A stretch of 37,500 bases of DNA from the NCBI GenBank assembly GCA_902555435.1, contig CACDRL010000006.1, forward strand, positions 1 to 37,500. The letters are read 5' to 3'. Both the position numbers and the translations under genes were made by a program. This document shows, in pieces, positions 1 through 37,500 of this stretch. Under the pieces are notes generated by a model that worked only from the letters and a program-made list of their open reading frames with translations, did not search any database and was not told the origin of the DNA. This DNA comes from an uncultured Pelagibacteraceae bacterium (GTDB lineage: Bacteria; Pseudomonadota; Alphaproteobacteria; Pelagibacterales; Pelagibacteraceae). Each line of letters starts with the position of its first letter. Positions within the stretch are counted from its first letter, which is position 1.

Positions 1-766
1 TCAGATCTGTTTTACTCAAATCATCATTAAAACTCCCTAAAATTCCTTTTCTAAACTTCATTTCTCTAATGTCTTTTTTTTTTGCCTCTAGCATTTCTTC
101 TTTTTGTAATTTATCAAATAAACAATCGCTAATGCATTTTTTTAATAAATTTTCATTTATCTCTAAATCTAAAAACAAAAGTATCTTTCTAGTTTCCTCA
201 AAAGTATCTTCTACTAGAGACTGATAAGTTAAAATTATAGCATTATTTAGTGAATTTAGATTTATAAAATTATAAAAAGAAATTAATTTTTCTATTCCCA
301 AGTATTCATCTTCAATAAATTCATTAATTTCCTTTTTATATATTTTTTCTCTAAATCTAGTTTGATACCAAAAAGAAATAATTACTTCACGGGGATCTCT
401 TAAAAGTATTATTTTTTTTTTATTAATTAAATCTTTGTTTCGAAACTTATTTGGTTTGATTGGGAATGGACTTGGGTCACCACAATCATGAACAAATTTT
501 ATAAACTTGTTATCAAATTTGATCATTTTTCTATTCTTAATATAGTTTTTGATATTAATTCTTTGTGAATAAAGACTTAAAATTTTGTAAAGCCATGTTC
601 TTCCACTTTTTGGATAAGAAACAATATAACTGTCTATTTTTGTTCTTAAAAAAATATCTTTGAAATATTCATTGAAGTAAAGACCAAAAAGTTTAGGATC
701 TTGACTTATTTTGAATACTTTATCTAAAATATTTTTTGTAAAATAATTTAATTGATAAGAGTTCAT
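1..766 (-). CDS. sulfotransferase, 3'-truncated by window edge
   Basis: The reading frame starts with ATG at 766 and runs off the window at base 1 without a stop, so about 255 residues are visible and the C-terminus is missing. Residues 51-58 read YPKSGRTW, the 5'-phosphosulfate loop of PAPS-dependent sulfotransferases. Residues 123-133 read RDPREVIISFW, the 3'-phosphate-binding motif. Near the cut end, an FRKGILGSF stretch matches the conserved C-terminal RKGxxG loop of the Sulfotransfer_1 family. The expected role is transfer of sulfate from PAPS to a glycan hydroxyl. It follows the GT4 gene (ends 906) after a 139-base AT-rich gap. It resembles classical sulfotransferases more closely than the two P-loop proteins at 30600-32494 do. 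The acceptor is unknown. Confidence 0.85.
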   Translation of the reverse strand, partial: MNSYQLNYFTKNILDKVFKISQDPKLFGLYFNEYFKDIFLRTKIDSYIVSYPKSGRTWLYKILSLYSQRINIKNYIKNRKMIKFDNKFIKFVHDCGDPSPFPIKPNKFRNKDLINKKKIILLRDPREVIISFWYQTRFREKIYKKEINEFIEDEYLGIEKLISFYNFINLNSLNNAIILTYQSLVEDTFEETRKILLFLDLEINENLLKKCISDCLFDKLQKEEMLEAKKKDIREMKFRKGILGSFNDDLSKTDL

Positions 767-905
767 TTCAAAAACTAGAATTTAAAAATTTTTATATCGA
801 ACAATTAAAATATTCAAGAAGTAAGAATAAATAATATCAATTAAAATCAAAAAATTTTTAATTTATTTTATAAAAAGTTTTGATATTGAGATATTTAAAT
901 TGTGT

Positions 906-2018
906 TTAACCAAGTGAATTAATTAATTTTTCATATTGATTAAACACTTTCTCAATATGGTTTTTTTTTATTGAATTAACTAAATCTTTATAAATAAATT
1001 TATCATAGGGAAAATTAAGCATTTTTTTTCTCAAATCATCTACATCTTGATTTTTTACTAAATATCCATTTCTCCCATCTATTATAATTTCATTTGGTCC
1101 GCTAGGGCAATCAAATGCAATGACGGGAGTGTTCATTGAAATAGACTCTATTAAGACATTTGGATATCCTTCATAAAGAGAAGGAAGAATTGTAACTCTG
1201 GCATGTAAATAATATGGAATAATATCCTTCTTAAAACCTTCAAAATCTATTCTATCAAATACAGAATGTTCTATAGCTTTTTGTTTTAAATTTTTTTCCT
1301 GACTCCCTTTTCCAACTATTTTTAAACGTAAATTTGGATAATTCTTAGCTATTCCAGCAAAAGCTTCAATTGCATAATGAAATCCTTTAATTTTTTCTAA
1401 ACGTCCTATGCACAATAAATAATTTTCTTTTTTTATTTTTGACAAATCATATTTTTTTGCAAAATCTATTAAATGAGCAGGTATTGGGTTAAAAATTACA
1501 GTCGAATTGTCTTTTAGATGTGGGTAAATTGAGATTAAATCATCTCGCATTCCATTACTTTGATTAATAACATAATTTACCCTGTGATAAAAAAATTTTA
1601 TTAATGGTCTCACAACATATCTGTCCCAAAGACTTAATTGATAATATTGCTTCATTTTAGCTGAAAAAGTACTGATATTTCTTGAAATAATTTTTATCTT
1701 AAAATTTAAAAAATATTTTAAAATTACAAGAACAACACTTAATTCATAATTAAAGACTAAAACTTTTTTTACTTTGTTTTTAATAATGTATTTAATTAAA
1801 GACAAACCAGAGTATCGAGCACGATTTACATTTAATACTATTAAATTTACTTTATCAGATAAACGATTTAGGTAAGCTTCATTTTTTAAATTCAATACTA
1901 CTAAATCAACTGACCAACCTCTCTCTACAAAAGTATTGGCTATTCCAACACAAACTCCTTCAGCGCCTCCACCACTCAATGTACTAATTAAAAAAGTAAT
2001 TTTATTTTTTGAATTCAT
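906..2018 (-). CDS. GT4-family glycosyltransferase
   Basis: This 370-residue protein has the two-domain GT-B layout of retaining glycosyltransferases. The N-terminus carries the glycine-rich SGGGAEGV loop (about residues 14-21) that begins GT4 proteins. The C-terminal half has CIGRLEKIKGF, and then EGYPNVLIE, the E(x7)E donor-binding motif of GT4. Length is normal for the family. It should add one sugar from a nucleotide donor to the growing glycan on the cytoplasmic side of the membrane. It starts 8 bases after asnB ends, so the two are probably co-transcribed. Donor and acceptor cannot be read from the sequence. Confidence 0.88.
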   Translation of the reverse strand: MNSKNKITFLISTLSGGGAEGVCVGIANTFVERGWSVDLVVLNLKNEAYLNRLSDKVNLIVLNVNRARYSGLSLIKYIIKNKVKKVLVFNYELSVVLVILKYFLNFKIKIISRNISTFSAKMKQYYQLSLWDRYVVRPLIKFFYHRVNYVINQSNGMRDDLISIYPHLKDNSTVIFNPIPAHLIDFAKKYDLSKIKKENYLLCIGRLEKIKGFHYAIEAFAGIAKNYPNLRLKIVGKGSQEKNLKQKAIEHSVFDRIDFEGFKKDIIPYYLHARVTILPSLYEGYPNVLIESISMNTPVIAFDCPSGPNEIIIDGRNGYLVKNQDVDDLRKKMLNFPYDKFIYKDLVNSIKKNHIEKVFNQYEKLINSLG

Positions 2019-2026
2019 GATTTTTA

Positions 2027-3982
2027 TTAATTATTTGTCTCTATCCAGGCTTGAAACATTAAAACATTCCATAAGCTGTACTGCCAATTCTTTTTATTCG
2101 AAATATGTTCATTCCATTTATTTCTTATTAATAGTGGATTAAAATAACCTTGTTGTAATAATTTTTTTTCATTTAATAAATTTTCAGCCCAGTCTTTAAG
2201 TGGCCCTCGTAACCAAATATCGAGAGGTATTCCAAATCCTTTTTTTGGTCTTTCAGTTAAATTTTTTGGAACATAATTATTTAATATCTGTCGTAAAATC
2301 CTCTTTCCTTTACCTTGTCTAAATTTATATAAATGAGGTATTTTCCATGCATATTCAATTAATTCATGGTCAAGAAAAGGGACTCTTGTTTCAAGTGATG
2401 AAGCCATTGAAGACCTATCAACTTTAACAAGAATATCATTTGGTAAATAAGATAATAAATCTAATACCATCATTTTTTCATGATCATTAAATTTATGAAG
2501 TTCAGGTCTAAACTCTGTAAAAAATGTGCCTAATTCTTTTCCTTTTATCAAAATATCATTTGGATTTTGTAGTTGTGAAATAAGTATGTAATAAACATCT
2601 AATAATGATTTGGCTTCTAAAGCACTTGCACCTTTGTGCATTTTATGACCAAAATTCAAATTTTTATTTAAGCCTGGTAAAAATTTAATTAGCTGATTCC
2701 ATCTGTTTGGAGATATAGATTGTATAATGAATGCTAAACTTTTACGTAGTCTTATTGGCAGTGAACTAAATTTTTTTGACCAATTTTCAGTTGATATATA
2801 TCTATTGTATCCACAAAATAATTCATCTCCTCCATCGCCAGAAAGAGCAACTTTAACATTTTTCTTTGTAAGTTGAGAAAGTAGAAATGATGGAATTTGA
2901 GAACTATCAGAAAATGGCTCATCATAGATACTAGGTAATTTAGGTATTACATCCAAAGCTTCTTTTGATGAAATATAAAGTTCTGTATGTTCGGTATGTA
3001 AATGTTTTGCAATTTTTTTAGCGTGCTTTGCTTCATCATAATCATATTCATTAAAACCTATTGTAAAGGTTTTAATTGGATTATTAGATTGTGACTGCAT
3101 TAATGCTACTACAATTGATGAATCTATTCCTCCAGAAAGAAATGCTCCAAGAGGGACATCGGATATCATTTGTTTTTTTATAGATAATTTTAAAAGATTC
3201 TCTAAATTATTTTGTATATTGTTTTCACTTAAGGTTAGTTGATTTATTTTTCCATAAAACGCAGTTTTTGTTAAAGACCAGTAAATTTTAGGACTTGTAA
3301 GAAGATTTTTTTTCAAATCATTTTCAGTCAATTCCAAATAGTGCCCAGGAAGCAATTTAAAAATATTTTTATAAATTGAATAAGGATCAGGAATGTAATT
3401 ATGACGTAATTGAAGAGCAATTGCATTATGATTAATATCTTTAGAAAATTCAGGATGCGCTTTTAAAGCTTTAAGCTCAGATCCAAAAAGAAATACTTTA
3501 TTAATTCCTGATCCTTGCCAACCATAATATAAAGGTTTTTCGCCTATTCTATCTCTTGCCAATGTCAAACAACGATTTTTTTTATCCCATAAAGCAAAAG
3601 CAAACATTCCAACTGTTTTTTTCAATGTCTCTTCAACTCCCCAAAGTTCTAGCGCCTCCAATAAGGTTTCGGTATCCGTACTACTTTTCCATTTTAAATT
3701 TAAATTTTTTTTTTTAATTTCATTTCTAATATCTAAGTGGTTATAAATCTCACCATTGTATGTAATAATAAATCTTTCAGAATTTGATAACATCGGTTGA
3801 TTACCTGCTGATGATAAATCTAATATAGAAAGTCTTTGATGACCAAAAACAATACCTGAATTTTTGTCTTGCCACGAACCACTATTATCTGGACCACGAT
3901 GAGAAATCGCTGAGTTCATTTTTAATATAGCATTATTAAAAGTCGATGAAGTTTTTGAATAAAACCCAGTTATTCCACACAT
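2027..3982 (-). CDS. asnB: asparagine synthase (glutamine-hydrolysing), AsnB type
   Basis: This 651-residue protein begins MCGITGFY, which places the catalytic Cys2 nucleophile of a class II glutamine amidotransferase right after the processed start. The N-terminal glutaminase domain covers about residues 1-200. The synthetase domain has the ATP-pyrophosphatase signature SGGIDSS at residues 283-289. Length suits the AsnB/AsnO type. AsnB homologues are frequent in O-antigen and capsule loci, where some amidate sugar carboxyls rather than aspartate. Here it heads a gene pair with a GT4 gene, which favours a glycan role, but asparagine synthesis cannot be excluded. The 206 bases upstream (3983-4188) hold no gene and should contain its promoter, though I could not pick a convincing one. 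Confidence 0.92.
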   Translation of the reverse strand: MCGITGFYSKTSSTFNNAILKMNSAISHRGPDNSGSWQDKNSGIVFGHQRLSILDLSSAGNQPMLSNSERFIITYNGEIYNHLDIRNEIKKKNLNLKWKSSTDTETLLEALELWGVEETLKKTVGMFAFALWDKKNRCLTLARDRIGEKPLYYGWQGSGINKVFLFGSELKALKAHPEFSKDINHNAIALQLRHNYIPDPYSIYKNIFKLLPGHYLELTENDLKKNLLTSPKIYWSLTKTAFYGKINQLTLSENNIQNNLENLLKLSIKKQMISDVPLGAFLSGGIDSSIVVALMQSQSNNPIKTFTIGFNEYDYDEAKHAKKIAKHLHTEHTELYISSKEALDVIPKLPSIYDEPFSDSSQIPSFLLSQLTKKNVKVALSGDGGDELFCGYNRYISTENWSKKFSSLPIRLRKSLAFIIQSISPNRWNQLIKFLPGLNKNLNFGHKMHKGASALEAKSLLDVYYILISQLQNPNDILIKGKELGTFFTEFRPELHKFNDHEKMMVLDLLSYLPNDILVKVDRSSMASSLETRVPFLDHELIEYAWKIPHLYKFRQGKGKRILRQILNNYVPKNLTERPKKGFGIPLDIWLRGPLKDWAENLLNEKKLLQQGYFNPLLIRNKWNEHISNKKNWQYSLWNVLMFQAWIETNN

Positions 3983-4188
3983 ATTTTTTAAAAATAAATA
4001 CTTTTATTTATATAATTTTATAATTTGAATTAGATAATATATCTCTAACTTATATTTCTTTAATTAGAAAGCATTAGCTCTTAAATTTTGTAACTAGAAT
4101 ATGTGTCTTACTAAAGCTTAAATTGACTATTTTTTTTTAAAAAAACCATGTTAATTAATAAATATTTTGTAATTATTTGATTTTCTAA

Positions 4189-5088
4189 TTACTTAAACAT
4201 ATTGATGATAATTTTAATCAATGATCGAATCTTGAAATTAATATCACCATTTTTAAGTGTGAAAATAAAATCTTTTTTTGCATGGACGAAATCATTTTTT
4301 GAAGTATTAAAATTACCCGACATGTATCTCAACTTTACTTCTAAGTTTAATCTTTCTTCATCATTAAAGAATTCCATAAAACTAGCAACAGCTTCTCTGT
4401 GAGGTATGGATAAATTTCTCTTTTGAGCACTGGCTTTGTGTATTAAATAAAAACCTAGTGTTTTATTTATATATTTAAATTTATCAGTTATTTCTGCAAT
4501 TCGTAACCAAGTATTATAATCCTCTGAAGCAACTAAATTTTTGTTTTCACTTATACCACCAATTTTTATAAGCATTTTTTTACGAACAATTACTGAAGAA
4601 TTACCTATGGCATTTCCCTTTGAAATGCCACCTATAAGCAAATCCTTTAATATAGGTTTTTTTAATTCACGACCTTTATAATTTTTTCTTTTCAAAAAAG
4701 ATTTAGATTCATTGTGTATAATTTCTAAATTATGATAAATAAAATCAATTTGTTCATTAATATTATCTAAACAAATCTCGAGTTTATCAGGAGTCCACCA
4801 ATCATCAGAATCTAGAAAAGCAATCCATTCCCCTTTTGCTACCTTTATTCCAAGATTTCTTGATTTAGCAATAATTCCATGATTATCTATTTTGTAATAA
4901 TTTATTCTATTATCGTTAAATTTTCTTAATATCTCATTTGTTTGATCTGTTGATTTATTATCAATTATAATCGCCTCCCAATTTTGATAGGTTTGACTAA
5001 TTATAGATTTTAATGCTTTACCAATAAATTCGGCGTGATTATATGTTGGTATAATAATTGATACTAATGGTATTAACTTATTACTCAA
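4189..5088 (-). CDS. GT2-family glycosyltransferase
   Basis: The 299-residue protein has the GT-A fold signature of family 2: VSIIIPTYNHAE at residues 9-20, then a DSDD metal-binding motif at 93-96 followed by WW. The start is a TTG codon at 5088. No in-frame ATG lies nearby and a clear GGAGA ribosome-binding sequence sits 7 bases upstream. It should be an inverting cytoplasmic transferase building the glycan repeat unit. It is the last gene of the minus-strand string that begins at 16257 and is separated from the preceding SDR gene by 49 bases. Specificity is unknown. Confidence 0.87.
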   Translation of the reverse strand: MSNKLIPLVSIIIPTYNHAEFIGKALKSIISQTYQNWEAIIIDNKSTDQTNEILRKFNDNRINYYKIDNHGIIAKSRNLGIKVAKGEWIAFLDSDDWWTPDKLEICLDNINEQIDFIYHNLEIIHNESKSFLKRKNYKGRELKKPILKDLLIGGISKGNAIGNSSVIVRKKMLIKIGGISENKNLVASEDYNTWLRIAEITDKFKYINKTLGFYLIHKASAQKRNLSIPHREAVASFMEFFNDEERLNLEVKLRYMSGNFNTSKNDFVHAKKDFIFTLKNGDINFKIRSLIKIIINMFK

Positions 5089-5095
5089 TATTTTG

Positions 5096-5101
5096 TCTCC
5101 C
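5096..5101 (-). promoter_or_regulatory. ribosome-binding site for the TTG-started GT2 gene
   Basis: On the minus strand this reads GGGAGA and lies 7 bases before the TTG at 5088. It is one of the few clear Shine-Dalgarno sequences in this AT-rich window and supports the TTG as the start codon. Confidence 0.6.
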
Positions 5102-5137
5102 GATAGTTTTTTAACTTTAAAAATATAATTTTTTTGT

Positions 5138-6022
5138 TCAAATATTTTTTTTCATTATTTTCAAAATTTGATCTATTTCATTAATAATTATTTTTTTAAT
5201 AGGATTAAATCTAAAATTTTTATTTGTAAAAATTAAAAAATTTTTATTTTGACTAAAATTTTTTATAATTATATCGACTCTTAAATTAAGCACCAATTTA
5301 GATCTTTTTTGAATCAACTCAGCTAAATCTTTAAGATTATAATTTTTATAAAATATATTTATTATTGAACTATTAAAAAATTTTTTTTTAATAATTAAGT
5401 TTATTACTTTAATAAATATTTGTGATGGAACAAATGTTCTTTGGATAGAACCTTGATTAATTAAAATTTTTTTTTTTTTTAATGCCATTCCACATAGGCT
5501 GTGAACTAAATTACTTTCAATATCTCGTTTTTTATATTTTTTAAATCCAAAAACATTGCCAAGTCTAAGTATAGTAAACATTTTTTTATTTTTTAAAAAC
5601 TTTGATAAAATTATTTTTTCAGATTCAAAATGCGATTTTGAATAATTGTTTTTATGATTAATTTTAGAATTCTTATGCAGATTATTGTATCCATAATTCT
5701 TGTAAACTTGCATCGATGATACGTATATTAATTTTATATTATTTGCTAAGCATAAATCACAAATATTTGAGGTTATTTGTTTTTTTTTATTTATTAAGCT
5801 TTTATCTTGTTTTAATTGATCTTGATTTGGTCCAGAAAGATGAATAATAAAATCAAAATTTTTGAAAATATTATAATTTTTTTTTAATAAAAAAAAATTT
5901 ATATGTTTTTTAGAATTTTTTTTTCTAGAAAAAAAAACATATTTATTATTTTTTATATTATTTTGATGTTTTATTAGTGATGCTAAATATCCTGTGCCAC
6001 CAAAGACAGCAATTCTTGGCAT
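5138..6022 (-). CDS. NAD-dependent epimerase/dehydratase (SDR), probable 4-ketoreductase
   Basis: This 294-residue extended SDR starts with a Rossmann loop (GGTGYLAS, residues 8-15). Serines sit at 102-103 in VSSMQVY and the catalytic tyrosine at 127. The lysine of the usual YxxxK motif is replaced by His131 (YSKSH), a variant I associate with some WcaG-like SDRs. It shares one base with rfbF upstream, at the end of a CDP-sugar cassette, so the likely role is reduction of the 4-keto group in the last step to the final CDP-deoxyhexose. It is extremely lysine/asparagine-rich, and codons 181-186 contain a run of 14 adenines. The frame is intact. Function as a reductase is inferred from context. 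Confidence 0.78.
   Translation of the reverse strand: MPRIAVFGGTGYLASLIKHQNNIKNNKYVFFSRKKNSKKHINFFLLKKNYNIFKNFDFIIHLSGPNQDQLKQDKSLINKKKQITSNICDLCLANNIKLIYVSSMQVYKNYGYNNLHKNSKINHKNNYSKSHFESEKIILSKFLKNKKMFTILRLGNVFGFKKYKKRDIESNLVHSLCGMALKKKKILINQGSIQRTFVPSQIFIKVINLIIKKKFFNSSIINIFYKNYNLKDLAELIQKRSKLVLNLRVDIIIKNFSQNKNFLIFTNKNFRFNPIKKIIINEIDQILKIMKKNI
5467..5480. repeat. 14-base poly-T (poly-A in the coding strand)
   Basis: Fourteen consecutive T lie inside the SDR gene and encode four lysines plus flanking codon ends (residues 181-186). The frame is open across it. A tract this long is prone to slippage in replication or transcription. Confidence 0.9.
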
Positions 6023-6717
6023 TATTTAATCCATGGAGATTTTTTAGTTTTGATCAAGTTATCAAGCACTTTTTTATCTCTTAATGTATCCATAGCAAAC
6101 CAAAAACCTGTATGTTTATAAGCAGCTAAACTTTTTTTTTTTACAGCTTTTTTTAAAGGAGATCTTTCAAGCATAACATTTTTGTTTCCAATTAATTCTA
6201 AAAACTCTGGTTCAACAACAAAAAAACCTCCATTGATCCAACCTCTTTGCAATTGAGGTTTTTCTTCAAAATTTGTAACAGAGTTTCCCTCAATAGATAA
6301 TTCACCAAATCTAGCTGGGGGATGAACTGCAGTTAGAGTTATTTTTTTTTTATTTTTTAAATGAAAATTTAATAACTTTTTTAAATTAACATTTGATAAA
6401 CCATCCCCGTAAGTTAACATAAATCTTTGTTTTAGCAGACTAGCTAATTTTTTTAATCTTGAACCTGTTAAGGTTTCAACACCAGTGTTAATAACTTTTA
6501 TATTTGCATAATGATTTTTTTTTTTGAAATGATTTTCAATAATATTATGTTTGTAACCACTGGCTACAATGAAATCGTTAAATCCAAATTTAATGTAATA
6601 ATTTATAATGTGTTCTAAAATTGGTTTTGATCCAACCTTAATCATTGGTTTAGGTAAAATGTTTGTATATTCAGATATCCTTGTGCCTTTACCTCCTGCT
6701 AATATAACTACTTTCAT
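6022..6717 (-). CDS. rfbF: glucose-1-phosphate cytidylyltransferase
   Basis: The enzyme makes CDP-glucose from CTP and glucose-1-phosphate, the first step of CDP-deoxysugar synthesis. The N-terminus has the nucleotidyltransferase signature VILAGGKGTR (residues 4-13) and LPKPMIKVGSKPI (21-33), typical of RfbF. At 231 residues it is somewhat shorter than usual family members (about 255), apparently trimmed rather than broken. Its 3' end overlaps the SDR by one base and its start overlaps the cupin gene by four bases (ATGA type), which indicates translational coupling. The neighbouring rfbG at 7147 makes the assignment to CDP-sugar metabolism firm. Confidence 0.92.
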   Translation of the reverse strand: MKVVILAGGKGTRISEYTNILPKPMIKVGSKPILEHIINYYIKFGFNDFIVASGYKHNIIENHFKKKNHYANIKVINTGVETLTGSRLKKLASLLKQRFMLTYGDGLSNVNLKKLLNFHLKNKKKITLTAVHPPARFGELSIEGNSVTNFEEKPQLQRGWINGGFFVVEPEFLELIGNKNVMLERSPLKKAVKKKSLAAYKHTGFWFAMDTLRDKKVLDNLIKTKKSPWIK

Positions 6718-7163
6718 ATAAATTTAATATCCCAATTGTATTTAAAGTACGGATCATCAAACGGTTTTCTAAGCATTTCATCTGGATCATGAGGAATATC
6801 TGAGCAATTAGCAACTATTGAAAATTTATTTTCTATTGATTTGAAACCATTCCAAATTCCTGGCGGTACAGTCACTAAACAATAATTTTCTGTTGTTAAA
6901 AAAATTTCTTGCAAAACACCTTTGGTTTTACTCTCATTTCGATCATCAAATAATACAAGTTTAATTTTACCGACAACACAAGCATAATTAACAGTCATTT
7001 TTTTATGAAGATGCCAAGCTTTTACAGTACTCGGATTAGCGTATGAAAAATATACTTCTCCAAATTTCGTAAAATTCTCATCATCATTTCTCATCATATG
7101 CATTATTTTTCCACGTTCATCTATAATTTGTTTTTTTGGAATAATTTTAATGCCTTCGATCAT
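6714..7163 (-). CDS. RmlC-like cupin, sugar 3,5-epimerase family
   Basis: This 149-residue single-domain cupin belongs to the dTDP-4-dehydrorhamnose 3,5-epimerase superfamily. Visible are the N-terminal DERGKIMH strand, a WHLHKK sequence where RmlC has its active-site histidine, VPPGIWNGFKS in the cupin core, and a C-terminal WDIKF tail. It is shorter than RmlC itself (about 180). In this position it should epimerise C3 and/or C5 of the CDP-4-keto-6-deoxyhexose made by rfbG. It overlaps rfbG by 17 bases and rfbF by 4. The cupin at 34203 shares the tail and the WHxHKK motif. The exact carbon epimerised cannot be told. Confidence 0.8.
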   Translation of the reverse strand: MIEGIKIIPKKQIIDERGKIMHMMRNDDENFTKFGEVYFSYANPSTVKAWHLHKKMTVNYACVVGKIKLVLFDDRNESKTKGVLQEIFLTTENYCLVTVPPGIWNGFKSIENKFSIVANCSDIPHDPDEMLRKPFDDPYFKYNWDIKFI

Positions 7164-8211
7164 AAAAAAATCTCTCTATTTGATGCTTGCTTAATTTTTC
7201 AATATTTTTTTTATCATTAATAAAACATAAATACCACTCAGCTATAATATTTAAACTTTGATCTAAGGAAAGTTTTATTTTCCACTTTAAATTATTTTTT
7301 GATTTATGCGATTTAAGACTTAATAATCCTGTTTCTTTTATTTTCTTGTCATTTTTAATAAATATTTTTTTATTTACATTTAATTTTCTTATTAGACCTG
7401 TAATTACTTCTTTAACAGTTATATGACTTATATTAGGTCCAAAATTCCAAGATCCATTATATTTATTATTTCCATAACTTTTTTTGCTCAAAAGAAGATA
7501 ACCGTTAAGTAAATCAAAAACATTTTGCCAAGGTCTAGTTGCTTTAGGACTTCTGATAATAAATTTTTTTTTAAATATAATAGATTTAATCAAATCAGGA
7601 ATAATTCTATCTTTAGACCAATCTCCACCGCCTATAACATTTCCAGCTCTAACAGAAACTAATCCAATTTTTTTTTTATTTTTAAAGAAAGAATTTTGAT
7701 ATGAAAAAAAAACATTTTCGGCTGCTGCTTTTGAGGCGCTATATGGGTCCTCTCCACCCAACTCATCTTCTTCAGAATAACCTACTATCTTCTCATAATT
7801 TTTATAACACTTGTCTGATGTAATAATTACGGCTGACTTTATAGTATTAATCTCTCTTAATATTTCCAACACATTTAAGGTTCCAATTATATTCGTTGAA
7901 AAAGTATAACTAGGATTATTATAAGACTCTTTTACTAAAGCTTGGGCAGCTAGATGAAAAATTATATCAGGTTTAAAATTTTTAATTTTACTCCTCAAAT
8001 TTTTTTTATCTGTTACATCTCCATAATAATTTTTTATTTTTTTATCTAAATTTAATAAATAAAAATTATCAAATTTATTTTTTGGTTTATGACTATATCC
8101 TGCTAATTTTGCACCACTCAAGTAAAGAATATAAGTCAACCAAGAACCTTTGAAACCAGTGTGACCAGTTATAAAAATTTTTTTTCTATTAAAAAATTTT
8201 AAATTCAACAT
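7147..8211 (-). CDS. rfbG: CDP-glucose 4,6-dehydratase
   Basis: This 354-residue extended SDR converts CDP-glucose to CDP-4-keto-6-deoxyglucose. The cofactor loop is GHTGFKG at residues 16-22, followed by SWL, the form characteristic of RfbG. TSDKCY (131-136) and DPYSASKAAAE (Tyr157, Lys161) are the catalytic motifs of the family. Length is normal. It overlaps the downstream cupin by 17 bases and directly abuts the upstream C-methyltransferase gene (8212). Together with rfbF this fixes the pathway as CDP-linked. Confidence 0.94.
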   Translation of the reverse strand: MLNLKFFNRKKIFITGHTGFKGSWLTYILYLSGAKLAGYSHKPKNKFDNFYLLNLDKKIKNYYGDVTDKKNLRSKIKNFKPDIIFHLAAQALVKESYNNPSYTFSTNIIGTLNVLEILREINTIKSAVIITSDKCYKNYEKIVGYSEEDELGGEDPYSASKAAAENVFFSYQNSFFKNKKKIGLVSVRAGNVIGGGDWSKDRIIPDLIKSIIFKKKFIIRSPKATRPWQNVFDLLNGYLLLSKKSYGNNKYNGSWNFGPNISHITVKEVITGLIRKLNVNKKIFIKNDKKIKETGLLSLKSHKSKNNLKWKIKLSLDQSLNIIAEWYLCFINDKKNIEKLSKHQIERFFYDRRH

Positions 8212-9489
8212 TTAATTAATTGAATAAGATAAGCTTTGAAAATTGGATTTTAAATATTTTTTATAATTATTTTTATCTACTATATGGAGCATAGGTAAAT
8301 GAAATATTAATTTCCCTCCTCTTTTTAAATAATTTATTTCTTGTTTAATTACTTCCGATCTAAAGGACCATATTAAAACCAACAAATATTTAGGATTTCT
8401 TTTTCTCATCTCTTTTTTAGAAATAATCTTAATATTGCTACCAGGTGTATATCTATTAAACTTGTAGGGATTTGCGTCACATATTAAAGGTAAACTTTTT
8501 TTATTTAAATTTAAATGATTGAGCACAATATTTCCTTTAGTCGATGCACCATAACCAATGATATCCTTTGGCGAAATATTTTTTAATAATTCTATTAAAT
8601 TTTTTTTTACATTTTCCACTCTATCTTGAAAAAGGTCAAAAATATTATCACTTATATCAGCTTCTTCTCTAAATACCTTTTCAACAATTTTTTTTGGTTT
8701 AATATTAGAATTTTTTTTTGCACATATAACTTCTATGCTTCCTCCATTAATTTCATTAAAACTCAAATCAATTGCTTTCATATTGTTATTTTTTAAAATT
8801 TTGTTGAAAGTAGTTAAAGAATAGTAGGTAACATGCTCATGGCATATTTGATCATAAGTTAAATTTTTTAATAAAAGTGGTAAATATGAAAATTCAACAA
8901 TCCAAACACCATTATGATTTAATAAATTATAAATATCCCTGCAAAAACTATTTGGATCTTCAATATCATAAAACATGGCAAAAGAAGTTATAATATTAAA
9001 TTTTTCTTTTTTTTGATCAGCTGATAAGTTTTCTAATAATTTTTTTTTTGAAAAATAATCTGTAATAACAGAAATATTTTTTTGATAATTATCAAGGAAT
9101 CTTTTAGATGAAGGATCCATGCCGAATAATTTAGTACCTTTAACACTATTTAAAAGATTAAGAAAAGTTCCATCATTAGAACCTATATCAAGTATTTGTC
9201 CTTTTAGTAATTTTCTATACTTTAATCTTAAAAAATTAAATTTATTTTTCATATGATTAACCATTAACGGACTAAGTGAAGTATTATAACCATATGTTAG
9301 ACCATACATGTCATCTAAAGGTGCTAATGAACTAAATTGAATCAAATCACATTTTGGACACTTAAATAAGTCCAAAGAATATTTTTTTAAATTTTTTTTA
9401 GGTTTATTAAAAAATACACTACTAATAGGTTGTTTACCAATTCTAAAAACTTTTTGAAGGTTGTGGAATTTACAATTTTTACATTTCAT
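8212..9489 (-). CDS. sugar C-methyltransferase (NovU/TylC3 type)
   Basis: The 425-residue protein has the three-part layout of NDP-4-ketosugar C-methyltransferases. There is a zinc-binding N-terminus with Cys3, Cys6, Cys44 and Cys47. A SAM-binding domain follows with DIGSNDGTF at 101-109. The C-terminal domain carries GYGASTKGN around residue 315. Enzymes of this type (TylC3, NovU, and the CDP-linked relatives next to rfbF/rfbG) add a methyl branch to ring carbon 3 or 5. Its zero-base spacing to rfbG indicates a CDP-4-keto-6-deoxyhexose substrate, giving a branched sugar. A 3-C-methyl-6-deoxyhexose resembling virenose is a reasonable guess. The position methylated is inference. Confidence 0.85.
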   Translation of the reverse strand: MKCKNCKFHNLQKVFRIGKQPISSVFFNKPKKNLKKYSLDLFKCPKCDLIQFSSLAPLDDMYGLTYGYNTSLSPLMVNHMKNKFNFLRLKYRKLLKGQILDIGSNDGTFLNLLNSVKGTKLFGMDPSSKRFLDNYQKNISVITDYFSKKKLLENLSADQKKEKFNIITSFAMFYDIEDPNSFCRDIYNLLNHNGVWIVEFSYLPLLLKNLTYDQICHEHVTYYSLTTFNKILKNNNMKAIDLSFNEINGGSIEVICAKKNSNIKPKKIVEKVFREEADISDNIFDLFQDRVENVKKNLIELLKNISPKDIIGYGASTKGNIVLNHLNLNKKSLPLICDANPYKFNRYTPGSNIKIISKKEMRKRNPKYLLVLIWSFRSEVIKQEINYLKRGGKLIFHLPMLHIVDKNNYKKYLKSNFQSLSYSIN

Positions 9490-9537
9490 ATTAAATAACT
9501 TCTAAGCTAAATAATCAAAATTATCTATTTAAATTTA

Positions 9538-10311
9538 TTATTTTTTCCAATCTTTTTTTTTTGTCCTCTTTAATTTCAGACTTGCATCATAAATATTATT
9601 ATTTATTTTTAATTGTATCTTATTAAATTTAAAATCTTGACTTAAAACCTTATAAATAAATTTGTTTATTTTTAAATTTTTCTTATCATCTAAATCTAAT
9701 AAATTATTATGGATTAAATCTTTTCTTTTATAAGTTTTAGTTCTTATTTTTTTTAATTTTATTTTTTTGATTTTATTTTGTAAAATTTTTTTCCAGTTCT
9801 TTTTAAATAATTCAATACATTCTTTCAAAGTATTATCAAATACATCACCACCAGTATAAGGAAACTTCATATTTATTTTTTTTTGGACGAAAACTTTTCC
9901 ATAATCAATTTTGCTATTCATTTCATGTATAGTAACACCTATGGGAAATTGTTTTTCTACACTCCAAACATATGGATCCTTGCCTTTGGCAAATGGTAAA
10001 TATGAAGGATGTAAATTTAGGTTTCTTTTTATCTTCTTTAGAATTTTACTTTTATGAATTAATGGGCTCCAAACATTTAATAACCAATCATAACTATCGG
10101 ATTGCATATTTTGTAAAAAATTTTTTATATTTTTTTTAATAAATTTAATTTTATTTCTTTTTAAAAAATTACAGATCTCTTCATTTCGGTCTACTACACA
10201 AACAAAAATATTTTCTTTTTCATGTTTATGTTCTTTCAAAAAAAATTTTAATATACTAAGCGCAACTTTATGTTTTGATCTATCACTAGCACATAAAATC
10301 AAATATCTCAT
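9538..10311 (-). CDS. sugar N-formyltransferase
   Basis: This 257-residue protein carries the catalytic triad of the formyltransferase family: Asn99 and His101 in LNLHPSYLPFAKG, and Asp136 in KIDYGKV, with PIGVTIHEM in between. These motifs are shared by methionyl-tRNA formyltransferase and the sugar N-formyltransferases that use 10-formyl-tetrahydrofolate. The length and the absence of a tRNA-binding C-terminal domain point to the sugar type, which formylates a 3- or 4-amino group on an NDP-sugar. It overlaps the adjacent GT2 gene by four bases, and an aminotransferase able to make the amino group lies one gene further upstream (11362). The C-terminal third is lysine-rich and not recognisable. 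Confidence 0.82.
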   Translation of the reverse strand: MRYLILCASDRSKHKVALSILKFFLKEHKHEKENIFVCVVDRNEEICNFLKRNKIKFIKKNIKNFLQNMQSDSYDWLLNVWSPLIHKSKILKKIKRNLNLHPSYLPFAKGKDPYVWSVEKQFPIGVTIHEMNSKIDYGKVFVQKKINMKFPYTGGDVFDNTLKECIELFKKNWKKILQNKIKKIKLKKIRTKTYKRKDLIHNNLLDLDDKKNLKINKFIYKVLSQDFKFNKIQLKINNNIYDASLKLKRTKKKDWKK

Positions 10312-11348
10312 TTTTGGAAATTCTTCTTTATTTTATTGTATAAATAATAAAATGGAGAAAGGTATACATTAATAAAAATTAAATTCTTCATAATATGACC
10401 CCAAAAATTAAAATACTTCAGGGCTCTTTTATCCTTAGACAAATAAATGCTAGCCATTGATCTTGCAAAATCTCTTAATGCAAAATTTTTACATAAATAC
10501 CATCTTATTAATGGTAACCCTCTAGATCTATAATAATCAACAATTCCTGGAACTCTTACAATCATAATAAATCTATACATTACCTGCCATTCTCTCACAC
10601 CTGTAAGAGCAACACTTAATGGTTCTGCGTGATAATAAGCTTTTGAATTTTTAAATGCGTTTGCGAAAACAATTATATTAAAATACGTATTATCAGGTGT
10701 GGACATCCATCTTTTATCTCTGGCGTTTTTCATGTTAATGTACTTTACATTTTCATCCCATAACTTTTTTCTAAATAGCGAAAGAAACATTCCCAACAAA
10801 AAATCAAAAGAAATTTCTGGATCAATCATGTCCCAAAAAATAGTTGATTTACTTTTTTTTATTTTTGAAAATTTTTCCATTTTTTTAGGTAAATTATATG
10901 TAGAAAAAGGATGTTTAAATTTTTCCAAAAAAGATGAGCTTAAATTGCAGGAATTTATAAAAAAATAATCAGTTTTATTAAATTTCTTTAAAAGACTAAA
11001 AATTTTACTAAGTGAGTGTGGAAAAATTAAGTCATCGTTACCAATGGTCCAAACAAATTCGCCTGAGGCCATATCCACAACTTTTAAAAAATTAGGTGTG
11101 ATTCCTAAATTCCTTTTAAATCTATGAAACTTAATATCTAATTTATTTGAAAATTTATTTATAATTTTCCTAATATCATGTTTTGAGCCATTATCAGAAA
11201 TGCAGATTTCTAAATTAGGAGAATTACAATTTTTTTTAGATATATATATCGAGTTTAAACAATTTTCTAAATGCTTTGGTCTGTTGTAAGTAGGTATACA
11301 AATACTAAGTTTAATTGTGTTATTTTTTTTTTTTGTACTAACGTCCAT
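10308..11348 (-). CDS. GT2-family glycosyltransferase, copy A
   Basis: The 346-residue protein opens with LSICIPTYNRPKHLENCL, the GT2 nucleotide-binding strand. It has WTIGNDDL where GT2 enzymes carry the DxD motif, so the metal site reads NDD. About half of its residues match the GT2 at 13315-14361 over the whole length by eye, including IDP, DFLLGMFLS, DKRWMS, PDNT, FANAFKNSKA, GVREW and DYYRSRG. The two are clear paralogues. It overlaps the formyltransferase gene by four bases. It may transfer the N-formylated sugar, but donor specificity is not readable. Confidence 0.86.
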   Translation of the reverse strand: MDVSTKKKNNTIKLSICIPTYNRPKHLENCLNSIYISKKNCNSPNLEICISDNGSKHDIRKIINKFSNKLDIKFHRFKRNLGITPNFLKVVDMASGEFVWTIGNDDLIFPHSLSKIFSLLKKFNKTDYFFINSCNLSSSFLEKFKHPFSTYNLPKKMEKFSKIKKSKSTIFWDMIDPEISFDFLLGMFLSLFRKKLWDENVKYINMKNARDKRWMSTPDNTYFNIIVFANAFKNSKAYYHAEPLSVALTGVREWQVMYRFIMIVRVPGIVDYYRSRGLPLIRWYLCKNFALRDFARSMASIYLSKDKRALKYFNFWGHIMKNLIFINVYLSPFYYLYNKIKKNFQK

Positions 11349-11361
11349 TACAAAATTTTTA

Positions 11362-12516
11362 CTAATTATTTTCTAGGCTAAATTTTCTTAATTTTGTATT
11401 AATGTAATTTATCTCTTTTTCTTTTAAATGCGGGTGCAAAGGCAGAGTAACCAATTCTTTCCATACTCTTAATGCTGTTGGTATTTTTGATTTATATTTT
11501 TTATACAGAGGGTGCAATGGTAATGGCATTAAATGAACACTGGTGGAAATATTATTTTTTTTTAGGAAAGAAATTAATTTATCTCTATTTTTAGATCTAA
11601 TTGAAAACATCCAATAAGATGATTTTTTTAAATTATATGGAAATGTAGGAGATAAGTTTTTACATTTCTTAAGATTGGATAAATATTTTTTTAAAAACTT
11701 TATTCTTGAATTATTTAAGAAAGGTAATTTTTTAAGTTGTTCTCTACCAATTGAAGCTTCAAGATCGTTCATGTTATATTTATATCCGAGAAGACTAATT
11801 TCATAATACCAATGAAGATTTTTTTTTATTTTTTTTGTATTATTTAAATATCTTTGTTTATGTCTCAATAATGGATCCTTGTCCCACCCGTGAAAACTTA
11901 ACGATTTTATTTTTTTAGCCTTGGTGCTATTGTTAGTGATAATCATGCCCCCATCCCCTGTAGTCATCATTTTTTTTTCTTCAAAACTGAAGCAGCCATA
12001 ATGGCCCCAGGTACCAATTTTTTTTCCTTTGTAATAACCACCGCAGGTCTCAGCACAATCTTCTATCACAATAAGATCTTTTTCATTAGCCCATCTCATA
12101 ATTTTATCCATTTCGCATGGATGGCCACCGAAGTGAACAGGCATAACAGCAACGCAATCTTTCGTATATTTTTTTTTTAAATCATCCACATTCATATTTA
12201 AATCATTATTATTAATGTCAACAAAAACAGGTATTAATCCGCAATAAAGAACTGCGGCTGCAGTTGCACTAAAAGTTATTGCGGGAACTAATACTTTTTT
12301 ACCTTTTTTAAAATCATTACACAAAAGTGAGAGATGCAAAGCAGCTGTACAAGAGTTAACTGCTATACTATGTTTTACCTTAAAAGTTTTACTCCACTCT
12401 TTTTCAAATTTTTTAACTTCTTCGCCATAACCTATCCATGACTTTTTAAAAACTTTTTTTATAGAATTTAACTCTTTAGAACCTAATGAAGGTTGAAATA
12501 ATCTTATATTTTTCAT
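11362..12516 (-). CDS. DegT/DnrJ/EryC1-family sugar aminotransferase
   Basis: This 384-residue PLP enzyme of the DegT family has the cofactor lysine at Lys182 in the stretch FSFEEKKMMTTGDGG and the PLP-binding aspartate at 153 in IEDCAE. The lysine rules out the RfbH-type 3-dehydrase, in which histidine replaces it. The usual SFHPTK preceding the lysine reads SFEEKK, as in GDP-perosamine synthase-like and some 3-aminotransferase members. It should convert a keto-sugar nucleotide to an amino sugar using glutamate. The N-formyltransferase two genes downstream is the natural next enzyme. It is separated from its neighbours by 13 and 2 bases. Confidence 0.86.
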   Translation of the reverse strand: MKNIRLFQPSLGSKELNSIKKVFKKSWIGYGEEVKKFEKEWSKTFKVKHSIAVNSCTAALHLSLLCNDFKKGKKVLVPAITFSATAAAVLYCGLIPVFVDINNNDLNMNVDDLKKKYTKDCVAVMPVHFGGHPCEMDKIMRWANEKDLIVIEDCAETCGGYYKGKKIGTWGHYGCFSFEEKKMMTTGDGGMIITNNSTKAKKIKSLSFHGWDKDPLLRHKQRYLNNTKKIKKNLHWYYEISLLGYKYNMNDLEASIGREQLKKLPFLNNSRIKFLKKYLSNLKKCKNLSPTFPYNLKKSSYWMFSIRSKNRDKLISFLKKNNISTSVHLMPLPLHPLYKKYKSKIPTALRVWKELVTLPLHPHLKEKEINYINTKLRKFSLENN

Positions 12517-12518
12517 AA

Positions 12519-13307
12519 TTATTTTTTTCTAAATATATACAACTGAATTTGAGAAAATTCTTTAGTGTATTGATTTGTAGCCATTGAAATTGCAATTTTC
12601 TCAAGGGGGTGACTGTTACTAGTTTTTTCATTCAAAAATTCTTTAGCATATCTTGCATAAATAATTCTGGTTATATAATAAAAATCACTAGCAAATGGTA
12701 TAATTTCAATTAGCTTTATATTTTTAAATTTATAATTTTTTATTTTTTCATCATCAAAAAAAAGATTATGAAATGGAGGTGTGATTTTGTGGAGATTGTA
12801 TTTCTCTCTTTCAAAATTCAACCTATTTTGGGATGTTGCCGAACTTTCAAGCAAAAACATTACTCCATCATCTTCTAGAAAATGACCTAAATTTTCTATA
12901 GTTTGAATTTGCAACTTCTGTTCTAGAACATTTTGTATTGCTCGTTTAGAAATTATAAAATCAAACTTTTGATCAAAGGTTTTATTGTTAATATCTGTCA
13001 TATCTAGCTGATTGAAACTATGAATATTTGATGTTGATTTTTTTTTACAAACTTCAACTAATTCTCTAACAAAATCTGTTCCTAAATATCTAAAATTCTT
13101 TAATTTTTTTGAGATTTTTGAATATAATATTCCGTTCCCACATCCTATTTCTAAAATACTTTTATTATCTCTTAATCTTTTTAATAATTCGTTATCTTCT
13201 ATTTCAGATAAGGCTACATCTTTTGAACAAACTAAGGCCTCATCCTCATTTGCCTTTAATCTCTCAAGCCAAAAATCATAATTTTTTTGTCTTAGTTTAT
13301 ATTCCAT
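12519..13307 (-). CDS. class I SAM-dependent methyltransferase
   Basis: The 262-residue protein has a Rossmann SAM-binding motif LEIGCGNG at residues 52-59, an acidic residue after the next strand (YLGTD, about 74-78), and a later FDFIISKRAIQN strand. It lies between the aminotransferase and GT2 copy B with gaps of 2 and 7 bases. Methylation of a sugar hydroxyl or amino group is likely, since it sits amid NDP-sugar enzymes. No signature identifies the acceptor. Confidence 0.75.
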   Translation of the reverse strand: MEYKLRQKNYDFWLERLKANEDEALVCSKDVALSEIEDNELLKRLRDNKSILEIGCGNGILYSKISKKLKNFRYLGTDFVRELVEVCKKKSTSNIHSFNQLDMTDINNKTFDQKFDFIISKRAIQNVLEQKLQIQTIENLGHFLEDDGVMFLLESSATSQNRLNFEREKYNLHKITPPFHNLFFDDEKIKNYKFKNIKLIEIIPFASDFYYITRIIYARYAKEFLNEKTSNSHPLEKIAISMATNQYTKEFSQIQLYIFRKK

Positions 13308-13314
13308 AGTAATT

Positions 13315-14361
13315 TTAGAGTTTTAATTTTATCTTTCTATAAGTGTGTAATATTTTAATGCAAGCATAATAAATCAATGAAAAATAAGCCATTGGGTACA
13401 CTAGGTTATTAAAAAAGTTTTTTTTGAAATTAAAGTATGCTTTTGCCCTATAATCACCAAAAAATATAAGTTTTGTCATATCTCTAGCAAAATTTCTGAT
13501 TGCATAGTTTTTACAATAAAAATATCTCCAATATGGCATACCTCTTGATCTATAGTAGTCAAGTATTTCTGGTATTCTAACTGCCATAACAAATAATTCA
13601 AGTTTTCGCCACTCTCTAACTCCTTGTAAACATGCATTGAGTGGTTGACCATGAATAAATGCTTTAGAATTTTTAAATGCATTTGCAAAAATCATTGTAT
13701 TAAAAAAAGTATTATCAGGATTAGACATCCATCTTTTATCATTAATTTTTTTTTTATCCAGACAAGACAAATTTTTAACCCACATTTCTCTGCGAAACAT
13801 TGATAAAAACATACCTAGCAAAAAATCAAATGCAACATTAGGGTCAATAACTTCCCAAAAATTTACTAATCTATTTTTGTTTTGTTTTGAAAATGTTTTT
13901 AAATTTTTAGGGATTTTATAAGTTGAAAATGGATGAGAAAAATTTTCTAAAAATTCTACATTTAATATTTGAGAATTTATAAAAAAATAATCAACATCTT
14001 TATGTTTATTTAATAATTTTTCAATTTTTTGTAAAGTTTTGGGCAAAATCAAGTCATCATTCCCTATTGTCCAAACAAATTCACCCCTTGCCATTTCTAC
14101 AGCTTTTAAAAAATTTCTAGTAATTCCAAGATTACGACTAAATCTATTAAACTTAATATTCAATTTATTTTTATACTTTTGGACAACTGATTTAATATTG
14201 TGTTTAGATCCATTATCTGAAATACAAACTTCAAAATTCAAACTTTTGCAATTTTTTTTGCTGATATATATTGCTTCAAGACAATTTTCGAGATGCCTTG
14301 GTCGGTTGTAAGTAGGAATACAAATACTTAAATGGAACTTATTATCAATTTTTTTTCTCAT
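13315..14361 (-). CDS. GT2-family glycosyltransferase, copy B
   Basis: The 348-residue paralogue of the GT2 at 10308 starts LSICIPTYNRPRHLENCL and has WTIGNDDL at the metal site. The similarity extends through the C-terminal half (DFLLGMFLS, NDKRWMS, FANAFKNSKA, GVREW, DYYRSRG). The two copies bracket an aminotransferase and a methyltransferase, suggesting duplication with later divergence in donor or linkage specificity. It is followed upstream by a 99-base non-coding gap that separates it from the 14461 gene. Confidence 0.86.
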   Translation of the reverse strand: MRKKIDNKFHLSICIPTYNRPRHLENCLEAIYISKKNCKSLNFEVCISDNGSKHNIKSVVQKYKNKLNIKFNRFSRNLGITRNFLKAVEMARGEFVWTIGNDDLILPKTLQKIEKLLNKHKDVDYFFINSQILNVEFLENFSHPFSTYKIPKNLKTFSKQNKNRLVNFWEVIDPNVAFDFLLGMFLSMFRREMWVKNLSCLDKKKINDKRWMSNPDNTFFNTMIFANAFKNSKAFIHGQPLNACLQGVREWRKLELFVMAVRIPEILDYYRSRGMPYWRYFYCKNYAIRNFARDMTKLIFFGDYRAKAYFNFKKNFFNNLVYPMAYFSLIYYACIKILHTYRKIKLKL

Positions 14362-14460
14362 TTACTTTTCAAAATTTTTTATTAATTTATTTATGATTTA
14401 CTAATTTGACTAATATTGTTTATATCAAAAATTTTATCAAATTTTACTATTTTCAATAAT

Positions 14461-16257
14461 TCATATGTTGTTTTTAATCAATCTTTTAAAATTAATGTTG
14501 AAATCTTTATCTGGCGATTTTGAATAAAGATTAATGAATTTATTTAAATTTTCTTGAACATTTTCACTTAACCACCATTTTAAGGGATCATGCCATATCT
14601 TATCTAAATGTTTATAAAGCTTATCCTTGTCATCAAATAAAATTTTAGCTTTTTTTAATAATTCATAATCATCTTGAACAAAAGTATTCATATGTTGATT
14701 ACCTTTTTCCCACATACATAGTGTTGGCTTATTTAAAGCAAACATCTCTAACATGCCTGTAGAGTCATGGTTAAAAATTAACAATTTTGCACTATTTATA
14801 GCATCAAAATAATTTTGTTCAGAATAATCTATTTTAAAGCCATTTAAATGCTCAAAAAAATGATTCATTCTATTCTTTGATGAATAATGAGCTCTTATAA
14901 TTGTCTTTTTTTTCAATTCTTTAGAAAATTTTTTAAGAAAATTTAATGTAAAGTTCATTTGATGTACACCCTCTGAGTATCTATCATAAGGTGTAGTATT
15001 ATATCCACTTGACCTAAGTAGAATTAAAAGTGTTTCTAATTTTTTTTTTTTAAGATATCTATTATTTAATAGTTTGAAATTTACAAATTTTAAATTATTT
15101 TTTTTTGATGTATCAATCTTTTCACCCCAAGTTATGAAATAATCACAAGTATTACATTCATTGTAAAAACTATTATCTATTCTGGTAATATACGACCCAC
15201 CATGCTGGTAAACAAAATATTTGACTCTAGGATTTAAAAACTTTTTCATAGCAAGATAAAATTTAAATGGTTCATTGCTTTCGAAAGCGTAACTTGTGCA
15301 GATTGCTTTAGGATTTTTTGGAAAATTCAATTTTTTTATAAATTTAATTAATCTATTAAAATCTTCTACAATAAATATAGGTAAAGATTTATCCAATAAA
15401 CGAATGATTAAATTAAAAATCTCTACAAATTCTTTATCATCTTCATTAATATTTTTTTTTAAAAATTTGCAAAAATTGAATTTTGCTCTTAAGTTTTTGT
15501 CAAAATCAGAATAATTAAATTCAAATTTAATAGGATATATTCTTGGCATCTGACCAAACATAAGATCTATTTTTTTTTCATTGAACAAACTAAAACCCAT
15601 ATTGTACATAAAAGTATTTGAATTATTAGGAAGTAGATTTGTGAGATGAGTGTAAAAATTTAATATGGTTTTTTTGATACTTTTTTCATTATCACTTGAA
15701 TTTATACTAATTAAAAAATTTCTATCATCAAAACTTTTTTTAGATGGGTCTATTGATTTTAATTCAATATTTAAATCTAAATTACTCAATATATAAGAAT
15801 AAATACAAGAATTCCAAAGATTGTTATTAGTAGCATGTTGTATAGTATGGGTCTCAGAGGTAAAAAAATTAAAATTCTTTGTTTCATATATTGTTGCAGA
15901 ATGAATATTAAGTTTCTCTTTAATTTCAACGATATTTTTATATTTTATAATAAATTGTTGTGTAAATTTTCTTAACCAACTACCAATAATAATTTCATAA
16001 AATTTTTGATCAAAATTTTTTTCGAAAACTATATTTAATTCAATTTTTATAATATTCAAAATTTCATAAAATAATAAGTTTGATAAATTAAAATTTCTAG
16101 TTCGGTATTCAAAATCTAAATTGCTTGAAAAAAATTGATCATTAATTTTTTTATTTTCGCGTTGATCAAAAATATATCTATCAACAAATAAGTCAGTAAA
16201 TTCTTTGTTTTTTGATCGAAATTTATCTGTTGGATTTATGACAAGATTATTTTTCAA
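14461..16257 (-). CDS. LIC12162-family putative surface-polysaccharide transferase
   Basis: At 598 residues it resembles the LIC12162 family, large soluble putative transferases of surface polysaccharide loci. Recognisable parts are a QHGGS segment followed by a TWGEKID segment in the middle, and a C-terminal part reading STGMLEMFALNKPT, then KIWHDPLKWW and a VQENLNKF tail. The late segment resembles the GT-B donor-binding region. The start is TTG at 16257; an in-frame TAA just upstream and no nearby ATG leave little choice. It is probably the first gene of the long minus-strand string. The reaction catalysed is unknown. Confidence 0.65.
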   Translation of the reverse strand: MKNNLVINPTDKFRSKNKEFTDLFVDRYIFDQRENKKINDQFFSSNLDFEYRTRNFNLSNLLFYEILNIIKIELNIVFEKNFDQKFYEIIIGSWLRKFTQQFIIKYKNIVEIKEKLNIHSATIYETKNFNFFTSETHTIQHATNNNLWNSCIYSYILSNLDLNIELKSIDPSKKSFDDRNFLISINSSDNEKSIKKTILNFYTHLTNLLPNNSNTFMYNMGFSLFNEKKIDLMFGQMPRIYPIKFEFNYSDFDKNLRAKFNFCKFLKKNINEDDKEFVEIFNLIIRLLDKSLPIFIVEDFNRLIKFIKKLNFPKNPKAICTSYAFESNEPFKFYLAMKKFLNPRVKYFVYQHGGSYITRIDNSFYNECNTCDYFITWGEKIDTSKKNNLKFVNFKLLNNRYLKKKKLETLLILLRSSGYNTTPYDRYSEGVHQMNFTLNFLKKFSKELKKKTIIRAHYSSKNRMNHFFEHLNGFKIDYSEQNYFDAINSAKLLIFNHDSTGMLEMFALNKPTLCMWEKGNQHMNTFVQDDYELLKKAKILFDDKDKLYKHLDKIWHDPLKWWLSENVQENLNKFINLYSKSPDKDFNINFKRLIKNNI

Positions 16258-16269
16258 TAGATTTATAGT

Positions 16270-16299
16270 TTGTTACTTTAGTCTTTTAAATTATATATT
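16270..16299 (+). promoter_or_regulatory. possible sigma70-type promoter for the carbamoylation genes
   Basis: In the 70-base divergent gap there is TTGTTA at 16270-16275 and TATATT/TATATA around 16292-16299, spaced 16-18 bases apart and about 30 bases before the ATG at 16328. In DNA this AT-rich such matches are common, so support is weak. Confidence 0.3.
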
Positions 16300-16327
16300 A
16301 AATAATTTATTGTGATAAGTATATTTT

Positions 16328-16711
16328 ATGAATGATATTAAAATTGGATCTAATAAAAGTTTTGGAATAGTTTTTTTTATAGTTTTTTTAATTATTGCAA
16401 TATACCCGTTAGCATATCAAGGAGATATAAGATTTTGGTCTTTATTGATTTCAATCTTCTTTTTAATATTAGGCCTATTAAACTCTTCTCTTCTTAGCCC
16501 GTTTAATAAATTATGGTTCAAATTTGGTATTTTTTTAGGAAAAATAGTCTCGCCTTTATTGATGTTATTAATCTTTTTAATAGTTGTAACACCAATAGCT
16601 TATTTAATGAGATTCTTAAAAAAAGATATTTTAAATTTAAAATTCAGCAACAAAAATAGCTATTGGATTGAAAAAAGTGAGCCTAAGAGTAAGATGAAAG
16701 ATCAATTTTAA
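16328..16711 (+). CDS. SxtJ-like small membrane protein
   Basis: This 127-residue protein has three to four hydrophobic segments, roughly residues 13-30, 37-57, 60-74 and 74-95, followed by a short charged tail. It is the first of three abutting genes ending in an O-carbamoyltransferase. The order membrane protein of about 130 residues, tiny membrane protein of about 50 residues and NodU-type carbamoyltransferase matches the sxtJ, sxtK and sxtI relatives that recur beside carbamoyltransferases in many bacteria. It probably anchors or assists the carbamoylation complex, but no function is established. Its stop codon ends one base before the ATG of the next gene. Confidence 0.75.
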   Translation: MNDIKIGSNKSFGIVFFIVFLIIAIYPLAYQGDIRFWSLLISIFFLILGLLNSSLLSPFNKLWFKFGIFLGKIVSPLLMLLIFLIVVTPIAYLMRFLKKDILNLKFSNKNSYWIEKSEPKSKMKDQF

Positions 16712-16712
16712 T

Positions 16713-16862
16713 ATGAGCTTTATAAAAGAATTTTGGGAATTTTTGATAATAAGAAAAAAGTATTGGCTTTTCCCTATAATAATTGTCCTTGTTTTATTGG
16801 GCGGATTAATAGTTTTAAGCCAAGGATCGGCTGTGGCACCTTTTATTTATACAATTTTTTAA
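16713..16862 (+). CDS. DUF5989/SxtK-like 49-residue membrane protein
   Basis: The frame ATG 16713 to TAA 16860-16862 encodes 49 residues: a short charged N-terminus (MSFIKEFWEF, then RKK), then one strong transmembrane segment (about 18-37), ending in SQGSAVAPFIYTIF. The SxGSAxAPFIYTxF ending is characteristic of the DUF5989 family, found next to carbamoyltransferases. It is separated by one base from each neighbour, so it is plainly co-translated with the SxtJ-like and carbamoyltransferase genes. It is likely to be missed by gene finders with a length cut-off. Confidence 0.85.
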   Translation: MSFIKEFWEFLIIRKKYWLFPIIIVLVLLGGLIVLSQGSAVAPFIYTIF

Positions 16863-16863
16863 A

Positions 16864-18699
16864 GTGTCATCAATTTTAGGAATTTCTGCGTTTTATCATG
16901 ATAGTGCAGCGTGTATATTGGTAGATGGAGAAATTATTGCAGCTGCTCAAGAAGAAAGATTCACGAGAAAAAAACATGATCCAAGCTATCCACATCATGC
17001 TATTGAATTTGTTTTAAATTATGCAAATAAAAAGTTAAGTGAAGTTGATCAAATTGTTTTTTTTGAAAAACCATTTTTAAAATTTGAAAGAATTTTAGAA
17101 ACTTATGTTGCTTTTGCCCCAAAAGGTTTTATCTCTTTTAGTAAAGCAATGCCTTTATGGATAAAGGAAAAACTTTTTCAAAAAAATTTATTGTTTAATA
17201 AATTAAAAATACACGATGAAAATTATAAATCAGACAAAAATATTTTTTTTTCTGAGCATCATTTAAGTCATGCTTCAAGCGCATTTTTTCCATCTCCTTT
17301 CAATGAAGCTATAGTTTTAACAGCAGATGGAGTAGGAGAATGGGCAACCACAACTGTTGCAATTGGGAAAGATAATAAGCTTGATATTAAAAAAGAAATT
17401 CATTTTCCACATTCATTAGGTTTACTTTACTCAGCTTTTACATATTACACGGGTTTTAAAGTTAATAGTGGTGAGTATAAGCTAATGGGATTAGCACCTT
17501 ATGGAAAACCAATTTTTGTTAACAAGATAAAAAAACTCATTGATATTAAAGATGACGGAACATTCAGATTGGATCAAAAGTACTTTAATTATTCAACGGG
17601 ACTTACAATGACTAATGATAATTTTCATAATTTGTTTGGAAATAAACCAAGAAAGCCAAATATCGAAAAATTAACCCAATTTCATATGGATATTGCTTCT
17701 TCAATACAAGCAGTAACAGAGGAGATTATGATAAAACTTTGTAGATCAATTCAACAAGAGTATAAAATTAAAAATCTATGTCTTGCAGGAGGAGTTGCGT
17801 TGAATTGTGTGGCTAATGGAAAAATATTTAAAGAAAAAATTTTTGATAATATTTGGATACAACCAGCGGCAGGAGATGCGGGTGGTTCATTAGGAGCAGC
17901 TTTAGCTTTGTGGCATTTAGATCAAAAAAACCAAAGAAAAATTAATTTAGATGATAATATGAAAGGTTCTTATCTAGGTGCAGAATTTTCACAGGAACAA
18001 ATTGAAAAAGAATTGAGTTCAATTGGAGCTATTTTTGAAACATGTGATTATGATACAGTGATAGATCAAACATCTAATTATTTATCTCAAGAAAAAGCTA
18101 TTGGTTGGTTCCAAGGCAGAATGGAATTCGGACCTAGAGCATTAGGATGTAGATCTATTCTAGGTGACCCAAGATCTGATAAAATGCAAAAAAATCTCAA
18201 TTTAAAAGTTAAATATCGAGAAAGTTTTAGACCATTTGCCCCGTCTGTCTTAAAAGATGATGCATCAGATTGGTTTGATATAAATGTTGATAGTCCATAT
18301 ATGTTAATAGTAGCAGATATCAATTCTAGAAAAAAAATAGACATGACAGAAGATGAAAAAAGTTTATTTGGAATTGATAAATTAAACGTTAAAAGGTCGG
18401 AAATTCCAGCTGTTACACATGTAGATTACTCTGCTAGAATTCAAACAGTATGTGAAAAAAATAACAAACCTTATTTTGATTTAATAAAAAAATTTAAACA
18501 AAAAACAGGATGTCCAGTAGTTATCAATACTTCTTTCAACGTGAGGGGTGAACCAATAGTAAATACACCTACAGATGCATTTAATTGTTTTATGGGCACT
18601 GAATTAGACTTTCTAATTATTGGAAACTGTATTCTTGATAAAAATAAGCAAAATACTAAATTCAAAAAAAATTATAAAAAAGAATTTGAATTAGATTAA
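16864..18699 (+). CDS. O-carbamoyltransferase, NodU/CmcH/SxtI family
   Basis: This 611-residue enzyme uses carbamoyl phosphate and ATP to place a carbamoyl group on a hydroxyl, here presumably of a sugar. The N-terminal Kae1-like domain starts ILGISAFYHDSAACI and contains HHLSHA at 132-137, the metal-binding histidines, then TADGVGEW. The middle has GGVALNCVANGK. The C-terminal YrdC-like domain has GRMEFGPRALGCRSIL and INTSFNVRGEPIV. The start is GTG at 16864, one base after the preceding stop; translational coupling and the match to family N-termini support it. Length is close to SxtI. No cognate sugar can be named. Confidence 0.92.
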   Translation: MSSILGISAFYHDSAACILVDGEIIAAAQEERFTRKKHDPSYPHHAIEFVLNYANKKLSEVDQIVFFEKPFLKFERILETYVAFAPKGFISFSKAMPLWIKEKLFQKNLLFNKLKIHDENYKSDKNIFFSEHHLSHASSAFFPSPFNEAIVLTADGVGEWATTTVAIGKDNKLDIKKEIHFPHSLGLLYSAFTYYTGFKVNSGEYKLMGLAPYGKPIFVNKIKKLIDIKDDGTFRLDQKYFNYSTGLTMTNDNFHNLFGNKPRKPNIEKLTQFHMDIASSIQAVTEEIMIKLCRSIQQEYKIKNLCLAGGVALNCVANGKIFKEKIFDNIWIQPAAGDAGGSLGAALALWHLDQKNQRKINLDDNMKGSYLGAEFSQEQIEKELSSIGAIFETCDYDTVIDQTSNYLSQEKAIGWFQGRMEFGPRALGCRSILGDPRSDKMQKNLNLKVKYRESFRPFAPSVLKDDASDWFDINVDSPYMLIVADINSRKKIDMTEDEKSLFGIDKLNVKRSEIPAVTHVDYSARIQTVCEKNNKPYFDLIKKFKQKTGCPVVINTSFNVRGEPIVNTPTDAFNCFMGTELDFLIIGNCILDKNKQNTKFKKNYKKEFELD

Positions 18700-18733
18700 G
18701 ACTTAAAGAGCAAATATCACAATTTTGAATAAC

Positions 18734-20065
18734 TTATTCTAGATATTTATAAATCGTCTCTGCAGATTTTTTATAACCCAATTCATTATAATGAAATTTT
18801 TCAGAGGTACTAAATATACTCGTATCTTTCTCATTACCAAAAAACTCTTTATGGAGATCAATTAATGGAATATCTAGTTTATTTGCTGTTTTTTTCACAA
18901 ATTCATAATGCGTTTTAAAATTTAAATTTGTATAGTGAATATAACCTGGCAGATAAACAAAATAAAAATTAGAATTATTTTTCGCTGCTAAATCTTTAGC
19001 TAACCTTAGTATTTCAATAAACCCTTTTTTTCCTTTTTTTTCATTTATTTCGATTTGTTCTAAAGATGCTTTTCGTTCATAAAAGGAATACACATATTTT
19101 CTTGTCAAACTAATTTTAAAAAAATTAGTTAAATAGAGTATCAACTTCTTATATTTTTGCTTTTCTCTAATTTTTTTTAATTGTAAATTTTTTCTTTCAG
19201 TTGGCAATCTACTATTTATCCAATTATTTAAAAAATTGTCTATTTCAACTTGTCTTGATTTAAGATTTTGTGTGAAAGTGGGATTATTAAAATAATTAGC
19301 TAATAATTCATCATCTAATTCCCAATGTAAATCACCTATGTCATTTCCAAAGTAAATCCATATAACATTTTTTACTTTTGGAGTTAAATATTCTCTCATA
19401 GTGGCATATTCGATTAAAGATGAATTGTTATACATCCCGAGATTCAAAACAGATTTATTTGATATTTTTCTTAATACTGAGCCAATATCATCTGGCCTAT
19501 TTACACATGCACCGTGGGTATAAGAATCTCCAATTAACATATAATCAATTTCATTTTTGTCCCACTCACTATCTGGATTATTAAAACCATATCTATCACT
19601 TTCATAGATTGCATGATATCCATTTTCTGCACAAAAAACTGTTTGTGAATTCGATATTCCAGATAATGGAAAAATTTCTTTTTCACCCAAATGAGATGTT
19701 GGATAAACTGCTAGTGAAACATTTTTTTTTTTTTCTATTAAATCCTCATAAACTTCAAGATTACTTTTTTTTTTATCACTCAAAATACTAAGTTTATATT
19801 TATTAAATCCTAAATAACCTTCAAATAAATATAAAGTACTCACAACAACCACAGTAAAAATAATTAAATATTCTTTTATTTCCTTTTTTAAAAAGAAAGT
19901 TAAAATTGAAAAAAAAATTAAAATTATTGAAAATATATAGTAAGTTATATAATAAGCATTTTCTTCACCTTTAAAGATTATTTGAGCTTTATAAAATGTC
20001 CAAATAAATAATAAAAATGAAATTATTAATAAAAAAGGAGAAAATATTTTTCTTAACTTATTCAT
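18734..20065 (-). CDS. membrane-anchored SGNH/GDSL hydrolase-like protein
   Basis: The 443-residue protein has three N-terminal hydrophobic segments (about 9-31, 38-59 and 66-84) and then a globular, probably extracytoplasmic domain. SGNH blocks are visible: GDSYTHG (179-185, nucleophile Ser181), LGMYNNSS (block II), FGND (239-242, block III), and His425 in KFHYNELGY. The Asp expected three residues before this His is Glu422. Such proteins add or remove acyl groups on surface glycans. It converges on the carbamoyltransferase gene with only 34 bases between the stops and lies 66 bases after the TylF-type gene. Confidence 0.75.
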   Translation of the reverse strand: MNKLRKIFSPFLLIISFLLFIWTFYKAQIIFKGEENAYYITYYIFSIILIFFSILTFFLKKEIKEYLIIFTVVVVSTLYLFEGYLGFNKYKLSILSDKKKSNLEVYEDLIEKKKNVSLAVYPTSHLGEKEIFPLSGISNSQTVFCAENGYHAIYESDRYGFNNPDSEWDKNEIDYMLIGDSYTHGACVNRPDDIGSVLRKISNKSVLNLGMYNNSSLIEYATMREYLTPKVKNVIWIYFGNDIGDLHWELDDELLANYFNNPTFTQNLKSRQVEIDNFLNNWINSRLPTERKNLQLKKIREKQKYKKLILYLTNFFKISLTRKYVYSFYERKASLEQIEINEKKGKKGFIEILRLAKDLAAKNNSNFYFVYLPGYIHYTNLNFKTHYEFVKKTANKLDIPLIDLHKEFFGNEKDTSIFSTSEKFHYNELGYKKSAETIYKYLE

Positions 20066-20131
20066 AAATTATCTATAGCTATAATTTTTGAAATAACTAG
20101 TAATTTGACGAGTGGTTCTAAGCTTATTTAT

Positions 20132-20782
20132 TTATTTTTTTTGAATAAAATAAGGTCTACTATTTTTTGATACTCTAAAAATTTTTAATTTTTTACTTTT
20201 TATAAATTCGTCTATAGCTAAAGTTGCTCCCTGAATATGGCTATAATCGTCAAGAAGAATAATACCATTTTTTGTAATATATTTATAAAGATTATTTAAT
20301 ACAAATCTTGTTGGTTCATAAACATCTAAATCTAAATGTAAGAGTGCTATTTTTAATTTTTTATTATTTTTTAAATAATTTGGTAATGTCTTTAATACGT
20401 CTCCTTTTATAAGTTTATAATTTGTTATATTTTTTTTTTTTAGATATTTATTTAGTAAATTCTTATTTATACCTAAACCAATATTATCATCATGTCTTTT
20501 AGCAAAAATTTTGTCTGCTTTATTGTTTTTATAATTTTTATTCGGTTGAGGAAATTTTCCAAATGCATCAAAACCAATTACTTTTCTTTTATTTTTTTTT
20601 TCTATTAAATCTCTAAAAGTTAAAAATCTAATTAAACTTGCGCCTTTAAAAACACCACATTCAATTATATCTCCTTTAATATTTAAAATTTTTTTATAAA
20701 TTTCATAATGATCCAATAATTTAAGTATTCTTTTTTTATCTGACGTTAGATAAAATAAGTTTTCATATTTCCAAGGACTCAT
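20132..20782 (-). CDS. TylF/MycF-type O-methyltransferase
   Basis: This 216-residue SAM-dependent enzyme has IIECGVFKGAS at residues 39-49 and LLHLDLDVYEPT at 147-158, where Asp151 and Asp153 are the metal and substrate residues of the macrocin O-methyltransferase family. LLDDY follows at 176-180. Members methylate sugar hydroxyls. It lies downstream of the putative CTP:phosphoglutamine cytidylyltransferase on the same strand after a 208-base gap. It is therefore one of two methyltransferases that could supply the O-methyl group of a methyl phosphoramidate, but a sugar O-methyl role is equally possible. Confidence 0.82.
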   Translation of the reverse strand: MSPWKYENLFYLTSDKKRILKLLDHYEIYKKILNIKGDIIECGVFKGASLIRFLTFRDLIEKKNKRKVIGFDAFGKFPQPNKNYKNNKADKIFAKRHDDNIGLGINKNLLNKYLKKKNITNYKLIKGDVLKTLPNYLKNNKKLKIALLHLDLDVYEPTRFVLNNLYKYITKNGIILLDDYSHIQGATLAIDEFIKSKKLKIFRVSKNSRPYFIQKK

Positions 20783-20990
20783 TTTCGGTATTTAATTATT
20801 TTTTTCGATTGTTATTAAAATTTTTTTGTTGAGTTCTAGTATAAAGATTTACAAATTTATTCAAGTTTTTTTTAAAAAATCAATAAAACTGCTTAAGTAA
20901 GATCAATATATAATTTATTAAAAGATTTAAAATATACAAATTTTGAATTACTTTTTTTTCGTAAAATTATCTAATGAGTTTATGACAAAG
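20783..20990. other. 208-base gene-free gap
   Basis: This AT-rich spacer between the cytidylyltransferase and the TylF-type gene has no open frame of note and no GC-containing hairpin. A promoter for the TylF gene is possible but none is convincing. Confidence 0.5.
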
Positions 20991-21749
20991 TTAATATTCA
21001 ATAGATTTTTTTGAAATTTTGTAATCTTTAATATTATCTATCTCGAACCATTTTTTTTTGTAATTTTCAACATGAATATCACAAATTTTCTGTCTAATGA
21101 TTAATTGGAATAATGCTGTTATATCTATTTTATTCAAATTTTTTATGTTTTTAAAAAGATGTTTCTTTATATTTTTCCATGACTCTGGATGAATTTTAAA
21201 AACACCCATGTACTGACCTTTGATGTTTTTATAAGAATTTGTTCTACTACCAATTTCTACAAGTTGATTTCTGCTGTTAGTTCTAAAAGTCTCTAAATCT
21301 GATAAAGGATTTACAAATCGTTCTTTCCAATATTTTTTCCAATGTTTGTAACTTAATATAACTATTCCTTTTTTTTTACTTTTATTCAATATTTTTATTG
21401 CTTCTTCCTCATAAAATATATCTGCATAAGAAATAATGCATTGATATTTGGACAATATTTCATCAGCACAAATTAAACTGCCAAAAATATTTGTTGATTT
21501 CCATTTCTTATTTTTAATTTTATCAATTTTTTTAAATTGTTCAAATTGGTTACTTTTATATCCAGTAATAATTATTATTTTTTTAAATCCCAGGTTCTCA
21601 AAATTTTCAAGAACTTTATCAATTAGTTTTTTTTTTCCAATTTTGACAAAAGACTTTGGTTTATTTTTTGTCAAAGTCCCCATTCTAGAACCACGCCCAG
21701 CTGCAAGAATAATAGGAATAATTTTATTTGAATGAGATTTTAAATTCAT
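20991..21749 (-). CDS. probable CTP:phosphoglutamine cytidylyltransferase (Cj1416 type)
   Basis: The 252-residue nucleotidyltransferase has the signature ILAAGRGSRMG at residues 14-24, NKPKSFVKIG at 29-38, and a C-terminal WFEIDNIKDY. Three features go beyond a generic sugar enzyme: ISYADIFY (106-113), the run WKERFVNPLSDLETF (141-155), and IKGQYMGVFK. I recall the same arrangement in Campylobacter jejuni Cj1416, which joins CTP and L-glutamine phosphate to give gamma-glutamyl-CDP-amidate in methyl phosphoramidate synthesis. The other three pathway enzymes lie at 25967-30591. Phosphocholine cytidylyltransferase (LicC) is the nearest alternative. It is transcribed divergently from the amidotransferase gene across a 37-base gap. 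Confidence 0.72.
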   Translation of the reverse strand: MNLKSHSNKIIPIILAAGRGSRMGTLTKNKPKSFVKIGKKKLIDKVLENFENLGFKKIIIITGYKSNQFEQFKKIDKIKNKKWKSTNIFGSLICADEILSKYQCIISYADIFYEEEAIKILNKSKKKGIVILSYKHWKKYWKERFVNPLSDLETFRTNSRNQLVEIGSRTNSYKNIKGQYMGVFKIHPESWKNIKKHLFKNIKNLNKIDITALFQLIIRQKICDIHVENYKKKWFEIDNIKDYKISKKSIEY

Positions 21750-21786
21750 TATAAGAAATGATTATATTAATATATCTTAAAATTCT

Positions 21787-22929
21787 ATGAATTACTGCAA
21801 TCGATGCATAATGCCAGACACTAGACCAGATCAATACCTAAATAGTGAAGGTGTTTGCAATGCATGTATAAGCTTTGATTTTCAAAAAAAAATTGACTGG
21901 AAAAAAAGAAAGTCTGATCTTTTTAAAATTATTAGTGAAAAAAAATTAGATAAAAGTAAATGGAATTGTGTAGTTCCAGGTAGCGGAGGTAAGGATAGCA
22001 CTTACCAAATAATTAGAGCCAAAGAGTTAGGTTTAAACCCAGTTTTTGTTACAGCTTCAACTTGTGATTTGTCGGAAGTAGGAAGAAATAATTTAGAAAA
22101 TATTAAAAAAATTGGATTTGATGTAGTAGAAATTTCTAACAACTCAAAAATTAGAGCTAAAATTAATAAAATTGGACTTGAACTACTAGGAGATATCTCC
22201 TGGCCCGAACATGTTTCTATTTTTACTGCCCCAGTAAAGTTTGCTTTAGCTTATAATATTCCTTTAATTTTATGGGGAGAAAATCCTCAATTAGAATACG
22301 GTGGTCCTGAGGAGTCCTTAAATAATAGTATTTTAGATCAAAACTGGATGGAGGAGTTTGGGGGACTCATTGGATTTAGAGTATCAGATTTAATTGAAAA
22401 TCATGGCTTTAAAAAACATGAATTAGAAATTTATAACTATCCATCAAAAGAAATATTAAGAGAAAAATCTATTTTAGGTATTTTTCTTGGATATTATGAA
22501 CGATGGGATTCTTTAAGAAATTTTGAAATTTCAAAAAATAATGGTTTCAAGGAGTATGAGCAAAATTTAGAGGGTTGTTATTTCAATTTTGAAAAAATTG
22601 ATAATTATCAGCATGGTATTCATGATTATTTTAAATATCTTAAGTTTGGATTTGCAAGAGCAACTGATCAATTATCTTATATGATAAGAAGAGGTAAAAT
22701 AGATAGAAACAAAGGTTTAAGCTTAGCAAAAAAACTTGAAGGTAAATATCCAAAATCATATATGGGAAAACCCTTAGATAAAATTTTATCAAAGATTGGT
22801 ATGTCAGAAAAAGATTTTATCCAGATATGTGATAATTTTACTAATAAGAAAATCTTTAAAACTGACCAGGGTGGTAAATTAGTCAAAGATGATGATGGCT
22901 CATTGATAAAATTAAGATATGACAACTAA
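21787..22929 (+). CDS. N-acetyl sugar amidotransferase (WbpG/PseA/WbuX family)
   Basis: The 380-residue enzyme converts an acetamido group on a sugar to an acetamidino group, using ammonia from a HisH partner. Its N-terminus has two CxxC pairs (Cys4/Cys7 in YCNRCIMPDTRP and Cys24/Cys27 in GVCNAC), the hallmark of this family, followed by the PP-loop ATP pyrophosphatase signature VPGSGGKDS at 63-71. WGENPQLEYGG is a further conserved block. The gene overlaps hisH by 11 bases and is followed by hisF, the arrangement known from Pseudomonas aeruginosa O-antigen loci. With pseI in the window, an acetamidino-nonulosonic acid is a likely product. Confidence 0.92.
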   Translation: MNYCNRCIMPDTRPDQYLNSEGVCNACISFDFQKKIDWKKRKSDLFKIISEKKLDKSKWNCVVPGSGGKDSTYQIIRAKELGLNPVFVTASTCDLSEVGRNNLENIKKIGFDVVEISNNSKIRAKINKIGLELLGDISWPEHVSIFTAPVKFALAYNIPLILWGENPQLEYGGPEESLNNSILDQNWMEEFGGLIGFRVSDLIENHGFKKHELEIYNYPSKEILREKSILGIFLGYYERWDSLRNFEISKNNGFKEYEQNLEGCYFNFEKIDNYQHGIHDYFKYLKFGFARATDQLSYMIRRGKIDRNKGLSLAKKLEGKYPKSYMGKPLDKILSKIGMSEKDFIQICDNFTNKKIFKTDQGGKLVKDDDGSLIKLRYDN

Positions 22930-23539
22930 GGTCGCCATAATTAATTATGGAATAGGAAACATAAGATCCTTATACAATAGCCTAAAGAAATTGAATGTTG
23001 AGGTAGAAATAATTTTAAATCCAGAATTAATTTTCAAATTTAATAAAGTTTTTTTACCAGGTGTTGGATCTTATAAGGATGCTATTCAACTAATAAAAAA
23101 AATAGGATGGGAAAAATCTATTAAAGATTTTTCTTCTAATAAAAATAATAAATTATTTGGTATCTGTGTTGGGATGCAAATTTTAAGTACCTATGGATAT
23201 GAACATGGAAAATCAGATGGATTAGATATAATTAAGGGTGATGTCGAGCATATGTATAAACAAGGTTGTGATTTAAAATTACCTCATATTGGATGGAATA
23301 GTATAAAAATTTTAAATAAAAATTTAATAACTGAAAACTTACCTAATGATTCAGATTTTTATTTTGTAAATAGTTATTCATTTAAAATTGTCAATTCTGA
23401 TCAATTAATTGCAACCACAAAGTATGGTATAGAATTTCCATCAATAATAAATAAAGATAATGTATTTGGCACACAGTTTCATCCTGAAAAAAGTTCCAAT
23501 GCTGGAATGCAAATCTTAAAAAATTTTATAAATGCTTAA
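22919..23539 (+). CDS. hisH: HisH-type glutaminase subunit dedicated to the sugar amidotransferase
   Basis: This 206-residue class I glutaminase releases ammonia from glutamine. The nucleophile is Cys83 in GICVGMQ, and His188 with Glu190 in TQFHPEKS complete the triad. The oxyanion-region PGVGSYKDA block is present. It overlaps both neighbours (11 bases with the amidotransferase, 8 with hisF), and no other histidine-biosynthesis gene lies nearby. It therefore most likely supplies ammonia for glycan amidine formation rather than for histidine synthesis, as in the P. aeruginosa HisH2 case. Confidence 0.9.
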   Translation: MTTKVAIINYGIGNIRSLYNSLKKLNVEVEIILNPELIFKFNKVFLPGVGSYKDAIQLIKKIGWEKSIKDFSSNKNNKLFGICVGMQILSTYGYEHGKSDGLDIIKGDVEHMYKQGCDLKLPHIGWNSIKILNKNLITENLPNDSDFYFVNSYSFKIVNSDQLIATTKYGIEFPSIINKDNVFGTQFHPEKSSNAGMQILKNFINA

Positions 23540-24296
23540 GGTAAGAATAATTCCCATAATGCTTTGGAACGGCACAACCCTTGTTAAAGGGAATAAATTT
23601 GAAAATGAAAAACGTTCAGCTGGATCACCTCTAACAACAATAAAAATCTATAATTCGAGAGATGTGGATGAAATATTTTTTTTTGATATTTCTAGAAATA
23701 ATAATACGATTGATAAAGACTTCATATTAAGTATGACTGATTGCGTTACTGTTCCAATAGCTATTGGAGGTGGAATTGAAAAAATCTCTCAAATGAATGA
23801 TCTTTTTGAATATGGAGCAGATAAAATTGTAATTAATAGTATCATTTTTAAAGATCGAAATATAATTAATGAAGCTTCAAAAAGATTTGGCTCTCAGGCA
23901 ATTACGGTTTCTATTGATGTAAGAAAAATTAATAATAATTACGAATGTTTTTATAACTTAGGTAAAATTAAATCGAATTTAAAGTTTAAAAACTTACTCA
24001 CTGAGTGTGTTGATAGAGGTGCGGGTGAGATAGTAATAAATTCTATTGATCATGATGGTTTAATGAATGGATATGATAATGAATTAATTAAAATTACATC
24101 ATCTTTAGTAAACGTTCCTGTGGTTGCCTCTGGTGGAGCTGGTAATTACGATCACTTCTATGAAGCATATAAAAATGGTGCCGATGCTTTTGCAGCAGCA
24201 AGTATCTATCATTTTACGGAACATACGCCTGCTAAGGCAAAAAAATATCTTCTTAAAAAAGAAGTTCCAATTCGTGAAAATTTTATTATAGAATAA
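23532..24296 (+). CDS. hisF: HisF-like cyclase subunit, glycan-dedicated form
   Basis: The 254-residue TIM barrel is related to imidazole glycerol phosphate synthase subunit HisF. GGGIEK, VINSI, VSIDVRK, INSIDHDG and VASGGAG mark the barrel. The catalytic Asp11 of true HisF (PCLDVKDG) is replaced by Leu11 (PIMLWNG), while the second catalytic Asp in VSID is kept. Loss of Asp11 should abolish cyclase activity, so the protein probably serves as an ammonia channel or scaffold between HisH and the amidotransferase. It overlaps hisH by 8 bases and precedes the GNAT gene by 7 bases. Confidence 0.88.
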   Translation: MLKVRIIPIMLWNGTTLVKGNKFENEKRSAGSPLTTIKIYNSRDVDEIFFFDISRNNNTIDKDFILSMTDCVTVPIAIGGGIEKISQMNDLFEYGADKIVINSIIFKDRNIINEASKRFGSQAITVSIDVRKINNNYECFYNLGKIKSNLKFKNLLTECVDRGAGEIVINSIDHDGLMNGYDNELIKITSSLVNVPVVASGGAGNYDHFYEAYKNGADAFAAASIYHFTEHTPAKAKKYLLKKEVPIRENFIIE

Positions 24297-24303
24297 TAAA
24301 TGA

Positions 24304-24927
24304 ATGGGACAAATAAATATTAAAAAAACAAATATATCTGACAGTAATAAATATTTTACTATTCGAAACAGTTCTAAAAATAGAAAAAATTCTTTAAATA
24401 CATCTAAAATAAAAATTGAAGATCACAACAAATGGTTTATTAAAAATTATAAAAATCAATATTATTTTACATGTTATAGAGGAAAATCAAAAATTGGTTA
24501 TATTAGAGGGGACTTAATAGGTGATACAATAATTGTATCAATAGCTTTAGAAACTCAAAGCCAAAATAAAAATATTGGAACTCAGTGTTTAAAATTATTT
24601 GAAAAAAAAATAAAAGATAATTGTATACTAATTGCAAAAATTAAAAAAAAAAACCTCATTTCAATTCGTTTTTTTGAAAAAAATGGCTTTAGTGAACTGA
24701 ATTCTAAAAAAAATATAGTTACTTTTTATAAAATAAAAAATAATTCAACTAATTTTTACTTAGATGCAATCAATGAAATTGAAAAAGTAAGAAAAAAAAA
24801 CAACATTAATTGGATGAATATACTACGTATTGCTTTCAAAAATAGTCCTAAGGAAACATCAAAAGTTTTTAAACAAATACATTTGAGTGATGGAAAAATA
24901 AGCAAGCTTTCAAGAAAACTATTTTAA
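24304..24927 (+). CDS. GNAT-family N-acetyltransferase, PseH-like
   Basis: The 207-residue protein shows a GNAT fold. There is an N-terminal IRNSSKNRKNS segment and HNKWFIKN, as in PseH-type sugar acetyltransferases. KIGYIRGD and an acetyl-CoA loop region QNKNIGTQCLKLFE follow, then RFFEKNGF (motif B). PseH acetylates the 4-amino group produced by PseC, and pseC, pseI and pseF homologues are all in the window, so this is the likely PseH equivalent. Residues beyond about 150 form an extension I do not recognise. Its stop overlaps the stop of pseI in a shared TTAA. ATG 24304 is chosen because the ATG at 24300 opens a frame that closes at once. Confidence 0.75.
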   Translation: MGQINIKKTNISDSNKYFTIRNSSKNRKNSLNTSKIKIEDHNKWFIKNYKNQYYFTCYRGKSKIGYIRGDLIGDTIIVSIALETQSQNKNIGTQCLKLFEKKIKDNCILIAKIKKKNLISIRFFEKNGFSELNSKKNIVTFYKIKNNSTNFYLDAINEIEKVRKKNNINWMNILRIAFKNSPKETSKVFKQIHLSDGKISKLSRKLF

Positions 24928-25970
24928 GAATTTAAATCTTTTTTTTTCAAGGGTGTTGCATAACTTATATTTCTTTTTGCAACTTTACCTAATATTTTTT
25001 TATAGTATTTTGGCTCAAGACCATAATTGGGCCTTATGACTTTAAGATTTTTTTCAGAAAACAATTCGCCTTTCTTTATATCTTTTTTAGCATAAATTGA
25101 TCTTTTAAAAACTTTATGTCTTTTTTCAGATTTTGTTAAACCATAATATGTTTTTCCTAAGCTTAACCAAGCATTTTTTGACTCTTTCACGAGAAGATTA
25201 AAATCATCGGGATCCATAGAAAAAATATCATCTAATCCACCTGCAGTTTTATCTAACGTAAAATGTTTCTCAATTATACTGGCTCCATAAGAAATTGCAG
25301 AAATTGCTGCACCTATCCCAGGTGTATGGTCACTCAAACCAATTTCTATTTTAAATTTTTTTCTTAAATCAATAATTGTTTTTACATTGCTTTCTTCAAT
25401 TTTAGCTGGGTATGAACTAGTGCATTGCAGAAAAGCAAAGTTATTAAATTTTTTATTTTTTAAAAATTTATACAAATAAATTATTTCATTATATGTGGTT
25501 GCTCCTAGAGATATAATTACAGGTTTTTTTTTTGAAATTACCTTTTCAATCAATGGAAAATGATTATTTTCGAATGAAGCTATTTTAAAAGCAGGGACTT
25601 TAAATTTACTTAAAAAATCAACTGATTCTTCATCAAAAGGTGTGCTGAAACAGATAATATCATTTTTTTTTGCTTCATTAAAAATTTCCTTATAATAACT
25701 TATTGGAAGTGCACCTTTTTTATATAAATCAAATAAGCTTTTTTTATACCACAAACTTTTTTTATCATTGATAACAAATTGAGATTTGTCAGAGTCTAAA
25801 GTTAAAGACTCTGGTTTATAAGTTTGTAATTTTATTGCATCGACGCCAACTCTTTTGGCTTCTCTAACTAATTTTAAAGTTCTTTTAATACTATTATTGT
25901 GGTTAGCTGATATTTCTGCAATTATAAAAGGTGGATGATTAATTGAAATTTTTTTATTGTATATTTTCAT
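24924..25970 (-). CDS. pseI: pseudaminic acid synthase (NeuB family)
   Basis: The enzyme condenses PEP with a 6-deoxy-diacetamido-hexose to form the nine-carbon nonulosonic acid. The 348-residue protein has the NeuB barrel (about 1-280) and a C-terminal SAF/antifreeze-like domain (about 285-345). FIIAEISANHNNS, KLQTYKPESLTL, FSTPFDEESVDFL, GLSDHTPGIG and EKHFTLDKTAGGLDDIFSMD follow the PseI rather than the NeuAc or LegI pattern, particularly the GGxDxxFS block. It is the last gene of the 34115-24924 operon and overlaps the amidohydrolase gene by four bases. A related nonulosonic acid cannot be excluded. Confidence 0.9.
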   Translation of the reverse strand: MKIYNKKISINHPPFIIAEISANHNNSIKRTLKLVREAKRVGVDAIKLQTYKPESLTLDSDKSQFVINDKKSLWYKKSLFDLYKKGALPISYYKEIFNEAKKNDIICFSTPFDEESVDFLSKFKVPAFKIASFENNHFPLIEKVISKKKPVIISLGATTYNEIIYLYKFLKNKKFNNFAFLQCTSSYPAKIEESNVKTIIDLRKKFKIEIGLSDHTPGIGAAISAISYGASIIEKHFTLDKTAGGLDDIFSMDPDDFNLLVKESKNAWLSLGKTYYGLTKSEKRHKVFKRSIYAKKDIKKGELFSEKNLKVIRPNYGLEPKYYKKILGKVAKRNISYATPLKKKDLNS

Positions 25971-26569
25971 TTTTTATTAAAAAAAGATTTAGCTATTTTA
26001 ATTAAAACTTTATTATATTTATTGCCTCTCTCAGGATGCCACATCCAGCCAAGCCAATTAAATTTTTTATGCTTTATAGCTTCAATCTGGTTATCTTCAG
26101 AATAAGCTATCACTTCAAAATTTTTCCCCAATTTATTTATTCCATAGTCATGAAAGCTATTAACTTTTAATGGATAATAATAATTACTATTAATTTTATG
26201 GTTAATTCGAACATGGTTTTTTACTTTTTTCAAAGAACCACCTTCAAAAACATTCATGAATTGCATACCATGACATATTCCAAGAAGTGGAATTTTCTTA
26301 CTCTTAGAAATTTCAATTAATTTTTTTTCAATTTTATATCTTAAAGAATTTTTATTTATATTGTTCCCTCCGCTCAACAATATACCTTTAAATTTAAAAT
26401 TTTTTTGTTTTAAAAAATAATTTAATGTTTTTATATCTGAAACCAAAAGGGGATTAAATCCTAATTTTAAAACCCAATCTATAAGTTTTACATCTATGCA
26501 AAACCTTAATTCTTTTTTGTTATAAAAATAATCCTGACGCATAGATATTAATATAAATTTATTTTTCAT
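25967..26569 (-). CDS. probable gamma-glutamyl-CDP-amidate hydrolase (Cj1417 type)
   Basis: This 200-residue class I glutaminase-like hydrolase has the nucleophile Cys99 in LLGICHGMQ and His178/Glu180 in MWHPER, with LSGGNN at 65-70. It lacks a synthetase partner. The start (SMRQDY), KNHVRINH, VNSFHDYGI and WLGWMWHPER resemble C. jejuni Cj1417, which cleaves gamma-glutamyl-CDP-amidate to glutamate and cytidine diphosphoramidate. Generic annotation would call it a gamma-glutamyl-GABA hydrolase. It lies 3 bases from the dikinase gene and overlaps pseI by four bases. The immediate dikinase neighbour is the strongest contextual support for the phosphoramidate role. Confidence 0.8.
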   Translation of the reverse strand: MKNKFILISMRQDYFYNKKELRFCIDVKLIDWVLKLGFNPLLVSDIKTLNYFLKQKNFKFKGILLSGGNNINKNSLRYKIEKKLIEISKSKKIPLLGICHGMQFMNVFEGGSLKKVKNHVRINHKINSNYYYPLKVNSFHDYGINKLGKNFEVIAYSEDNQIEAIKHKKFNWLGWMWHPERGNKYNKVLIKIAKSFFNKK

Positions 26570-26572
26570 AAT

Positions 26573-28909
26573 TTATTGTTCTCTTATTAACAAATTTTTA
26601 CAATTAAGATTTATCTTATTAGCTAATTTAATTTTTTCAAATAAAGCATCTCCACAACCAATCGCTGCGGGAATATTTAATTCATTACATCTTATGGTCA
26701 TATGAGAATTAGCTCCACCATATTTTGTTATTAAACCATTTATTTTAAAACTGAAAATAAAATCAAAGCCAGGGTCAGCATTTTCTAATAATATTATTTT
26801 ATTGTCTAAATTATTTTCTATTTTGTTTTTTAAATATAAAATTTTAGAAGTAACATTTTGATCAGTTACAAAATTGGGTATACTTACTACCGAAGCACCA
26901 ACGAAGGCATTTTCTTTTTCAACAATAATTTCCGGCAGTTTAATTATTTTATTTAATTCTGATTCTTTAATATTTTTATTTATTTTATTTTGAATAATTT
27001 TTTTTGGAGAATTATGTAAATTAATTAATTGATCTATTGTTAAATTTTCAATTTCTTTAACTTTTAATTTTTTCTTTTTTGAAAAGTATATTATTTTTTC
27101 AAGTATTACATTTACACTTTTTGTAAAAATAAATTTTGCATACTCTCTAGATTTGATTGAAGTCTCAATATATTCAAATAACTGATTCACACTTAAATTT
27201 ATTTTCTTTTTTACAAGCAACTTTTGAATTTTAATATTTTTTAATTTTGAAATACTAAATTTTTTATGTTTTAATACAGAATTTACATCATCATTAAGTA
27301 AGACTTTTTTGTCCATTTTAGAATAGTTATTCGACTTTATGTCATAAGTGCCAGCACGCAAATGCCCATATTTGTTTATAAAGCTTTTATAAGATAATTT
27401 TTTTTTTTTTAATTGAACTTGATCATTTAAAAAATCTGTTGTGATAGTTGAAAAAGATCTCATAAAATTTTCCACATCTACTTCATTTAAAACTTTTACC
27501 TCTTTTAAAGAAATTAATATATCCTTAGCAATAAATCCGTGTCTTGCTAAAATTGAAAAAGGTATAATACCTAATTTTTTTAGATCTTTAATTATTCTTC
27601 TAATCGAAACAACACTAAATTTTTTATTATAGTAACTATTTCTTTGTAATTTATCCAAAATTTCAATTTTATTTAAATTATATTTTATGCTTCCATAACT
27701 TTTATGTTTTAAATTTAGGGTAAATATATGAATTAATTTTTTTTCTATTTCATGAAAATTTTTTTTATATCCTAAGTCAGCTAACTTTTTTTGAATTTGA
27801 AAGGAAAAACAAGTTGGAAAAAGATTGAATTCAATTTTATCATGAAAAGAAGGATTAACTTTTAATTTTAGGATACTTTTATCTATCAATTCATTTGAAA
27901 TCATTTTGTTTAAATTTTCAGGTAATAAAGAATTTAAACTTTTTCTAATATCGATGTAAGGTCTGCCAGCAAAACTCTGCATTAGTGAGCTGTCTTTAAA
28001 GTATTTATAGCCCATTTTTTTCCTTGCGGTTAACCAGGATTTATTTGTAATTAATTTAGAATAAAGGCTATAACTCAATTTTGACGGAAACTGACCAATC
28101 ATCTCAGCAGGATTCCAGTCTGACATTTGACTAAACATTGTTGTTTTACCACATAATTCAGATTTATTATTTTTGTTAAGTGAGTTTTTAATATTATTAA
28201 ATTCTAAATTTAGTTTTTTGTTTAAATTCTTTGTTACAAATCTTTTTTTTAAAGCTTTTTTTAATACTATGGGTCTTACTTGAAATAAATACAAATGATT
28301 TTTTTTAGTTAAACAAAATTCAATATCGAGAGGGACGGTAAAAAAATTTTCAATTTCCTTTGTTGCTTTTATTATTTTTTTAAATCTATCAGATCTTAAA
28401 AGAAAATATTTTGTTTTATAAATATATAAAGTTTTATTTGAATATGCTGAGTTTCCTGAAGTAACTGTATCTGTTCTACCTGTAACATCATCATAATTAA
28501 TAGTGTAATAATTTTGGAAACCTAAATTATCCCCTGTGAAAATAACACCACTCATTTTAATTTCTTGTATCATCTCTTGAATCAAAATTTGTTGATTATG
28601 AATATTATTAATTTTTTTTTTATAACTTTTAATAATTTTATTAATTGATTCTTTTATTTTATTATTATCTTTAGAATTAATATTTAAAATTGATTCAAAA
28701 GCTCCAGCAGCTGAGGTTTTTTTTGTATCCTCAAAAGTCGTGGATGATCTAATTATTATTTTTTTTTTAAATTTTTTTTTAATTTTACTAATTATATTCT
28801 CTTTTTTATTCGTCCATTCAGAAACACTAAAAATTATTGATTTTGGTGTTAAAAATTTTTCGATTTTACCTTCTAAGTTTTTTAATGTATTTGCCTTAGT
28901 ATCAAGCAT
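26573..28909 (-). CDS. probable L-glutamine kinase (dikinase, Cj1418 type)
   Basis: The 778-residue dikinase would be labelled PEP synthase, but its domain order differs. An ATP-binding domain occupies about 1-220 (RSSTTFED 54-61, AAGAFES 67-73, FQVRPI 209-214). A large middle domain carries SDWNPAE (263-269), GRPYIDIR (315-322) and HDKIEFN. The swivelling phosphohistidine domain is at the very C-terminus (GGANSHMT with His736, then NIPAAIG). There is no PEP/pyruvate TIM barrel. This layout, and the DWNPAE and PYIDxR blocks, match C. jejuni Cj1418. That enzyme phosphorylates the amide nitrogen of L-glutamine, giving AMP and phosphate, as the first step to methyl phosphoramidate. It overlaps the SGNH gene by 8 bases. 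Confidence 0.83.
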   Translation of the reverse strand: MLDTKANTLKNLEGKIEKFLTPKSIIFSVSEWTNKKENIISKIKKKFKKKIIIRSSTTFEDTKKTSAAGAFESILNINSKDNNKIKESINKIIKSYKKKINNIHNQQILIQEMIQEIKMSGVIFTGDNLGFQNYYTINYDDVTGRTDTVTSGNSAYSNKTLYIYKTKYFLLRSDRFKKIIKATKEIENFFTVPLDIEFCLTKKNHLYLFQVRPIVLKKALKKRFVTKNLNKKLNLEFNNIKNSLNKNNKSELCGKTTMFSQMSDWNPAEMIGQFPSKLSYSLYSKLITNKSWLTARKKMGYKYFKDSSLMQSFAGRPYIDIRKSLNSLLPENLNKMISNELIDKSILKLKVNPSFHDKIEFNLFPTCFSFQIQKKLADLGYKKNFHEIEKKLIHIFTLNLKHKSYGSIKYNLNKIEILDKLQRNSYYNKKFSVVSIRRIIKDLKKLGIIPFSILARHGFIAKDILISLKEVKVLNEVDVENFMRSFSTITTDFLNDQVQLKKKKLSYKSFINKYGHLRAGTYDIKSNNYSKMDKKVLLNDDVNSVLKHKKFSISKLKNIKIQKLLVKKKINLSVNQLFEYIETSIKSREYAKFIFTKSVNVILEKIIYFSKKKKLKVKEIENLTIDQLINLHNSPKKIIQNKINKNIKESELNKIIKLPEIIVEKENAFVGASVVSIPNFVTDQNVTSKILYLKNKIENNLDNKIILLENADPGFDFIFSFKINGLITKYGGANSHMTIRCNELNIPAAIGCGDALFEKIKLANKINLNCKNLLIREQ

Positions 28910-30089
28910 GGTTTAATTCAATTTCAATTTTATTCGTAACAATTCTGTTCCCATAAGCTGTTAAATGACCACCATGTTCTTCATCTAAATAAATTTTATT
29001 TATATTTTTTTTTGATAAAAATTCAGTTAAATCAATTATTTTTATATCCTTTATTGAGCTAAAAAAGCTACAATAATAATTTTTCCTCTGTCTAAAGAGC
29101 TCAATATCTCTTTTTTGTGGAAAAATTACAATTACAGGTATTGAATTTTTTTTTTGTGTATTTTTTTTGAATTTTTTTATTAATAATTTAAATAATGTTG
29201 TGCTTTGTTTGTCTATGTAAAGTTTATTGGCACTCTCTATATTGCTAGAATAATAAAGTGGAAAAAGATATTTTTTTTTATCTTTTTCCTTTTTAAATGG
29301 AAAAGATAAAATTTTTATAAACAATTTACAATTAAAATTAAAATTTCTAAAAAATGAAATTATATAGAGACTTCGAAACTGAAATTTTTTAAATTTTTTT
29401 TGATAAAAGATATCTTTTTTTGAAACAGATTCTATAATTTTAGAAATTTTTTCTTTTTCAAAATTTTTAATATTTTTTATAGGATTTTTTCTATACTTTA
29501 ACTTTTTTTTCTCAATATAAAAACTAGGCTTAAATCCATAAATATTTCCAAATTCTAAATAATGTTTCCATATTGAATTTATTCTGTTTATAGTTTCCGG
29601 CACTACACCAATAATTGTATATATTGAATTTTTTTTTTTATTTATTTCATGCCTAAGCAGAGATTGATCAAAGCCATAATTACCCACTCCATAATTTATT
29701 ACATGACAATTCAATTTTTTTGACAATATCTCTGTCCAAACTTGTTCATCTTGAACATAACGTCCAAAAACAAATGAATCACCGTATGCTTCAATCTTCT
29801 TTGCAAGGTTACTATACTTAGATTTTCTTGCTCCCAATTTATCTATAGAAAATTTTGTTTTTTTTTTATTTTTATCATGAAAATCAGTAATATTGGGTCT
29901 TTTCAACCAACCAAGTCTTCTATCATAACTTGATCTGAAAAAACTATCTATATTCTTCTTTTTAAAATTTGGAAATTCATCATTTTTGGTAATTAGCCAT
30001 TGAAAATTTTTTTTATAATGTTGAATAAAAAAATACAAAGATAGTTCTAAAATTAAAATAAAAAAAACGAAATATAATAAATTATACAT
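28902..30089 (-). CDS. SGNH/GDSL hydrolase-like protein with N-terminal anchor
   Basis: The 395-residue protein has one N-terminal hydrophobic helix (about residues 3-22) and then an SGNH-like domain, probably outside the cytoplasm. Block I is YGDSFVFG (Ser105). Block II is NYGVGNYG (132-139). The C-terminal DEEHGGHLTAYGN supplies Asp369 and His372 or His375. Block III, normally GxND, is not clear and may be GVVPETIN. It is coupled to the CysC-like kinase (8-base overlap) and the dikinase (8-base overlap), so it belongs to the same functional unit. It could acylate, deacylate or otherwise modify the glycan; a phosphoramidate-related role is speculation. Confidence 0.72.
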   Translation of the reverse strand: MYNLLYFVFFILILELSLYFFIQHYKKNFQWLITKNDEFPNFKKKNIDSFFRSSYDRRLGWLKRPNITDFHDKNKKKTKFSIDKLGARKSKYSNLAKKIEAYGDSFVFGRYVQDEQVWTEILSKKLNCHVINYGVGNYGFDQSLLRHEINKKKNSIYTIIGVVPETINRINSIWKHYLEFGNIYGFKPSFYIEKKKLKYRKNPIKNIKNFEKEKISKIIESVSKKDIFYQKKFKKFQFRSLYIISFFRNFNFNCKLFIKILSFPFKKEKDKKKYLFPLYYSSNIESANKLYIDKQSTTLFKLLIKKFKKNTQKKNSIPVIVIFPQKRDIELFRQRKNYYCSFFSSIKDIKIIDLTEFLSKKNINKIYLDEEHGGHLTAYGNRIVTNKIEIELNHA

Positions 30090-30591
30090 TTTTTTTAATT
30101 AATTTTTTTATCAAACTTAAATTTTTTTTTAACGAATATTCTTCAAAATTATTTGAAATTTTTAAATCGAAATTTTTGGGACATTTATATTCTATATCTA
30201 TTCCAACAACATTTTTATTCACTTTTCCTTGTTTGAAATATATATTTTTATTATTTCTTTCTTTTAAGGTTGATATCGGTACATCAATAAAAATTTCATA
30301 ATATTCATTTATATTTTTTCTATTCCATTCAAGCCAATAAGGAAAAAGTGAGAGTACTGGAACAATAACATTAATTTTATTTTTACTTAGAAAGTGGGTC
30401 AACTTAGAAATTCTAGAAGCATTTGTGTTTCTATCTTCAATTGAAAATCCCAGATCATTATCAAAGACATTTCTTATTACATCGCCATCTAAAATTATAA
30501 ATTCTCCAAAATCATTTTTAAGTTCCTCTTTAAGTTTCAAACTTAAAAAACTTTTGCCGGCACCTGAAAGACCTAAAATCCAAATTACCAT
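30082..30591 (-). CDS. CysC-like kinase, probable cytidine diphosphoramidate kinase (Cj1415 type)
   Basis: The 169-residue P-loop kinase of the adenylylsulfate kinase family has Walker A GLSGAGKS at residues 7-14, LDGDVIR at 34-40 and LGFSIEDR at 47-54. The ISPYR substrate segment of PAPS-making CysC is absent; the equivalent stretch reads VPVLSLFPYWLEWNR (77-91). No ATP sulfurylase gene is in the window. In C. jejuni the CysC-like Cj1415 phosphorylates the 3'-hydroxyl of cytidine diphosphoramidate, and the company of Cj1416, Cj1417 and Cj1418-like genes points to that reaction. True APS kinase, feeding the nearby sulfotransferase-fold proteins, is the alternative. Confidence 0.75.
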   Translation of the reverse strand: MVIWILGLSGAGKSFLSLKLKEELKNDFGEFIILDGDVIRNVFDNDLGFSIEDRNTNASRISKLTHFLSKNKINVIVPVLSLFPYWLEWNRKNINEYYEIFIDVPISTLKERNNKNIYFKQGKVNKNVVGIDIEYKCPKNFDLKISNNFEEYSLKKNLSLIKKLIKKNV

Positions 30592-30599
30592 AAAATAAA

Positions 30600-31535
30600 T
30601 TAATTATTATTATAAAATTCTTCTAAATTTAATAATTTCTGATATTTTTTTTCACTAATTCTATTTTTAATTTTTTTTAATTTTTTTGTTCGTTCTAAAT
30701 TATTTAAAATTCTTGGTAAATTTTCTTTTTTCATTATTTTATTTGTAAAGCTTGATTTTTTAAGATTTAGAAAATTGCATATCTTATTTATATTATAATC
30801 TGTATTAGTTGCAAAATTATCAAAATTAATTCTCAATATTTTTTTTTTATCTCTAATTCTCTTATATTCACTTATTTCATTCCTTACACACTCATCTACC
30901 ATATCAATTATTATTTCTGTTTTATTTTTTAAATTTTTTTTTTTAAAATTATTATGCAGATAGAAAGGTTTAATATTATTATTTTTAAAAATTAGAGGTA
31001 TCTGACAAAGGATTTGCTTCTCAGCTGCTCCTAAATCAGAATTAATCCACGAATTAACTATATCAATAGGATTACGATGAATATTGATTATTTTTAAATT
31101 TTTAATTTTAAGATTTTTCCAGAATTTATAAAACCAAATGCCATCATGAGCATCAAGAAGCATGTGTGTTCCAATTTTTTGGTGATAAGCTAAAACCTTT
31201 TCTCCTCTTTTTGATGTAATTCTCTTTTTGTATAAATTTGGATTTTTAGACTGATAAACACTAGTTTCATCTTCTACTCTAAAATTTAAATTTCTTCCAA
31301 TAAGCTGCTCATAGTAACTTAAATCTAGTATGTGTTGGCCAAAAAATTTTGCAACTTCTGGATTAATTTTTTTAAAATTATGCAAAATTGATAATTGATC
31401 TAAATAATAAATTTTTCTTAACATCTCTACTTTTGTTAAGCTTGCCACAACAGGTGAAACCATACTTTTTCCAGAAGTATGGGTTCCTGTTACTAAAACT
31501 AAGTTTTTTAAAAAATTTTTTTTAATAAATTTCAT
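30600..31535 (-). CDS. sulfotransferase-fold P-loop protein, copy 2
   Basis: The 311-residue protein starts with a P-loop TGTHTSGKS at 16-24 and has HRNPIDIVNSW at 153-163, the 3'-phosphate-binding motif of sulfotransferases. It shares with the upstream neighbour (31532-32494) a distinct pattern: SGKS followed by PVV/PIV, GRNLN or GRDLN, and the NPID/DPVD block. The pair are therefore diverged paralogues. Sulfotransferases recognise a 3'-phosphorylated nucleotide donor. The donor of the methyl phosphoramidate pathway is also a 3'-phosphorylated nucleotide, so this is a candidate sulfo- or phosphoramidate transferase. It lies 8 bases from the CysC-like gene. Confidence 0.7.
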   Translation of the reverse strand: MKFIKKNFLKNLVLVTGTHTSGKSMVSPVVASLTKVEMLRKIYYLDQLSILHNFKKINPEVAKFFGQHILDLSYYEQLIGRNLNFRVEDETSVYQSKNPNLYKKRITSKRGEKVLAYHQKIGTHMLLDAHDGIWFYKFWKNLKIKNLKIINIHRNPIDIVNSWINSDLGAAEKQILCQIPLIFKNNNIKPFYLHNNFKKKNLKNKTEIIIDMVDECVRNEISEYKRIRDKKKILRINFDNFATNTDYNINKICNFLNLKKSSFTNKIMKKENLPRILNNLERTKKLKKIKNRISEKKYQKLLNLEEFYNNN

Positions 31536-32494
31536 TTTTTTAAATATAAATTTTCTAATTCAATTAATTTTTTTTTAAATTTAGCATTGATATTTTTAAT
31601 GATTATATCTCTTCTCTTGTTGCGGATTAAATCAATATTATTTCTGTTTCCATTCTGATTTTTTATTTCTAATGCGGTAAATCTACTTTTTTTTATATTT
31701 AAAAATTTTTCTATTTTATGAATTTCAATATTAGTTTCTTGTACTAATTTTTCAAATTTTAAAATTAAAATATTTTTTTTATATTTTTTTTTATATTTAA
31801 GATAATTATTCTTTTGTATTTTATACAACCTCTCTAACAAAAAAATCGTTTTTTCATACGAATTATTTAATTTAACATATTCATTTTCAAGTCCCTTACA
31901 CCAAAATGGGTAAGAAATTTTTTTATTAAACTTGAATGCAAGTGTTGTATTTCTTGGATTTGAATAAAATTGTCCATAATATTTCTTTTCTTTCCATTCA
32001 TAAATTAAATCAACAGGGTCTCTTTCAATGAATATAATTTTTGATTTTGGAAAAGATTTAAAAATAAAATTTGGATTGATCAAAACATCATGAAACATTA
32101 CAGGATAATTATTTTGATCTCTTTTTATATCTTTAATTTTTATATCACCCTCTTTAACTGATTTTTCTCTTACAAGGTAAATTTTTTGATTTTTATATTT
32201 AGTTATAGAACTATAATCAAATTTTCTTCTGTTCAAATCTCTGCCTATATTTAAATTATATATTTTTTCGTTATAAATATGCCTAAATAAATATAATGCA
32301 CTTTGATTGTTAATCATTTTTAAATAATTTAAATAGTAGATATTTTCTGCAACCGAGTTACAAATGAACATCTCTGTATTTTTAAATGTTGAGACAATAG
32401 GACATAAAAAACTTTTTCCACTTCTTGTTAGACCTCCTAAAAATATGAGTTTGCCAGTAATAAGGTTTATAATTGGCTTATTTTTTTTTTGCAT
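31532..32494 (-). CDS. sulfotransferase-fold P-loop protein, copy 1
   Basis: This 320-residue protein has the P-loop GGLTRSGKS at 20-28 and ERDPVDLIYEW at 157-167, where sulfotransferases bind the 3'-phosphate of PAPS. IGRDLNRRKFD and the SGKSFLCPIVS start align with copy 2. Its first 17 bases overlap the end of pseF, and both frames run through the same ten-adenine tract. It overlaps copy 2 by four bases. Position between pseF and the CysC-like kinase suggests it modifies the nonulosonic acid or the glycan carrying it. Confidence 0.7.
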   Translation of the reverse strand: MQKKNKPIINLITGKLIFLGGLTRSGKSFLCPIVSTFKNTEMFICNSVAENIYYLNYLKMINNQSALYLFRHIYNEKIYNLNIGRDLNRRKFDYSSITKYKNQKIYLVREKSVKEGDIKIKDIKRDQNNYPVMFHDVLINPNFIFKSFPKSKIIFIERDPVDLIYEWKEKKYYGQFYSNPRNTTLAFKFNKKISYPFWCKGLENEYVKLNNSYEKTIFLLERLYKIQKNNYLKYKKKYKKNILILKFEKLVQETNIEIHKIEKFLNIKKSRFTALEIKNQNGNRNNIDLIRNKRRDIIIKNINAKFKKKLIELENLYLKK

Positions 32495-33158
32495 AAAACT
32501 CAGCTTTTTTCCAATCAGTTAAATTATCAATATCTACCGACTTAGAGTAAGGTAATTCTAAAATATTTGAATTTTCTATAAATACACTCTTTTCTTTTCT
32601 CCATAATTTTTTTGCTCCCCAATAAAATTGACCAGCATCAACATAAATTTTTGGTAGATCTTGAGATCTAGTATTTTTAAAAGAGGATTTAATTAGATTA
32701 AGTTTATTTTTTTTAAAATAAAAGCCTCTTAAATTTGACTTTGGGAGTTTATTTACTGCAAATACAAAACCTTTAAATTTTATTTTTTTTAATAATTTAT
32801 AGCTTTTTGATAAAAATATAGGTTCAATTAATGGTGCTGCTGGAAAAATACAACAAATGTTATTGAAAATAATCTTTTTATTTTCTAAATTTTTAATCTC
32901 AAATTTAATTACATCAATTATTGTGGAATAATTATCTGAGAATTTTGAAGGTCTTGGATATAAAACTTTTGCACCATATTTTGTAGCAACTTTTGCAATT
33001 TTTTCTGAGTCTGTTGATACATAAACCTCTTTAAATAATTTTGACTTAAATGCTGCATCAATTGACCAATATATAATTGGTTTTCCATTAAAAATTTTAA
33101 TATTCTTATTAATTATTCTTTGACTATTTTTTCTAGCAGGTATTATTGCTATATTCAT
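32478..33158 (-). CDS. pseF: CMP-nonulosonic acid (pseudaminic) cytidylyltransferase
   Basis: The 226-residue enzyme activates the nonulosonic acid with CTP. The N-terminus IAIIPARKNSQRIINKNIK (residues 3-21) matches the CMP-sugar synthetase signature PARGGSKRIPxKNIK with G-to-N and K-to-Q changes. VYVSTDSEKIAKVATKYGA, ICCIFPAAPL and a C-terminal VDIDNLTDW are family blocks, and the overall form is closer to PseF than to NeuA. It starts one base after the methyltransferase stop and overlaps the sulfotransferase-fold gene by 17 bases. It is nine kilobases from its pathway partner pseI but in the same operon. Confidence 0.88.
   Translation of the reverse strand: MNIAIIPARKNSQRIINKNIKIFNGKPIIYWSIDAAFKSKLFKEVYVSTDSEKIAKVATKYGAKVLYPRPSKFSDNYSTIIDVIKFEIKNLENKKIIFNNICCIFPAAPLIEPIFLSKSYKLLKKIKFKGFVFAVNKLPKSNLRGFYFKKNKLNLIKSSFKNTRSQDLPKIYVDAGQFYWGAKKLWRKEKSVFIENSNILELPYSKSVDIDNLTDWKKAEFYAKKK
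32481..32490. repeat. 10-base poly-T within the pseF/sulfotransferase overlap
   Basis: Ten T on the plus strand are read as poly-A in both overlapping frames, the end of pseF and the start of the sulfotransferase-fold gene. Losing one A would fuse the two frames. Confidence 0.85.
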
Positions 33159-34115
33159 TTATAGCTTGTGATTAGGTTTTGACAAAAATACAAAATTATC
33201 AGATATTTTTATTAGAAAATTAAATATTTTTTTATCTAACAAAAATTGAAAAATATTATTAAAAAATTTTTTTATAATACTATTTTTTCTTTCAGAAGCA
33301 TATAAAAATGGACCCCCATAAAATTTAATTACTTCAAATTCGTTATTTTCAATTGTATTTTTTAATGAGGAGAATGAGAAAATTCTTTTGTGAATTTTAT
33401 ATTTCCAGCTATTAGATTTTTTATTCATAAAATTCAATTTAAAAAAATTACTATTCTCGTATTTTAGAAAATATTTTTTTAATTTTGATTCAAAAATTAT
33501 GTCTCTAAAAGATAAAGAATATGAGTGCATATATTTTTCATTCGTAAAATACCAAATTAAACATTTAAGTAATTTTCTAAAACTTATTAAATCATTAAGT
33601 GTAAACATATTACCTTGACCAATAATGTAATATCCTTCTTTTTTTAAAACCCTTTTTACCTCTAAAAAATTATTTGAAAGCTTTCCAGCATAATGAATTG
33701 CTCCACAAATTATGACTAAGTCAAAATAATTTTCTTCAAAATTTAATTTTTCTTCCAAACTCCCCTTATAAAAAAAAGCTTGTCCCTTATTTATATTTTC
33801 AGAATAAATTTTCTTTGCATTCTCACATAAATGCTCAGATATATCTATACCGTGATAAATAAACTCTCTATCTAAAATTTTTCCAGCAAGTTCGGCACCT
33901 CCAAAACCTAATTCTAAAATTTTTGAATCTTTTGGTAAATTCAATTCATCCAATAACTTCAACGTTTTTTCTTGTCTTATCCAATAATGTAAATGTGTTT
34001 CAAAATCTGACTCATATGTTTGGCCATGCCATTTTTGTTTTGTATGATCAGAATTCCACCAGGATTTTACTGCCTCCTTATGTTCTTTAAGTAAACCAGT
34101 TTCAAGATCATCCAT
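33159..34115 (-). CDS. class I SAM-dependent methyltransferase, first gene of the operon
   Basis: The 318-residue protein has the SAM loop LELGFGGAE at 68-76, then YHGIDIS and FDLVIICGAIHYAG, a standard class I methyltransferase core. The C-terminal third contains many aromatic and lysine residues and is not recognisable. It directly abuts pseF with no spacer and opens the operon containing the phosphoramidate genes. C. jejuni also has methyltransferases beside its phosphoramidate genes, so O-methylation of phosphoramidate is an attractive role. Methylation of the nonulosonic acid is equally possible. Confidence 0.78.
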   Translation of the reverse strand: MDDLETGLLKEHKEAVKSWWNSDHTKQKWHGQTYESDFETHLHYWIRQEKTLKLLDELNLPKDSKILELGFGGAELAGKILDREFIYHGIDISEHLCENAKKIYSENINKGQAFFYKGSLEEKLNFEENYFDLVIICGAIHYAGKLSNNFLEVKRVLKKEGYYIIGQGNMFTLNDLISFRKLLKCLIWYFTNEKYMHSYSLSFRDIIFESKLKKYFLKYENSNFFKLNFMNKKSNSWKYKIHKRIFSFSSLKNTIENNEFEVIKFYGGPFLYASERKNSIIKKFFNNIFQFLLDKKIFNFLIKISDNFVFLSKPNHKL

Positions 34116-34159
34116 AGTATTTGTGATTTAAATCTATTGATTAAATATTTTCTTATATA

Positions 34160-34188
34160 TATATACTTTAAATTTAGTCTAATGTTAA
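34160..34188 (-). promoter_or_regulatory. candidate sigma70-type promoter for the 34115-24924 operon
   Basis: On the minus strand TTAACA (34183-34188, five of six matches to the -35 consensus) is followed by a 17-base spacer and TATATA (34160-34165). The start of transcription would fall near 34153, about 38 bases before the methyltransferase ATG at 34115. The spacing is ideal, but AT-rich DNA gives many chance matches. Confidence 0.42.
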
Positions 34189-34202
34189 TATAAATCATTC
34201 CA

Positions 34203-34655
34203 ATGAAATCAAGTGGTATAAAAATTATTGATGTAAACAGCTCTTATGATGATAGAGGAAATGTAATTTATTGTAATGAATTTAATTTCATACAAAAAAA
34301 AATAAAAAGATTTTATCAAGTCAGTAACAATAATATAAATTTTATTAGAGCTTGGCATGGGCACAAAAAAGAAGAAAAGTTTTTATTTGTTATTCAAGGT
34401 TCATTTAAAATATGTGCTGTAAAAATAGATAATTGGAAAAAGCCCTCAAAGTCATTACCAGTAAAAGAATATGTTATTAATTCTAATTCTCCAAAAATTT
34501 TATATATCCCTGGTGGATACGCTCATGGAATACAAAATTTAAAATACGACTCTAAACTTATGGTTTTTACTACTTTTTCTCTTGAGCAAAGTGCAAAAGA
34601 CGACTTTAGATTTAAAAGCAGTCTATGGTATGATTGGGATATCAAGTTTAGATAA
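34203..34655 (+). CDS. RmlC/WxcM-like cupin, sugar isomerase or epimerase family
   Basis: The 150-residue single cupin domain has DDRGNVIYCNEF at the N-terminus, AWHGHKKEEKFLFVIQGS in the core, IPGGYAHGIQNL, and a C-terminal YDWDIKF. It resembles the cupin at 6714 (shared WHxHKK and WDIKF tail) and the dTDP-4-dehydrorhamnose 3,5-epimerase superfamily. It lies 5 bases before the CBS-SDR gene and upstream of pseC, so it probably acts on the UDP-linked sugar of that branch. The specific isomerisation is unknown. Confidence 0.72.
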   Translation: MKSSGIKIIDVNSSYDDRGNVIYCNEFNFIQKKIKRFYQVSNNNINFIRAWHGHKKEEKFLFVIQGSFKICAVKIDNWKKPSKSLPVKEYVINSNSPKILYIPGGYAHGIQNLKYDSKLMVFTTFSLEQSAKDDFRFKSSLWYDWDIKFR

Positions 34656-34660
34656 TCTAC

Positions 34661-36046
34661 ATGTCAAAAAATTTAAGCTTAACTAAAAATAATACAATTA
34701 AATTTGCTCTTCAAAAATTACATGGAGAATATGGAAAAATTTTAACTGTTGTAGATAAAAACAAATCACTTATAGGCGTTGTGTCTTCAGGTGATCTGCG
34801 AAGAGCAATTTTATCTGGCTGCAATCTTAATGATCGAATTGAAAAAATTTACAATACTAAAGTTTCTTATGTTTTTCATGAGGAATTAGTTAAAAAAAAA
34901 TTTAATAAAAGTAAATTTGGAAGTGAAAGTTTAAATAATTCAATTTTTTACTTACCTGTGCTTAGTAATCAAAAAAAAGTAAAAGATATAATTCCTGTCG
35001 AAAGAGTTTTAGAAATTCTTGAAAAAAAAAAAATTGAAAAAAAAACTAATCTCTCAAATAAGTTGCCAAAAATTCTTATTGTGGGTGGAGCTGGTTATAT
35101 TGGTACAGTTTTAAGCTCAAAACTTTTAAAAAAGAATTATCATGTGACAGTGCTTGATAAGCTTATGTATGATAAAAAGATAATTCAAAAGAATTTTAAA
35201 AATAAAAAAAATTTCAAATTTATAAATGGGGATGTTTGTGACTTAAATACGCAAATCAAGTCAATAAAAAAAATTGATATGGTTGTTTATTTGTCAGAGA
35301 TTGTTGGAGATCCCGCATGTAGCGCTAAACCTGAAGATGCTTTAAAAACAAATTATTTATCAGTATTAAGTTTTGCTAATCTTTGTTCACATCTTGCTAT
35401 TGATAAATTTATCTATACGTCTTCATGTTCTGTTTACGGCCTTGATAAAAATAATAAACTACTAGATGAAAGTTCAAGTTTAAATCCTATATCACATTAT
35501 GCTAGAATAAAAATAATGTCAGAAAAAGCACTTATGTCTAGTAGTAACAATTATTTTAAACCAACAATTTTAAGATTAGGTACTGTTTTTGGTCCATCAA
35601 AGAGAATGCGATTTGATCTCGTTGTCAATACAATGGCAAAATTTGCTTATTTCAAAAAGAAAATTAATGTTAATGGAGGTAAACAATGGAGACCGAATAT
35701 ACACGTAGATGATGTAGCTGATGGAATCATTTCAATTATAAAAGCTAAAAAAAGTAATATAGCAAATCAAATATTTAATTTATCATCTGAAAAATTAAAT
35801 TATCAAATTATAGAAATTGCAAAAATTGTAAAAAAAGTTTTTCCTACAGCTAAATTAAGTATAAATGATAGCTCTTTGGATTTAAGAAATTATAGAGTTT
35901 CGTCAAAAAAAATTAAACAAAAAACTGGTTTTGTTGCAAAAAAAACTATTAAAAATGCGCTAACAAATATAAAAAAAATGTTTATTCAAAAAAAAATTAA
36001 AAGGCCTGATAGTAAAATTTATAATAATTTACTAAGTCTAAAATAA
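34661..36046 (+). CDS. CBS-domain/SDR fusion: regulatory module joined to NAD-dependent epimerase/dehydratase
   Basis: This 461-residue two-part protein begins with a CBS module (about 1-120). KILTVVDKNKSLIGVVSSGDLRRAILSGCNL is a good first CBS repeat of the type normally fused to nucleotidyltransferases in legionaminic-acid loci; the second repeat (about 93-118) is degenerate. A lysine-rich linker with a 12-adenine run (35022-35033) leads to an extended SDR domain: VGGAGYIGT at 141-149, SSCSVYG at 254-260, Tyr280 and Lys284. The SDR half looks like a sugar 4-epimerase or dehydratase. It sits between a cupin and pseC (1 base gap), so it may replace pseB or make a variant sugar. The CBS part could sense adenosyl nucleotides. 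Confidence 0.8.
   Translation: MSKNLSLTKNNTIKFALQKLHGEYGKILTVVDKNKSLIGVVSSGDLRRAILSGCNLNDRIEKIYNTKVSYVFHEELVKKKFNKSKFGSESLNNSIFYLPVLSNQKKVKDIIPVERVLEILEKKKIEKKTNLSNKLPKILIVGGAGYIGTVLSSKLLKKNYHVTVLDKLMYDKKIIQKNFKNKKNFKFINGDVCDLNTQIKSIKKIDMVVYLSEIVGDPACSAKPEDALKTNYLSVLSFANLCSHLAIDKFIYTSSCSVYGLDKNNKLLDESSSLNPISHYARIKIMSEKALMSSSNNYFKPTILRLGTVFGPSKRMRFDLVVNTMAKFAYFKKKINVNGGKQWRPNIHVDDVADGIISIIKAKKSNIANQIFNLSSEKLNYQIIEIAKIVKKVFPTAKLSINDSSLDLRNYRVSSKKIKQKTGFVAKKTIKNALTNIKKMFIQKKIKRPDSKIYNNLLSLK
35022..35033. repeat. 12-base poly-A in the CBS-SDR linker
   Basis: Twelve consecutive A lie in codons 121-125, exactly in the linker between the CBS and SDR domains. Slippage here would separate the two domains. 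Confidence 0.9.
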
Positions 36047-36047
36047 A

Positions 36048-37232
36048 ATGGCTAAAAGATTTTTACCGTATAGCAGACAGAGTATTGATAAAGTAGACAT
36101 TAAAAAAATTACAAATGTCTTAAAGTCTGATTTTATTACACAAGGACCAAATATTTTTGATTTCGAAAAAGATTTTGCAAAATATGTAGGAGCCAAATAT
36201 GCTGTAGCATGCGCTACAGGAACAGCTGCATTACATCTTTCCTGTTTGGCACTGGGAATTAATAAAAAATCTAGAATTTTAACCTCTGCAGTTACTTTTG
36301 TTGCATCTGCAAATTGTGCAGAATTTTTAGGAGCAAATGTAGATTTTGTTGATATCGATAAAAATACATATTGTATAAATGTAAATGAATTAGAGAAAAA
36401 ATTAAAACAAAAAAAAATTGATTTAGTAATCCCAGTACACCTTTGTGGACATTCGAGTGAAATGGCCAAAATACATAGACTTAAAAAAAAATATAATTTT
36501 CATATCATAGAAGACTCCTGTCACGCATTAGGTGGGAAATATAATAATTTTAAAGTAGGTTCATGTAAATATTCAGATATCTCTACTTTTAGTTTTCATC
36601 CTGTAAAACCAATAACTACAGCAGAAGGAGGTATGATTACAACTAACGACGAAACAATTTATCAAAAACTATTATTATATAGAACTCATGGTATTCACAA
36701 AAATCCTTTAAAATTTAAAAATAAAAATTTAGCTTTCGATGAGAATAATCAACCGAATAGATGGTACTATGAAATGGATGTATTAGGTTTTAATTATAGA
36801 ATAACAGATTTACAAGCAGCCTTAGGTAAATCTCAATTAAAAAGAATAAATTTATTTACAAAAAAAAGAAATCAAATTGCCAATATATACAATAAAAATT
36901 TTAAAAATTTAAAAAACTTAAAAATACCGTTTAAAAGTAAAAAGGTACTACATGCTTACCACCTTTATACGATACTGGTAGACTTCAAAAAAATAAACTT
37001 ATCGAAAAATAAATTTATGAAATTTTTATTTGAATGTGGTATTGGCTCTCAAGTTTTATATATCCCTGTTTTTCTTCAACCTTATTATAAACGTAAATAT
37101 AATTATAGACCCAACAAATTTCCTGTATCAATGAAATACTATGAACAAGCACTAAGTATTCCTATATTTTATAGTCTCAAAAAAACAGAGCAAAATTTAG
37201 TGATAAAGAAAATAAAAGAACTACTTAGCTAG
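36048..37232 (+). CDS. pseC: UDP-4-amino-4,6-dideoxy-N-acetyl-L-altrosamine transaminase
   Basis: This PLP-dependent aminotransferase puts the 4-amino group on the UDP-keto-sugar precursor of pseudaminic acid. The 394-residue protein follows PseC closely: PYSRQSID at the start, SDFITQGP at 27-34, FVASANCAEFLGA, VDFVDID, the PLP lysine Lys187 in FSFHPVKPITTAEGG, and YRTHGI. PseC normally reads ITTGEGG where this has ITTAEGG. The gene starts one base after the CBS-SDR stop. Its TAG stop shares a CTAG with the stop of the opposing ABC transporter gene. No pseB or pseG homologue is visible in the window. Confidence 0.92.
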   Translation: MAKRFLPYSRQSIDKVDIKKITNVLKSDFITQGPNIFDFEKDFAKYVGAKYAVACATGTAALHLSCLALGINKKSRILTSAVTFVASANCAEFLGANVDFVDIDKNTYCINVNELEKKLKQKKIDLVIPVHLCGHSSEMAKIHRLKKKYNFHIIEDSCHALGGKYNNFKVGSCKYSDISTFSFHPVKPITTAEGGMITTNDETIYQKLLLYRTHGIHKNPLKFKNKNLAFDENNQPNRWYYEMDVLGFNYRITDLQAALGKSQLKRINLFTKKRNQIANIYNKNFKNLKNLKIPFKSKKVLHAYHLYTILVDFKKINLSKNKFMKFLFECGIGSQVLYIPVFLQPYYKRKYNYRPNKFPVSMKYYEQALSIPIFYSLKKTEQNLVIKKIKELLS

Positions 37233-37500
37233 TTATTTTTTTGAATATTATATAGTTGTTTAAAACTTAAGTTGGTCTCAAATAAGTTTTTGAAGTTATC
37301 AAAGCCAATTAATTTTCCGTTTTCTAAAAAAATAATTTTATCAAATTTTTCTAATAAATTAGAATTATGTGTAATCATAAATACTAGTTTTTCATTTCCA
37401 ATTGTGAGCAGTGATCTTAATACGTTAATCTCAGTCTCATTATCTAATGAGTTAGTAGACTCATCAAATACAATGATTTTACTCTCCTTGTATAATGATC
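37229..37500 (-). CDS. ABC transporter ATPase domain, C-terminal end only
   Basis: The frame enters at the window edge and stops with TAG at 37229-37231, giving about 90 residues. Visible are the Walker B strand KIIVFDE, the D-loop STNSLD, and the H-loop MITHN, then a LENGKLIGFDNF strand typical of the last part of ABC exporter nucleotide-binding domains. In this context a lipid-linked oligosaccharide flippase (PglK/MsbA type) is likely, but the membrane domain lies outside the window. Confidence 0.85.
   Translation of the reverse strand, partial: SLYKESKIIVFDESTNSLDNETEINVLRSLLTIGNEKLVFMITHNSNLLEKFDKIIFLENGKLIGFDNFKNLFETNLSFKQLYNIQKNN

Follow-up and report, generated by a model that had tools for sequence, protein, structure and literature searches.

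A predicted CDP-amidate pathway in a SAR11 surface-sugar locus with two sulfotransferase-like proteins as likely phosphoramidate transferases

Can a SAR11 bacterium build an activated phosphoramidate donor in a surface-sugar locus and, if so, which proteins would hand the group on? The question is posed by a 37,500-nt window, i.e. the whole stretch of DNA analysed, from a SAR11 host (assembly G000, 94% complete). An earlier note had read four of its genes as the pathway known from Campylobacter jejuni (Cj1418, Cj1416, Cj1417, Cj1415; capsular O-methyl phosphoramidate). This reading is supported by curated models, by the tree and a motif of the kinase, by conservation of the module and by the lack of CysD and ATP sulfurylase. 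We take the four enzyme types to be those of the C. jejuni cytidine diphosphoramidate pathway; likeness was judged by family models, motifs and gene context. Judging from sequence, we propose with a probability of roughly two in three that the four enzymes turn glutamine, ATP and CTP into 3'-phospho-CDP-amidate, and that two sulfotransferase-like proteins likely transfer phosphoramidate to a SAR11 surface glycan.

Gene content and order were observed directly. Nine minus-strand genes are packed over 34115 to 24924 with intergenic gaps of -17 to +8 bp. From 34115 down these are a methyltransferase, PseF, two sulfotransferase-like genes, the kinase, an SGNH-type gene, the dikinase, the amidase and PseI. 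The pathway genes are embedded in a locus with glycosyltransferases, PseI/PseF/PseC and acetamidino genes. The two sulfotransferase-like genes, likely transfer enzymes, had been left out of the earlier note.

Table 1. Features of the window with predicted or candidate functions.
Feature	Position	Strand	Remarks
LIC12162-type transferase	14461-16257		
Predicted CTP:phosphoglutamine cytidylyltransferase	20991..21749	-	NTP transferase family (Pfam); 252 aa
N-acetyl sugar amidotransferase, HisH and HisF-like (acetamidino group)	21787..24296	+	TIGR03573 315 > 203; TIGR01855 212.8 > 105.4; WbuZ 238 < 300
Pseudaminic acid synthase PseI	24924..25970	-	TIGR03586 432 > 340 bits; likely acceptor-sugar pathway
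Predicted gamma-glutamyl-CDP-amidate hydrolase (CDP-amidate release)	25967..26569	-	Best NCBIfam model NF045546; 200 aa
Predicted glutamine kinase (dikinase)	26573..28909	-	ATP-grasp, middle domain, C-terminal phosphohistidine; 778 aa
SGNH-type accessory protein	28902..30089	-	GDSF and GGHL motifs, hydrophobic N-terminus
Predicted CDP-amidate 3'-kinase, CysC-like	30082..30591	-	169 aa; outside CysC clade, no ISP[YF]
Protein 1, sulfotransferase fold, candidate phosphoramidate transferase	30600..31535	-	
Protein 2, sulfotransferase family, candidate second transferase	31532..32494	-	PF00685; Glu for Ser at column 162
Pseudaminic acid cytidylyltransferase PseF	32478..33158	-	TIGR03584 235 > 206 bits
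Methyltransferase, head of gene run	33159..34115	-	Methyltransferase models matched under cut-off only
PseC-type aminotransferase	36048..37232	+	TIGR03588 478 > 424 bits

The ORF list contains all four pathway genes where they had been placed, each on the minus strand and of the length given in Table 1. The motifs named for them are present as well: DWNPAE, PYIDIR and a C-terminal NSHMTIRC in the dikinase, ISYADIFY and WKERFVNPLSDLETF in the cytidylyltransferase; ISPYR is absent from the kinase. The claim that default names mislead was confirmed: Pfam gives PPDK_N/PEP-utilizers, NTP transferase, Peptidase C26 and APS_kinase. The misnaming is not universal, since some JGI homologues (P0003, P0030, P0075, P0084, P0110) are named 'glutamine kinase'. 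In eight plasmid regions the dikinase is annotated as 'PEP-utilizing enzyme' or 'PEP/pyruvate-binding domain-containing protein' (7/8) or as 'pyruvate, phosphate dikinase' (the eighth); its partners are called 'gamma-glutamyl-gamma-aminobutyrate hydrolase family', 'phosphocholine cytidylyltransferase family' and 'adenylyl-sulfate kinase'.

The dikinase scored 740.2 bits (cut-off 501) against NF004508, a curated family which is separate from PEP synthase and rifampin phosphotransferase, carries the name 'hypothetical protein' and presumably includes Cj1418. It scored far lower against PEP synthases (at most 70.5 bits to any such model; TIGR01418 69.7, cut-off 739.75) and rifampin phosphotransferases (rifamycin-inactivating NF041857, 38.9 bits, cut-off 999). 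Because these curated-model scores are far under the cut-offs, both identities were dropped. Pfam listed PPDK_N and C-terminal PEP-utilizers only and no PEP barrel. The predicted structure (pLDDT 88) had rifampin phosphotransferase entries as top Foldseek matches. Of 34 aligned dikinase rows, 33 have letters at the DWNPAE site and 29 of these match it exactly; SHM is conserved in all 31 rows that have letters at its position. Row conservation in the alignments of dikinase loci marks the dikinase and hydrolase motifs as family features, not chance. A PDB sequence search returned no close relative, viral contigs scanned with the dikinase alignment gave none at all, and a scan of named genomes with the single protein matched L022 only and no Campylobacter sequence. 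The family is present in 35/399 genomes of one SAR11 genus, in most cases along with the other module genes, and exceeds the curated cut-off in 17/385 genomes of the class.

For the cytidylyltransferase the best PDB sequence match was CTP:phosphocholine cytidylyltransferase, and the 25 NCBIfam matches listed include no phosphoglutamine-specific curated model. The best of 22 NCBIfam matches of the amidase was NF045546, gamma-glutamyl-CDP-amidate hydrolase, at 112.4 bits and thus under the cut-off of 250; GMP-synthase (61 bits) and PuuD-type models (35 bits) followed. As the earlier note had argued, this is not an ordinary PuuD, an identity dropped because NF008471 (35.2 bits, cut-off 266) stays far under its equivalog cut-off. 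The triad Cys99, His178 and Glu180 is kept in the aligned loci, Cys and HPE in 29/29 rows. Among the matches listed (part at E <= 1e-25), NF045546 was also top for 7/8 amidases of other loci, all under cut-off.

The kinase proved distinct from ordinary APS kinases, again as claimed: in an unrooted tree it falls outside the sulfate-assimilation (CysC) clade with support of 100/98, and ISP[YF] is found in 15/15 CysC-type kinases vs 0/32 dikinase-linked ones. On account of tree position and missing motif, APS kinase was dropped as its identity. It passed the broad subfamily model NF004041, named adenylyl-sulfate kinase (140.7 bits, cut-off 127), and stayed below the APS-kinase equivalog domain TIGR00455 (110.3 bits, cut-off 138.7). 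The dikinase-linked kinases do not form one clade (four label changes in the tree), and the L022 kinase is not a close relative of the window's. CysD and ATP sulfurylase gave no match in the 94% complete assembly; therefore, an ordinary CysC would have no APS to act on. Neither ATP sulfurylase nor above-cut-off CysD was found in 42 SAR11-order genomes (the window's, seven further and 34 more genus members), a set which covers all 35 dikinase-bearing genus members. The sequence evidence points to a CysC-like kinase other than APS kinase, with predicted activity on CDP-amidate. Against this counts L114, in which ATP sulfurylase adjoins a CysC-like kinase without ISP[YF].

Family profile, modelled fold and the P-loop/3'-phosphate motif place proteins 1 and 2 (311 and 320 aa, 30% identity) in the PF00685 superfamily, the Pfam match of protein 2 being 24 bits at a cut-off of 22. 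His130, Arg154 and Pro156 occur in 44/44 homologues and Gly22-Lys23 in 43/44; the invariant His and Arg presumably have the roles they have in known sulfotransferases. At column 162, where known sulfotransferases have a Ser that binds the 3'-phosphate, protein 2 has Glu (20/44 rows), which counts against the proposal. Since no APS source was found, PAPS as donor of both proteins is argued against. Pfam assignments of the best 120 of 201 homologues contained no kinase-sulfotransferase domain fusion. Both proteins would likely move phosphoramidate onto a surface glycan.

By homology, the dikinase would phosphorylate the amide nitrogen of glutamine, and the cytidylyltransferase would join the phosphoglutamine to CMP. 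The amidase would then remove glutamate to yield CDP-amidate, and the CysC-like kinase would add a 3'-phosphate, giving a CTP-derived look-alike of PAPS. A sulfotransferase-fold enzyme may hold this 3'-phosphate and hand phosphoramidate to a hydroxyl group of a sugar, the likely acceptor being a pseudaminic-type polysaccharide, with cytidine 3',5'-bisphosphate as by-product. We infer a capsule modification in the window's organism. More tentatively, and at slightly less than even odds, SAR11 would use this PAPS twin and sulfotransferase-fold enzymes to place phosphoramidate, not sulfate, on surface sugars, and several sulfotransferase-like lineages in genomes without a known PAPS source would be transferases of phosphoramidate (or another 3'-phospho-CDP-X), a reaction class new to the fold.

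Is the module conserved, and are the sulfotransferase-like genes part of it? Among 52 loci, the window's own among them, 47 combine dikinase, amidase and cytidylyltransferase and 31 have all four genes; L068 and L069 are almost the same, and five loci lie no more than 1.5 kb from the end of a stretch. No kinase was seen in the stretch read in 19 loci; of these, L096, L097, L107 and L108 have sulfotransferase-like genes. Such a gene is present in at least 19/52 loci, with neighbour ORFs scanned by choice and a 113-residue fragment (L113) left out; six of the 19 rest on homology to others (L104, L108 and L098, which are under the Pfam cut-off, and L099, L100 and L107) and L056 is weak. Of 69 listed sulfotransferase-homologue clusters on contigs >5 kb, 23 match at least one of 120 listed dikinase matches in exact contig size (control mean 0.27). 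Among 399 genomes the dikinase occurs in 16/29 bearing either sulfotransferase-like family vs 19/370 others (p 1e-11), or in 9/22 vs 19/370 after removal of seven profile-source genomes (p 3e-6); these Fisher tests treat related genomes as independent. In 13/16 genomes (12/15 measured plus G821) both genes lie within 4 kb on one contig, and in 6/9 once the seven source genomes are set aside. Family A6, the second of the two, was picked from dikinase neighbourhoods, so adjacency in its six source genomes reflects selection. The dikinase is absent from 13/29 family-bearing genomes. In L116 and L117, which have no dikinase, a sulfotransferase-like gene adjoins a similar kinase; therefore, the two may work with a different donor. 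Beyond SAR11, L053 has a Sulfotransfer_3 gene that shares 4 bp with the kinase gene, and in L060 such a gene comes after kinase-SGNH; dikinase neighbourhoods of 25 genomes held 5 Sulfotransfer_3 matches (0.37 expected). Sugar loci may be generally rich in sulfotransferases, which would count against linkage.

Of the competing explanations, the weightiest, though unlikely, is that the donor pathway is real and another protein transfers the group, for instance the LIC12162-type protein or a distant Cj1421/Cj1422-like protein elsewhere, the sulfotransferase-like genes being otherwise employed. Both families are missing in 19/35 dikinase-bearing genus members (E 1e-10), and 7/19 kinase-less loci have CDP-glycerol-phosphotransferase-like genes. 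The C. jejuni transferases, in the accessible part of PMC13317227, are listed at 592 and 603 residues, unlike the much shorter proteins 1 and 2. However, sulfotransferase-like genes lie close by in several arrangements, and the 42 genomes offer no PAPS source.

That the donor serves a small molecule or a lipid headgroup instead of a polysaccharide is improbable. In Agrobacterium vitis dikinase, amidase and cytidylyltransferase do have LysE translocators and a CDP-alcohol phosphatidyltransferase as neighbours, with no annotated glycosyltransferase in the 19.8 kb viewed; the window's genes, however, lie inside the sugar locus described above. Least probable of all is ordinary metabolism, in which PEP synthase-like, PuuD-like, LicC-like and APS kinase genes are chance neighbours and two sulfotransferases carry out true PAPS-dependent sulfation. 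The Pfam-level names, the NF004041 score and the sulfotransferase fold would fit, but the curated models, the kinase tree and motif, the 47/52 loci and the missing CysD and ATP sulfurylase speak against it.

The proposed phosphoramidate pathway shares with C. jejuni the surface-sugar setting, and the best curated model of the amidase is named after the Campylobacter enzyme, albeit with a score under cut-off. Unlike there, the host is a free-living SAR11, the cytidylyltransferase gene lies apart from the other three and pseudaminic-type sugar genes are present. With PAPS-dependent sulfotransferases and CysC the window has in common the fold, the P-loop, the invariant His and Arg, a homologous kinase and the logic of a 3'-phosphorylated nucleotide donor; it differs in that its genome yielded no APS source and its kinase, which has no ISP[YF], does not fall in the CysC clade. 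According to an excerpt of PMC3907429, phosphoramidate also occurs on the lipopolysaccharide of Xanthomonas campestris and Shewanella, likewise surface glycans outside Campylobacter. Borg elements, which are archaeal and extrachromosomal, have CTP:phosphoglutamine cytidylyltransferase-like genes, a structure-based hint outside Campylobacter; the description, in the portion available (PMC12660748), has no complete four-gene set. In the accessible text of a review, glutamine kinase is termed C. jejuni-specific, and many C. jejuni phages recognise phosphoramidate (PMC9561416). A literature search, with most subscription papers outside its coverage, found nothing in print on phosphoramidate with Pelagibacter. 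If the proposal is true, a rare chemistry familiar above all from a gut pathogen is also at home in some of the sea's commonest bacteria, as a surface modification in cells for which phosphorus and nitrogen are scarce; it might then matter for phage attachment and for the pool of phosphorus in the sea. For the transferase step this gives a concrete hypothesis, open to tests on purified proteins and on cultured HTCC7211.

The protein between dikinase and kinase gave no Pfam and no NCBIfam match; we take its GDSF and GGHL to be SGNH-type motifs. Homologues are present in the stretches L025, L026, L060, L094, L104 and L110.

The four open reading frames in which the earlier note saw a Campylobacter jejuni-type (Cj1415-Cj1418) route to 3'-phospho-CDP-amidate are present at their positions and on their strands with the motifs ascribed to them, and their default Pfam names are those it had predicted. 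After the present analysis this phosphoramidate-donor pathway is still the best reading. The C. jejuni steps serve as background; the literature drawn on overall is PMC6429109, PMC3907429, PMC12409886, PMC9561416, PMC12660748, PMC13317227 and PMC2217521. The wider genome is SAR11 (1.29 Mb, 24 contigs, 94% complete). New are the spread of the pathway genes, the missing sulfate-activation route, HTCC7211 as a cultured carrier and the proposal that the sulfotransferase-like genes encode phosphoramidate transferases.

Positions of the genes and loci discussed
Feature	Sequence	Position	Strand
Sulfotransferase-domain gene, runs off the start	window	2-766	
Cytidylyltransferase	window	20991-21749	-
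Amidase	window	25967-26569	-
Dikinase (778 aa)	window	26573-28909	-
SGNH-type protein	window	28902-30089	-
CysC-like kinase	window	30082-30591	-
Sulfotransferase-like gene	window	30600-31535	-
Sulfotransferase-like gene	window	31532-32494	-
16S rRNA pieces	L029	5198-6434	
Fused CysC-like kinase	L066	5287-7827	
Dikinase locus, Agrobacterium vitis plasmid	L071	8566-13655	
Three-gene side cassette	L101	13304-15254	
Sulfotransferase-like gene and CysC-like kinase	L116	6096-8006	
Sulfotransferase-like gene and CysC-like kinase	L117	5322-7090	
Dikinase homologue	MT837632.1	673-2952	

Against NCBIfam, the dikinase scored 740 bits with NF004508 (cut-off 501), a curated family apart from PEP synthase and rifampin phosphotransferase; the second-best model reached 70.5 bits. 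Its Pfam domains include a C-terminal phosphohistidine domain, and a PEP barrel was not listed. The six top Foldseek matches of the predicted structure (pLDDT 88) were all rifampin phosphotransferase entries (TM 0.27-0.45). Taken with the NF004508 scores, this indicated an architecture of the rifampin phosphotransferase type in a different family. For the amidase the top NCBIfam model was gamma-glutamyl-CDP-amidate hydrolase, below cut-off (112 vs 250 bits).

The kinase is probably distinct from ordinary APS kinase (CysC), as had been claimed. When 40 kinases were placed in one tree, the 14 CysNC domains and one Sat-linked CysC lay on one side of a branch (support 100/98); the window kinase was outside, among the dikinase-linked ones, which did not form a single clade. 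ISP[YF] was found in 15/15 CysC-type rows and 0/32 dikinase-linked rows, 20 of the 32 having NR at this site. An exception is the kinase of locus L114, which adjoins ATP sulfurylase yet lacks ISP[YF]. The window kinase was over the cut-off of the broad NF004041 (named adenylyl-sulfate kinase) and under that of the APS-kinase equivalog TIGR00455.

Neither CysD nor ATP sulfurylase was found in the window's genome, at 94% completeness, nor in seven further SAR11-order genomes (G005, G029, G002, G011, G074, G107, G528). Among 34 more genus members ATP sulfurylase was found in none and CysD over cut-off in none, with one match of 22.5 bits. In two SAR11 genomes without dikinase (loci L116 and L117) a sulfotransferase-like gene adjoins a CysC-like kinase, and ATP sulfurylase and CysD were not found there either. 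Therefore, another 3'-phospho-nucleotide donor may exist.

Six of 150 relatives and 17 of 385 members of the class carry a protein that exceeds the NF004508 cut-off, the window's genome included each time; 35 of 399 genus members have the dikinase (E 1e-60). PB7211_701 of Candidatus Pelagibacter sp. HTCC7211 is 78% identical to the window dikinase (protein cluster match). We read 52 loci (the window, 43 from genomes and 8 plasmid records) with models built from many of these very loci: dikinase, amidase and cytidylyltransferase occurred together in 47, the complete four-gene set in 31. The amidase match was <=20 bp from the dikinase match in 41 of the 47.

No kinase was seen in 19 of the 52 loci. 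Seven of these have genes resembling CDP-glycerol phosphotransferases: the one in L064 exceeds the Pfam cut-off, those in L067 and L068 fall slightly short of it, L069 shares its protein with L068, and L065, L109 and L112 are assigned by homology to L064. L113 has such a gene too, despite a weak kinase match. On the Agrobacterium vitis plasmid the dikinase, amidase and cytidylyltransferase genes accompany LysE and a CDP-alcohol phosphatidyltransferase; a kinase was not found and sugar genes were not annotated nearby, and the product is perhaps a small phosphoramidate compound. The CDP-glycerol-phosphotransferase-like genes and the Agrobacterium phosphatidyltransferase would be consistent with CDP-amidate serving directly, with no 3'-phosphate added.

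In the window, PseI, PseF and PseC all scored above their model cut-offs, and HisH/HisF-like genes accompany one for an N-acetyl sugar amidotransferase. Therefore, the acceptor is likely part of a pseudaminic-type, acetamidino-bearing glycan. Ten further genes scanned include CDP-hexose genes, one glycosyltransferase and, below its cut-off (200 against 225 bits), a LIC12162-like transferase. Pieces of 16S rRNA lie about 5 kb beyond the window, in keeping with a possible location in HVR2, the SAR11 surface-gene island described in PMC2217521 as lying beside rRNA genes.

The SGNH-type protein had no library match; relatives occur near phosphoramidate genes in HTCC7211 and another alphaproteobacterial family (L060). 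A further sulfotransferase-domain gene lies at the window start. On an Azospirillum lipoferum 4B plasmid a CysC-like kinase is fused to a preceding stretch of about 650 residues that matches nothing in Pfam, with two annotated sulfotransferase-domain genes close by. A faecal (human) 9.5-kb record named Bacteriophage sp., perhaps a bacterial contig, encodes a dikinase homologue of 31% identity. Near the dikinase of several loci (L027, L099-L101, L103, L105) a cassette recurs of a ~198-aa protein, a methyltransferase and a CysC-like kinase. Speculatively, the methyltransferase might methylate the phosphoramidate, and the ~198-aa protein, a histidine phosphatase in L101, might recycle the by-product cytidine 3',5'-bisphosphate.
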